A stretch of DNA of 49,434 nt, taken from the NCBI RefSeq assembly GCF_013166655.1, contig NZ_JABKCA010000040.1, forward strand, positions 1-49,434. Direction: 5' to 3'. The translations under genes and the position numbers were made by a program. Under the pieces are notes generated by a model that made no database searches, had not been told where the DNA came from, and saw nothing but the letters and a program-made list of their open reading frames with translations. Positions 1-49,434 of the stretch are shown in pieces. The stretch comes from Lentimicrobium sp. L6. GTDB lineage: Bacteria; Bacteroidota; Bacteroidia; Bacteroidales; UBA12170. Within the stretch, counting starts at the first letter, position 1. Each line of letters begins with the position of its first letter.

Positions 1-2
1 AT

Positions 3-311
3 ATGGAGGAGTATTCCAATTCAAAAGAAGTTTTGGTGAGAACTTGTTTGGGAGTAAACCAGCAAAATGGATATTATCTAGAAGTTTATCCCAATCCAGC
101 CACCAATCAAATTACTTTTGAGCTGCCCAACATCAATAAACAAAGCCAGCTCCAAATTAAAGATATCTATGGCAAGGTCATCGCTACACTAATAATAAAA
201 CCAAATCAAAGCAAGCTCATATGGGAATGTAGTGGTATTGCCAGCGGTGTTTATTTTTATGAGGGAGAGATTTCGGGGGAGGTCTATCGTGGGAAGTTTT
301 TGGTAAAATAA
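3..311 (+). CDS. T9SS type A sorting domain-containing protein, 3' end only
   Basis: This is the C-terminal part of a secreted or surface protein whose 5' portion lies left of the window; the in-frame ATG at 3 is probably internal. The last ~75 residues form a typical Por-secretion (T9SS type A) sorting domain. It begins with a YPNPA motif, continues through 'KDIYGKVIATL', and ends with 'GIASGVYFYEG' followed by a short basic terminus. In T9SS proteins this beta-sandwich directs passage across the outer membrane and is then removed or anchored. The catalytic or binding part is not visible, so the function of the mature protein cannot be stated. A pair of strong hairpins follows directly downstream. 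Confidence 0.75.
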   Translation: MEEYSNSKEVLVRTCLGVNQQNGYYLEVYPNPATNQITFELPNINKQSQLQIKDIYGKVIATLIIKPNQSKLIWECSGIASGVYFYEGEISGEVYRGKFLVK

Positions 312-323
312 AAAATTAACCTT

Positions 324-391
324 GTCGGGGCGCGACTCCAAGTCGCACCCCGACTGGATAACCATTAGAAACGATGGAATACAATTCCATC
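324..391. repeat. Tandem pair of triloop hairpins (REP-like palindromic element)
   Basis: Two consecutive palindromes lie just after the upstream stop codon. At 324-354 a 14-bp stem (GTCGGGGCGCGACT against AGTCGCACCCCGAC, one mismatch) closes a 3-nt loop. At 373-391 a perfect 8-bp stem (GATGGAAT/ATTCCATC) closes the loop ACA. The first hairpin is far more GC-rich than its surroundings. No T-run follows, so it is not a standard intrinsic terminator. The rest of the spacer (392-542) is degenerate sequence without a gene. An interspersed palindromic element or an mRNA-stabilising 3' structure are both possible. Confidence 0.55.
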
Positions 392-542
392 TCAGCAGTT
401 TGTACTTTAGTTATAAATTCTATCTCTATGCGGTCTCTGCGTGTTTTCCCTTAGCCGGCCTTTGCGTGAAATCTTAAAAGTTGAGAGCTTAAGAGCTTCA
501 ATGTTTGAGTAATAGCCAAGGCCAATAACCAACAGCTCATCT

Positions 543-1220
543 TTAAAGCAACCGATAAAAAGAAATCTCATTCTCGCTCAAAAGTACTTGCACAGGATAA
601 ACTTCTACTCCTTTTGCTTTGGCATTTTTGAGGAGTCTATCATATTCGGGATCTATCTTTTTTGCAGTTCCAAAGCTATCTACATCGCTTCTTTGTATCA
701 GGTAGATCATGGCGGCTCGTTTCCCTGCCTCCACCAGTTGCATGAGTGTTTTGAGATGTTTTTGTCCACGAGTAGTGGCTGCGTCCGGAAATAATGCTCT
801 GTTTCCTTCCCTCATGCTTACGTTTTTTACTTCCATCCACACTTCTTGCTCTCCATCTTTACCAAAAATATCAAATCGAGAATCCCCAAATTTCACTTCT
901 CGTTTTAAATGGCTTAAGTTAGTAAGTCCAGGAATCAGCTGCTTAGAAACCAATTCGAAGGCAATAGTATTGGCATTATTGGTATTTATTCCCACCCAGT
1001 TGTTATTAATCCAAATCATTTCCCAAGTGAATGGCGTTTTGCGTTTGGGATTATCGGCAGGGGAGAGAAGCACAGGAGCTCCTTCTTCTATGCAACTCGT
1101 CATGCTTCCTGTATTGGTACAATGGGCTGTTATGATGGAACCATCCTCTAGTTCCACATCAGCTAAAAAGCGTTTGTATCGTTTAATGAGCTTCCCTTTT
1201 ACTAAGTTATTGAATTGCAT
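543..1220 (-). CDS. sfsA: SfsA family DNA/RNA nuclease-like protein
   Basis: The 225-aa protein matches the SfsA (sugar fermentation stimulation) family along its full usual length. Family features visible are an N-terminal OB-like DNA-binding portion with 'AHCTNTGSMTSC' near residues 32-43, a basic 'NPKRKT' segment, and a central nuclease-like region with 'RFDIFGK' and 'WMEVKNV' supplying acidic and lysine residues typical of PD-(D/E)xK folds. The C-terminal segment contains 'FPDAATTRGQKHLKTL', also conserved in the family. SfsA proteins were first linked to maltose metabolism in E. coli; the molecular role is still uncertain. The ATG start is supported by the family N-terminus. It is a single-gene unit. 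Confidence 0.9.
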   Translation of the reverse strand: MQFNNLVKGKLIKRYKRFLADVELEDGSIITAHCTNTGSMTSCIEEGAPVLLSPADNPKRKTPFTWEMIWINNNWVGINTNNANTIAFELVSKQLIPGLTNLSHLKREVKFGDSRFDIFGKDGEQEVWMEVKNVSMREGNRALFPDAATTRGQKHLKTLMQLVEAGKRAAMIYLIQRSDVDSFGTAKKIDPEYDRLLKNAKAKGVEVYPVQVLLSENEISFYRLL

Positions 1221-1271
1221 AGGTGTTTTGTTAAATAGGTATTGGCACTAAGGCACGATGTTTCTTAAAGT

Positions 1272-1279
1272 CAAAAGTA
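1272..1279 (-). promoter_or_regulatory. Putative -7 box for sfsA (TACTTTTG)
   Basis: On the minus strand TACTTTTG matches the Bacteroidota -7 consensus TAnnTTTG and lies about 50 bases upstream of the sfsA start. It abuts the T-run of the terminator of the next gene upstream. No clear -33 TTG was seen. Confidence 0.35.
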
Positions 1280-1318
1280 AAAAAAAACTGGCCTCCCGAA
1301 AACATCAGAAGACCAGTA
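1279..1318 (-). terminator. Rho-independent terminator of the C25 peptidase gene
   Basis: Read on the minus strand, an ACTGG-rich arm (complement of 1309-1318) pairs with GGCCAGT (complement of 1288-1294 region) and is followed by eight or more T residues. It lies 28 bases beyond the stop codon of the C25 peptidase gene. Confidence 0.7.
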
Positions 1319-1345
1319 ATATTTAATTAGACCGAAGCCTCTTTA

Positions 1346-4300
1346 TTATTTTCTAATCACAAATCGCTTGTTGATCACGCTTTGCTCTTGAGGAATCATG
1401 ATGAAATAAACACCATCAGATAAATGACTCAAGTCGATATCAATTTGTTCATTAATATTAGAGGCAGCAATGGTATAAACCACTTCACCTATGCTATTAT
1501 GAATAGTAATATCAGCAGATTTTGATAACTGACCGTTGATTTCTAATTTGAATAGTCCGTTATTAGGATTAGGCATTAAAGCAATATCATTAGCTGATAA
1601 TTCACCTAAACCTGTACAATCTTGGAAATGAACCATCATTTCATCAGAACCTTCACAACCTGTAGGATTTGTTACCACCACGCTAACCGAAACATCACCA
1701 GAAGCATCTGCCATGGTTTCATCAATATCTATGGTTTGGTCTGTAGCTCCAGTGGACCAAGCGTAGGCACTTCCTTGATTTTGAGCATCAAGAGTAAGAA
1801 TGATGTGATTACAAACTATAGTGTCTAATCCTAAATCAACACTTGGCGATTCCATAACCGTGATAGCAATAGAACCTTCACCATTTCCATGACATTCATT
1901 GGCATCAATAATAGAGATAAATCCTAATTCCATGCTTTCATCTGAAACAGTGAACTCAATCATATCAGTACTGTTTACCACTTCAAACTCTTGTTCATTT
2001 CCTTCTGCACCCACTTTTAAATTCCAAGGTGAAGCTCCAGTCAGTTCCACATTAACTTCTACTAAACCATTGGCACAAACCTCAGCAGCATCTCCAGAAA
2101 GAATAGCGTTAGGAAGTTCATTTACAGTGACCATTGCAGAACCTTCAGCAGTTCCCACACAAGAGTTAGCATCAGTAATATGCATCAAGGTATAGTTCAT
2201 GCTAGCTTCAGGGCTAAGTGTTAGTTCATAAGGACTTTCTGTGGCTTCGAAGAATAGCTCTAAACCATCCTCATCGTTTACCTCTACATTCCAAGGACCA
2301 TTACCTGTCAGGTCAATGCTAAGAGCTGTTTCAGAACCCGCACACATACTAGCATCAGCATTAAATGCTGCACTAGCTTGCTCGTTTACAGTGATGGCTA
2401 AAGCTTCCGAAGCAGGACCTTCGCCACAAACATTATACTCGCTGACAACTAGGTTTAATTCTCCAGCAAATCCTTCGTTGAATGAAAGGTAAGCGGTATT
2501 GCCAACAGCATTTATTATAGCAGCATCCTCAGGGCTAATAGTCCATGTGTATGTGCCCTCACCAGCTATGGTATAAACCATATCTTGTGCTTGATAACAT
2601 ACTATTGCTTCACCGGCAGGCATTTCAGCTTGCGCAGGTGTGCTAACTATTTCAAGACTCATGGTATTGCTTACAGAACCAGTACTGCTTGTAGCGGTTA
2701 AAGTAAGTTCTGCAGCACCATTATTAATATCGTCAGTACCTAAAGTATAGATAGGATCAACAATGTCATTTGCGGAGAAGGTACCATCACCAGAAGTGGT
2801 CCAAGCTAATGTTTCATAATCAGCAGCTCCACCTTCTAATTGATAAGTAGTTTCTGTATTACAAATTTGAGCATCATCACCAGCATTAGCAGCAGGAAGC
2901 ATCATTGGAGGAAGAACAATAAAATCTACCCAAGCACAATCACTTCCGCCTGTAGCAGATCCATCTTTTACATATTTCCATTTTAAGGTATGAACTCCAG
3001 GGCTGATTGAATAAACGGCTTCAGTCCAAGCTACTTCACCATCCCAGCTGCCTTGCTCTGTATTATCAATATAGAATTTTAGTTTGTCATAACCACTTTC
3101 TGAGCTTACTTTATAATAGAAGCTGATGACATCTTCCATCATTACTTCGTATTCAAGAACCAGTTCGCTGGATTGGTTATGTCCAATAGGGGACGATTTT
3201 GCACTGTATTCACCTTCATAAGATTCGTCATCTACAATTTGCCAATCAGCATTACCTGCAAAAGACCAATCATATTGAGTGAAGTCTCCAGATTCCCAAT
3301 CTTCAACGATGAGGCCAATAGAAATGCCAAACTCTTTGCTAGCGGAATAAGGACCAGCATTTACTTCTGTTGTTATCACAGCAACGCTACCTATTGATGC
3401 ATCAACGGCAGATTCTATATCGAATTCTGCGATAATCATATCAGCACTATCGATGGTAGTAAAAGTAATGTCAGCAGTATTTACAGTTAAATAATCAGAA
3501 GCACTAATGAGGTTGGCAATTCCTTCTGGAGTAGCACAACGACCATTGTTAGCAATTTGAATACTTAGGGTAGCTTCTTCTCCTGGATCTAATCTGCCAT
3601 TATCATTACCTGATGTTTCAGTTAATTCCATATTTAGAATCTCTAAAACTGGGGCGTATCCTTTAATGGAGAATGAACTTTCCCAAACATCTGTACCATT
3701 TGTGGCGCTGAACTCAAAAACAAAGCTATGGTTATCAGGAATTTCTTCAGCTACAGTAAAAGCGAAAGCAGCGTCATGGCTTAATTCTTCATCCACATTA
3801 ATATCACCAAAAGACTCTTGGTTGTCAATGAGTGTGATTAAATCATCATCACAAGTTATGGTCACTTCAACACCAGAAGCCATTTCAGTACCTAGGTTTT
3901 TAACGCTAAAGTTAAGAGCGATTTCTTCGCCAAAATCAACTTTACCATTATTATTTCCTGCAGCATCATCCACTTCAAACCCTGTTTTAACCACATATGG
4001 TCCATCAGGAGCAATCACTTGGATATATCCTTCATGACGGTAATAGTTTTGCTTGGTCACCACCACTTTAATCATAGTTCCCGGAACTTGAGCTTCGATG
4101 GTTACAGGAGCAGAAACACCTGTAGCTTCATCAACACCTATTAATTCTCCATCTACTGAGAAAGCAATCATTGCACCTTCTTCAGCCTGGATATCGATAA
4201 AATCTGGACCACTTACTAATACTTCACTATAATTAATTTCCATTTCCATAGGGACCTCAGTATAAACAATATTGAAGGCATCTCCATGGTGATGGAATAA

Positions 4301-6157
4301 GCGATATGTGATTTGTTTACTATCGGTGTTATAAGGCCAATTTGTATAAGAGAGGAAGTATTTACCAGCAGCGTTACCAAAGGCAGGACGAAATTCTCTT
4401 TCTTCTACTTCTGTTCCACCATAATCGGGCATAAAGTCGGGCCACATATTGTCAAAAACCCCCCAAACATAAGCATCATTTACAAAAGAGTAGGATACTT
4501 GAGAAGCAGCTGTTAAGCTTAAAGCACCACCACTTGTATACCTATGGAATTTCTCTGCAAAACATTCACCAGCCATATCAAAACGACCAGTTAGGCAATT
4601 GATAGAGAAAATATGTCCAATTTCGTCAACATTATTTAATTGGTTGATATAGCTAGATGTGAATGCGGGTTCTCCCCAACCAGATTCCATACCATGGTCA
4701 CGGTGTTGTAGGATAAAAGCACCATCATTGATAGCATTTACTACATCAGTAGCTGTTCCACCACTCCATCCACCCATTTCGCCTGGAGTTGCAGGTAAAT
4801 AACCTAAACCATCAGGGCCAAAATATGAGGTAACTTGGTTGGTATTAGTAGCTGTAGACCAAGGGTCGTTATTAGGATTTCCACCATAAACGGCATTGAT
4901 ACGAACTGGATCTTTTCCTAGAACTTCTCTCATATAACCTCCAACAGTCTCCGAACAAATCTGAAACCACCTTTCGGTTTGCCATCCTAAAGCTGTAATT
5001 GGTTTATTATAAAAATCAGCATCAGTAGGAGGTGTTCTTTCATACTCTAAAAACTTAGTTACCATAGTTTCCATTTCAGCATAATCACGGCCTGTCATAC
5101 GTGCGAAAACGAAATCAGGAAGATCGTTTCCAGTATAATCGGCAAAATAATTATCAGTAATAAAATTACCTGAATAAGGATGGGGATATGTTTTTGAAGT
5201 GATGGTATTGTCATCATTACCATAGTCGGCCATTAATAAAACACCAGAAGGAACCGGATCCCAAGTTTCGTATATGGTATTAAAATAATCTTTTAAACCT
5301 TCTAAGTTGTTTCCGCCCATTTCATCAAGGGTAACCACTTTAGTAGTGATGCCTTGTTCTGTACGGAAAAGTTTGATAGAATCGGCCCAAGGCAAAAACT
5401 CATCATTATTAGGCACCAAAATGAGGTATTCACATCCTTCTTCTTTAGTTGATTTATTCATTTTTGAATAATCTACTTTAGGAAGAGCTTCAGCATTATA
5501 AACGATATCATCTAAAATCTGATCCCAGTATTTGCTTCGGAAACGATCTTCACCATATTGGCCATTACCACCTATGATTTCCACTTCCACTTCTAGGTTT
5601 TTATAAACCACAAGTTCTTTAGTGATAGGGTTATATTGAAAAGGATTCACGCTTACTATGGCGAATGTCATACCGCGAATTTCAGTAGTTTCTGTTTGAG
5701 CTATCTGAGCTGGATAGAAAGCATTTTTCTGATAAGAGCTTCCTTTTACAGCTGGCTTGGCTTCCTCAGTATCAAAAGGAATGGCAGCGGCAGGAGCAAT
5801 TTCTATGTTTTCATAAACTACTTTGTTTTGATAGGTCACATGAACTTTGGATTGTGCTCCATTTGGAATTAACAAATAGCGAGCAGCACTTCCTAAATCG
5901 GGCATACCTTCTTCTGCAGGAAACATGGAAAGACCATATTCCAGTTGTTTCATATTTTCGCCTTGAATTTCAACATCGAATAAATTAAAACTGTGAACGC
6001 TGTGACTTAGCTTGATAGCGCCTTTACTACTTGATTGGATTTGAAATCCATTAGTTTGTGCATTTTCATCAAAGACATAGGATTGGGCACTAGAAAGCAT
6101 AGCAAACCCCAATAAGATGACCATGATAAAAGACATTTTTGGTAAGAGTGATCTCAT
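1346..6157 (-). CDS. Gingipain-like C25 family cysteine peptidase with T9SS sorting domain
   Basis: A very large secreted peptidase, 1603 aa from the ATG at 6157. That start is preferred to a TTG 42 bases upstream because it begins a clean signal peptide (MRSLLPKMSF..., cleavage near SSAQ). Residues ~240-640 form a peptidase C25 domain. The catalytic His is in 'QHRDHGMESGWG' (H488) and the nucleophile in 'IFSINCLTGRFD' (C521), the same spacing and context as in gingipain R. Downstream are two CARDB-like segments, each opened by an 'NGK/RxDxGEE' motif, a lectin/MAM-like module ('WESGDFTQYDW'), several PKD/Ig-like repeats, and a C-terminal T9SS sorting domain (MPNPNNG...VIRK). It should be exported to the surface and cleave proteins. 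P. gingivalis gingipains cut after Arg or Lys, but specificity cannot be read here. Confidence 0.92.
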   Translation of the reverse strand: MRSLLPKMSFIMVILLGFAMLSSAQSYVFDENAQTNGFQIQSSSKGAIKLSHSVHSFNLFDVEIQGENMKQLEYGLSMFPAEEGMPDLGSAARYLLIPNGAQSKVHVTYQNKVVYENIEIAPAAAIPFDTEEAKPAVKGSSYQKNAFYPAQIAQTETTEIRGMTFAIVSVNPFQYNPITKELVVYKNLEVEVEIIGGNGQYGEDRFRSKYWDQILDDIVYNAEALPKVDYSKMNKSTKEEGCEYLILVPNNDEFLPWADSIKLFRTEQGITTKVVTLDEMGGNNLEGLKDYFNTIYETWDPVPSGVLLMADYGNDDNTITSKTYPHPYSGNFITDNYFADYTGNDLPDFVFARMTGRDYAEMETMVTKFLEYERTPPTDADFYNKPITALGWQTERWFQICSETVGGYMREVLGKDPVRINAVYGGNPNNDPWSTATNTNQVTSYFGPDGLGYLPATPGEMGGWSGGTATDVVNAINDGAFILQHRDHGMESGWGEPAFTSSYINQLNNVDEIGHIFSINCLTGRFDMAGECFAEKFHRYTSGGALSLTAASQVSYSFVNDAYVWGVFDNMWPDFMPDYGGTEVEEREFRPAFGNAAGKYFLSYTNWPYNTDSKQITYRLFHHHGDAFNIVYTEVPMEMEINYSEVLVSGPDFIDIQAEEGAMIAFSVDGELIGVDEATGVSAPVTIEAQVPGTMIKVVVTKQNYYRHEGYIQVIAPDGPYVVKTGFEVDDAAGNNNGKVDFGEEIALNFSVKNLGTEMASGVEVTITCDDDLITLIDNQESFGDINVDEELSHDAAFAFTVAEEIPDNHSFVFEFSATNGTDVWESSFSIKGYAPVLEILNMELTETSGNDNGRLDPGEEATLSIQIANNGRCATPEGIANLISASDYLTVNTADITFTTIDSADMIIAEFDIESAVDASIGSVAVITTEVNAGPYSASKEFGISIGLIVEDWESGDFTQYDWSFAGNADWQIVDDESYEGEYSAKSSPIGHNQSSELVLEYEVMMEDVISFYYKVSSESGYDKLKFYIDNTEQGSWDGEVAWTEAVYSISPGVHTLKWKYVKDGSATGGSDCAWVDFIVLPPMMLPAANAGDDAQICNTETTYQLEGGAADYETLAWTTSGDGTFSANDIVDPIYTLGTDDINNGAAELTLTATSSTGSVSNTMSLEIVSTPAQAEMPAGEAIVCYQAQDMVYTIAGEGTYTWTISPEDAAIINAVGNTAYLSFNEGFAGELNLVVSEYNVCGEGPASEALAITVNEQASAAFNADASMCAGSETALSIDLTGNGPWNVEVNDEDGLELFFEATESPYELTLSPEASMNYTLMHITDANSCVGTAEGSAMVTVNELPNAILSGDAAEVCANGLVEVNVELTGASPWNLKVGAEGNEQEFEVVNSTDMIEFTVSDESMELGFISIIDANECHGNGEGSIAITVMESPSVDLGLDTIVCNHIILTLDAQNQGSAYAWSTGATDQTIDIDETMADASGDVSVSVVVTNPTGCEGSDEMMVHFQDCTGLGELSANDIALMPNPNNGLFKLEINGQLSKSADITIHNSIGEVVYTIAASNINEQIDIDLSHLSDGVYFIMIPQEQSVINKRFVIRK

Positions 6158-6196
6158 GATTTTGTGATTGGTTAGAATTAATAAGGCGCTAATATA

Positions 6197-6204
6197 CAAA
6201 AGTA
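6197..6204 (-). promoter_or_regulatory. Putative -7 box for the C25 peptidase gene (TACTTTTG)
   Basis: Minus-strand TACTTTTG fits TAnnTTTG and lies 40 bases upstream of the chosen ATG at 6157. This supports that ATG over the TTG at 6199, which would lie inside the promoter box. Confidence 0.4.
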
Positions 6205-6384
6205 ACAGAGAATAATTATACGCTTGGATCTATTTAGGTGTATTTTGGAAGGATTATAGAGAAGTGTTATTAGGCAGAACCTCAGTGTCTTTTTAGTGAT
6301 TGTGAAGGATGGTAATTTATACAGCCTCTATATGGTAAAAACCTTTTAAAATAGAAATATATTTTATCAAAGCTTGACTAGTTC

Positions 6385-8007
6385 TCAGCAGTGGTTATTT
6401 GGAATTTGAATAGTGAATTTCGTTCCTTTATCAACTTCTGACTCCAAACTCATTTCGCCATTTAATATAATTGCATATCCCTTTGAAATGGAAAGGCCAA
6501 GTCCAGAACCTTCGTAACCATTAGAATGAGAAAAATCGGCTTGCACAAATTGTTCAAATATAGAAGCTTGTTTTTTTTGTGGGATGCCAATTCCAGTATC
6601 TTGAATTATAAATTCAGCCATGGTATCAGTTATGGTATAGCTTATTTCTACAGAGCCTTTGTGAGTAAATTTAATAGCATTTTTAATAAGGTTTGTTAGG
6701 ATGGAATTCAGTTTATATTCATCAGTAAAAAATGGACCGGTAAATGTTATTTGTTCATTGAGTATTAATTCTAATCCTTTTTTTTGGGCTTCTTGGCTGA
6801 AAAAGTTTTGAAGTTCATGCATGATGAGCATGATATTGACATCTTGATATTGCGGTGTTTCCACTCCTGATTCTAATTTTGAAACATCAATAATATTATT
6901 AATGGTATCTAACATTCTATATCCACTTTTTTGGATAATACCAATAAATCGTTCTTGCTCTTCATGTGTGTTTTCTTCAGATTTTAGAAGCTCAGCAAAA
7001 CCAATAATTCCATTCATTGGAGTTCTGATTTCATGACTCATATTGGCCAAAAAGGCAGACTTAAACTTGTCGCTTTCTTCAGCTTTAATTTTTTCCTTCT
7101 CTAACTCACTCATTATTTTGGAATTCAACTCTAATTGTTCTCGGAGGTCTTGGGTTTTATTTCGAACTCTAATTTGCAATACCCTATTAATGACAATAAG
7201 GAATAAGATGAGTAGTATAATAAGTCCACTTGATATTAAAAGTGTTTTAAGGTATTTATGCCAATCATTTGGTCCTCTATTATACTTAGTAATCCATTTA
7301 TCATGTATTTTTTGGTATTCTCCATTGGCTAATATTACTTCTAATCCATTATTTAATAATTCAGCTAACTCTGGAGAATCTTTGGATATTTTAAAACCCA
7401 TATTTCGCTCTAGAATACGATGCTCAGTAGCTTCAACATATTCTTTGTTTAGTTTCTGAGCATAATACATACTTCCAACTCTTTGAGAAATGATACAAGT
7501 CACCTCTTTGCGATCTAGAGAAAGAATTAATTCTTGATAATTATCAATAAATAAAAATTTAGCAGATGGATTTATTGAAAGTACATAATGGATCAAAACA
7601 TCGTTTTTCCACATGGCCACAAGAGGTTGGTTTTTTGTTCTTAGAAACTCCAGTGAAAAATGATTGATATTGTTGGTATTATATAAAAAACAATGTGAAG
7701 TATTTATTGCAGAACGAGTATAAATAAATTGACTTTCGGGACTCCCAGGGTAATGATCACCACCAATAGCTTGAATACTACCATTATTAAGTTTTGAATT
7801 AATGGTTACCCAATCTCCTCCTGTAGTAAAAATGTCCGATTCATAGAGATCATCAATAGCATTTAGGATATCTATATTAAAACCTACCAGTTGACCTTCC
7901 TCACTTAAATAATTATAGGGAGGATAATTATCACTAAACATGATATGGTATTGAGCAGATAAGTTGAAGGAAGTGGCTAGAAATGCTAATAAAATAAAAT
8001 AACGCAT
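6385..8007 (-). CDS. Sensor histidine kinase with periplasmic solute-binding (SBP_bac_3) domain
   Basis: A 540-aa membrane sensor kinase. Residues 1-18 are a signal peptide. Residues ~20-245 form a periplasmic amino-acid-binding-protein type 3 domain ('MFSDNYPPYNYLSEEG...GFNIDIL'). A transmembrane helix spans ~256-274, followed by a coiled coil (~282-316), a HisKA domain with phospho-acceptor His325 in 'NMSHEIRTPMNG', and a HATPase_c domain with N box (N443), G1 box 'DTGIGIP' (D470) and G2 box 'GSGLGLS' (~500-506). There is no receiver domain and no response regulator next to it, so it is an orphan kinase. By analogy with BvgS/EvgS-like sensors it should bind a small solute and signal across the inner membrane; ligand and target are unknown. 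The C1 peptidase gene is divergent from it across a 355-base spacer. Confidence 0.9.
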   Translation of the reverse strand: MRYFILLAFLATSFNLSAQYHIMFSDNYPPYNYLSEEGQLVGFNIDILNAIDDLYESDIFTTGGDWVTINSKLNNGSIQAIGGDHYPGSPESQFIYTRSAINTSHCFLYNTNNINHFSLEFLRTKNQPLVAMWKNDVLIHYVLSINPSAKFLFIDNYQELILSLDRKEVTCIISQRVGSMYYAQKLNKEYVEATEHRILERNMGFKISKDSPELAELLNNGLEVILANGEYQKIHDKWITKYNRGPNDWHKYLKTLLISSGLIILLILFLIVINRVLQIRVRNKTQDLREQLELNSKIMSELEKEKIKAEESDKFKSAFLANMSHEIRTPMNGIIGFAELLKSEENTHEEQERFIGIIQKSGYRMLDTINNIIDVSKLESGVETPQYQDVNIMLIMHELQNFFSQEAQKKGLELILNEQITFTGPFFTDEYKLNSILTNLIKNAIKFTHKGSVEISYTITDTMAEFIIQDTGIGIPQKKQASIFEQFVQADFSHSNGYEGSGLGLSISKGYAIILNGEMSLESEVDKGTKFTIQIPNNHC

Positions 8008-8362
8008 TGAATATTTATTTTCCTAAAGTTCTACGATAAGTTTTATAATCTCGGTTATTGCAAATATATACTTTTAAAAAGGAATACCTATTATTTCTTA
8101 AATTATACTATTTCCAAATTTAGAATGTAGGGCCCTTTAACATGTTTTATTTAATCACTTTAAAAAGAGTTAATTGATCGATTCAACTTTAAATTTAAAT
8201 TTTATGATTTTTTTAAGAAATGTGATTTCACCGAAAAGAACCCATAAATACCGGGTTTTCAAATTTTATTTAATAACACTTGCTATCCCTTTTCGATTAA
8301 ATGTAACTTTAAGTAACCAATTCGCGTAAACGCAGTTATTAAAAATCAAAAAAGGCACAAAG
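8008..8362. other. Divergent spacer between the histidine kinase and C1 peptidase genes
   Basis: 355 bases of AT-rich sequence without a supportable gene. It holds the kinase -7 box at 8061-8068 and small hairpin-forming stretches (ACCC...GGGT near 8245-8262 and GCGTAAACGC near 8324). No recognisable promoter for the rightward gene was found. Confidence 0.5.
8061..8068 (-). promoter_or_regulatory. Putative -7 box for the histidine kinase gene (TATATTTG)
   Basis: Minus-strand TATATTTG is an exact TAnnTTTG match 54 bases upstream of the kinase ATG. No clear -33 element was seen. Confidence 0.4.
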
Positions 8363-10000
8363 ATGAAGAACTCTATTGTGTATTTGCTTTTTTGTCTTTC
8401 CTCGATATTAACATACGGACAACCACCAACAACATTCAATTTAACAAATGTTAATGGTGAGAATTATGTCACCAGCGTAAAAAGCCAATTAGGTGGAACA
8501 TGTTGGGCATTCGGAAGCATGGCTGCCATGGAAAGTAACCTTTTGATGACCGGAAACTGGGAGGCACAAGGTGAAGTTGGAGAGCCCGATTTAGCAGAGT
8601 ATCATTTAGATTGGTGGAATGGTTATAATGAATATTTTAATCAAGATCTTGAAGAGGCCTATAATAATGGTCAAGGCTTAGAAACTCATATGGGTGGTGA
8701 TTATAGAATGACCACTGCCTACATTTCTCGTCTAGAAGGAAGTGTTAGAGAGATAGATGCCGAAAGCTATGATGATCCTTCTGAAAGAAACCATCCCAAT
8801 CATCATAAATATTATCCAAAAAGTGTAGAATGGTATAATGCAGGTGACGATTTATCCAATATAGAACTCATAAAGTATAAAATCATGGAACATGGGGTAA
8901 TGGCTGTGTGCATGAGTTATTCCAACGATTTTATGAGTGGAATAAATCATTATCAGCCAACTTGGGATAACCGTGAACCAAACCATTCTGTTTCTATTAT
9001 TGGATGGAATGATAATAGAGAAACTCAGGCTCCCGGTCCTGGTGCATGGTTGGTAAAAAATAGCTGGGGTAATGACTGGGGAATGGCAGGTTATTTCTGG
9101 ATTTCATATTACGACAAACATGCTTGTAAAAACCCTGAAATGGGAGCTATATCATTTATTGATGTAGATATTTTAGATTATGATACGGCCTATTATCATG
9201 ATTATCATGGTTGGAGAGATACATTGACAGAAGTATCAGAAGCTTTTAATGCTTTTATTGCTAATGAAGATGAGGATATTGTGGCTGTGAGTTTCTTCAC
9301 TGCTGGAGAAAATGTTGAGTATCATGTAAAAATATACGGTCAGTTTACCGATGGTACCGATGGAGAGTTATTGGATGAGCGTATTAGCCATGTTGGAATG
9401 ATTGAGCATTCGGGTTTCCATACTATTGATTTACCTGATTATGTAACATTTCTTACTGGCGAAAAGTTCTATGTTTATTTGGAGTTAAGTCATGGCGGTC
9501 ATCCATATGATAGAACCTCTTTTGTACCTGTACTTTTAGGAGATGTCAAAGCTGCAACTAAGGGTATGGTGCCTAGTACAACAAAGGAAAAACAAAGTTT
9601 TTATAAAGAAAATGGATCTTGGCTCGATTTTTACCATTATGATGAACCGGGAGATTACCAAAGTACGGGGAGTTTTTGCATCAAAGCCTTAGCCCAACAT
9701 AATCATATTATGGGACTTCAGGCTGTTGATCAGAAAACAGGAGGTTTCCTTAATTTTGCTCCAAATCCATTTACTTCTTCTGCTAGTATTTCTTACGAAA
9801 TTCCAGAAGCATCTATTGTGGAGATTGAAGTGTACTCGATAAAAGGACAGATGGTTGAAGTTCTTAAATCAGAGAAGCATATGAGTGGTTCACATCAAAT
9901 CTCATGGAATAATAATACTTTAACTACTGGAGTATATTTTCTAAACATGAAAATAGATGGTCAGTTCTATGACCAAATGAAAATTGTAAAAGTGGATTAG
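8363..10000 (+). CDS. Secreted papain-like C1 family cysteine peptidase with T9SS sorting domain
   Basis: A 545-aa exported cysteine peptidase. Residues 1-19 are a signal peptide ending at TYGQ. The papain-type catalytic residues are all present: Cys47 in 'GGTCWAFGSMAAMES', His208 in 'NHSVSIIGWNDN' and Asn233 in 'WLVKNSWGNDWGMAGYFW'. The oxyanion Gln is in 'VKSQLGGTCW' (Q42). Residues ~265-445 form the lectin-like beta domain commonly found after the peptidase in bacterial C1 enzymes ('VSFFTAGENVEYHVKIYG'). The final ~80 residues are a T9SS type A sorting domain (FAPNPFTSSASISYEI...IVKVD). There is no obvious inhibitory prodomain before the catalytic Cys. It is probably a surface-attached or secreted protease acting with the C25 enzyme in protein breakdown. 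Confidence 0.92.
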   Translation: MKNSIVYLLFCLSSILTYGQPPTTFNLTNVNGENYVTSVKSQLGGTCWAFGSMAAMESNLLMTGNWEAQGEVGEPDLAEYHLDWWNGYNEYFNQDLEEAYNNGQGLETHMGGDYRMTTAYISRLEGSVREIDAESYDDPSERNHPNHHKYYPKSVEWYNAGDDLSNIELIKYKIMEHGVMAVCMSYSNDFMSGINHYQPTWDNREPNHSVSIIGWNDNRETQAPGPGAWLVKNSWGNDWGMAGYFWISYYDKHACKNPEMGAISFIDVDILDYDTAYYHDYHGWRDTLTEVSEAFNAFIANEDEDIVAVSFFTAGENVEYHVKIYGQFTDGTDGELLDERISHVGMIEHSGFHTIDLPDYVTFLTGEKFYVYLELSHGGHPYDRTSFVPVLLGDVKAATKGMVPSTTKEKQSFYKENGSWLDFYHYDEPGDYQSTGSFCIKALAQHNHIMGLQAVDQKTGGFLNFAPNPFTSSASISYEIPEASIVEIEVYSIKGQMVEVLKSEKHMSGSHQISWNNNTLTTGVYFLNMKIDGQFYDQMKIVKVD

Positions 10001-10046
10001 GGGTCGAATATTTTTCGTATATTTATTAGTTCAAAACCTACGGCTT

Positions 10047-10526
10047 ATGTTTTTCAAAATATTAGATATTTCTAGAATCGTTTTAGTTAGCCTCGCTTTT
10101 TATTTCGGATATCAAATTGGCTTTGCCGAAGAAGTTTATAATGCCAAAGCTCAGTTACATTTTATGATTCCTATTATTATTGGTGCAGTAGCAGGAATAT
10201 CAGGATTGGAAGGGATATTTCTAAGTAAGAAATCTGCAATTGAAAAAGGATTTGCAGTAGATAGTAACTATCAAAAACAATCAGCTATTGCATTGCTTTC
10301 CTATGCAACAATTGCTATTTGGGTTTATTTTGCACAATGGGGGATTATGGCTGAACTTACTATTTTATTTACTTTTCTATTCTTTCTCTTTTTTGCGGCT
10401 ATCAACCATGCCTATGATGCCATTAGCAGGAAAAATTACAAATGGCAAAACATCAACCGACCATTTATTACCTTTTTCCTAATTCTAGGATTGATATACC
10501 CTATTTATAAGGTGCTTTCACACTAG
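10047..10526 (+). CDS. Small four-helix integral membrane protein of unknown function
   Basis: A 159-aa protein that I do not recognise with certainty. Hydrophobic stretches near residues 8-26, 40-60, 82-120 (probably two helices) and 138-156 suggest four to five transmembrane segments. Short charged loops include 'LSKKSAIEKGFAVDSNYQKQSA' (~59-80) and 'DAISRKNYKWQNINRP' (~123-138). The pattern resembles DUF6790-type membrane proteins, but this is only an impression. It follows the C1 peptidase by 46 bases on the same strand and could be co-transcribed with it. The GH97 gene after it has its own -7 box. Confidence 0.65.
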   Translation: MFFKILDISRIVLVSLAFYFGYQIGFAEEVYNAKAQLHFMIPIIIGAVAGISGLEGIFLSKKSAIEKGFAVDSNYQKQSAIALLSYATIAIWVYFAQWGIMAELTILFTFLFFLFFAAINHAYDAISRKNYKWQNINRPFITFFLILGLIYPIYKVLSH

Positions 10527-10552
10527 TATTAAATTTCTTAAGATTATTATTC

Positions 10553-10560
10553 TAAATTTG
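10553..10560 (+). promoter_or_regulatory. Putative -7 box for the GH97 gene (TAAATTTG)
   Basis: TAAATTTG matches TAnnTTTG exactly and lies 34 bases upstream of the GH97 ATG. No convincing -33 motif was seen. Confidence 0.35.
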
Positions 10561-10594
10561 CTGTTAATTATAAAACAAAACTCAAATTTTTAAT

Positions 10595-12739
10595 ATGTAT
10601 AAAAAGCTATTCCTTGTTTTTATAGTCGGCTTGGTATCTTCCTATGCCTGTCATAGATATGCGAAAAATGACCTCAGTCTAAGTTCTCCATCCGAGAGAA
10701 TTAAAATAGAATTCAGTCTAAATGATTTAGGAACACCATTTTATCAGGTTGTTTTTGATAATAAAGATATCATTAAGAAGTCTAGTATGGGATTCGATTT
10801 ATTGGATGCACCCGCATTAGATAAAGGTTTTGAAATCATCGGTTCAGAAGAAATGATGATGAACGAAAACTGGGAAATGCCTTGGGGAGAGCAAAGAATG
10901 GTGAATAACCATTTTGAAGAACTCAAAGTGATGTTACAAGAAAAAACAGCACCCAAAAGATTAATGAATATCTATTTTAGAGCCTATGATGATGGTGTTG
11001 CTTTTAGATATGAATTCCCAGAGCAGAATGGTGTAGAGGAGTTAATGATTGTTGACGAGAAAACAGAGTTTCAGTTGACAGGTGATCATAAAACATGGTG
11101 GATTCCTGGTGATTGGGATATATACGAACACCTTTATAATACTACAAAAGTATCGGAAATAGATGCCTTAGAAAAAGCCAAACATGTGAATCTGGCTCAA
11201 ACCTCTATCCCCTATAATGCTGTGAATACCCCAGTAACTATGCGTACAGAGGATGGTATTCATTTGAGTTTTCATGAAGCCAATTTAACGGATTATGCTG
11301 GCATGACTTTAAAGGTTGATACAGGTAGTTTGGTCTTAACGTCTGGACTCGTAGGCTCCAAAAACCATAAATACAAAGTTAAGCGAAGCCTTCCTTTTGT
11401 AACGCCATGGAGAACCATTCAAATAGCAGATGAAGCCAAAGATTTAATCTCCTCTAAACTTATTTTAAACCTAAATGAAGCCAATAAACTTGGTGATGTG
11501 TCTTGGTTTAAGCCTATGAAATATGTGGGTATTTGGTGGGAAATGCATTTGGGAATTGCTACTTGGGATTATGGAATGACTCAAAATATGAATACTTGGG
11601 AAGATACAGGTAAAGCACATGGTAAACACGGAGCTACCACAGAAAATGCCAAAAGATATATCGATTTTGCTGCAAAGAATGGAATGAGTGGTATTTTGGT
11701 GGAAGGCTGGAATACAGGCTGGGAACATTGGATTGGCTTTGAAGATCGGGAAGGTGTTTTCGATTTCGTCACTTGCTATCCTGATTATGATATTGAAGAA
11801 GTAGTTCGATATGGAAGAGAAAGAGGAGTGGAGTTGATCATGCATCACGAAACTTCTGCCGCGGTTACTACTTATGACCAACAAATGGATACCGCTTTTG
11901 CCTTAATGGAAAGCCTAGGAATTCATTCTGTAAAGACGGGGTATGTGGGAAAAATTATTCCTAAAGGCGAATTTCACCATGGGCAATGGATGGTGAATCA
12001 CTATAGAAGAGTTTTGGAAACTGCCGCCAAATATAAAGTCGCTATTAATGCCCATGAACCTATTAAAGCTACCGGAATTCGTAGAACTTTACCAAATGCA
12101 ATTGCTCGTGAAGGGCTTCGTGGACAAGAATTTAATGCTTGGGCCAATGATGGCGGAAATCCTCCTGAACATTTAACTATTGTTCCTTTTACAAGAATGC
12201 TAGCTGGTCCTATTGATTTTACACCAGGTGTGTTTGATATCAAATTAAGTAAAAAAACACCAAATCCAAACTGGGGAGCTGAATTGAAGAATCAAATCAA
12301 CACTACTTTGGCCCATCAGCTGGCTTTGTATGTGGTTTTGTATAGCCCTATTCAAATGGCTTGCGATCTTCCTGAGCATTATGAAGGAAACCCAGCTTTG
12401 CAGTTTATTAGAGATGTGGGAGTAGACTGGGAACAAAGCATCGTCCTTGATGGTGAAGTAGGTGAGTTTGTAATAATAGCTCGCCAAGAAAGAGAAACCA
12501 TGAACTGGTTTGTTGGTGCAGTTAGTGATGAAAACCCTAGAGATATTACCATCGATTTTAGCTTTTTAGAGGAGGGTAAAAACTATAAAGTCATTGTTTA
12601 CAAAGATGGAGAGGAAGCCCATTGGAATGATAATCCTTTAAGTTTGGTTATTGAAGAAGTTTCGGTTAACAAGAACAGTAAAGAGACTTTTCATTTGGCT
12701 GCTGGTGGAGGTTTAGCAATTAGTTTGATTTTGGATTAG
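10595..12739 (+). CDS. Glycoside hydrolase family 97 lipoprotein (SusB-like, inverting type)
   Basis: A 714-aa GH97 enzyme. The signal peptide ends in a lipobox-like 'SSYAC' (C19), suggesting a lipoprotein. The N-terminal beta-sandwich (~30-290) begins with 'FSLNDLGTPFYQVVFDNK'. The catalytic (beta/alpha)8 barrel (~300-590) carries 'GILVEGWNTGWE', 'MHHETSAAV' (E419), 'NAHEPIKATG' (E488) and 'AREGLRGQEFNAW' (E506, E512). The spacings 419/488/506/512 reproduce those of SusB E439/E508/E526/E532, the base, calcium and acid glutamates. This points to the inverting, alpha-glucosidase-like branch rather than the retaining alpha-galactosidase branch. A C-terminal beta domain follows. No susC/susD genes are nearby, so it is not in a recognisable polysaccharide utilisation locus. 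Likely substrate: alpha-linked glucosides. Confidence 0.93.
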   Translation: MYKKLFLVFIVGLVSSYACHRYAKNDLSLSSPSERIKIEFSLNDLGTPFYQVVFDNKDIIKKSSMGFDLLDAPALDKGFEIIGSEEMMMNENWEMPWGEQRMVNNHFEELKVMLQEKTAPKRLMNIYFRAYDDGVAFRYEFPEQNGVEELMIVDEKTEFQLTGDHKTWWIPGDWDIYEHLYNTTKVSEIDALEKAKHVNLAQTSIPYNAVNTPVTMRTEDGIHLSFHEANLTDYAGMTLKVDTGSLVLTSGLVGSKNHKYKVKRSLPFVTPWRTIQIADEAKDLISSKLILNLNEANKLGDVSWFKPMKYVGIWWEMHLGIATWDYGMTQNMNTWEDTGKAHGKHGATTENAKRYIDFAAKNGMSGILVEGWNTGWEHWIGFEDREGVFDFVTCYPDYDIEEVVRYGRERGVELIMHHETSAAVTTYDQQMDTAFALMESLGIHSVKTGYVGKIIPKGEFHHGQWMVNHYRRVLETAAKYKVAINAHEPIKATGIRRTLPNAIAREGLRGQEFNAWANDGGNPPEHLTIVPFTRMLAGPIDFTPGVFDIKLSKKTPNPNWGAELKNQINTTLAHQLALYVVLYSPIQMACDLPEHYEGNPALQFIRDVGVDWEQSIVLDGEVGEFVIIARQERETMNWFVGAVSDENPRDITIDFSFLEEGKNYKVIVYKDGEEAHWNDNPLSLVIEEVSVNKNSKETFHLAAGGGLAISLILD

Positions 12740-12757
12740 ACTAATTAAATTAAATAA

Positions 12758-12787
12758 GAGAGCTGATATTAATGAATATCAGCTCTC
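12758..12787. terminator. Hairpin terminator between convergent GH97 and ppc genes
   Basis: A perfect 13-bp stem GAGAGCTGATATT / AATATCAGCTCTC with loop AATG lies between the convergent stop codons. The T-tracts on either side are weak on the plus strand (CTTGATCTT) and moderate on the minus strand (TTATTTAATTT). It probably serves both genes. Confidence 0.65.
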
Positions 12788-12808
12788 CTTGATCTTAAGA
12801 ATTATTAT

Positions 12809-15379
12809 TTACACAGAATTCCTACTGGCATTGATATTGCCAAAGAGGGAGCGCATAACCATTTTTTCATATTCCTTTACAAAGGGGCTGTTGTTGCCCT
12901 CTTTAATCTTCTGAATTTGGATAAGAGCATATTGTTGAATGCTAAGTAGAGGCAATACTACCTTTTCTCTCAGCTGTATACTTTTTCTACTTCGGGCATT
13001 GTCTTCTAAAAGCTCATGCTGTCCAGAGATTTCAAGTACTAGCTTTTTGGTGAGTAGATATTCATTATAAATCATAGTCCAGAAAGAGCCAAACTTAGGA
13101 TCGTCTTTCATATAGGCGGTGAGTGCAAAATTAGTCTTACTCATGCTTTGCATACTATTGCTGATAAGCGCTTTGAAGAAAATAGATTCTTGATACAGTT
13201 GCTTGCATGCTGTTAGTTGGTCTCTGTCATTCTCTTGTTCTAGAGCCGTTCCTAAACCATAAAAGCCAGGGACATTTTGCTTCAATTGACTCCATGCTCC
13301 TACAAATGGGATGGCTCGTAAGTCTTCAAATACTAAACCTTCACTTTTACCTCTTTTCGATGGGCGACTGCCTATGTTGGCCATGCCATAATATTTTAAG
13401 GTGCTGCGCTCCTCTAAGAATGGAATAAATAGAGGATCCTGTTTTAAAGCTTCATATTTTTCAAAGCTAGATTCCGATAATTTCTCCATTAAAGAACGTT
13501 GCTCTTGGTTGAGTTCTGCTGATGCTTTATTGAAAAGATTGTTTTCGATGCCTGCAGTTAGCAAATGGCTTAAATTATGCACTGCTGCTTCTTTAATTCC
13601 ATAATGGGAGCTAATGGTTTGGCCTTGAACTGTCATTTGTATTTGTTGACTTTCTACTTGTTTCCCCATGGCGGAGTAGAACATATGTGCATTTCCTCCT
13701 CCACGAGCTGGTGGTCCTCCTCTGCCATCGAAGAATAAAACTTCCACTTGGTTTTTTCTTGAAACAGCAGTCATCTGTTCTTTAGCTTTTAGTATGGACC
13801 AGTTGGCGGTGAGGTAACCTCCATCTTTAGTACCATCAGAAAATCCCAGCATCACCGTTTGCTGCATTTTTCTTTGCTCCAGATGGATCTGATAATTTTT
13901 ATTCTGATAAATTTCTTGCATGGATTCTCCAGCTCCACTTAAATCATCAACAGTCTCAAATAATGGCGCGATATCCACACTCAATTTTTGATTTCCCCAA
14001 GCACACCAATGTGCTAATGCTTTAACTTTAGCTACGTCTAAAGAGCCACGACAATTGCTGATAATATACCGATGGGCTCCAGCTTCTCCGTTTTTCTCTT
14101 GAATTTTCTGAATGACTCCAAAGGATTCTAAAGTGTCTTGAAGGACATCATCCTCCAGTGGTTTCCATTGAATGCTTTCTTTTGGACTGAGAAGGAAATC
14201 TAATTGTAATTCTGTTGAAAGTTGTTCCCAATTTGAAGGGAGTAGTTCAGGATTTTGTTCAACAAGAGCTAGGAAGGCCTTGCCAATCATCCTACTGTCT
14301 TGACGAATATCTATACTTGCAAAATAGAAGCCAAAGCTTTTTACTTTTCGTTTGAAATTTTGAAGTTTTCCTAAAAATAGGCTTTGATGATCCTTTATGA
14401 GGAGTCTTTCTATCTCATTGATTCTTTCAATAAGGTAATTGATATTTAGTTTTGAGCTATTGCTTTTTCCAGTTAATTCGTTAATAAAGTCGGTGTCGAG
14501 TTGTTCGAGTATGTCGCTTATCACCTTAAAACTAAGGCGACGTTTGAGCTCCTTAATGTCTTGAGAATAACAGGCGATAATATTGAAACGTAATTTCTCA
14601 GCTACTTTTAGAGTAGTATCCACTTTTACAAAAGGATTTCCATCGCGATCGCCACCCGGCCAGAAACCTAATTTCACCAATTGGTTTTCTTGGCCTTCTT
14701 CTTGAGGAAAATCTTGTTCAATTTTATCCATTAATTCACCAACCGCTGGATAAAATACATTAGAAAGATACCACATCAGGCTTAGGGCTTCGCTATATGC
14801 TGTTGGTTTTTGTTTTTTATAGAAGGCGGTTTTTCCCAATTGTTGCAATAAATCACGTGATAAAGCTACATCTCCATTTTCTATGGATGTCTTTAAATCG
14901 CTTGCAATGGCTAAAACAGCTCCAGGGTAGAACTGTGTGGGATGAGCAGTTAATACTACTCTGACTCCGAAACTCTTCATCACTTGTTCTGCTTGTTCTT
15001 CCATCCTACGACGTTTCACTTTATTACTGATTCTTGACCAGGAGTCTGAATCACTAATGCGGTGGATTTTATTGTAGGCAGCCTCCTCTAAGGCATCTAT
15101 CAATACAATTTGTCTTTCTACATATTGTATGACTTTAAAAAGAAAAGTGATTTGTTCTTCCTCAGTAAAATGGCTTTTATGCTCCTGAAAGAAATCGGTG
15201 ATAATTTGTTCGGGAGATTTCTCCTTTTCTAAACCAGAACTACAAGCTTCTTGTAGCAAAGGTAAAAGGAGTCCTGTTTGCTCAATGGCATCTAGAGGTA
15301 AGGTTAGAAAAAGGCTATTATATAATTGGAATTTCAGTTCAACTAATTCTTGATATGATTTTTGGATGTTTTCGCTCAT
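12809..15379 (-). CDS. ppc: Phosphoenolpyruvate carboxylase
   Basis: An 856-aa PEP carboxylase, which fixes bicarbonate onto PEP to make oxaloacetate and feeds the TCA/reductive branch. Family signatures in order: 'VVLTAHPTQF' (catalytic His146), 'FWPGGDRDGNPFV' (239-251), 'LGFSDGTKDGGYLTANW' (511-527) and the glycine-rich loop 'FFDGRGGPPARGGG' (549-562). The loop differs from E. coli 'FHGRGGSIGRGG' at the His and the SIG positions. I recall this variant as usual in Bacteroidota enzymes. The last residues (...INASRNSV) differ from the QNTG end of proteobacterial and plant enzymes. Length is slightly short of E. coli Ppc (883 aa). It is a single-gene unit with a -7 box at 15397-15404. Confidence 0.95.
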   Translation of the reverse strand: MSENIQKSYQELVELKFQLYNSLFLTLPLDAIEQTGLLLPLLQEACSSGLEKEKSPEQIITDFFQEHKSHFTEEEQITFLFKVIQYVERQIVLIDALEEAAYNKIHRISDSDSWSRISNKVKRRRMEEQAEQVMKSFGVRVVLTAHPTQFYPGAVLAIASDLKTSIENGDVALSRDLLQQLGKTAFYKKQKPTAYSEALSLMWYLSNVFYPAVGELMDKIEQDFPQEEGQENQLVKLGFWPGGDRDGNPFVKVDTTLKVAEKLRFNIIACYSQDIKELKRRLSFKVISDILEQLDTDFINELTGKSNSSKLNINYLIERINEIERLLIKDHQSLFLGKLQNFKRKVKSFGFYFASIDIRQDSRMIGKAFLALVEQNPELLPSNWEQLSTELQLDFLLSPKESIQWKPLEDDVLQDTLESFGVIQKIQEKNGEAGAHRYIISNCRGSLDVAKVKALAHWCAWGNQKLSVDIAPLFETVDDLSGAGESMQEIYQNKNYQIHLEQRKMQQTVMLGFSDGTKDGGYLTANWSILKAKEQMTAVSRKNQVEVLFFDGRGGPPARGGGNAHMFYSAMGKQVESQQIQMTVQGQTISSHYGIKEAAVHNLSHLLTAGIENNLFNKASAELNQEQRSLMEKLSESSFEKYEALKQDPLFIPFLEERSTLKYYGMANIGSRPSKRGKSEGLVFEDLRAIPFVGAWSQLKQNVPGFYGLGTALEQENDRDQLTACKQLYQESIFFKALISNSMQSMSKTNFALTAYMKDDPKFGSFWTMIYNEYLLTKKLVLEISGQHELLEDNARSRKSIQLREKVVLPLLSIQQYALIQIQKIKEGNNSPFVKEYEKMVMRSLFGNINASRNSV

Positions 15380-15396
15380 AATAAATAGGGTTTCTG

Positions 15397-15404
15397 CAAA
15401 GCTA
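15397..15404 (-). promoter_or_regulatory. Putative -7 box for ppc (TAGCTTTG)
   Basis: Minus-strand TAGCTTTG matches TAnnTTTG and lies 18 bases upstream of the ppc ATG, implying a short leader. Confidence 0.4.
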
Positions 15405-15513
15405 ATTATAAAAAGTTTTTAAATGATGAATAGATTGTGAAGGAATGTTTAAAAATGAGAACTCTGTTTCGACTTTAGTGCCGATTCCTTTTATTTCTTA
15501 TTTTTTGGTAAAT

Positions 15514-15567
15514 TGCATTCCCGATAATGCAAAATTGAGTCAAAACTGCATTGTGGCGAATGCAAAA
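15514..15567 (+). promoter_or_regulatory. Two tandem dyad repeats TGCATT-N6-AATGCAAAA before the DUF1801 gene
   Basis: Two copies of a dyad, TGCATTcccgatAATGCAAAA (15514-15534) and TGCATTgtggcgaATGCAAAA (15548-15567, arms overlapping at one base), are spaced about 34 bases, roughly three helical turns. The second ends nine bases before the ATG at 15576. This looks like a pair of operator sites for a dimeric repressor; no candidate regulator is adjacent. Confidence 0.4.
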
Positions 15568-15575
15568 TCAAGTAA

Positions 15576-16178
15576 ATGAGAAAAGGAAACACAGTAGATG
15601 AGTATATTTTAGCAGATGAGAGATGGCAAGCTGAATTGCTTTTATTGAGAGAAATTATTCAGGATTCGGAATTGGAAGAAACCATAAAATGGGGAGGACC
15701 CGTTTATACCATCAATAATAAAAATGTATTGGGAATGGCGGCTTTTAAAAACTATGTGGGGATGTGGTTTTTTCAAGGTGTATTTCTAGAAGACAAGTTT
15801 AATAAGTTATTGAATGCCCAGGAAGGGAAAACCAATGCTATGCGGCAGTGGCGGTTTTCTAATTTGGAAGACATTGAGCAAGATGCAAAGTTCATTAAGA
15901 TATATATAGAAGAGGCTATAGAAAACCAGAAGCAGGGTAAAGAACTCAAGCCCTCCAGGAAAAAGGAAGTTTTAATTCCTGTTGAGCTTAAAGAGGCATT
16001 GGAAATAAATCATGTTTTAAAAGAGCGATTTGAGTCTTTGAGTAAATATAAGCAGCGTGAGTATGCCCAGCATGTGGGTTCTGCAAAACAAGAAGCCACG
16101 AGATTAAGGAGATTAAAAAAGGTGATACCAATGATAGAAGCTGGAATAGGCTTTAATGATAAGTATCGAAATTGTTAG
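15576..16178 (+). CDS. DUF1801/YdeI-like (YdeI/OmpD-associated family) protein
   Basis: A 200-aa cytosolic protein of the YdeI/YdhG type. The N-terminal half (~1-120) is a DUF1801-like fold: 'ILADERWQAELLLLREII', 'ETIKWGGPVYTINNKNVLGMAAFKNYVGMWFFQG'. The C-terminal half (~125-200) is the short helical YdeI tail ('VLIPVELKEALEIN', 'YAQHVGSAKQEATRLRRLKKVIPMIEAG'). Function is poorly known; relatives are annotated as bacteriocin- or stress-protection proteins. Two dyad repeats sit directly before the start codon and may regulate it. A weak GC hairpin (CCCC-TTT-GGGG, 16253-16263, then TTTT) downstream could terminate it. Confidence 0.8.
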   Translation: MRKGNTVDEYILADERWQAELLLLREIIQDSELEETIKWGGPVYTINNKNVLGMAAFKNYVGMWFFQGVFLEDKFNKLLNAQEGKTNAMRQWRFSNLEDIEQDAKFIKIYIEEAIENQKQGKELKPSRKKEVLIPVELKEALEINHVLKERFESLSKYKQREYAQHVGSAKQEATRLRRLKKVIPMIEAGIGFNDKYRNC

Positions 16179-16294
16179 CTATTCTTTATCTATGTGATAA
16201 GGATGATATCTTCTAGGTTTTAGGGCATCAATTTTAATTACCCGCTGGTAATCCCCTTTGGGGTTTTGCTCCCTTTTTAATAAAAATTGATCAT

Positions 16295-16510
16295 ATGAAA
16301 AAGAAAGAAAAGAATAAACATTACGATATTATGCTCAAGGATCCTGATAATTGGAAAGCTTCTTTTTATGTTAATTCTAAAGACCCAAGAGTAATTGTCC
16401 CCAAAAAGAATCCTAAAATGGGATGGACTTTGAATTTTGGGAATGTCTATTCCTACTTACTTTTAATAGCAATTATAATTCTTTTGATAGCTTCTAAATA
16501 TCTAGTTTAA
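16295..16510 (+). CDS. Small single-span membrane protein with a DUF5808-like motif
   Basis: A 71-aa protein with a charged N-terminus (MKKKEKNKHYD), a central segment 'VNSKDPRVIVPKKNPKMGWTLNFGN' and one C-terminal transmembrane helix (~50-68). The central segment resembles the short DUF5808 domain, in which a D-P-R-x-x-V-P-K...G-W-T-L-N-F-G pattern precedes a membrane helix. Function is unknown. It follows the DUF1801 gene on the same strand and converges on the next gene, whose stop is 16 bases away. Confidence 0.65.
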   Translation: MKKKEKNKHYDIMLKDPDNWKASFYVNSKDPRVIVPKKNPKMGWTLNFGNVYSYLLLIAIIILLIASKYLV

Positions 16511-16526
16511 TTATTAGTACTCCAAT

Positions 16527-17441
16527 TTATTTCACAATTTTTCTTATAATCTTATCGCCCTCCACATTCAATTCTAATAAATAGATTCCCTTTGGATAAA
16601 CTTGAAAATCAATTTCATTCTTTAGTATATCGAGTTGTCCACAGTTTAAAACCTGTCCTTGTGTATTAATGACTTTATAGCTCATGCTTTTGGAAAGTTC
16701 TGTGTTTTTAATAATTAATCGATCCTGAACAGGATTCGGATAAGTATTAATATCATGAGCCATTTCTTCCATGCCAACATTGATATAATAGTGACAAGAG
16801 TCTTGTCCATTCGGTGAGTTGATATAATAGGTCTCTGTATCAGAATAGCATAAAGTCCATAATTCCCATTCAAACTCCGAAGTAAATGGGGACAAGAAGT
16901 CTTTTGTGCTTCCAATGCCTTCAATCCAAAATTCTTCTCCAAATAACAACTGTTGGTTGTGAATGGAATATGTTTTTCTATATGTATCACCCATTAGAAT
17001 GGAATCTATTGAGCTAACTGTAATAGTAGTGGCTTCTTCATTAATTGGTAATTCCATGCCAACACTTAAATTATTGAAACTATACAGCAAGTGCTCTTCT
17101 GAATGATTTGGAAACTCATGTCCACTTGGGGTTGGGAGGAAATCTGCATCGGGGAAGAAGAAAATATTTTTGTTTTCATCCTCGCGCAAAGCACCAATAT
17201 AGTATGGCGTTTCATCAAATTCTACATCTTCAAAATAAATCTTTTTATAGTCTATTGAATTGATAGTCGTGTCGCCGTCCATTATATAATGATAGTTTGA
17301 AATACTTGACCACATATCCGGAACATAGCCAAAGTGAAATCCATTCCATTGGGCATTTTCACTAGGAAATGGAATATAATCTTGTGCAGAAATATTTTGA
17401 AGAATAATGACGCTGATGATGAGCAGTAGGGCTTTTTTCAT
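16527..17441 (-). CDS. Secreted protein of unknown function with T9SS sorting domain
   Basis: A 304-aa exported protein. A signal peptide covers residues 1-19 (MKKALLLIISVIILQNISAQ). The central ~200 residues show no domain I recognise; they are rich in Asp, Tyr and Phe and contain 'MDGDTTINSIDYKKIYFED' and 'YYIGALREDENKNIFFF', wording common in short Bacteroidota T9SS proteins of unknown role. The C-terminal ~75 residues are a type A sorting domain (INTYPNPVQDRLIIKN...KIIRKIVK). It is a monocistronic unit convergent with the small membrane protein gene. Confidence 0.8.
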   Translation of the reverse strand: MKKALLLIISVIILQNISAQDYIPFPSENAQWNGFHFGYVPDMWSSISNYHYIMDGDTTINSIDYKKIYFEDVEFDETPYYIGALREDENKNIFFFPDADFLPTPSGHEFPNHSEEHLLYSFNNLSVGMELPINEEATTITVSSIDSILMGDTYRKTYSIHNQQLLFGEEFWIEGIGSTKDFLSPFTSEFEWELWTLCYSDTETYYINSPNGQDSCHYYINVGMEEMAHDINTYPNPVQDRLIIKNTELSKSMSYKVINTQGQVLNCGQLDILKNEIDFQVYPKGIYLLELNVEGDKIIRKIVK

Positions 17442-17625
17442 GATTTCTAGTATTTACGGTTTAAGTGTGTTCAAATATAAAAATATTTATTCAAATATTT
17501 TGTAGAATTATGGAAAACATTGATTAACTTTATGTTGAGAGATTCAGGAAAAGAACAATAAAGAGAAAATATAAATAATGGGCTGGTAAAAATCTTTTTT
17601 TACACCATTATAATCTAAAACCAAA

Positions 17626-18003
17626 ATGATGAAAAAAGCACCTATCGATACTCTTATCGCTAATTGGGAGAATAATTGGAATCAGCATAATGCTCATGGA
17701 CTAAAGAATATGTTTTTAGAGGATGTCATCTTAATAGAAAACGATATTATTTGTAAAAGCATTCAAGAGCTGGATGAGAAATGGATTCAGCCAAACCTGA
17801 ATAATGTGAAGGATTTAAAAACCTTTAAAATGCAGGAATGGTCCACCGAAAGTAGAGCTGGCTATACAGGGACTTATGAAGTGGAAGTGACTATAGATTC
17901 TGTAAATAATAAACTAAAAGGAGTTTTTACCGTGACTTGGATGAAGACAGAACAAGAAGAATGGAAAATATCTTCGGCAATGATTCATGCATTCCTGACT
18001 TAA
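17626..18003 (+). CDS. NTF2-like / SnoaL-type protein
   Basis: A 125-aa protein whose length and pattern fit the nuclear transport factor 2-like fold. An N-terminal helix 'IDTLIANWENNWNQHNAHGLKNMF' is followed by 'EDVILIEND' and then by the strand-rich C-terminal half 'GYTGTYEVEVTIDSVNNKLKGVFTVTWMKTEQEEWKISSAMIHAF'. NTF2-like proteins form a cone-shaped pocket used for small-molecule catalysis or binding; no specific active-site signature is visible. No signal peptide, so probably cytosolic. Two adjacent ATG codons occur at 17626 and 17629. It precedes a lipoprotein gene by 45 bases. Confidence 0.7.
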   Translation: MMKKAPIDTLIANWENNWNQHNAHGLKNMFLEDVILIENDIICKSIQELDEKWIQPNLNNVKDLKTFKMQEWSTESRAGYTGTYEVEVTIDSVNNKLKGVFTVTWMKTEQEEWKISSAMIHAFLT

Positions 18004-18048
18004 ATTTGACAGAATTGTCTAAATTAGCCTCCTCAAAATAATAAGAGG

Positions 18049-18504
18049 ATGAAAAATATTTGGTCAATTATAATGATTTCTGCATTAGTTATGTTGAGTT
18101 TTTCGTGTAATAAAGACGAGGAGTCTTGCGAAGCTACTATAGAAAATAGTGGGATAATAGTGAGTTCTGTTTCTATTAATTCCTGCGATGAGCCTTTCTA
18201 TGATAAAGCCTTTCTGATTACTAATAATGAGGAATTGGATGCTGTTTTGGCCACCAATAATAATTGCGCTAAGCCTGAAATTGATTTTTCTGAAAATGAT
18301 TTATTAGGAATGTATGCTTTCACCGCCAATACAGGTAGCTATTATCGCGAAGTAGTTAAGGATACCGCAAATACTCAATATATTTATACGGTAACAGTGA
18401 CCAATTGCGGAAGTTGTAATTGTCTGAGCCAGAATATGAACTGGGTAACTGTTCCCAAGTTACCAGAAGAATGGACCGTTAAATTTGTTAGAGACCTCCC
18501 TTAG
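18049..18504 (+). CDS. Small lipoprotein of unknown function
   Basis: A 151-aa predicted lipoprotein. The signal peptide ends in the lipobox 'LSFSC' (C20), followed by Asn-Lys-Asp-Glu-Glu, a charge pattern seen in surface-exposed Bacteroidota lipoproteins. The mature part contains eight Cys residues, including 'TNCGSCNCLSQN' near residues 122-133, which could form disulfides or bind metal. I do not recognise the family. The stop codon overlaps the first arm of the structured element at 18503-18632. Confidence 0.7.
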   Translation: MKNIWSIIMISALVMLSFSCNKDEESCEATIENSGIIVSSVSINSCDEPFYDKAFLITNNEELDAVLATNNNCAKPEIDFSENDLLGMYAFTANTGSYYREVVKDTANTQYIYTVTVTNCGSCNCLSQNMNWVTVPKLPEEWTVKFVRDLP

Positions 18505-18632
18505 CCTGATTATTTCATGCCATCTGCTTCGGTGCTAACTCTTTGAAATGGGCGACTATGCCTGCTGAGTTAGTCGCCTCATATGTGACACAAACTAATC
18601 GCATGAATTATTCAGGTTAGAATAGTTTGTGT
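18503..18632 (+). other. Structured intergenic element with crossing inverted repeats
   Basis: Three inverted repeats occur in the order A-B-B'-C-A'-C'. A (18503-18520, AGCCTGATTATTTCATGC) pairs with A' (18601-18618, GCATGAATTATTCAGGTT) with two T-T mismatches. B (18551-18558, GGCGACTA) pairs perfectly with B' (18571-18578). C (18588-18597, ACACAAACTA) pairs perfectly with C' (18623-18632). A:A' and C:C' cross, so an RNA could form a pseudoknot or switch between two folds. It may be an elaborate terminator region, a small RNA, or a miniature mobile element with A/A' as terminal repeats. Confidence 0.45.
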
Positions 18633-18648
18633 ATTTTTTTCTTTTTTA
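18588..18648 (+). terminator. Terminator-like hairpin C:C' with T-run
   Basis: A 10-bp stem ACACAAACTA/TAGTTTGTGT is followed by ATTTTTTTCTTTTTT (18633-18647). The loop is 25 nt, long for an intrinsic terminator, and contains the A' arm of the larger structured element. Confidence 0.5.
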
Positions 18649-18940
18649 ATTCCGATTTTGTTTATCTTCCGAGTCGACCTTTTCTCCACTTTATCAAACA
18701 GATTGGTTCCCAGAAATAAAGAGGTTCTTTTAAACTTTGGGTTTCAAACTTGAAACTTCTTGCTTCTATCCTCTCGCATTCTGTTCTTCCGTATTTCCCT
18801 GAAAAGGTGATGCAATTCCTCCCTTTTTCTGTTAAAAAGCCTATTCTTTTTATAGATTGTTTACCTTTGGTTCCCGTTATCAAATGGGGAAATTGATGAT
18901 GGTATCACCCCCTTTATAAGAGCTCCAAATATACTTGAGA
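18649..18940. other. Spacer upstream of gatE
   Basis: About 290 bases with no supportable gene. A 73-codon frame on the minus strand is low-complexity and unsupported. A near-consensus -7 box TATACTTG (18930-18937, one mismatch to TAnnTTTG) directly precedes the gatE ATG, which would give an almost leaderless transcript. Confidence 0.4.
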
Positions 18941-20917
18941 ATGAGAAAATTCGATCCTAAAAAGAACTATGAAGCCACTAAAAAAGCGATTGGCTACGTG
19001 GCTAGAAAATCTGCCAAACAAAAAGATTACGACCGTATTGGTTTTATGTCGGGTTTGGAAGTGCATCAGCAATTATTGACTAAAGAAAAACTCTTTTGTC
19101 GTTGTCCGGCGGGTCAGTTTAATGGACATGAAGATTTTGATGCAGAAATCATCCGTCATATGCGTCCCACATTAAGTGAGTTGGGAGAGTATGATGGAAC
19201 CGCTTTGATGGAATTCAGAACCCGAAAGAATATCCATTATAGAATCAAGAACGAAACCACCTGTACTTACGAAATAGACGATACTCCACCGTTTCCGATC
19301 AATAGAGAAGCATTGGGAATAGGTTTAGAGATATCTCTTTTGTCTCGTTTTAATATTGTGGGTGAAGTTCATATCATTAGAAAGCAATATTTGGATGGTA
19401 GTATTCCTGCCGGATTCCAAAGAACAGCGATTCTAGGTGTTGATGGTGAAATACCTTTGAAGAATAAAAAAGTGGGATTGATTCAGTTAAGTATTGAGGA
19501 GGACAGTTGTAGAGAAATTTCTGATATTGGCCACGAACGTGTTTATAAAACAGATCGTCTCGGAATGCCATTGATAGAAACGGTAACTCAACCTGAATTA
19601 TTCAATCCTGAGGAGGTTAAAGAAGCTTGTGATTACATCAGGTTTTTAAATAGAAGTACTGGAAAAGTAGCTACTGGAATTGGAGCGGGTAGACAAGATG
19701 TTAATGTGAGTTGTAAGGGTGGAACAAGAGTAGAAATAAAAGGGGTTTCCCATACCAAATGGATTCCCGAATTAACACATAATGAAGCCTATCGCCAATG
19801 GTCGCTGTTGCGTCTTCGCGATGAGTTAAAATCAAGAATAAATAAGGAAGATTGGAAAATGACTTCTGCGGAGCTCAATTATTATACTTTCAACTTCCCA
19901 TCAACAGATATTAATGCGGCAAAAGAAGCTGGTTTTACCATTATGGCTGTAAACCTTCCTCATTTTCGTAAACTATTGTCGCATTTCACACAACCAGGGA
20001 AAATATTCGCCGATGAAATTACCGACAGATTAAAAGTAATAGCTTGTTTAGAACGTCCTAATATGACGCATAGTGAGTGCCTAGATCCTCAGGTGGCTGA
20101 GGATGATTTCGAAAAGATTCGCGAATCACTAGAAACCACAAAAGAGGATGCTCAAATCGTTTTCTGGGGACCCGCTGACGATATGAAAACAGCTTTAGAA
20201 ACCATTGAAGAGCGTTGTTTAATGGCTTTTGACGGTGTTCCTGAAGAAACCCGTAAGTCTTTTGCAGATGGAACTACCATCTTCGAACGCGTATTGCCAG
20301 GTGCAGACCGTATGTATCCTGATACTGATTCGGCGCCCATTCCTTTGGCCGATGATTATATTGAAGGTTTGCGGAAACAATTACCTTCTGATGTGATTGA
20401 CAGATATCATCAACTTAAAGATTGGAAAGTACCGACGGATACTTATACTTATCTATTTAAAAAGAATCTTTATCCTTTAATCGATAGAATTCAAAGTGAA
20501 TTAGGTTATACACCACGGTTTATAGGTTCTTTCTTAGGGCATAAATTGAAATTTGTAGAAGGGCATTTTAAGTCGATTGATAATTTTAACTTCAATACCA
20601 TTTTTGCATTATTCAAATATTTAAAGGATAATGATTTGCAAGAGGAGTTGGCGGTTTTAATGTTGCCACATATTTATATGCATCCTAAAATGCAATTCGA
20701 TTCTGTATTGAATTCTATCAATTTCAGAAAAGTGGATGCTAAGACCATTTACGGTCAAATTCCATTCTTAAAAGAGAAGTTCCAACAAATTGCCTTTGTC
20801 AATTCTAAAGAAAATGAAAAGAGTTGGGTAATGGGGCAGTTGAGAAGAATGGCTATTGGAAATATTCCTTTGGCTGATTTGGGAAAAGAAGTAGAAAAAC
20901 AATTGAAAGACCTCTAA
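18941..20917 (+). CDS. gatE: Archaeal-type Glu-tRNA(Gln) amidotransferase subunit E
   Basis: This 658-aa GatB-family protein has the longer GatE architecture. With GatD it would convert misacylated Glu-tRNA(Gln) to Gln-tRNA(Gln). The kinase/transamidase core (~20-290) contains 'GFMSGLEVHQQL', 'KLFCRCPAG', 'YRIKNETTCTYEIDDTPPFP', 'QLSIEEDSCREI' and 'TGIGAGRQDVNVSCKGGTRVEIKG'. A GAD/AspRS-like insertion (~290-430) distinguishes GatE from GatB. It is followed by 'GVPEETRKSF', 'DGTTIFERVLPGADRMYPDTD' and a C-terminal helical Yqey-like tail. The ATG at 18941 is chosen over a TTG six bases upstream. gatD begins 20 bases after its stop. GatDE is classically archaeal, so its presence among plainly Bacteroidota genes is notable; base composition and codon use look like the neighbours. 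Confidence 0.9.
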   Translation: MRKFDPKKNYEATKKAIGYVARKSAKQKDYDRIGFMSGLEVHQQLLTKEKLFCRCPAGQFNGHEDFDAEIIRHMRPTLSELGEYDGTALMEFRTRKNIHYRIKNETTCTYEIDDTPPFPINREALGIGLEISLLSRFNIVGEVHIIRKQYLDGSIPAGFQRTAILGVDGEIPLKNKKVGLIQLSIEEDSCREISDIGHERVYKTDRLGMPLIETVTQPELFNPEEVKEACDYIRFLNRSTGKVATGIGAGRQDVNVSCKGGTRVEIKGVSHTKWIPELTHNEAYRQWSLLRLRDELKSRINKEDWKMTSAELNYYTFNFPSTDINAAKEAGFTIMAVNLPHFRKLLSHFTQPGKIFADEITDRLKVIACLERPNMTHSECLDPQVAEDDFEKIRESLETTKEDAQIVFWGPADDMKTALETIEERCLMAFDGVPEETRKSFADGTTIFERVLPGADRMYPDTDSAPIPLADDYIEGLRKQLPSDVIDRYHQLKDWKVPTDTYTYLFKKNLYPLIDRIQSELGYTPRFIGSFLGHKLKFVEGHFKSIDNFNFNTIFALFKYLKDNDLQEELAVLMLPHIYMHPKMQFDSVLNSINFRKVDAKTIYGQIPFLKEKFQQIAFVNSKENEKSWVMGQLRRMAIGNIPLADLGKEVEKQLKDL

Positions 20918-20936
20918 ACTATTAAAACGACCGAAA

Positions 20937-22322
20937 ATGACAGACGATATATTTCAAGGATATAAAGGTATAGCATTAGAAATGCTAAAAAAATATCATG
21001 TTAGGGTTTGGGGGACAGCCGTTGTTGAGACTACCCGTGGATCTTTTGAAGGAACAGTATTACCAAGAGCAGAAAATGATGATGATTTTCATATTGTAAT
21101 GAAAATTATTACTGGATATAATGTGGGAGTAGATGTAAATACTATCACCGCGATGAAAGAAACGGGCTATAAAAAAGCCAATTATAAAATTCCTGAAAAG
21201 GAGTTTCCATATACAGAAGGATTACCAAAAGTGAAGCTTTTTGGAACAGGAGGAACTATTGCCAGCCGTTTAGATTATAGAACTGGTGCGGTTATTCCTG
21301 CTTTTTCTCCAGGGGAGCTTTATGGAGCTGTTCCTGAATTGGCTGATATCTGTAATCTAGAAACAGAAAAGGTGTTTGCAGTTTTCTCAGAGAATATGGG
21401 GCCAAAGCAATACATAGCTTTAGCTAAAGCCATTGGTAGAGAAATTGAGAGAGGTGTGGATGGGATTGTTATTGGTCATGGTACCGATACTTTACACCAT
21501 ACTGGCGCAGCGCTTACTTTTATGGTTCAGAATTCTCCTGTACCTATTGTACTTGTGGGCTCACAACGCTCCTCTGACCGTCCCAGCTCCGATGCAGCTT
21601 TAAACTTAATGCATGCCATGTTTACTGCCGGACATAGTGATATTGCCGAGGTAATGGTTTGTATGTTTGGACCTACTTCCGATGATTATGGATTATTACA
21701 TAAGGGAACCAGAGTAAGAAAAATGCATTCCTCTTATCGTTCTACTTTCCGCACTATTGGCGATACTCCATTGGCTCGTGTCAACAGAGAAAGCATCATG
21801 CCTATCAAAAAAGAATATAACCACCGTCGTAAAGATAAAAATGTAACTATACTTCCTTATTTTAGTGAAAAGGTAACTATGCTTTATTATTACCCAGCCA
21901 TGCAGCCAGATGTTTTAGATGCTATGGTGGATGCAGGTTATAAGGGAATTGTATTTGTAGGAACTGGCTTGGGTCATGTGAATAAAGAATTATACCCTGC
22001 CATTGAGAGAGCCCATAAAAAAGGAGTTCATATGTATATGACACTTCAAACACTTTGGGGTTATGTTCATATGTTTGTATATGATACTGGTCGCGATATG
22101 ATGGCCAGAGGTATTATCCCTGCAGGTAATATGTTACCAGAAACTGCCTTCGTGAAACTAGGTTGGGCACTAGGCCAAACAGACGACCAAGAGGAGGTTA
22201 AAAAACTAATGTTGACTCCTATTAACGATGAAATCACGCCACGAGAGCCATATAATGGTTATTTGGTTTATCAGGGTGGCGTTCCGGAAGTGGACGAGTT
22301 TGTGAAGATGGTAAGGAAATAA
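20937..22322 (+). CDS. gatD: Glu-tRNA(Gln) amidotransferase subunit D (asparaginase-like)
   Basis: A 461-aa GatD. It supplies ammonia for the GatE reaction by hydrolysing Asn or Gln. The N-terminal ~90 residues form the SH3-like domain that sets GatD apart from plain L-asparaginases ('VRVWGTAVVETTRGSFEGTVLPR'). The asparaginase domain follows: 'LFGTGGTIASRLDY' (T107), 'VIGHGTDTLHHTGAAL' (T183, D184) and 'LLHKGTRVRKMHSS' (K262). These match the T101/T177/D178/K254 catalytic set I recall for archaeal GatD, with near-constant offset. It lies 20 bases behind gatE, so the two are an operon, and a strong terminator follows. Catalytic residues are intact, so it should be active. Confidence 0.92.
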   Translation: MTDDIFQGYKGIALEMLKKYHVRVWGTAVVETTRGSFEGTVLPRAENDDDFHIVMKIITGYNVGVDVNTITAMKETGYKKANYKIPEKEFPYTEGLPKVKLFGTGGTIASRLDYRTGAVIPAFSPGELYGAVPELADICNLETEKVFAVFSENMGPKQYIALAKAIGREIERGVDGIVIGHGTDTLHHTGAALTFMVQNSPVPIVLVGSQRSSDRPSSDAALNLMHAMFTAGHSDIAEVMVCMFGPTSDDYGLLHKGTRVRKMHSSYRSTFRTIGDTPLARVNRESIMPIKKEYNHRRKDKNVTILPYFSEKVTMLYYYPAMQPDVLDAMVDAGYKGIVFVGTGLGHVNKELYPAIERAHKKGVHMYMTLQTLWGYVHMFVYDTGRDMMARGIIPAGNMLPETAFVKLGWALGQTDDQEEVKKLMLTPINDEITPREPYNGYLVYQGGVPEVDEFVKMVRK

Positions 22323-22336
22323 AGAAATAGACATTC

Positions 22337-22381
22337 AAAACAAAAGCGACATTTTTACTGTAAAAATGTCGCTTTTGTTTT
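22337..22381. terminator. Bidirectional terminator between gatD and the M1 peptidase gene
   Basis: A near-perfect 21-bp stem runs from 22337 (AAAACAAAAGCGACATTTTTA) around a CTG loop to 22381, with A-rich and T-rich flanks on both sides. It can terminate the convergent gatED and M1 transcripts. Confidence 0.85.
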
Positions 22382-22922
22382 ATTCCATAATTTGCAACTG
22401 TTTACTAATTATCCCATCATCCGATATCAATCGATAATAGTAAACACCATCAGATAATTCATTTCTATGGAGTGAAATAGAATAATTGCCAGTTAGGTGA
22501 ATTTTATTGACTAAGGTTTTAATCTCGTTTCCTAATATATCAAAGAGAACAATACTTATATTTTCTGATTTGGAAACGTAATATCCTATTTGAGTGGTTT
22601 CAGAAAAAGGGTTGGGGAAATTCTGATTCAGTTGAATACTTGAAAACTCATTATTTAGGTAGTCTGTTCCAAGAATAATTTCAGGCTCTTGCATTAATAA
22701 TATCCAATCATTGGGATCTATTTCTAACTCATCTTCAATACCCATAGAAATACTTCCATATCCATTTTCCATTTCTACTGTATACTCTTCACCATTAATA
22801 GTAATTGGAATATTTAAATCTAAAGGAACATTCTGCTCAGTTAACCACTCAAAACTGGTTTGGTCATATTCTCTGTTTACTTTCAGTTGTGGATAGCTAG
22901 CTTCTCTAAAAAAACAGACCAA
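22380..22922 (-). CDS. C-terminal part of frameshifted M1 metallopeptidase, with T9SS sorting domain
   Basis: This frame continues the M1 peptidase gene after a one-base frame break in a run of seven T (minus strand; A-run at 22908-22914). Translation from 'FFREASYPQLKV' fits the end of the M1 enzyme, whose upstream frame stops after 'FWSVFLEKLAIHN'. The first ~95 residues complete the M1 C-terminal beta region ('WLTEQNVPLDLNIPITING'). The rest is a T9SS type A sorting domain ('QLNQNFPNPFSETTQIGYYV...QLQIME'). The ATG at its start is not a natural start. It is either a pseudogene fragment, a homopolymer sequencing error, or the -1 product of ribosomal slippage at U-UUU-UUA. Confidence 0.8.
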   Translation of the reverse strand: MVCFFREASYPQLKVNREYDQTSFEWLTEQNVPLDLNIPITINGEEYTVEMENGYGSISMGIEDELEIDPNDWILLMQEPEIILGTDYLNNEFSSIQLNQNFPNPFSETTQIGYYVSKSENISIVLFDILGNEIKTLVNKIHLTGNYSISLHRNELSDGVYYYRLISDDGIISKQLQIME

Positions 22923-24316
22923 AATGGGGCTAAGTCTACACCGGTAACTAGCTCAGCTTGGATTTTTAAATCTTCCGTATCGACCAACCTGCACTGTCTT
23001 CCATCTTCATTTCCAAAATCATCAGGATCAAGATAGGCCCATCTTTTTAATACTTCAAAGAATTGTTCATCTCCTAAATGATATCTTAAAGCGTGCATTG
23101 TGCAGGCGCCTCTGTTGTATGGCTCGAGGAGGTCAAATGCATCTGAAGCAGTCATATCTTCATAAGGAGCTAATGGATTCATTTGAGGTCCAGGATAATG
23201 AAGTCTCATAAAATTGAAATAAGTCTCCATTCCGGATAAATACTCCACATATAAAGCTTCAGTGTAAGTTGCAATTCCTTCGTGTATCCAGATATCGGCC
23301 CAGTTCTTGGCGGTTAATAAGTTGCCCCACCATTCGTGGGCTAATTCATGCAAATGAATATAGTCATATCCCCAACTATTGGTGGTGAAATCATGGCCAT
23401 AGGCAATAATAGATTGATGCTCCATTCCCAAGTAGGGAGCATGTGCCCAACCCTGTTTATCTGTTCCGAATGGCAATGGTCCGTAAATTTCTTCCAGAAA
23501 ATCAAATTCTTGTTGGAAAACATCCATATAATTTACCGCCGTTTCATAATCTTCGGGTAAAACCCAAAATCTGAAAGGAATTTCGTTTCCAATGGTACTT
23601 TCATACTCATCCTCAATCAATAAAAAATCTGCAGCATAAAAGGTCACATTATAATTATTAATAGGAACAGATACAAACCAATTATAGCTTGATGTATTGT
23701 CTCCATTATCTACAAAACCTAAATATTGTCCATTGGAAACACATACCAAAGGATTTGGAACTCTTAAGCTAATATGCATAGAATCTGGTTCATCCGATGG
23801 ATGATCTTTACAAGGCCACCAAATATCACCTCCCTGAAACTGACAAACCACAGCTAACCAGTGTTGACCATCTGATGTAGTGTCCCATACAAAACCAGCA
23901 TCCCACGGCGGACCTTGGGAGATTCTAGGTGCACCATTATAGTATATTTTACAGCTAATCATGTCATCAGTATCCACATCTTCAGGAATATTTATTTCTA
24001 GGAGCTCATTTTCATGACTATAACTAGTCTGCTGAAAATCTGAATTATTAATGCTGATATCAACATTAGTTACCAAAAAAACATCATCAAGGTCTAATAA
24101 AAGAACATCGATGGGGTTGATAATGGTCACTTGACACAATAAGGAACCATTTATGGTTTGAGTTTCGGGATCAATACTCAAGTCTAAATAATAATAGGTC
24201 ACATCGTAGGCTGCTTGTTCTGGTTTTAAAGGACCTCCAGAATCTGCAAAAGAAATATTTGAAAATGCAAAAAGAATGAATATAATAAGGGAAAACAGGA
24301 GGTGTATAGCTCTCAT
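22883..24316 (-). CDS. M1 family zinc metallopeptidase (aminopeptidase N-like), main part
   Basis: 477 aa in this frame. A signal peptide covers residues ~1-24 (ends SFADSGG). The N-terminal beta-saddle domain (~35-240) starts with 'YDVTYYYLDLSIDPETQTINGSL'. The catalytic domain has the substrate motif 'GMEHQS' (297-302, in place of GAMEN), the zinc site 'HELAHEWWG' (H323, E324, H327) and the third ligand E346 in 'WIHEGIATYTE'. It should be exported and trim peptides, fitting with the C25 and C1 peptidases. The frame ends prematurely at 22883. A one-base shift in the T-run opposite 22908-22914 joins it smoothly to the next frame, which supplies the C-terminus and T9SS signal. Confidence 0.9.
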   Translation of the reverse strand: MRAIHLLFSLIIFILFAFSNISFADSGGPLKPEQAAYDVTYYYLDLSIDPETQTINGSLLCQVTIINPIDVLLLDLDDVFLVTNVDISINNSDFQQTSYSHENELLEINIPEDVDTDDMISCKIYYNGAPRISQGPPWDAGFVWDTTSDGQHWLAVVCQFQGGDIWWPCKDHPSDEPDSMHISLRVPNPLVCVSNGQYLGFVDNGDNTSSYNWFVSVPINNYNVTFYAADFLLIEDEYESTIGNEIPFRFWVLPEDYETAVNYMDVFQQEFDFLEEIYGPLPFGTDKQGWAHAPYLGMEHQSIIAYGHDFTTNSWGYDYIHLHELAHEWWGNLLTAKNWADIWIHEGIATYTEALYVEYLSGMETYFNFMRLHYPGPQMNPLAPYEDMTASDAFDLLEPYNRGACTMHALRYHLGDEQFFEVLKRWAYLDPDDFGNEDGRQCRLVDTEDLKIQAELVTGVDLAPFWSVFLEKLAIHN

Positions 24317-24720
24317 AGGAATATTGTTTTAAATATTTTACAAAAAGACATAAGACTCTTGTTAATTAAAGGGTAATCTTTGCCATTCAATCCTTATGCC
24401 GAAAACCGTATGCGTCTTATTTATAGGTATATATATTCTGTTTTTTGAATAGGAATCCTGCTTTAGTGTAAATATATTTTACATGAACTGTATAAATAAT
24501 TTACATTCTACAAAGCGGGTGAACTGGGAAGCTAAATTTATTATTTGGGGTGAAGCATTTTTTGTAAAACTATTACTGAAGCTTTCCTTATACTGATCAG
24601 CATGATTTCCAGCGTATGAATTCCCTAGTCGGGATTGTAAACCCCTAGTAGTTGATAGCTTAATCAAATAGGCTTAATACTTTTAGCTTATAAATCATCA
24701 TTTTTTTGTTATTTTGCAGC
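24317..24720. other. Spacer between the divergent M1 peptidase and EamA transporter genes
   Basis: About 400 AT-rich bases. A 62-codon minus-strand frame at 24479-24667 is unsupported. A palindrome GTAAATATATTTTAC lies at 24468-24482, followed by TTTACA-like half sites. A TTATTTTG box ends a few bases before the EamA ATG and may be a weak -7 element. Confidence 0.4.
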
Positions 24721-25662
24721 ATGGAAAGCAAAGCAAATAAACAAGTCATTTTAGGTGCGGTGGTTATTGGAATTTCTGCAACGTTTTGGGGGTTCGATGG
24801 TATTGTTTTAACACCAAGGTTGTTTAACTTGCCAGTTCCATTTGTGGTTTTTATTCTGCATTTGGTGCCCTTCCTTTTGATGAATTTCTTTTTGTATAAG
24901 CGTTATTCTTTGTTGAGTACCTTAACTAGGACTGAGCTTTTTTCATTAATCATGGTGGCCACTTTTGGAGGGAGTATTGGAACCATGGCTATAGTGAAAG
25001 CCTTGTTTCTCGTTAACTTTCAATCCTTGTCCATCGTAGTACTTTTACAGAAACTACAACCGGTATTTGCTATTTCACTGGCCGCTTTATTTCTAAAAGA
25101 AAAGCTTCGTAGGAATTTCCTCCTCTGGGCTATTATAGCTCTAATTGCAGGTTATTTTTTAACCTTTGGCGCTTCATTACCCCATATTCAAGAGGATAAA
25201 AATACCATATACGCCTCCTTATTAGCGGTGTTGGCTGCTTTTAGTTTTGGTAGTTCTACTGTGTTTAGCAAGAAAGTGCTTGGGAAATTAGATTTTATTT
25301 CAGCTACTTTCTTCCGTTATGGATTTACAGCTACTATTATGTTTGTTGTGGTTACGAGTATGGGCTTTTTAGGTGAATTCAATCATGTGACTCCTCAGAA
25401 TTGGATGGTGATTTTCATCATAGCCATGACCACAGGTAGTGGAGCCATCTTCCTTTATTATTTTGGATTGAAAAAGGTGAAGGCCATTATTGCCACCATT
25501 ATGGAATTATTCTTTCCCATGTCGGCCATTCTATTTGATTATTTTATCAATGGTCATCTCTTGAGCTCAGTACAATGGGTGAGTGCCGCTGTTATGATAT
25601 TTGCCATCATCAACCTAAATGCAGATAATTCTAAAGCATTGAAAAGGTTTAGGAAATCTTAG
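24721..25662 (+). CDS. EamA/DMT family transporter
   Basis: A 313-aa inner-membrane protein with about ten transmembrane helices arranged as two EamA repeats (~8-145 and ~160-305). It begins 'ILGAVVIGISATFWGFDGIVLTPRLF', typical of the drug/metabolite transporter superfamily. The C-terminal repeat contains 'FYYFGLKKVKAIIATIMELFFPMSAILFDYF'-type sequence (positions ~250-280). Such proteins export or import amino acids, metabolites or drugs, but the substrate cannot be told from sequence. The ATG at 24721 is preferred to a TTG 15 bases upstream because the upstream bases form a promoter-like TTATTTTG. It is a single gene followed by a heptamer repeat. Confidence 0.85.
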   Translation: MESKANKQVILGAVVIGISATFWGFDGIVLTPRLFNLPVPFVVFILHLVPFLLMNFFLYKRYSLLSTLTRTELFSLIMVATFGGSIGTMAIVKALFLVNFQSLSIVVLLQKLQPVFAISLAALFLKEKLRRNFLLWAIIALIAGYFLTFGASLPHIQEDKNTIYASLLAVLAAFSFGSSTVFSKKVLGKLDFISATFFRYGFTATIMFVVVTSMGFLGEFNHVTPQNWMVIFIIAMTTGSGAIFLYYFGLKKVKAIIATIMELFFPMSAILFDYFINGHLLSSVQWVSAAVMIFAIINLNADNSKALKRFRKS

Positions 25663-25717
25663 TTTCTGGGTCGAACCCAGTACCCAGCACCCAAACCAGC
25701 TAGCGCGGACAATGTGC

Positions 25718-25756
25718 CCAGTACCCAGTACCCAGTACCCAGTACCCAGTACCCAG
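25718..25756. repeat. Heptamer tandem repeat (CCCAGTA)n
   Basis: The unit CCCAGTA is repeated about five and a half times without interruption. Degenerate copies precede it (AACCCAGTACCCAGCACCC near 25675-25693), so the array may once have been longer. It lies between the EamA transporter and lepA, is not coding in any convincing way, and could vary in copy number by slippage. Confidence 0.8.
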
Positions 25757-25868
25757 AAACTCCATGCTTCGAACTTCCACCTTCTACCTTCTTGCTTCCC
25801 TCTTCAGACCTTATCATCTCTTAACAAAACATTTAAAACCAAAACAATATTCTTAATTTTAAAAACAC

Positions 25869-25876
25869 TATTTTTG
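25869..25876 (+). promoter_or_regulatory. Putative -7 box for lepA (TATTTTTG)
   Basis: TATTTTTG is an exact TAnnTTTG match 24 bases upstream of the lepA ATG. No -33 TTG at the right spacing was seen. Confidence 0.45.
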
Positions 25877-25900
25877 CATCCACAAAACGAAAATGAATAA

Positions 25901-27688
25901 ATGAAGAACATACGTAATTTTTGCATTATTGCCCATATTGACCATGGTAAGAGTACTCTGGCAGACCGCCTATTACAGGCAACAGGAACTGTTTCTGATA
26001 GAGATTTGCAGGCACAAACCCTTGATGATATGGATTTGGAGCGTGAGCGTGGGATTACCATAAAGAGTCATGCTATCCAAATGGATTTTGAGCAAGATGG
26101 AGAACAATATGTTTTAAACTTGATAGATACTCCCGGTCACGTTGACTTTAGCTACGAGGTCAGTAGATCTATTGCAGCTTGTGAAGGAGCCCTTTTAATT
26201 GTGGATGCCACTCAGGGTATTCAGGCACAAACCATTTCTAATCTTTATCTTGCTATAGAAAATGATTTGGAAATTATTCCAGTTTTGAATAAAATGGATT
26301 TAGATAATGCCATGCCAGAGGATGTCTCCGATCAAATCATCGATCTTATTGGTTGTGATTTAGAAGATATTATTCCTGCAAGTGGTAAGACTGGTTTTGG
26401 AGTTGATAAGATCTTAGAGGCCATTATAGCAAAAGTTCCTGCTCCCAAAGGGGATCCTGAAGCACCATTTCAAGCATTAATTTTTGATTCTGTATTTAAT
26501 TCTTTTAGAGGAATTATCGCTTATTTCCGCATTATGAATGGGGAGGTAAAAAAAGGTGATTTGGTGAAGTTTATGTCTACAGGCAAAGAATACCATGCCG
26601 ATGAGATTGGTGTTTTAAGAATGAAGCAAGAACAGCGTAAGGTGATGAAAACTGGCGATGTAGGTTATATCATCTCAGGCATTAAAACCGCCAAAGAAGT
26701 AAAAGTGGGTGACACCGTAACGCATGTTGATCGTCCTTGTGAAGAGATTATTGATGGTTTTGAAGAAGTGAAGCCAATGGTGTTTGCAGGTATCTATCCT
26801 GTTGATGCTGATGATTACGAAGAATTAAGAGCTTCATTGGAAAAACTTCAATTGAATGATGCTTCATTAACCTGGGAACCAGAAAGCAGTATGGCTTTAG
26901 GTTTTGGTTTCCGTTGTGGATTTTTAGGACTTCTGCACATGGAGATTATTCAAGAGCGGTTAGATAGAGAGTTTGATATGAATGTGATCACCACTGTTCC
27001 TAACGTTTCTTATAAAGTGGTTTCTAATAAAGGTGTAATGACGGAAGTTCATAATCCTAGTGGATTACCAGAGCAAAAATATATCGATCACATTGAAGAG
27101 CCATATATCAAAGCACAAATCATTTCCAAAGGTGATTATGTGGGACAGGTGATGAAACTTTGTATTGATAAAAGGGGAGAGCTAAAAAATCAAGTTTATT
27201 TAGCTAGTGATAGAGTAGAACTTACCTTTGAATTGCCTTTGGGAGAAATAGTTTTCGATTTCTATGATAGGCTAAAGAGTATTTCTAAAGGTTATGCATC
27301 TTTCGATTATCACTTGTCGGATTATCGTCCTGCAAATTTGATCAAGTTAGATATTCTGTTAAATGGAGAACCTGTGGATGCCCTCTCTACATTGATTCAC
27401 AGAGATAATGCCTATGACTTTGGACGCAGGATTTGTTCGAAATTGAAAGAGCTGATTCCACGACAGCAATTTGATATTGCCATTCAGGGAGCTATTGGAT
27501 CAAAGGTTATTTCTCGTGAAACGGTAAAAGCAGTTCGTAAGGATGTAACAGCCAAATGTTATGGTGGTGATATTACACGTAAGCGTAAGCTACTCGAAAA
27601 GCAGAAAAAAGGTAAGAAGAGAATGCGTCAGGTGGGTAATGTGGAAGTGCCACAAACAGCCTTCTTAGCGGTTCTGAAGTTGGACTAA
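25901..27688 (+). CDS. lepA: Elongation factor 4 (LepA), ribosome back-translocating GTPase
   Basis: A 595-aa translational GTPase of full family length. G-motifs: G1 'AHIDHGKST' (11-19), switch region 'LERERGITI', G3 '[12 protein letters not shown]' and G4 'NKMDLD'. Domain II, the EF-G-like domain III/V region ('[22 protein letters not shown]' type segment near 325-350) and the LepA-specific C-terminal domain (ending '[27 protein letters not shown]') are all present. It binds the ribosome and promotes backward translocation or biogenesis under ionic stress. The carbonic anhydrase gene begins 11 bases after its stop, so the two are probably co-transcribed. Confidence 0.97.
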
Positions 27689-27699
27689 ATTCTTTAATT

Positions 27700-28284
27700 A
27701 TGGTAGATTATAATAGTGTATTTGAGCACAATAGAAAATGGTCAAAAGAAATGAAGGAAAAGAACCCTGAGTTCTTTGAAAATCATTTTAGCTCTCAGAA
27801 TCCTGATTTCTTATATATTGGTTGTTCCGATAGTCGTGTGAGTGTAGAAAAACTTATGGGAGTAGATATTGGGGAGGTTTTTGTGCATAGAAATATTGCT
27901 AACATGGTTTCTGCCGATGATAACAATATTATGGCTGTAATCCAATTTGCAGTTGAGGTTTTAAAAGTGAAAAATATTGTTGTAGCTGGACATACTGGCT
28001 GTGGAGGAATCAAAGCTAGTATGTGTGAGAAGTCGCAAGGTGCTATGGACGTATGGTTGAATAAAATTAAATTAGTCTATAACCGTCACAAAGAATATCT
28101 AGTAACCATTCCTGAAGATGAAAAGATGTTGGATGAGTTTAGTCGACTGAATGTGATGGAGCAATGTAGAACCATTTCAGGTTTTTCATGTGTACAAGAA
28201 AGCCAGAAGAAAACGGGTTATCCTATCATTCATGCCTGGCTATATGAAATGAAAGATGGGCATTTGACTGACTTGGAATTCTAA
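27700..28284 (+). CDS. can: Beta-class carbonic anhydrase
   Basis: A 194-aa zinc enzyme interconverting CO2 and bicarbonate. Zinc ligands and the Asp-Arg dyad are present: C42, D44 and R46 in 'GCSDSRVS', and H98 and C101 in 'AGHTGCGG'. The length is typical of a short bacterial beta carbonic anhydrase. It starts 11 bases after lepA and likely shares its transcript. Together with PEP carboxylase elsewhere in the window it would supply bicarbonate for anaplerosis; this link is inference. Confidence 0.93.
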   Translation: MVDYNSVFEHNRKWSKEMKEKNPEFFENHFSSQNPDFLYIGCSDSRVSVEKLMGVDIGEVFVHRNIANMVSADDNNIMAVIQFAVEVLKVKNIVVAGHTGCGGIKASMCEKSQGAMDVWLNKIKLVYNRHKEYLVTIPEDEKMLDEFSRLNVMEQCRTISGFSCVQESQKKTGYPIIHAWLYEMKDGHLTDLEF

Positions 28285-28293
28285 AAACAATAT

Positions 28294-28337
28294 CCGCTAA
28301 TTCACACGAATTAACTGATTTTCGCGAATTAATGATT
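28294..28337. repeat. Degenerate ACGAATTAA-type intergenic repeat
   Basis: The spacer contains CGCTAATTCACACGAATTAACTG and TTCGCGAATTAATGATTC, two near copies of (A/G)CGAATTAA. From memory such degenerate AT-rich strings recur between genes of many Bacteroidota genomes; comparable stretches occur at about 421-475 and 36322-36356. Function unknown. Confidence 0.35.
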
Positions 28338-28454
28338 CATAAACTATTAGGATGGAAATATTTGATTAGGATTTTGTATGTATCCTATGAAGTACTAATT
28401 CAATCATTCACTCATTAATTCCTTATCCCAATCCATCCATCTAGTATTGATCCT

Positions 28455-29174
28455 TTACAGGTTAGCAGCCAATAAATCCACAATATGAATAGTCTTGATG
28501 GGAAGGTTATGTTTATCTATATATCCTTGGATATGCATGAGACAACTGGCGTCGGTACTTACGATATACTCAGCCTCGGTAGCTAAAGCATTTTCTACTT
28601 TTTGTTCGGCCATGGCCGTGCTAATTCCTTCAAACTTCACGGAGAAAGTTCCACCGAAACCACAACAAGTATCAGCGTCTTTCATTTCAATGAGCTCCAA
28701 TCCCTTTACATTCTTCAATAAGGTTCTTACTTCATGGGTCAATCCATATTCTCTTTTGCTGACACAACTTTCATGATAAGTTACTTTATGAGGGAATTCA
28801 GCACCGACATCTTCTTTTTTCAATACATTCACTATAAAGTCTGAGATTTCATAGGTGTTTGATTTTAGTGTTTTGTATTCATTATGTAAAGCTGAATTAT
28901 GAAAAAGCTTGGCATAATGCTTCTTCACCATCCCAGAACAGGAAGAAGAAGGGCTCACTACAGGTCTATTATTGGAGAAATCCTTAATATGTTTTGCCCC
29001 CATAGCTTTGGCTTCATCCCAGAATCCACTGTTGAAAGCCATTTGACCACAACAGCTTTGCTCAGGATTATAATGAACTTCCACCCCTAATTTCTTAAGT
29101 AATTTAATCATATTGAAGGCAGTATCAGGAAAAACCTGATCTATAAAACAAGGGATAAAAGCATCAACAATCAT
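28455..29174 (-). CDS. LutA-like (Fe-S)-binding oxidoreductase, CCG-domain protein
   Basis: A 239-aa protein with two cysteine-rich CCG domains of the heterodisulfide reductase/LutA/GlpC type: 'IPCFIDQVFP', 'QSCCGQMAFNSG' and 'SSSCSGMVKKHY' in the first half, 'YHESCVSKREYG' and 'DTCCGFGGTFS' in the second. LutA works with LutB and LutC in lactate oxidation, but no lutB or lutC is next to it, so the partner must lie elsewhere or the role differs. The ATG at 29174 (MIVDAFIPCF) is preferred to an upstream alternative because family members start there. It is the last chromosomal gene before the integrative element; its start lies 73 bases from the left repeat. Confidence 0.85.
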   Translation of the reverse strand: MIVDAFIPCFIDQVFPDTAFNMIKLLKKLGVEVHYNPEQSCCGQMAFNSGFWDEAKAMGAKHIKDFSNNRPVVSPSSSCSGMVKKHYAKLFHNSALHNEYKTLKSNTYEISDFIVNVLKKEDVGAEFPHKVTYHESCVSKREYGLTHEVRTLLKNVKGLELIEMKDADTCCGFGGTFSVKFEGISTAMAEQKVENALATEAEYIVSTDASCLMHIQGYIDKHNLPIKTIHIVDLLAANL

Positions 29175-29246
29175 AGGTATGTATTTATTTACAAAAGTAG
29201 AAAAAAATTGTTGCTCATTATTTCCTGTTGAAAACAATTCTAAGAG

Positions 29247-29378
29247 ATTTTCTGAACCGTAAAATTTAACTTGCTACCCATTGAAAATTAACTATTTTTG
29301 TGCTTTCCTGCTAAAATTCAGTAATTGAAATTAAATAATCATTAAAATAAACAATTATGTTAAAAGGACACCCTAAAG
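29247..29378 (+). repeat. Left attachment site repeat (attL)
   Basis: This 132-bp sequence is identical, base for base, to 34422-34553. It contains a full promoter and the first seven codons of the POT transporter, then diverges after CCCTAAAG. The flanking base on the left (G) differs from the right copy (A), which sets the boundary. Confidence 0.9.
29271..29300 (+). promoter_or_regulatory. Duplicated promoter copy at attL (TTG-N19-TATTTTTG)
   Basis: TTG (29271-29273), a 19-base spacer and TATTTTTG (29293-29300) match the Bacteroidota primary sigma consensus. This is the copy of the transporter promoter separated from the gene by the insertion; it now reads into the element's left end. Confidence 0.6.
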
Positions 29379-29389
29379 TTGATTTTTGA
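29357..29389 (+). pseudogene. Orphan 10-codon stub of the POT transporter
   Basis: ATG at 29357 starts the same seven codons as the transporter (MLKGHPK), then reads VDF and stops at 29389. It is the severed start left by the insertion, still behind an intact promoter copy. Confidence 0.7.
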
Positions 29390-29693
29390 CATGTCATTTC
29401 CAGTTACTTACAATATACTTTCAAAAATTTAGCATCTTATTTGCAAACAAAGAACGATTAAAACCACTCTGGTTTATAAAGGTTAAAGATACAAAATATC
29501 ATTGAATCCATCAAAGTATCAGCATAGTATTTATAAGAATAATAAGATTAATTTCATCTATTAAAATAAGCTAGCATATACTTAGCCAAGACTATAAAGA
29601 TTGATTTAGGTATCAGTATTTAGATATTAGATGGCCACCGTCAAAAGTGATGATTGTCGTAAGCGGTTTCACCTTCTCTCCTGCGGTGAAATT
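29379..29693. other. Left end of the integrative element, no gene
   Basis: 315 bases without a gene. A 12-mer ATTTGCAAACAA at 29439-29450 recurs in the same orientation at 34372-34383 near the other end and may be an integrase arm-type site. A hairpin TTTCACC/GGTGAAA lies near 29669-29690, just beyond the stop codon of the first element gene. Confidence 0.45.
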
Positions 29694-30194
29694 TTACTCA
29701 GTAAACAACCTCTTTTTAGCTAACTGGAATTCATCCTCAGACAATACACCTTTTTCTTTTAAGTTAACTAATTTATTTATGTCATTAATCAATATGTTAT
29801 TCGAGCTTTCAGAATTGGCTTTTTCCTTCTTAGATAAAGATTCTTGTTGAGGCTGTATTATAGGGTCTTGCATAGGCGCATTTTTTTCTGGTGAATTAAT
29901 TGCCCATATTAAAGCACCTATCCAACCTAATAAAGTCCAACCTAATAATAGATTGATAATAAGAATGCTTTTAGCATGAACCTTTTGTAAGCCAATGATT
30001 ATAGGAATAAAATAGAAAACGATTAAGCCAACCCAAAGAATAATAGCATTTATATAAAATAATATCTTGCTACTGACTAGAATAGAACTATAAGTATCAC
30101 TAAAGAGAAAAAGAAGAATCAAAATTGGAAAAATCATTCCTATTACTAATAAAGGTTTCTTTATTCTAGTAATCATATTTTTATATTTTTCCAT
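29694..30194 (-). CDS. Imm-superinfection-like membrane protein with SHOCT tail
   Basis: A 166-aa membrane protein. Hydrophobic segments lie near residues 13-32, 42-66 and 78-100. The segment 'PIIIGLQKVHAKSILIINLLLGWTLLGWIGALIWAI' (~64-100, quoted in part) closely resembles the superinfection-immunity (Imm) family of phage T4: a polar helix with a K-x-x-N-L-x-L-G-W-T-x-x-G-W-x-x-A-L-I-W-A pattern. The C-terminal ~28 residues ('INKLVNLKEKGVLSEDEFQLA') are a SHOCT domain, a short helical module found on the ends of many membrane proteins. In T4, Imm blocks DNA entry by later phage; a similar exclusion role here is inference. Many Imm-like SHOCT proteins are also found outside phages. Confidence 0.7.
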   Translation of the reverse strand: MEKYKNMITRIKKPLLVIGMIFPILILLFLFSDTYSSILVSSKILFYINAIILWVGLIVFYFIPIIIGLQKVHAKSILIINLLLGWTLLGWIGALIWAINSPEKNAPMQDPIIQPQQESLSKKEKANSESSNNILINDINKLVNLKEKGVLSEDEFQLAKKRLFTE

Positions 30195-30275
30195 GATAAA
30201 AATTGTAAATAGTTAGTATGATATGTTTAAAATATCCATTGCGGATTCAAAATTTTTCAATTCCTTTTCAGAATA

Positions 30276-30644
30276 TTAATCAATTAGTTTTTTCTTCGCT
30301 TTTTGAAATTCTTCTTCATTCAATATACCTTCTTTCTTTAACTTTGCCAACCTTTCTAGTTGCTCCGTCATATTAGAAGCATCAGTTTTTTGATTCATCT
30401 TTCTTTGTTCTTCTATTGCTTCTCTTTGTAAATTAATTGATTCTTCTTGGATTTGCTTTTCATCTTCAGAGTCTTTCAAACTTTTTGATAGGATGACAAT
30501 AACAAACCCTATTATAGAGTTTAAAATAAAAGAAATTAAAAACGCTTTACCTCCGCCGATTTTACGATAAGAACCAATAATTGAAACAATTATCGACCCT
30601 ATTGTATTATAAAATAAATATTCCAAAACATCTCCACCTTCCAT
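30276..30644 (-). CDS. Small membrane protein with SHOCT C-terminal domain
   Basis: A 122-aa protein with two predicted helices near residues 10-25 and 34-53 ('AFLISFILNSIIGFVIVIL'), a charged coiled-coil stretch (~55-88, Glu/Gln/Lys rich), and a C-terminal SHOCT module ('LERLAKLKKEGILNEEEFQKA'). Its tail resembles that of the neighbouring Imm-like protein, so the two may interact or be oligomerisation partners; this is inference. It lies 81 bases upstream of that gene on the same strand and 12 bases downstream of a small lipoprotein gene, so an operon of three is likely. Confidence 0.65.
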   Translation of the reverse strand: MEGGDVLEYLFYNTIGSIIVSIIGSYRKIGGGKAFLISFILNSIIGFVIVILSKSLKDSEDEKQIQEESINLQREAIEEQRKMNQKTDASNMTEQLERLAKLKKEGILNEEEFQKAKKKLID

Positions 30645-30656
30645 ATTATTGTAATT

Positions 30657-30845
30657 TTATTTTTTTACTACTTTATCACATTTAGTACAATACCAAGCAT
30701 AAATATCATTATAGTTTTCATCCATACCAACTATTGTTTTTTTCAAATTATGTGAACCATTATCTTTAGGACAAACATTGTTTTTTGAATTTCCACAGCT
30801 GACAAATAAGCAGCTAATAATTAAATATGCTAATATTTTTTTCAT
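30657..30845 (-). CDS. Small lipoprotein with cysteine-pair motif
   Basis: A 62-aa predicted lipoprotein. The signal peptide ends in lipobox 'LFVSC' (C17). The 45-residue mature part contains a lone Cys in 'NVCPKDNGSHNL' and 'YCTKCDKVVKK' at the end, a CxxC pair that could bind zinc together with the first Cys and His. I do not recognise the family. It starts the short operon with the two SHOCT membrane proteins. Confidence 0.6.
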   Translation of the reverse strand: MKKILAYLIISCLFVSCGNSKNNVCPKDNGSHNLKKTIVGMDENYNDIYAWYCTKCDKVVKK

Positions 30846-31106
30846 AGGTGAATACTTAAAGTTTACATATAGCGGTAAAGTTAATAATAATAAGAATATT
30901 CTTACTATTTATCTGAATCTATTTATCGTTTAACCTGACTTTGAGGATTAATGATAGGTTTAATTGATTAAGTGATTGATATTTTAACCTCAATTATGGA
31001 TACAATATATCTGATATGAGTTTAAAGCCTTAATTCATCAATACGTATAGCTAAGAATTACAATTTATGGGTGTATAATTGAGTTTGCTTTCTCTCTCTC
31101 CTTGAT
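30846..31106. other. AT-rich spacer within the element
   Basis: About 260 bases between the lipoprotein gene and the terminator of the upstream unit, without a supportable gene. It should carry the promoter of the lipoprotein/SHOCT operon, but no exact TAnnTTTG box was identified. Confidence 0.35.
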
Positions 31107-31143
31107 TTAAAAAGAGGACGCCATATTTCAGACATCCTCTTTA
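31107..31143 (-). terminator. Terminator of the RHH/191-aa gene pair
   Basis: Read on the minus strand, AAAGAGGA (complement of 31135-31142) pairs with TCCTCTTT (complement of 31111-31118) and is followed by TTTAAATC. It lies 25 bases beyond the stop codon of the 191-aa gene. Confidence 0.65.
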
Positions 31144-31167
31144 AAGAAAAGTAGAGTTTTTGATTAA

Positions 31168-31743
31168 CTATTTCCAGCTAAATCTGGAAGGTTTCTCCAC
31201 AACTGGCTCAGTATACTCACTCATGCCTAGTATGGTTTTGATTTTAACCTTGTTTCCATATACATTTTCTAAGGTTAGTATTTTATCCAAATCCTTATCT
31301 TCATATACCTCGTCAATATCTAAGTCCTTATAAGACTGGAATAAGATTTTGGCAAGCTCCTTTTTGTCTTTATAGGTTGCATCAAAATCCAGCCTCTCTA
31401 CAAAGTGTTTTCTTACCTTTTCAATATTGTCTTCCTTAAAGCTTTTACGAGCTTCTCGTAAAGTTTCAATTATTTCTTTAGTTATACTATCTGCCAAATT
31501 AGAGTTGAATATTATTTTTCCATACTCTCTACATCCAAATAATTCAAAGTGCTCAACCTTGTCAGAGGTGACAATCAACTTATCTATATTTACTGATAGT
31601 TGGTTTCTGGTTAGTACTTTGTTAGCTAGTTTGTAAAGTGACCTTAAAGTCGAAAACTCTTGGCGTAGTATTTCACTAGCCTGATTTATTTTTGTACTCT
31701 TTAATTCTTTAACCTTCTTCTTTACAAAATCTTCTCTATTCAT
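31168..31743 (-). CDS. Hypothetical protein (191 aa) of the integrative element
   Basis: A soluble, highly charged 191-aa protein with no signal peptide or membrane helix. Predicted helices dominate the N-terminal part ('MNREDFVKKKVKELKSTKINQ' onwards) and the middle ('EIIETLREARKSFKEDNIEKVRKHF'). I recognise no domain. Its start is two bases from the stop of a predicted ribbon-helix-helix gene upstream, so the two are almost certainly co-transcribed. That layout recalls a DNA-binding regulator with a partner protein, as in toxin-antitoxin or mobilisation modules, but no toxin or relaxase motif is visible. Confidence 0.6.
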   Translation of the reverse strand: MNREDFVKKKVKELKSTKINQASEILRQEFSTLRSLYKLANKVLTRNQLSVNIDKLIVTSDKVEHFELFGCREYGKIIFNSNLADSITKEIIETLREARKSFKEDNIEKVRKHFVERLDFDATYKDKKELAKILFQSYKDLDIDEVYEDKDLDKILTLENVYGNKVKIKTILGMSEYTEPVVEKPSRFSWK

Positions 31744-31744
31744 T

Positions 31745-31900
31745 CTACTTGTTTAAAATTATTAATCGAATCAACTCTTGATAACTGATATTTGAACCAC
31801 TCATTTTTATTAAATAATCTAATTTTGATTTTAGTTCCTTATTCAAAAAAATACTGATTAACTTCCCTTGCTGATACTTTCTATAAAAACTCTTTTCCAT
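31745..31900 (-). CDS. Predicted 51-aa ribbon-helix-helix DNA-binding protein
   Basis: A 51-codon gene (MEKSFYRKYQQGKLISIFLN... ends LIRLIILNK). The pattern fits an Arc/CopG/MetJ-type ribbon-helix-helix fold: a strand 'KLISIFLN', helix A 'KELKSKLDYLIKMSG', a short turn 'SNIS' and helix B 'YQELIRLIILNK'. Such proteins bind DNA as dimers through the strand and often autoregulate their operon. Its stop lies two bases before the start of the 191-aa gene. Small size and low complexity make it easy to miss. An excisionase-like or copy-control role in the element is possible. Confidence 0.5.
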   Translation of the reverse strand: MEKSFYRKYQQGKLISIFLNKELKSKLDYLIKMSGSNISYQELIRLIILNK

Positions 31901-31996
31901 TTCATTATATTAATTTTCAATCTGTTATATGTTATTCAAAAAAGTTCCTCCCATCCTTAAATATATATCTATTTAAAGATAGGCGGTACTAATTTT

Positions 31997-32731
31997 TCAA
32001 GCTGCCATTTCTGAATATTTTTTCCAATAGGTTTTTAGGGTTTTAACTCCAAATTCATCCATATTATATTTTTTTAGTTCCTCTTTTCTTTCCTTATACA
32101 CATCTTTGATTTGCCTAAGCCCAGTTTTAAAGATTTGGTCTTTGATAGTTTCTGACGATATAAATATCTTGGCTTCAATCATAGCATCAATAACTTCGTT
32201 TATTTTTTTACTATTCTCATATTTAACCAATATACCCTTGGCCTTATTAACTAAATTCCTATTCTCAAATCCAAATTTGCCAGTATAATAATCATGCTTT
32301 TCTTTCCAGTCGATAGACATATAATATTCTTTACTTGGGATAATACCTTCTAAGTTTTTTGTATCATCCAAAGCTTGGTCTATTAGTTGAGTATGAATTT
32401 TGTTAAAGTTGAAATTCAACAAACTGTTATTGTTAATCCTATTAATGGCCGAATCTAATACTATATATAAAGTATTAAAGTCTCTTTTAGTTGGATTAAG
32501 TTGAATAAACCTAACTAAATGACCACGGAGCAATCCTATTTTATTGTATGAATCAAATTTATCAACCCATAAATCAAGTGAAAGTTTGTAATATGGCTTA
32601 TTTGGTTTATAGACGATTCCATATTCGGGTATATCTATCTTTTCTGTACAACCTTCTTTCAAATTAGGATTAATATTCACTTCAAAGTTAAACCCAAGAC
32701 TACTAAACACATTCTTATCAACCAGCATCAT
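31997..32731 (-). CDS. Hypothetical protein (244 aa) of the integrative element
   Basis: A soluble, Lys/Asn-rich protein of 244 aa from the ATG at 32731 (a second ATG follows directly; a TTG upstream would add 14 residues). No signal peptide or membrane segment. The middle ('YYKLSLDLWVDKFDSYNKIGLLRGHLVRFIQLN', in part) and the helical C-terminus ('DVYKERKEELKKYNMDEF') match no family I can name. Its place between the recombinase and the RHH gene, next to a pair of direct repeats, would suit a replication or recombination accessory protein, but nothing in the sequence proves this. Confidence 0.55.
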   Translation of the reverse strand: MMLVDKNVFSSLGFNFEVNINPNLKEGCTEKIDIPEYGIVYKPNKPYYKLSLDLWVDKFDSYNKIGLLRGHLVRFIQLNPTKRDFNTLYIVLDSAINRINNNSLLNFNFNKIHTQLIDQALDDTKNLEGIIPSKEYYMSIDWKEKHDYYTGKFGFENRNLVNKAKGILVKYENSKKINEVIDAMIEAKIFISSETIKDQIFKTGLRQIKDVYKERKEELKKYNMDEFGVKTLKTYWKKYSEMAA

Positions 32732-32921
32732 AATTTCCTTTTTTATTACATACGCCAGGGTAACAAAACACATGTGTCTGATAATCTACACTTTAAAAAA
32801 TAAGGTTCGCCATGTTTTGCTATTAGTAATAAAACATCATGTCAAAGAACTTTTCTAGAAATCATTTTCCCAAACATTTAAGGAGGTCTAGTTAAGTTTA
32901 TAGAGGTATTACACATTAAAT

Positions 32922-33170
32922 CTATGTTTGGGATATTTGTATAGCCACTTGTAAAAAGTTCCTAAAAGCACAATACATTACCTAAAAAAAGGCCATATAA
33001 TTAGTTAATAGATGTATCCTAAGAAGTACAGAACTTTTAGTTTGTAATATTTTTTAACCCTTTATAGCATTGGGGCATTTTTTGTAAAAGTCAATTCTAC
33101 ACAATTTAGCTATGTTTGGGATATCAATATGTTTACAGGTAGAAAGTGCCTAAAAGCTTAATACATTACC
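32922..33170. repeat. Pair of ~61-bp imperfect direct repeats downstream of the recombinase gene
   Basis: Unit 1 (32922-32982) and unit 2 (33110-33170) align without gaps at 48 of 61 bases. Conserved blocks are CTATGTTTGGGATAT at the start and CCTAAAAGC plus AATACATTACC at the end. They lie in the 450-base gene-free stretch 32732-33183 between the recombinase and the 244-aa gene. Candidate roles are accessory-protein or excisionase binding sites, or iterons of an origin. Confidence 0.65.
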
Positions 33171-33183
33171 CACTAAATACCAA

Positions 33184-34341
33184 TTAAACCAGCTTCATCA
33201 TACTATCTTTCATTTGCTGGTCTGTAAAGCTGCCTAAATAGTTTTGAGTAGTAGCAATATTTTGGTGGCCTAATGACTGACTTATAAATACTATGCTTGC
33301 TCCTTTATTCATTAAAATAGTGGCGAAGCTGTGACGGGCTGAATAAGTAGTGATTTTAGGAATTTGAAGTTCTTCACATGCTTGCTTTAAGGTGTAGTTT
33401 ATTTTAATGGTGAGTGAATTCACTTTCTTGTAAACATGCTCCGCTTCTTCATTTTCCAATACAGGAAATATAAAATCATTGGCGCTTGTATATTTCTCAA
33501 TGATTTCTTTTGCTTCTGGAAGTAAGTATATTTTAATTGGTTTATTGGTTTTGGCTCTGTGGTAAACCAAGTATTCACCTTGTAGATTCTTTTTCTTTAG
33601 TAAAACTATATCTTTAATATTGACACCTCCACTAAAATAACTAAAGCGGTATAAATCCATATAGAAATTAAATGCATCAATTTTAAACTTATAGGATAGA
33701 ACTTTCTTTAGTCTTTTTTCTGTAAGAGCTCTCTTATTATTATTTGCCTGTGGAACTTTGTATTTATCAAAAGGATAAACCTTAAACAATTCCTTATTGG
33801 CATTAACAACTGCCTTAAAAGCTCTCATATAAATTGAAACAGTACTAATACTTTTACTCTCTGAAATAAGAAATGAATGAAAGTCTTCTAAAAGCTTACT
33901 ATTAACCTGTGCTATTCTAATACCTTTTCTAAATCTTAATAGTGCTTTTTGGGTGTTAACATAGGTGATTGCAGTATTATATTTTTCCTTACTCTTAAAT
34001 TCGTCTGCTCTTTCCTGAAATAAGTCATTTATAAACACTTTTTGGACTGCCTTTGGCTTAGTTCCAGAAAAATTCTCTTTGAACAATTCAAAATCAAAAT
34101 CTTTCATTTCATCCAATATTAGATTGGCCTTGGCTTCATATTGAATTAATTTCTTCTTAATAGATGTAATGTTTTTGGGTAATCGTTTTAAGCTGGTATA
34201 ATCTTTATATTCTTTTAAACTCATATAAAGCTTTAAGCTAATAAAACTAGTTTGTCTTAGGTTTGTAATTCTCAATTTAAAAGGATATCCATCTTTTGTT
34301 TTTCTCCTTTTGTCATAAAAAATAGAAGCTGTTGCTCTCAT
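33184..34341 (-). CDS. Tyrosine recombinase/integrase of the element
   Basis: A 385-aa phage-type integrase of the Bacteroidota family. An arm DNA-binding domain (~1-90, 'SIFYDKRRKTKDGYPFKLRI'), a SAM-like core-binding domain (~105-205) and a catalytic domain (~215-385) are present. Catalytic residues seen: Lys in 'YHRAKTNKPIKI' (~264), Arg-His in 'TTYSARHSFATIL' (R336, H337), His in 'LGHQNIATTQNYLG' (H359) and nucleophile Tyr368. The first catalytic Arg (box I) seems replaced: 'SGGVNIKDIVLL' has Asn241 where TGxRxxEL has Arg, a departure also reported for the CTnDOT integrase. The ATG at 34341 is chosen over a TTG upstream. It ends next to the direct repeats and starts 80 bases from attR. 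Confidence 0.93.
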   Translation of the reverse strand: MRATASIFYDKRRKTKDGYPFKLRITNLRQTSFISLKLYMSLKEYKDYTSLKRLPKNITSIKKKLIQYEAKANLILDEMKDFDFELFKENFSGTKPKAVQKVFINDLFQERADEFKSKEKYNTAITYVNTQKALLRFRKGIRIAQVNSKLLEDFHSFLISESKSISTVSIYMRAFKAVVNANKELFKVYPFDKYKVPQANNNKRALTEKRLKKVLSYKFKIDAFNFYMDLYRFSYFSGGVNIKDIVLLKKKNLQGEYLVYHRAKTNKPIKIYLLPEAKEIIEKYTSANDFIFPVLENEEAEHVYKKVNSLTIKINYTLKQACEELQIPKITTYSARHSFATILMNKGASIVFISQSLGHQNIATTQNYLGSFTDQQMKDSMMKLV

Positions 34342-34421
34342 AAATATTATATTATGAGTGGTCGTCTGTAAATTTGCAAACAATTTGCATTTAAGAAAGC
34401 CTGTTTAGGTATCATTCAGTA

Positions 34422-34553
34422 ATTTTCTGAACCGTAAAATTTAACTTGCTACCCATTGAAAATTAACTATTTTTGTGCTTTCCTGCTAAAATTCAGTAAT
34501 TGAAATTAAATAATCATTAAAATAAACAATTATGTTAAAAGGACACCCTAAAG
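34422..34553 (+). repeat. Right attachment site repeat (attR), rebuilding the transporter 5' end
   Basis: Identical to 29247-29378. It carries the promoter TTG-N19-TATTTTTG, the leader, and the first codons of the POT gene (ATG at 34532). An 11-mer ATTCAGTAATT inside the repeat (34491-34501) has an extra copy straddling its left edge (34414-34424). Confidence 0.9.
34446..34475 (+). promoter_or_regulatory. Promoter of the POT transporter gene (TTG-N19-TATTTTTG)
   Basis: TTG at 34446-34448 and TATTTTTG at 34468-34475 with 19 bases between them fit the Bacteroidota sigma consensus (TTTG, N19-21, TAnnTTTG). It lies inside attR, 56 bases before the ATG, so the gene keeps a complete promoter after insertion. 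Confidence 0.65.
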
Positions 34554-36070
34554 GGCTTATCCCCGCTTCGTTAGCTAATATGGGCGAACGATTTGGATTT
34601 TACACCATGATGGCTATTTTGGTGCTGTTTCTCCAAGCTAAGTTTGGTTTAACAGGTACCGATGCTGGTTACATCTATTCTGGATTTTATTTCTCTATTT
34701 ACATCCTCGCATTGGTGGGTGGTATCATAGCCGATAAAATCCAAAACTTTAAAGGAACTATTATTGCTGGTTTATTTCTTATGAGTGCAGGATACCTCAT
34801 TATGGCTATCCCAACTCCAACACCAGTGGCTAGTGTTCCATTTTATTTAACTATCTCCATTATTGGTTTATTTGTGATTGCTTTTGGTAATGGTTTATTC
34901 AAAGGTAACTTACAAGCTTTAGTTGGTCAAATGTATGATAATGAGAAATATGGTGCCATGAGAGACTCTGGTTTCTCTTTATTTTATGCTTTCATTAATG
35001 TAGGTGCCATTTTTGCTCCATTTACTGCCATTGGTGTTCGTAACTGGTGGTTGGGCAAATTCAACTTTACTTACGATGGTAGTTTACCTGAGTATTGTCA
35101 TGCTTACCTCAATGGTTCTTTATCTGAAGATTCTATTGCTAATTTTAAAACTGCTGCTGAAACGGTTTCAGGAAAAGCCGTTAATGATTTAACAGCCTTC
35201 TCTAACGAGTATTTAAATGTATTTAACGAAGGATTCCATTATGCATTTGGTGTAGCGATTATTGCTATGGCTATTTCTACGGTTATTTTCTTTATGAATA
35301 AGAAGAATTTCCCAAATCCAAAAGTTAAAGCTGCTGCAGGTGAAATCACTGACGAAATTAAAATGGAAGCTAAAGAAGTAGCACAAAGAATGTATGCTTT
35401 ATTAGCTGTATTTGGTGTAGTTATCTTCTTCTGGTTCTCTTTCCACCAAAATGGACTTACGCTAACTATGTTTGCGAGAGATTATACTGACTTAAGCTTA
35501 TTGGTATTTACCATAGGTGGTATTACCTTTAAAGGTGCCGAAGTTTTCCAAGCTATGAATCCTATCTTTGTTGTTGCTTTAACACCAATTGTAGTTGGAT
35601 TATTTGGTTGGCTTCGTGTACGAAATATGGAACCATCTACTCCTAAGAAAATTGCCATTGGTATGGGTATTGCCATGCTAGGTTTTGTATTGATGATGTT
35701 TGGTTCATTTGGTTTACCATTATTCAACGAGGTGAGCTCTGCAAACGGAGGAACTCCTTTAGATGATATTCATCGTGTTACACCATTCTTATTGGCTGGT
35801 ACTTATTTCATCCTTACTGTTGCTGAGCTATTTATTAGCCCAATGGGAATTTCATTTGTTTCTAAAGTTGCTCCACCACAGTATCAAGGTTTGATGCAAG
35901 GTGGTTGGTTAGGTGCTACAGCTCTTGGTAATGGACTATTGTTCATAGGTGCTGTTCTTTATGAAACTATTCCAATTTGGATGACATGGGGAATTTTTGT
36001 TGTAGCTTGTGCTATTTCAATGTTTACGATTATCTTTATGGTGAAATGGCTTGAGCGTGTTGCCAAGTAA
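34532..36070 (+). CDS. POT/PTR2 family proton-coupled oligopeptide transporter
   Basis: A 512-aa MFS-type protein with about 12-14 transmembrane helices. POT family features: the N-terminal 'LANMGERFGFYTMMAIL' segment, 'GGIIADK' at the first cytosolic loop, and 'IGLFVIAFGNGLFKGNLQALVGQMYD' (~110-135, in part). The usual ExxER proton motif of helix 1 reads NxxER (N16, E19, R20), so coupling may differ, although I recall this variant in other Bacteroidota. It would import di- and tripeptides, fitting with the secreted peptidases in the window. The first seven codons lie inside attR, so the element supplies or restores the 5' end. Confidence 0.9.
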   Translation: MLKGHPKGLIPASLANMGERFGFYTMMAILVLFLQAKFGLTGTDAGYIYSGFYFSIYILALVGGIIADKIQNFKGTIIAGLFLMSAGYLIMAIPTPTPVASVPFYLTISIIGLFVIAFGNGLFKGNLQALVGQMYDNEKYGAMRDSGFSLFYAFINVGAIFAPFTAIGVRNWWLGKFNFTYDGSLPEYCHAYLNGSLSEDSIANFKTAAETVSGKAVNDLTAFSNEYLNVFNEGFHYAFGVAIIAMAISTVIFFMNKKNFPNPKVKAAAGEITDEIKMEAKEVAQRMYALLAVFGVVIFFWFSFHQNGLTLTMFARDYTDLSLLVFTIGGITFKGAEVFQAMNPIFVVALTPIVVGLFGWLRVRNMEPSTPKKIAIGMGIAMLGFVLMMFGSFGLPLFNEVSSANGGTPLDDIHRVTPFLLAGTYFILTVAELFISPMGISFVSKVAPPQYQGLMQGGWLGATALGNGLLFIGAVLYETIPIWMTWGIFVVACAISMFTIIFMVKWLERVAK

Positions 36071-36193
36071 TACCAATTGTAATTAAAAGTGAGATTTTTA
36101 GTCGCTTTTAGTTTTACAATGGTTTATGCCGATTTAAAATTTATAAACAATTAATTTGTATTGATTAATGTCTCTTATTTTTTAACATCGGTA
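36071..36193. repeat. Possible MITE-like element with imperfect terminal inverted repeats
   Basis: The left end TACCAATTGTAATTAAAA (36071-36088) and the reverse complement of the right end (36176-36193, beginning TACCGATGTTAAA) match at 13 of 18 bases. An inner inverted repeat ACCAATTGTAA/TTACAATGGT gives further fold-back structure. It starts right after the transporter stop codon. It could equally be a plain 3' structure. Confidence 0.3.
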
Positions 36194-36216
36194 TAATTAA
36201 ACCAGATATAATATAC

Positions 36217-36252
36217 AAAGAGGTGTTCTGTTTCAGTTCACCTCTTTTTTTT
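36217..36252 (+). terminator. Rho-independent terminator of the POT transporter gene
   Basis: Stem AAAGAGGTG / CACCTCTTT with a 13-nt loop is followed by a run of T residues to 36252. Confidence 0.8.
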
Positions 36253-36535
36253 GTTGATGGATATATAGGAATATGGGAAATGGTTGGTTCCTAACGTCAA
36301 AAAAATGATTCAAAAGAACGTGGATGACACGGATTAAATAGATCTGCACAGATTTGTTATGTTTGAATGCCTGAAACTACAAAATAGGCTAGCTGTCAAA
36401 AACTGAGCCTGAAACTTTCTCTAGCTCTCTAGTTCACCAACTCTCCATTTCCCCAAATCTCTCGTTCTCTTTTTCTCTACCTCCCTTTTTACATTTCCTT
36501 ACCAAATAATATTCGCTTTGATGGATTAGTATTTT
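36253..36535. other. Spacer with degenerate and pyrimidine-rich sequence
   Basis: Gene-free. 36322-36356 holds a degenerate GATGACACGGATTAAATAGATCTGCACAGATTT-type string (shown in part: GGATTAAATAGATCTGCACA), and 36415-36490 is a long CT-rich stretch. No coding or RNA gene is supported. Confidence 0.4.
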
Positions 36536-36543
36536 TACTTTTG
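36536..36543 (+). promoter_or_regulatory. Putative -7 box for the radical SAM gene (TACTTTTG)
   Basis: TACTTTTG matches TAnnTTTG and ends four bases before the ATG at 36548, implying a leaderless or very short-leader mRNA. A TTTG lies 15 bases upstream, closer than the usual 19. Confidence 0.4.
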
Positions 36544-36547
36544 CCGA

Positions 36548-37516
36548 ATGACTGAAACATTAGCATCCTCATATCCTTGGGGACATAAACGACGATTTAA
36601 TGCTTACGCCCAATACTTCGAACGTACTTTTGGCGAACGTGTGCAAAAAACTACTATTGATGCTGGATTTACCTGTCCGAATAGAGATGGGAAAGTAGCT
36701 AGAGGAGGCTGTACCTATTGTAATAATAATGCTTTTAATCCCAGTTATAATGATTCCAAGAAACCTGTTATTCAACAGATTCAGGAAGGTATTGAATTTC
36801 ATGCCAATAGATATCGTAGGGCCGGAAAATTCTTAGCTTATTTTCAAGCTTATTCTAATACTTACGCTCCTCTAGAAGAACTCAAAAAACTCTATGGTCC
36901 GGCCTTAGAAATGGAAAACGTGGTGGGCTTGGTCATTGGAACCAGAAGCGATTGCATGGATGAGGAAAAGCTTAAATACTTCGCTGAAGTAAGTAAAACC
37001 CATTATGTGATTTTAGAATATGGGATTGAAAGCACCTTTGATAAAACCTTGGAGAGAATTAATCGTGGGCATGATTTTCAGAATGTAATTGATATGATGA
37101 AACTCACCCATGATTATGGGGTGAAGTGTGGAGGACATATGATTTTTGGACTACCCGGCGAAAGCAGACAAGAGATGATGGATCAGGTGCATGTGTTGAA
37201 TAAATTACCCATGAATAATATCAAATTCCATCAATTACAAATTATCACTGGAACCCATATGGCCAAGGAGTTTAAAAAGTCACCTGAGAATTTTGAGCTG
37301 TTTGGAATGGAAGAGTATATCGATTTCATGGTGAGGTTTTTAGAGCAATTAAATCCTAATTTTGTAGTGGAAAGATTTGCGGGGGAGGTTCCTCCTCGAT
37401 TTTTGGTGAGTCAAGCTTGGGGAAATCTTCGTAATGATCAGATATTACAGAAGATTGAGCGGGAATTGGAAGCACGAGATACCTGGCAAGGCAAACTTTA
37501 TCTTCCAAAGAGCTAG
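36548..37516 (+). CDS. TIGR01212 family (YhcC-like) radical SAM protein
   Basis: A 322-aa radical SAM enzyme of the YhcC group, an Elp3-related family. The N-terminal segment 'WGHKRRFNAYAQYFERTFGERVQK' and 'TIDAGFTCPNRDGKVARGG' are family hallmarks. The [4Fe-4S]-SAM cluster cysteines lie in 'FTCPN...GGCTYCNN' (~C43, C54, C57). 'YFQAYSNTYAP' and 'VIGTRSDCMDEEKL' follow in the barrel, and 'GLPGESRQEMMDQV' is the SAM-binding glycine-rich strand. The substrate of YhcC proteins is not established. It is a single gene upstream of nth. Confidence 0.92.
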   Translation: MTETLASSYPWGHKRRFNAYAQYFERTFGERVQKTTIDAGFTCPNRDGKVARGGCTYCNNNAFNPSYNDSKKPVIQQIQEGIEFHANRYRRAGKFLAYFQAYSNTYAPLEELKKLYGPALEMENVVGLVIGTRSDCMDEEKLKYFAEVSKTHYVILEYGIESTFDKTLERINRGHDFQNVIDMMKLTHDYGVKCGGHMIFGLPGESRQEMMDQVHVLNKLPMNNIKFHQLQIITGTHMAKEFKKSPENFELFGMEEYIDFMVRFLEQLNPNFVVERFAGEVPPRFLVSQAWGNLRNDQILQKIERELEARDTWQGKLYLPKS

Positions 37517-37727
37517 TCCTAAAACATCAATTTTTTCCTTAGGTTTGTACTGAAAACAAACACTTACCTTTTAAGTTTTTGTTATTCCCTACAGTATAAT
37601 TTGGCTCGTTCGGAAATGTTTTCCGTGTGCAGAAATTAAAGATTGATAGGTGTACTTGGATTTCAAATCAGAGCAAGCAGAGAGAAATAAGAATAATTGC
37701 TTAGGCGCAGATATAAAACACAACAAA

Positions 37728-38369
37728 ATGAGAAAGAAAGAGAGATTCGAGAAAGTAATATCCTGGTTTGAGGAGAATATGCCCATAGCTGAAACAGAGC
37801 TCCATTATGGTAATCCTTATGAACTTTTGGTAGCGGTGATACTCTCTGCTCAATGTACTGATAAACGTGTGAACCAAATTACACCTGCTTTATTCGATAA
37901 ATATCCTGATGAAATTGCAATGGCTCATGCTACTGTGGATGATATATTTCAGTTGATTCGCTCTTGTTCCTATCCTAATAATAAAGCCAAGCACCTTTTG
38001 GGGATGGCACAGATGCTGCACATGGACTTTAAAGGAGAAGTTCCCTCCGATATTAAAGAATTGCAGAAGATGCCAGGAGTAGGGCGGAAGACCGCAAATG
38101 TAATAGCCTCGGTGGTATTTAATAAGCCAGCTATGGCTGTGGATACTCATGTGTTTCGAGTTTCAGCACGTTTGGGACTCACCACAAACTCAAAAACACC
38201 TCTCGACACCGAGTTACAACTCGTCAAACATATTCCTGAAGAAAAAATTCCAACAGCACATCATTGGCTCATTCTCCATGGTCGATATGTTTGTTTAGCA
38301 CGCTCCCCAAAATGTGAGAAATGTGGGATTACTGAGTATTGTAAGTATTATGCGAAGTTGAAGAAGTAA
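37728..38369 (+). CDS. nth: Endonuclease III (DNA glycosylase/AP lyase)
   Basis: A 213-aa base-excision repair enzyme that removes oxidised pyrimidines and cleaves at the abasic site. The helix-hairpin-helix 'LQKMPGVGRKTANVIA' contains the catalytic Lys121, and Asp139 is in 'AVDTHVFRV'. The C-terminal [4Fe-4S] loop has cysteines at 189, 196, 199 and 205 (C-x6-C-x2-C-x5-C), exactly the family spacing. The ATG at 37728 (MRKKERFEKV) is preferred; an upstream alternative would add 26 residues without family support. Confidence 0.95.
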   Translation: MRKKERFEKVISWFEENMPIAETELHYGNPYELLVAVILSAQCTDKRVNQITPALFDKYPDEIAMAHATVDDIFQLIRSCSYPNNKAKHLLGMAQMLHMDFKGEVPSDIKELQKMPGVGRKTANVIASVVFNKPAMAVDTHVFRVSARLGLTTNSKTPLDTELQLVKHIPEEKIPTAHHWLILHGRYVCLARSPKCEKCGITEYCKYYAKLKK

Positions 38370-38442
38370 GGATTGTCTTGAACTACAGATTTGTCTTCTA
38401 AATATTTTTTTCATTAAGTGAAAATGATAGAAAATATCACAA

Positions 38443-38475
38443 AAAAATAGCTTGGGTTTTGCCCAAGCTATTTTT
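38443..38475. terminator. Bidirectional terminator between nth and the triple RidA gene
   Basis: A 14-bp stem AAAAATAGCTTGGG / CCCAAGCTATTTTT with loop TTTTG ends in T/A runs on both strands and separates two convergent genes. Confidence 0.8.
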
Positions 38476-38542
38476 GTATTTACAGTTTTATAAGATATTG
38501 CATTTTAAGACAATAGAACAAAATAAAAAATAATTTCCTTTT

Positions 38543-39778
38543 TTATGCAGGAGGTGTACCTTCAGCATTAGAAACAACAGCATCAATTTGTACTAAAGCA
38601 TCCATAGGGATAGCTGAAACACCAATAACTGTCCTTGCAGGAAGATCGCCTTTGAAGAATGTGGTATAAACTTCGTTTACCACATCAATATCTGCAATAT
38701 CTTTTAATTGGATATTTACTTTAACGATATCGTCCATTACGTGGTCCACACTTTCGATAATTGCTTTGATGTTATTTAAACATTGTTCAGCTTGCTCTTT
38801 TACACCACCGGCTATAATTTCACTAGTTTTTGCATCTAAAGGTAATTGACCTGAAATATGATTGTAATGAGAAAAAGCTACTGTATGTGAGTAAGGAGCT
38901 TTTGGTGCATTTTCTGTATTGCTTGCTTCAATAATGAGTAGTTTGCTGTCTTCAATAAGTTGTGGAGGTGTACCATCACCATGTGATATAACGGTGTCAA
39001 TTTGTACCAAAGCATCCATAGCTAAAGCTGAGGCATTAACTGTGGAACGAGCAGGAACATAGTTTGGGAAAAATTTGGCACAAACTTCGTTGACTGCTTC
39101 AATATCAGTATTGTTTTTAAGAAAAATAGTTGTTTTAACTACATCTTCCATCACATGGTCTATGCTTTCTAAAATGGCTTTAACATTGCTTAAACATTGT
39201 GCTGTTTGCTCTTTTATACCACCACTTACCAAATCTCCAGTTTCAGGATTGATAGGTAATTGAGAAGAAAGGTTATTATAATGAGAAAAAGCTACCGTTT
39301 GTTTAGCGATAGCACTTTTTGGGGCATTTTTCGTATTTCTAGAAACTTTGATAAGCGCGCAAGGAGCTTGAGGAGCTGTACCTTCACCGTTTGAAATCAA
39401 AGTATCTATTTGAACCAATGCATCACTCATAGGTAGAGCTGCAACAGCAACAACAGTACGTGTAGGGCGAGAACCGGGGAAGAATTTTGCATAAACTTCA
39501 TCAATAGCATCCATATCTGAGATATTCTTAACGAATACATTGATTTTAACAACATCGTCCATTACGTGGTCGATACTTTCTACAATGGCTTTGATGTTTT
39601 TCAAACACTGCTCAGCTTGCTCTTTAACACCACCAGCTATAATTTTACCTGTCTTTGGATCGATAGCTAGTTGGGCAGAAAAATTATTATAATGAGAAAA
39701 AGCTACAGTCTGTGTAGATACAGAACACTTTGGTGCATTTTCTGTGTTTCGTGAAACTTTTATGATCTTGTCACTCAT
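38543..39778 (-). CDS. Triple-domain RidA (YjgF/UK114) family protein
   Basis: A 411-aa protein made of three tandem RidA domains (~1-137, 138-274, 278-411). Each repeats the same order: 'TVAFSHYN', 'GG(V/I)KEQ', '(D/E)HVM(D/E)D(V/I)VK', then 'R(P/S)..' or 'PAR(T/S)', and 'DALVQID'. The Arg that anchors substrate carboxylate in RidA is kept in all three (R107, R244, R382), 137-138 residues apart. RidA is normally a homotrimer with active sites between subunits and hydrolyses reactive imines and enamines from PLP enzymes. Here one chain could fold as its own trimer. No signal peptide, so cytosolic. It is monocistronic with a -7 box at 39829-39836. Confidence 0.9.
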   Translation of the reverse strand: MSDKIIKVSRNTENAPKCSVSTQTVAFSHYNNFSAQLAIDPKTGKIIAGGVKEQAEQCLKNIKAIVESIDHVMDDVVKINVFVKNISDMDAIDEVYAKFFPGSRPTRTVVAVAALPMSDALVQIDTLISNGEGTAPQAPCALIKVSRNTKNAPKSAIAKQTVAFSHYNNLSSQLPINPETGDLVSGGIKEQTAQCLSNVKAILESIDHVMEDVVKTTIFLKNNTDIEAVNEVCAKFFPNYVPARSTVNASALAMDALVQIDTVISHGDGTPPQLIEDSKLLIIEASNTENAPKAPYSHTVAFSHYNHISGQLPLDAKTSEIIAGGVKEQAEQCLNNIKAIIESVDHVMDDIVKVNIQLKDIADIDVVNEVYTTFFKGDLPARTVIGVSAIPMDALVQIDAVVSNAEGTPPA

Positions 39779-39828
39779 AATGATATATCTCTTTTTAGTT
39801 TTATATTATGCCATTTTTTAATGGTGAG

Positions 39829-39836
39829 CAAACCTA
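39829..39836 (-). promoter_or_regulatory. Putative -7 box for the triple RidA gene (TAGGTTTG)
   Basis: Minus-strand TAGGTTTG is an exact TAnnTTTG match 51 bases upstream of the ATG. A small hairpin (CCATT/AATGG) lies in the predicted leader. Confidence 0.4.
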
Positions 39837-40580
39837 ATCAAAAAAACTAATCTTGTTGTATAAGAATATTGAATTTCAAAGATTATTTTATCTGACTTAT
39901 TCTCTGTTTTTTTTCTTCTCCATTCTTGAATTGAATTAATAACTGAAATGAAAAAATATGCATATAACTTATTGAAAAACAAGAATAAATATAAGGTGGA
40001 TGCTAAACCTAATTCTTGTTATGTTTTCAAATTAGTGATTTCTTCAAGGAGAAAATTCATGAGGATTCAGAAGGTTAGACTAGCGGTTTTTACGCTTATA
40101 AAAGACTTAATGTTAGGGAGGTTTTAAGCTCAATCATTGCCTTCATTTAGTTAAAACCAAATGTTTTTTTTGAACTACTCATCAAACTACTTTACTTTAC
40201 AGGCTAAATAAATATATGCCGATAGAAGAAGTATAAATACTAAATATTTATTCAAATGATATTTTCTGGCCTCCTCCATGAAAATTAAGCTTTTACAGGA
40301 TTTTGCGGTAATAATTGTGCTACTTCATGCCCTAGACTGGCTTATCAATTGATTTGGGACTTGTTTTAATGGCAATAAATTATCCTGATTTGTCATGAAT
40401 TGGGTGAATGACACTAATTTATTGATAAAAACAGAGAGAATCGGGGAGTCTTGATTTGGAACGGAGCGTTCTATTTGTCATGAAGTCTAAAAGATATAAA
40501 GCTCACATTAAATTAAAGCCAGCTTATTCAGAAACTTCTGCTGAACGAAGCTTCAGTATATAATAACCAATGGTTATTTC
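39837..40580. other. Long spacer without a firm gene
   Basis: About 740 AT-rich bases. A 59-codon frame on the plus strand at 39948-40127 (MKKYAYNLLKNKNKYK...) is open but has no family resemblance and no clear promoter. A 9-bp inverted repeat AACAAGAAT/ATTCTTGTT lies at about 39979-40019, and a short hairpin GGAACG/CGTTCT lies near 40459-40472. Nothing else is recognised. Confidence 0.4.
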
Positions 40581-41095
40581 TTAAATCCTCAATCCCAACT
40601 TTATTGGAATAAAAAATGTTTGTTGCGTTATCATGAAACCAGATTGAAGATAAATATCAAATTCTTCACTAAACCTATAGTTTAATCCTCCGCCTAATTC
40701 TATTAGTGCACTCCCTGTTCCGTTTTTATACTGGTTACAAATATGATTATATCCAATTTTGAGATTTATTAAAGGGGTCAGTTTGGTTTTTAATGGTAGG
40801 TAATCAAAATCTGAAAAAATAGAAACTCCACTGATGCCTTCGAAGTTTACATACCCAAGGCCAATACCTGCGAATAATTTGTTTTTAAATTGGATTCCAT
40901 TGATGAGATTAAGATCTATTCCATTTTGTTCTTTATTAAGATTGTATCCTTTCCAATTCGGACCCGCTTCCACTTGAACCATGGTATATTGAAATCCTAA
41001 ATAGCCAGTTTCAATTTTCCCGGAATATTCTATTTGTGTTAAGCTTTTACTCCGAATATAGTCAGCAAGATTATAATTGGAATTATTCTTTTCAT
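40581..41095 (-). pseudogene. Frameshifted outer-membrane beta-barrel protein
   Basis: The main frame (40581-40982 from its only ATG) encodes alternating barrel-like strands ('LFAGIGLGYVNFEG', 'LIELGGGLNYRF', 'DIYLQSGFMITQQTFFIPIKLGLRI') with an aromatic-free but typical outer-membrane terminus. It lacks a signal peptide. The frame stays open upstream ('LTQIEYSGKIETGYLGFQYT'). An ATG at 41095 in another frame starts a signal peptide (MKRIIPIIILLTIFGVK) that stops at once. One extra A in the run opposite 41045-41048 would fuse the two into a single porin-family-like protein of about 170 aa. It is either a sequencing indel or a recent loss-of-function mutation. Confidence 0.6.
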
Positions 41096-41605
41096 TTATA
41101 TGTTTTGATTAGTATTGAGGGTTTCATTTTTTGGCCAACTATTATAATTTATTTCATTCAACCTCTTCAAATACTTGAGTGTTGAATGCTTATTTAGGAC
41201 CATTTGAGGGTTTTTGCTCAATATTAATACCTTTTTATAATCAACCCCGTTGATATTTTTTGTTCGAGCATCTACTACAGCCACTTCATTAGGTATTTCA
41301 TAGTTTTCAAATTCGATCAATTTGTTTTTGGATTCCTTGTTAATATTGAGTAATTCCCTCAAATACTCCTCAGTACCAAATGGATTCATCAAGAATTCAA
41401 ATCCTTCTAATTCATAAGTTAATTTACATTCTCCTTCTTCAGTCAAATGAATTACAAATATTCCTCCTTCGTCATGAGAATCGCCTAAAACTATTCCTCC
41501 AGAAGCTCCATCAACTATTAAATCATTCTTAAGCAAAAATGATAAAACTTCAGGTTCAATAACGCTGTTATGACTTAGTTCTTTAAATATTAGATTTGTA
41601 TTCAT
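41096..41605 (-). CDS. Hypothetical protein (169 aa)
   Basis: A soluble 169-aa protein that I do not recognise. The N-terminal half reads 'FKELSHNSVIEPEVLSFLLKND' then 'GGIVLGDSHDEGGIFVIHL', suggesting an alpha/beta fold; the C-terminal half is helical and Lys/Asn rich. No signal peptide or membrane helix. Its stop codon directly abuts the ATG of the frameshifted barrel gene at 41095, so the two probably shared a transcript. Low resemblance to immunity-type proteins crossed my mind but is not supported. Confidence 0.55.
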   Translation of the reverse strand: MNTNLIFKELSHNSVIEPEVLSFLLKNDLIVDGASGGIVLGDSHDEGGIFVIHLTEEGECKLTYELEGFEFLMNPFGTEEYLRELLNINKESKNKLIEFENYEIPNEVAVVDARTKNINGVDYKKVLILSKNPQMVLNKHSTLKYLKRLNEINYNSWPKNETLNTNQNI

Positions 41606-41911
41606 ATTCCTTAATTTCTTTTGAAAGTGAGGATTTCGTAAATTAACCTAGATGTAAATTAAAAAAATCTTGTGAGCATCCTTTATTATTTACTATTATA
41701 AAATGATATTCATATACGAAATTCCATTTCTCGAATTCCATTTTTTTTATTATCTCATTTCATAAATCACGATATTGTTTGAGTCTGCTTATTTAATAAA
41801 AAAGCTATAACAAAGAGTCCTTTCCCTAAAGTAAATGTGCTAATTCTTTTCTTTTAATATATTCAGATTTTTAGATTTACAACTGAAACCCAAATTGTAT
41901 ATGTACTTATT
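41606..41911. other. AT-rich spacer
   Basis: 306 bases with no supportable gene, promoter or RNA structure. It separates two unknown genes on the same strand. Confidence 0.35.
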
Positions 41912-42640
41912 TTAGCTCCTGTTCTGTATCCATCGATAAAATCCGACCGTATTTTTAATAATTGTTTGTACTCTTTCTGATTCACAGTTTTTATTATGTT
42001 TAGAGAAAGAGCTAATTACATCTTGTTCGCTTTTGATTAAATCATAATTTGTCCATTCAATAACATATTTATTTTCCTTAGTTCCATTTCTAAAAGGAAC
42101 ATCAAATTTTCGAATTAAAATATCATTATTAACATTACATAGTCGATTAGCTAAGCCTTTAGCCTCGGGTTCTTTCAAAAATTCAAAACATTCATGACTT
42201 ACAATTGCCCCTGCCCAAGATTGTGTGTTTTCAATTTCGTAAGCTTTAGTTAAACCTTTTCCTAAAATTGTCGTTCCATATTCATTTTTTAAAACTGAAA
42301 CTTCATCCACAGAAATCCCACCCCGTAAAGGAATTCCACCGCCTATTGAAGAACTCAATAAAATTCTACTTATAGCTAATAAATATAGAAAGCCTTTCAT
42401 AGATGTGTCTTTTTGAATTATAATTACACTGTCAGAAATAATATATATTTCTAGAGTATCAATTTCTTTCGTACCTAATGTTGGCATGATTCCATAGATT
42501 AATTTCAACATTGGCAACACCGTTTCTATAGTGTCATACAATGCAAAATCATAAATTTCAAGTAAATCTTCATGTGAATTTCTACTCACTAAATCTTTAA
42601 AACCCAAAATGTCAAAAAACGCTACAAAAGATTTATTCAT
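41912..42640 (-). CDS. Divergent class III nucleotide-cyclase-like protein
   Basis: A 242-aa soluble protein. It opens with 'SFVAFFDILGFKDLV' (metal-binding Asp10 of a cyclase-like fold), then 'LEIYIISDSVIII' (second Asp70), 'GIPLRGGISVDEV' and 'GKGLTKAYEIENTQSWAGAIVSHECFEFL'. These correspond in order to the beta1, dimerisation and substrate segments of class III adenylate/guanylate cyclases (F-x-D-I-x-G-F; G-D; R-x-G-I; A-x-x-L-E...G..IS). The usual 'GD' of the second metal site is 'SD'. Short stand-alone members of this superfamily include Pycsar defence cyclases, but no effector gene is adjacent. It may equally be an inactive sensor. Confidence 0.6.
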   Translation of the reverse strand: MNKSFVAFFDILGFKDLVSRNSHEDLLEIYDFALYDTIETVLPMLKLIYGIMPTLGTKEIDTLEIYIISDSVIIIQKDTSMKGFLYLLAISRILLSSSIGGGIPLRGGISVDEVSVLKNEYGTTILGKGLTKAYEIENTQSWAGAIVSHECFEFLKEPEAKGLANRLCNVNNDILIRKFDVPFRNGTKENKYVIEWTNYDLIKSEQDVISSFSKHNKNCESERVQTIIKNTVGFYRWIQNRS

Positions 42641-42768
42641 ATTTAATAGTTTATTAATGGCTTACTATTAACTTTTTTATACATAAGTTTGGTAAAATTA
42701 CCACAAATTAATATACGATAATAAGGAATAACTAAACTGTTGAAAAGTTCTAGTTTTAACATTTAACC

Positions 42769-42803
42769 AAAAAAAATCCCCCAGCCAAAAATGACCAGGG
42801 GAA
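42769..42803 (-). terminator. Terminator of the NADH-linked oxidoreductase operon
   Basis: Read on the minus strand, TCCCCTGG pairs with CTGGGGGA (two G-U wobbles) around a 10-nt loop and is followed by eight T residues. It lies about 45 bases beyond the stop of the large subunit gene. Confidence 0.75.
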
Positions 42804-42845
42804 ATATATAAATTGATTTAGAGATTCAATTTTAAACAATTGCTA

Positions 42846-45800
42846 TTATTCAAAAGCAGCTTTAAACTCATCAGCAAAACGCTTCATAATGTGATCTGCG
42901 CTATTGGTGAATGGGCTTTCATTACCTTCTTCATTAGTATAAACCAATTGGTGCTTCTCTTCAGATTTATTTGGAGGAAGGAACTTAATCATTTCCGCGT
43001 TTACATCTGTTAAATCAGCTAATCCATTATGACCCATTTTGGCTAAAAGTTCGATGAGCTGGACGGGATTGGTCTTCTCTACTTTTGGAGCAAAGGAGGC
43101 TTCGAAAGTTTGAATATACTTCTGAGTGTTGGTAAAGCTACCGCCAGTTTCCACAGGGAAAGAAGCCGGAAGAATAATATCAGCACGCTTGGCAGTTTCT
43201 GTCATGAAATAATCCTGAACTACTTTGAATTCCATCTTATCCATGCAAGAACCTTGGCTAATGTCGTGCTTGGTAGTTCCAACTGGATCTTCTCCAAAGA
43301 TAAATCCATTCTTAATTTTACCACCTTTTATAAGTTCCTTAAGCGTATTTACTTCTTTTGGCATATCCACACCCCAAACTGCTTTGGCTTTGTCTTGTGC
43401 CTCTTGAGAAGCTGCACCAATGCCACCAGTTAATAAGCAAGGACGAGCACCCATATCGAAAATACCCTGAGAGTTGTTCTTCTCTTTTAGTGAAATAATT
43501 CCGTTGGCTGTCTTGCCTAATTTACCACTGATAAGTGCCAGATTATAAACTTCGCGGGCTGCTTCTGCTGTTAGATCCTCCTCAGAATAAACAATGATAT
43601 TATTCATCTCGTGGAGGTATTCTTTTACAAAGGCTTCTAAATCGCCAACGCATTTAATACCAGACTTCTCGATTAACTGTTTATAATCTTCAGCCAATAC
43701 CGCTTTCTTATAATCTTCGAAACCTTCGGTTCTGCCATCGATAAACATAGCATTTTCCAAACCATTACTCAATAGATAATGGTTAGCGGCTTTAAAGAAA
43801 TAATAATAGCTGTCTACCTCGCCTAAGCTGGCATATTTATGAGCTAATTTCTCGCAACATTTAGGATTTAATACGGCAACATCTATTTCATTCTTATAGA
43901 AGGCATTCTGGATTTTATATCCAACCACAGGATTCTTCTCAAAGATTTCGTTACCGATTAAATATACTTTATTGCTGTCTTTAATTTGATTGAAAGGTAC
44001 ATTGTCATTTGCTGATTGACCATAGAATCCACCCCTGTTCAAATAACTGAAACTACCCACATTATTAGTTTTAGCAGCAGCACGAGCTATCTTTTGTACC
44101 AAGTAAATTTCCTCGTTACTCAAGCGGCTACCTGCCATAAATACATTCTCGTCGGCCTCAACGGATTCAATTCTACCTTTGATGATGTCATAAGCTTCTT
44201 CGAAACTAATTTCTTTGAAACTACCATCGGCTTGCTTCATTTGTGGTTTGGTGATTCTATTTACATCGTTCATATAGCGATATCCAAACTTTGCCAATTG
44301 ACATAAATTACCATCCTCATTAATCTGTCCTTCGCCACCTGTTACCTTCATGGTGAACTCATTGTGATGGTTGATGTTTAAGGTACAACCCACAGAGCAA
44401 AGATTACAAATCACTTCTGCTTTTTCTTCTACCAATGGACCAGGCTTAAAGAAGAAGTTTTCGCTAATAGCAGCAGTAGGACAAGTAGAGATACAAAGGC
44501 CACAGCTTTCGCAATTGGTATCTGTTAAGCTTTCGCCCATGCTTGGAGCTACTATGGTATCGAAACCACGGTTCACTAAACCAAGAGCATTGGCACCCAC
44601 TACTTCTTTACAAATCCTCACACAACGTGCACAAAGGATACACTTGTTATTGTCTATCTCGATAAATGGATGACGGAAATCAACTTGATATTCGTGATAT
44701 TCGCCAGCATATTTTTCTTGTTCGGCATCGTATTCTGTAGCATACTTTTTCAAGTCACAATCGTAATATTCCACACAACCACACTCTAAACAGCGGTTGG
44801 CTTCGTGATTACAAACATCCTTGTCAGCATATCCCAATTCTACTTCTTTAAAGTTGAAACGGTCATCAGTTTCTAGAACAGGCATTTCTTCGCGAATCTG
44901 CTTGTCGTAACGACCCACATAATCTTCAGCTATTTGAGGCTTGAAATTATCGCGCTTGCTTAAGAATTCTTTTTCTGGAGCAGAAAACTCTTCTCCCATC
45001 ATAAATTGATGAGCAGAACGAGAAGCGATTTGAGCTTGAGCTATGGCCTCAATAATAGTCGCAGGACCAGAAACGCCATCACCAGCTGCAAATACATTAG
45101 GGATACCAGTTTGTAAAGTTGCTCTAGCCGCATCTAAATCACCCCAACGATTGATCTTTAATTCGCCTTCGCCAGCATGCTTATTGATATCGTCGATAAA
45201 GTTAACTCTGGTCTTTTGACCAATAGCAGCTAAGATATAATCTACGTCTAATTCGTATTCGCTACCTTCAATTGGAACAGGTCTTCTACGGCCAGAAGCA
45301 TCAGGCTCACCCAATTCCATTTTAATCACGTTCACTGATTTCAAAACGCCATTCTCATCTTTATTCACCTTTGTTGGGTTATTGAGGAATAAATACTCAA
45401 TTCCCTCTAACTTAGATTCGTGAATTTCGATGGGGTTAGCTGGCATTTCTTTTTCTGTACGACGATAAATAACGTATACTTTCTCAGCACCACAACGCAT
45501 AGCCGTTCTACAACAGTCCATGGCAGTATTACCACCACCAACAACCGCTACCGTTTTGCCTTTAAAATCCATTTTCTGGCCTGTTACTTCCATTTGTTTT
45601 AGGAAGTCGATTCCAGAGAATACATTTTGAGCATCGTCACCTTCACAACCAATTAAAGTTCCTTTTTGAGAACCAATGGTGAGGATAGTAGTATCATATT
45701 TCATTTTAAGCTCTTGATAGCTTAAATTTTCTCCTAAGTTCTGGTTATAGTGAATAGTTGTTCCAAGGTCAGTGATGTTTTTCACTTCAGCATCTAAGAT

Positions 45801-46550
45801 ATCATTGGGTAAACGATACTCAGGAATACCATAACGTAGCCATCCTCCAGATTTTGGAGCGGCTTCGTAAATATCAACTTGGTGTCCCTTAATTTGTAAG
45901 AAGTGAGCTGCTGACAAACCACCAGGGCCTGCACCAATAACCGCTACTCTTTTACCTGTAGAAGGGGCTATTTCAGGAATATATTTATCTTTTGATTGTA
46001 AGTCATAATCAGAAGCAAAACGCTTCATATAATCGATACCAACGGCATTTCCTTCGTCCAATAAATTACGACGACAAGCGACCTCACAAGGGCGAACACA
46101 AACACGACCACAGATAGCAGGAAGTGGATTGGTTTCTTTTATCAATGCTACTGCATCGCTATATCTTCCTTTTTCTATTAAGGAAATATATCCTTGTACA
46201 TCAACACCTGCAGGACAAGTTTCGGTACATGGTGCTTTACAATCGGCATAGTGATTACTCAAAATAAGGTCTAAAGCAGTTTTACGAGCTACTTTAATTC
46301 CATTACTATCAGTTATAATTTTCATTCCTTCGGTAACTTTGGTAGAGCAGCTGGGCTGATGTCCTCTCATGCCTTCTACTTCCACCACGCAAACATAGCA
46401 AGAGCTGAATGGCTCTAAACGTGGGTCGTTACATAAAGTTGGGATTTCGAAACCTTCTCTTTTAGACAGCTGAAGGATGCTTTCTCCCGGATAGGCTTTA
46501 ACGATTTTTCCGTTGAGTTCTATATTTAATGTCTTTTCCATTTTTTTCAT
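42846..46550 (-). CDS. Fused NuoG-like / GltD-like / molybdopterin-oxidoreductase-type large subunit
   Basis: A 1234-aa cytosolic iron-sulfur flavoprotein. In order: a [2Fe-2S] NuoG-type domain (C40, C51, C54, C68); a GltD-like flavoprotein (~100-525) with 'CTETCPAGVD', FAD motif 'VAVIGAGPGGLSAAHFL' (202-218) and NAD(P) motif 'VAVVGGGNTAMDCC' (334-347); a Cys cluster 'CLECGCVEYYDC' (587-598); two [4Fe-4S] sites (637-647, 680-690); then a molybdopterin-oxidoreductase-like domain (~710-1234) with cluster C715/C718/C722/C750. The Cys or Sec that ligates Mo/W in formate dehydrogenases is not seen ('NNVGSFSYLNRG'), as in NuoG, so this part may be non-catalytic. A second ATG at 46541 is an alternative start. 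It is third in the operon, 12 bases after the NuoF-like gene. Confidence 0.88.
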   Translation of the reverse strand: MKKMEKTLNIELNGKIVKAYPGESILQLSKREGFEIPTLCNDPRLEPFSSCYVCVVEVEGMRGHQPSCSTKVTEGMKIITDSNGIKVARKTALDLILSNHYADCKAPCTETCPAGVDVQGYISLIEKGRYSDAVALIKETNPLPAICGRVCVRPCEVACRRNLLDEGNAVGIDYMKRFASDYDLQSKDKYIPEIAPSTGKRVAVIGAGPGGLSAAHFLQIKGHQVDIYEAAPKSGGWLRYGIPEYRLPNDILDAEVKNITDLGTTIHYNQNLGENLSYQELKMKYDTTILTIGSQKGTLIGCEGDDAQNVFSGIDFLKQMEVTGQKMDFKGKTVAVVGGGNTAMDCCRTAMRCGAEKVYVIYRRTEKEMPANPIEIHESKLEGIEYLFLNNPTKVNKDENGVLKSVNVIKMELGEPDASGRRRPVPIEGSEYELDVDYILAAIGQKTRVNFIDDINKHAGEGELKINRWGDLDAARATLQTGIPNVFAAGDGVSGPATIIEAIAQAQIASRSAHQFMMGEEFSAPEKEFLSKRDNFKPQIAEDYVGRYDKQIREEMPVLETDDRFNFKEVELGYADKDVCNHEANRCLECGCVEYYDCDLKKYATEYDAEQEKYAGEYHEYQVDFRHPFIEIDNNKCILCARCVRICKEVVGANALGLVNRGFDTIVAPSMGESLTDTNCESCGLCISTCPTAAISENFFFKPGPLVEEKAEVICNLCSVGCTLNINHHNEFTMKVTGGEGQINEDGNLCQLAKFGYRYMNDVNRITKPQMKQADGSFKEISFEEAYDIIKGRIESVEADENVFMAGSRLSNEEIYLVQKIARAAAKTNNVGSFSYLNRGGFYGQSANDNVPFNQIKDSNKVYLIGNEIFEKNPVVGYKIQNAFYKNEIDVAVLNPKCCEKLAHKYASLGEVDSYYYFFKAANHYLLSNGLENAMFIDGRTEGFEDYKKAVLAEDYKQLIEKSGIKCVGDLEAFVKEYLHEMNNIIVYSEEDLTAEAAREVYNLALISGKLGKTANGIISLKEKNNSQGIFDMGARPCLLTGGIGAASQEAQDKAKAVWGVDMPKEVNTLKELIKGGKIKNGFIFGEDPVGTTKHDISQGSCMDKMEFKVVQDYFMTETAKRADIILPASFPVETGGSFTNTQKYIQTFEASFAPKVEKTNPVQLIELLAKMGHNGLADLTDVNAEMIKFLPPNKSEEKHQLVYTNEEGNESPFTNSADHIMKRFADEFKAAFE

Positions 46551-46562
46551 TTTTTGCGGTGA

Positions 46563-48341
46563 TTAAGAAAGCTTGATAGCCTCGAATTTACATCTAGAAT
46601 AACATTCTCCACACTTGATACAATCGTCTTGGCGGATGAAATGTATTTCTTTTCTAGCTCCATCAATAGCATCAACAGGACACTTAATAGCACATACTGT
46701 ACATCCAGTACACTTATCTGCAATCACTTCGTAAGTGAGCAATTGAACACAGCTCTTGGCCGGACATTTCTTATCGCGGATGTGAGCTTCATACTCATCG
46801 CGGAAATACTTGATGGTTGTTAAAACTGGGTTTGGAGCAGTTTGTCCTAAACCACAAAGAGAATTATTCTTGATTTGAACAGATAATTCTTCTAGTTTTT
46901 CAATATCACCCTCTTCTCCTTTACCTTCAGTAATACGAGTGAGGATTTCAAGCATACGCTTGGTTCCCATACGACAGAAAGTACATTTTCCGCAGCTTTC
47001 TTTTTGAGTAAAATCGAGGAAGAAACGCGCCAAGTCCACCATACAAGTGGTCTCGTCCATCACCACCATACCACCAGAACCCATAATGGCTCCAGTTGCA
47101 TTTACAGAATCGTAATCTACCGGTGTGTGAATAAGGTGAGCTGGAATACATCCTCCAGAAGGTCCACCCAACTGAACCGCTTTAAACTGTTTGTCGTCTT
47201 GAATACCGCCACCCAATTTAAATATAATGTCTTCGATGGTCATTCCCATAGGAACTTCTACTAAACCACCTTTTTTAATCTTTCCTGTTAAAGCAAAAAC
47301 CTTAGTTCCCTTGCTCTTATCAGTTCCATATTGATTATAAGCCTCAGGACCATTCAATAAAATATAAGGGACATTGGCAAAAGTTTCTACGTTATTGATA
47401 TTGGTAGGCTTCTTCCATAATCCACTAACGGCAGGGAATGGAGGACGACGACGAGGCATTCCTCTTTCGCCTTCTACAGAAGCAATCAATGCCGTTTCTT
47501 CACCACAAACAAAAGCTCCAGCTCCTTCTTTTACATAAAGGTCGAAGTTGAATCCTTGAATACCGCAAGCATTCTCGCCGATATATCCTTTGGCGCGAGC
47601 TTGCTCAATGGCAATGTTTAATCTTACGATAGCTAGTGGATATTCCGCACGACAATAAATCACACCTTGGCTGGCACCAATGGCATAACCACCAATGGCC
47701 ATACCTTCTAATACGGCATGAGGATCGCCTTCTAATAAGCTACGGTCCATGAATGCACCTGGGTCACCTTCATCGGCATTACAGATGATATATTTTTCGT
47801 TGCCTGGGCTGTTATAAGCAAATTTCCACTTCATTCCAGTTGGGAAACCTCCTCCACCACGACCACGAATACCAGAATCTAATACCGTCTGGATAACGGC
47901 TTCGCGAGTGATGCCTTCATCGGCTATTTTTTGTAAAGCTTTATAAGCGTCTTTAGCTTCAGCTTCTTCTATTTTTTCTGGGTCGATGAAACCACAATTT
48001 CTAAGGGCTATTTTTACTTGTCCTTGGAAATAGCTATCATCTGGAGTTGGGAACAAATCGCTCTTTACTATATAATCTTTTACAGGTTCATGATTCTGAA
48101 CATGTCTTTCTACAATCTCTAAAGCTTTGGCTGCATCAATGCCACCATAAAGGAAGTATCCAGTATCGTCAATCACCTCTACTAGAGGCTCACGAAAACA
48201 CATACCTACACAGGAGGTCTTTTTTAAATCGATATCCAATTTATCAATTTCCATGATATTTTGAATAGCATCGTAAGTTTTATTGGCACCTGCAGCAATA
48301 CCACAGCTACCTAATCCTATTATAACTTGTGTCTTTTCCAT
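46563..48341 (-). CDS. NuoF/HydB-like NADH-binding flavoprotein subunit
   Basis: A 592-aa NADH-oxidising FMN subunit. Domain order: a thioredoxin-like N-terminus (~1-95) with only three clear Cys (C13, C44, C48); the NADH/FMN core with 'IRGRGGGGFPTGMKW' and 'CNADEGDPGAFMDRSLLEGDPH'; an SLBB domain ('VEVPMGMTIEDIIFKLGGG'); the NuoF cluster loop 'ESCGKCTFCRMGTKRML' with later 'CGLGQTAPNP'; and a C-terminal tail with two ferredoxin [4Fe-4S] motifs ('CTGCTVCAIKCPVDAI', 'CIKCGECYSRCKFEAI'). The extra N- and C-terminal modules match HydB of electron-bifurcating hydrogenases rather than NuoF of complex I. It starts two bases after the NuoE-like stop. Confidence 0.93.
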   Translation of the reverse strand: MEKTQVIIGLGSCGIAAGANKTYDAIQNIMEIDKLDIDLKKTSCVGMCFREPLVEVIDDTGYFLYGGIDAAKALEIVERHVQNHEPVKDYIVKSDLFPTPDDSYFQGQVKIALRNCGFIDPEKIEEAEAKDAYKALQKIADEGITREAVIQTVLDSGIRGRGGGGFPTGMKWKFAYNSPGNEKYIICNADEGDPGAFMDRSLLEGDPHAVLEGMAIGGYAIGASQGVIYCRAEYPLAIVRLNIAIEQARAKGYIGENACGIQGFNFDLYVKEGAGAFVCGEETALIASVEGERGMPRRRPPFPAVSGLWKKPTNINNVETFANVPYILLNGPEAYNQYGTDKSKGTKVFALTGKIKKGGLVEVPMGMTIEDIIFKLGGGIQDDKQFKAVQLGGPSGGCIPAHLIHTPVDYDSVNATGAIMGSGGMVVMDETTCMVDLARFFLDFTQKESCGKCTFCRMGTKRMLEILTRITEGKGEEGDIEKLEELSVQIKNNSLCGLGQTAPNPVLTTIKYFRDEYEAHIRDKKCPAKSCVQLLTYEVIADKCTGCTVCAIKCPVDAIDGARKEIHFIRQDDCIKCGECYSRCKFEAIKLS

Positions 48342-48342
48342 A

Positions 48343-48867
48343 TTATGAGGCGTTTTTCTCGTTCAACTTAATTTCTCTAATCACTTTAGAAGCCGCTTTC
48401 CCATCTAAATTACCATAGGTTTCGTCGCCTATCATCATTACAGGGGCTAAAGAGCAACATCCTAAACATGCTACCGATTCTAGGGTAAACATATTGTCTT
48501 CGGTGGTTTCGCCATCGTTAACTCCTAATGTGTCTTGTAAAGCAGAGGTTAAGGCTTTAGCATTTTGTACGTGGCAAGCAGTACCGTGACATACTTTTAC
48601 AATATGCTTACCTACAGGTGCCAATCGGAATTGGGCATAGAAAGTAGCCACACCATACATGTCAGATAATTCTAATCCAGTTTCGGATGCAATTTTCAAA
48701 AATGCTTTTCTAGGTAGATAGCCAAACATTTCTTGGGCTCCTTGTAACAGAGGAATCATGGAACCTTTTTTGCCTTTATATTTTTTGATGAGCGGGTCGA
48801 GTCTGAAAAGCTCTTCGGCTTGTGCTAGACCATTTTCTTGTTCTGCTCTTATTCGTGATATTCTCAT
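48343..48867 (-). CDS. NuoE/HydC-like [2Fe-2S] subunit
   Basis: A 174-aa thioredoxin-like [2Fe-2S] protein, the small subunit of NADH-oxidising modules. The helical N-terminus ('MIPLLQGAQEMFGYLP') is followed by 'YGVATFYAQFRLAPVGKH'. The cluster ligands lie in 'VCHGTACHV' (C93, C98) and 'ACLGCCSLAPVM' (C134 and C137 or C138). It is first in a three-gene operon (NuoE-like, HydB-like, GltD/NuoG-like fusion) that ends at the terminator near 42769. Electrons from NADH would pass through this group; the physiological acceptor is not evident. Confidence 0.93.
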   Translation of the reverse strand: MRISRIRAEQENGLAQAEELFRLDPLIKKYKGKKGSMIPLLQGAQEMFGYLPRKAFLKIASETGLELSDMYGVATFYAQFRLAPVGKHIVKVCHGTACHVQNAKALTSALQDTLGVNDGETTEDNMFTLESVACLGCCSLAPVMMIGDETYGNLDGKAASKVIREIKLNEKNAS

Positions 48868-49325
48868 AGCGAAAAAAAGTATTTATATGTGTTGAAACTC
48901 AATTGATTTTTGATAAAGATATTAAAAGGGTTGTATGAACAAAAGACCAGAAAGGGGAATCGAGAATTTATAACTATTCTAAATAAAATCATGTCCTTAA
49001 ATGCTAGAATAATAGTGTTTTATAGAGGTTTGTGTGAGTTCTGTTCTAAATAGAACTAGAAAATTAAACATGGGGGAATTGGACTTATGGTATAGGGATA
49101 TCTCGGAAATTGTCAGGGAAATACTTAGGCTTGAAAGAGGGAGAAGTTAGTGTTTTAAAAATATGATGCCTTGAATGATAGATTTGACATACTGTTGGTC
49201 TATAAGATTGGTAGCTATTTGACAAGGAAATTATTTAAAGCATGACTAAAATAATATTACACAACAATACTGAATAGTATTTTACCTATATTTGAGCAGC
49301 ATTAAAAACCCTAAAGCATACCAAC
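48868..49325. other. Divergent spacer at the right end of the window
   Basis: 458 AT-rich bases between the NADH-oxidoreductase operon and a rightward secreted-protein gene. It should hold both promoters. A clear TAnnTTTG box is seen only for the rightward gene; a near match TATCTTTA lies upstream of the leftward operon (about 48918-48925). No gene is supported. Confidence 0.4.
49287..49294 (+). promoter_or_regulatory. Putative -7 box for the last gene (TATATTTG)
   Basis: TATATTTG is an exact TAnnTTTG match 31 bases upstream of the ATG at 49326. Confidence 0.4.
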
Positions 49326-49434
49326 ATGAAAAAACTAATCATTATCTCCCTATTTCTCTTATTTTGCTTCCAAAGCCATGCCCAAAACTGGATTGAACCT
49401 ACCTTTGTTACAAAAACAAGTGGTGGGTATTTAG
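49326..49434 (+). CDS. Secreted protein, 5' end only
   Basis: The first 36 codons of a gene that runs off the right edge. They encode a clear signal peptide (MKKLIIISLFLLFCFQSHAQ) with cleavage after 'SHAQ', followed by 'NWIEPTFVTKTSGGYL'. The SxAQ cleavage site is common among Bacteroidota exported proteins, including T9SS cargo, but family and function cannot be told from this length. A consensus -7 box lies 31 bases upstream. Confidence 0.7.
   Translation, partial: MKKLIIISLFLLFCFQSHAQNWIEPTFVTKTSGGYL

Follow-up and report, generated by a model that had tools for sequence, protein, structure and literature searches.

What is a segment of about 5.2 kb, enclosed by two long perfect repeats, doing at the very start of an intact peptide transporter gene? 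This question is raised by a stretch of 49,434 nucleotides from Lentimicrobium sp. L6, analysed as a whole and called here the window. Two direct repeats of 132 bp each, at 29247-29378 and 34422-34553, are 100% identical, an identity far beyond chance, and their starts lie 5,175 bp apart. The right repeat extends 22 bases into a POT-family gene and then ends, and the same POT start codon is present in the left repeat. One repeat completes the POT gene, the other is a displaced gene start, and a tyrosine recombinase adjoins one of these att sites. The description given in an earlier note, namely two identical repeats, a recombinase beside one of them and a cargo on a single strand, is confirmed in each of its parts. 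Indeed, the minus strand carries all seven ORFs taken as genes (int and those of 258, 51, 191, 62, 122 and 166 aa), among which those of 51 and 62 aa are less certain gene calls than the other five. The interior has a G+C content of 28.8%, against 36.4% in the 20 kb on the left and 36.1% in the right flank. The features of the locus are the following.

29247-29378, no strand: far (int-distal) copy of the 132-bp repeat, most likely holding the promoter and opening 22 bases of the host's original POT gene, now displaced; in the alignment of the empty site with genome G009 it continues the left flank.
29357-29389, plus strand: truncated POT start read from the sequence, with an ATG at 29357, 10 codons and a stop inside the element ending at 29389.
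29367-29376, minus strand: far copy of the proposed crossover core, TTAGGGTGTC on the minus strand.
29439-29516, no strand: non-coding int-distal end, common to a sister element (78% over 80 columns).
29694-30194, minus strand: 166-aa membrane protein with Imm_superinfect and SHOCT domains (PF14373, E=9.1e-12; phrog_1039 'immunity to superinfection', E=3.5e-17).
30276-30644, minus strand: 122-aa SHOCT-domain protein (PF09851, E=1.6e-6).
30657-30845, minus strand: ORF for a 62-aa protein that matches no family above cut-off, labelled a putative lipoprotein on the appearance of its N-terminus.
31168-31743, minus strand: 191-aa orphan protein; no family above cut-off.
31745-31900, minus strand: 51-aa possible ribbon-helix-helix protein (RHH_1, E=0.036, below its cut-off).
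31997-32773, minus strand: 258-aa orphan, homologous to a 345-aa protein of the sister element.
32910-33177, no strand: an 80-nt direct repeat in two imperfect copies (75%), separating the 258-aa gene from int.
33184-34383, minus strand: tyrosine recombinase, or integrase (PF00589, E=3.2e-15; PF13102, E=9.1e-12).
34422-34553, no strand: near (int-proximal) copy of the 132-bp repeat, most likely holding a POT promoter and opening 22 bases brought by the element; 131/132 positions agree with the int-proximal repeat of genome G003.
34532-36070, plus strand: intact target gene, a POT-family peptide transporter (PF00854, E=3.2e-39; TIGR00924).
34542-34551, minus strand: near copy of the proposed crossover core, within POT codons 4-7.

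The earlier note had read this arrangement as a mobile unit that uses the POT start as attB and restores the gene, a reading now supported by three comparisons. The first is an empty site in G009, a genome of the same genus, where the left flank, one repeat and the right flank form a single aligned block. The empty site, predicted to measure 2,441 bp, matches G009 over positions 8-2431 at 73.3% identity, whereas the occupied sequence yields two blocks. A gene order kept in distant relatives with both repeats and no empty sites, which the earlier note held to speak against its own reading, is thus not the situation encountered. The second comparison is provided by G003, also of the same genus, in which the same POT start is occupied by a different element, whose integrase is 64% identical and whose cargo is of the type I restriction kind. 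The third is a sister element in the window's own genome, located at the 3' end of lpdA between repeats of 180 bp (98.9% identical), with a 41%-identical integrase, a homologous 345-aa orphan, a similar int-distal end and 28.6% G+C, the flanks of both elements being at 34-36%. The segment 29379-31200 is found in one of the 11 genomes of the genus, its own. No tRNA gene was detected in the window by ARAGORN, and no Rfam match in 28000-36600. The locus is very probably a small integrative element of a tyrosine-recombinase family, for which the POT start serves as attB and which restores the gene that it enters.

The point of crossover can be approached through the two elements of this genome. 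At the inner repeat edges, the POT-site element and its lpdA sister have a common motif (9/11), while their outer edges agree at 6/11; 100 out of 20,000 random pairs attained 9/11, and when the int-proximal lpdA copy is taken for comparison the core agrees at 8/11, not 9. This motif is likely to be the crossover core, and the element therefore appears to arrive with a POT promoter and seven opening codons of its own and to repair the gene with them. A promoter-like match does lie inside the 132-bp repeat, but 12 such matches occur across the window. In the proposed mechanism, the attP of the circular form would consist of the core TTAGGGTGTC joined to a captured stretch of POT that runs from the promoter to codon seven. 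The integrase would recombine this core with the same core in codons 4-7 of the host POT gene. The native POT start would be left as the far repeat (29247-29378), and the copy that came with the element (34422-34553) would be joined to the remainder of POT, so that the gene would keep a promoter and its reading frame. The exact crossover point, the choice of the element-borne copy, the excision and the circle are what we infer.

The repeats alone allow a crossover anywhere in their 132 bp. An insertion upstream of POT is accordingly conceivable, with the crossover at the outer edge of the repeat, an int-proximal copy belonging to the host, a far copy belonging to the element and a POT gene that was never interrupted. 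This explanation is unlikely, since the common motif lies at the inner and not at the outer edges. The comparison with G003 argues in the same direction: the int-proximal repeat is identical at 131 of 132 positions while the whole POT gene is only 87.7% identical. None of 102 control blocks is as high (mean 83.5%), these being what is left of a set of 111, from which the match of G003 with the left repeat and blocks starting in 34291-34553 had been removed, once starts in 33001-34429 (the integrase) are also taken out. In favour of the upstream insertion, and against the proposed mechanism, the high identity to G003 continues some way into POT instead of falling off abruptly, with 97% and 94% in the next 66 and 80 bases and 128/132 in the next whole block. 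One sliding window elsewhere (18856) also reaches 131. The G003 contig ends inside the neighbouring gene and the far repeat is missing from that assembly, so that the near copy alone can be compared. The integrase genes of the two elements share a DNA identity of only 69% (860 bp), and the repeat tract must therefore have been exchanged or copied apart from int. From these identities we infer that gene starts may have been exchanged with the G003 element.

A plasmid-like or satellite element could also have entered through homologous recombination, by a single crossover within the 132 bp, in which case the integrase would have some other role. The long perfect homology would suit such an event, as would the fact that no transfer gene is recognised and that the orphan adjoining int could be a replication protein. 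This scenario is nevertheless very improbable, given that an integrase adjoins a repeat in the POT-site, lpdA and G003 elements, that the core motif and the int-distal end are alike in the first two, and that the same site is occupied in G003 by an element with other cargo. An assembly artefact or simple local duplication without any mobile element is hardly credible, even if the genome is a draft of 195 contigs, since the integrative element is favoured by the empty site in G009, the G003 occupant and the lpdA sister (the latter two already making unlikely the assembly duplication raised in the earlier note), by the low G+C of both elements and by the absence of the cargo from the ten other genomes of the genus.

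The integrase of the element lies 38 bp from the right repeat when counted from its listed TTG start; alignment with its relatives suggests that the true start is probably the ATG at 34341. In the genus, 4 of 11 genomes have a match at 1e-40, and in the order its own genome alone, out of 149, was retrieved at E<=1e-90. The related integrase of G007 (L047) lacks the core motif in the surrounding 20 kb, the far end being off the contig. A match in G005 (L048) is a more distant integrase and was set aside; its neighbours we take to be phage-like genes. Of the plasmid records 104 match, and of the phage-collection records 120; identity is below 60% throughout and about 30% for the best among the matches listed, and no relative was confirmed in viral contigs. 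The ORFs of three matching plasmid or phage records include other genes, and these records were rejected as instances of the same element; one plasmid ORF among them resembles a relaxase.

The predicted accessory sites and the cargo provide a few further indications. The stretch 29439-29516 is likely to be a binding region of the integrase or of an accessory protein. The POT-site and lpdA elements have four end zones of 250 bp, which contain the heptamer TGTTTGC 1, 1, 2 and 1 times, and the end zone of the G003 element contains it 0 times; these counts are a hint only, the word having been picked after looking. Scans for promoters (37 found, 31.2 expected) and terminators (1 found, 1.8 expected) stay near the shuffle mean. 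Neither a relaxase, nor a capsid, nor a known replication gene is recognised in the element, the relaxase families having been searched in its seven ORFs of 51 aa and above. Some IMEs without a relaxase of their own use other routes, and mobilisation in trans is possible. Against PHROGs, six ORFs gave no structural match, the matches being an integrase and, among families of unknown function, one labelled 'immunity to superinfection'; phage satellites can do without structural genes. PADLOC proposed a Csm3-like protein (122 aa, E=0.0035) and a ZorC-like protein (191 aa, E=0.0055), weak scores which were read as chance. Among 393 genomes of the order, the 191-aa protein was found in its own genome and in one marginal match (E=9.6e-4, 22% identity).

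How new is such an element? SXT is a large conjugative element, whereas the POT-site element measures 5.2 kb and has no recognised conjugation gene. The earlier note had proposed a satellite or mobilisable unit of a type not yet described. This proposal is neither borne out nor contradicted by the analysis, which recognised no transfer or packaging gene; the strategy is not new, insertion into a 5' gene end with promoter replacement being already described for SXT at prfC and for the dusA islands in excerpts of PMC8409611 and PMC4482086. As in SXT, the 5' end of a housekeeping gene is the target, and the element would give a new promoter and N-terminus (PMC8409611, in part). Following the same excerpts of PMC4482086 and PMC8409611, the dusA islands such as IMEVchUSA3 also combine a tyrosine integrase with entry into the beginning of a protein-coding gene, for which the island provides promoter and N-terminus while the original 5' end remains on the other side. 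Their target is dusA rather than POT and their integrase is different. Their attachment sequences measure 21 bp and, in E. coli, the start that the island brings is not the same as the native one, whereas the repeats here measure 132 bp and are identical; IncC plasmids mobilise IMEVchUSA3, and nothing comparable was found in the POT-site element (PMC4482086, PMC8409611, in part). Mobilisable elements of Bacteroidota of the NBU and Tn4555 kind have a broadly similar type of integrase: among the plasmid matches listed, Phocaeicola and Bacteroides integrases, at about 25-30% identity, are the best. The known Bacteroidetes IMEs, as far as the relevant part of PMC5704250 describes them, encode their own relaxase, unlike the POT-site element, in which none is recognised. 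The 10K genomic island of Riemerella anatipestifer, a related member of the phylum, is likewise a small island moved by its own integrase; it uses 53-bp att sites and a tRNA-Arg gene (PMC6764341, in part), in contrast to the protein-gene targets and the repeats of 132 and 180 bp found here. No paper on the POT-start site or on this integrase branch was found in the literature searched. What is new is the integrase branch, the target genes, the long repeats and the use of both a 5' and a 3' gene end by one lineage.

This matched pair within a single genome, a gene-start and a gene-end element with related integrases and a similar core, together with the second occupant in a sister species, offers a direct route to how an integrase switches target gene and how such elements gain the gene pieces that they restore. 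Should the comparison with G003 be borne out, such elements carry gene starts, promoters included, from one species to another. A broader proposal, speculative and rather doubtful at present, is that of a lineage of minimal integrative replicons, defined by a single branch of integrases and by a replication-type protein of a new kind (258/345 aa), with exchangeable host gene-end tracts of 132-180 bp. Such elements would settle in the 5' or 3' ends of unrelated genes, keep them working and move starts and promoters between species. The 258- and 345-aa proteins, 37% identical over the alignment and about 40% in the matched stretches, adjoin int in both elements and have no family match. Two fold models are both poor (mean pLDDT 53.5 and 41.3), and for the former Foldseek returned nothing better than a meaningless E=0.35. 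Short patterns or tblastn, which distant kin can escape, confirmed no relatives of the 258-aa protein in genome contigs, viral contigs or phages, and none in plasmids with its 345-aa homologue as query. In the genome samples it was found in its own genome alone (1/393 for the order, 1/395 for the phylum); a match in G076 (E=1.4e-4, 99 genomes) was rejected, the ORF in question, of 227 aa, being lipoprotein-like and adjoining an ATPase gene. A replication or control protein is our guess for its role, and the 80-nt repeats of 32910-33177 are a possible origin or control site.

The region 29247-34553 of the window is an integrative element (element A), inserted at the start of a POT peptide transporter gene. 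It is bounded by two identical direct repeats of 132 bp each. The right repeat spans the upstream region of this gene together with 22 bases of its 5' end; the left one carries the same gene start and runs into a 10-codon remnant. The G+C content of the interior is 28.8%, versus about 36% in the flanks, and the seven ORFs taken as genes between the repeats are all on the minus strand.

29247-29378, left direct repeat
34422-34553, right direct repeat
34532-36070, plus strand, POT gene
Within element A:
minus strand, tyrosine recombinase (int)
minus strand, 258-aa orphan
minus strand, 51-aa possible ribbon-helix-helix protein
minus strand, 191-aa orphan
minus strand, 62-aa putative lipoprotein
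minus strand, 122-aa SHOCT protein
minus strand, 166-aa Imm_superinfect protein

Family searches recognised no relaxase, structural gene or known replication gene among these ORFs. The Imm_superinfect protein, judging by its family name, may protect the host from phages. Sequence and fold searches with the 258-aa protein yielded no informative match; its gene adjoins int, as does that of its 345-aa homolog in a sister element of the same genome (element B), and a role in replication or control is possible. The stretch between int and the 258-aa gene contains two imperfect direct repeats of 80 nt (32910-33177), which are absent at the matching place in element B.

The earlier note had proposed a mobile unit using the POT start as attB, and this core reading was right, being supported by an empty site in G009, a second occupant in G003 and the sister element at lpdA. 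The unit may also be a satellite or mobilisable unit, as the note suggested. With both flanks joined through a single repeat, the predicted empty site of 2,441 bp aligns with G009 as a single block (8-2431, 73.3% identity), whereas the occupied sequence aligns as two. G009 is the only one of the ten other genomes of the genus with an assembled empty POT junction. The site is taken up by another element in G003; in G002 the contig ends 578 bases from the POT start and does not include the left-hand gene; this POT gene is present only as contig-end fragments in G001 and G007; G004, G005, G008 and G010 have more distant POT matches only, and G006 has none. The segment 29379-31200 is present in one of the 11 genus genomes, its own. 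The window's own genome (G000) and G003, which both carry an element at POT, measure 5.1-5.2 Mb, and the nine others are listed at 1.8-4.1 Mb, several being incomplete.

The G003 element (element C; L030 1-6506, contig C194, which begins within it) sits at the same start of a POT gene 87.7% identical in DNA to that of the window. Its integrase shares 64% amino acid identity with that of element A, and its cargo consists of type I restriction genes (partial hsdS, hsdR) with a DUF1643 protein and a YgjP-like protein. In G007 (L047 103-5202, contig C66), hsdR and YgjP are 88% and 87% identical to those of G003 and lie beside a more distant integrase (39%); cargo and integrase have therefore been reshuffled. 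In G003, an 84-bp direct repeat is found at the partial hsdS (L030 1-84 and 225-308), and a 708-aa ORF missing from the window (L030 8217-10343) separates POT from the next conserved gene. A small ORF of G007, presumably GIY-YIG-like (L047 5437-5709), has many matches across the genus, on many contigs.

The int-proximal repeats of G003 and the window are identical at 131 of 132 positions. None of 102 non-overlapping 132-bp control blocks, taken from the G000 (own genome)/G003 alignment outside the repeat and integrase, reached this value (mean 83.5%); the best, at 128, directly follows the repeat. One other sliding window attains 131/132 (18856-18987, at the start of a gene at 18935). Further into POT, identity to G003 tapers off, from 97% in the 66 bases after the repeat to 94% in the 80 that follow and mostly 82-92% thereafter. 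Against G009, the window has 73.8% identity in the repeat region and 72.5% in POT, so that the repeat region is not unusually conserved in that genome. These sequence comparisons suggest, and do not prove, that a POT gene start travelled with an element. Since the int genes of elements A and C differ far more (69% DNA identity over 860 bp), exchange or copying of the near-repeat tract must have taken place independently of int.

Element B (L005 7179-11842, contig C21) encodes an integrase 41% identical to that of element A; of its three ORFs, the third (164 aa) runs in the opposite direction. The element lies between lpdA, which is intact, and a duplicate of the lpdA 3' end (180 bp, 98.9%). 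Eight of the ten other genomes have an lpdA match, the other two having none, and no integrase of this family was detected on the matching contigs at E<=1e-40. The empty site is less clear than at POT because there is little conservation downstream of lpdA (G003 has a match of 50 bp, and those in G002 and G009 are weak).

At their int-distal ends, elements A and B resemble each other (78% over 80 columns). In the direction from the gene-internal edge, the POT repeat reads TTTAGGGTGTC, and the corresponding motif of the far lpdA repeat is GTTAGGTTGTC; these motifs agree at 9 of 11 positions, a score obtained by 100 of 20,000 random pairs. The near lpdA copy agrees with the POT motif at 8 of 11, and the outer edges agree at 6 of 11. 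A core at the inner edge would leave the native gene end at the far side, the int-proximal copy thus being the element's own in both cases. Most likely, the integrase joins the attP core to a core inside the target gene, so that the native end is displaced and the element supplies a replacement. The POT replacement tract holds a match to the promoter motif TTG / TAnnTTTG, one of 12 in the whole window.

PMC8409611 describes such displacement and replacement of a gene end for IMEVchUSA3 (at dusA) and SXT (at prfC), and PMC4482086 proposes it for dusA islands as a group; the gene-start replacement proposed for element A follows the same pattern. The IME review PMC5704250 gives 8-60 bp as the general repeat length and 5' gene ends as rarer targets. 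With 132 and 180 bp, the repeats of elements A and B exceed this range, in keeping with recent capture or homogenisation of host tracts.

Elsewhere in the window, a second stretch of low G+C content (41000-43000, 28-30%) contains small minus-strand ORFs (169 and 242 aa), and a 411-aa ORF (38543-39778) is made of three similar repeats, which we take to be RidA-like.
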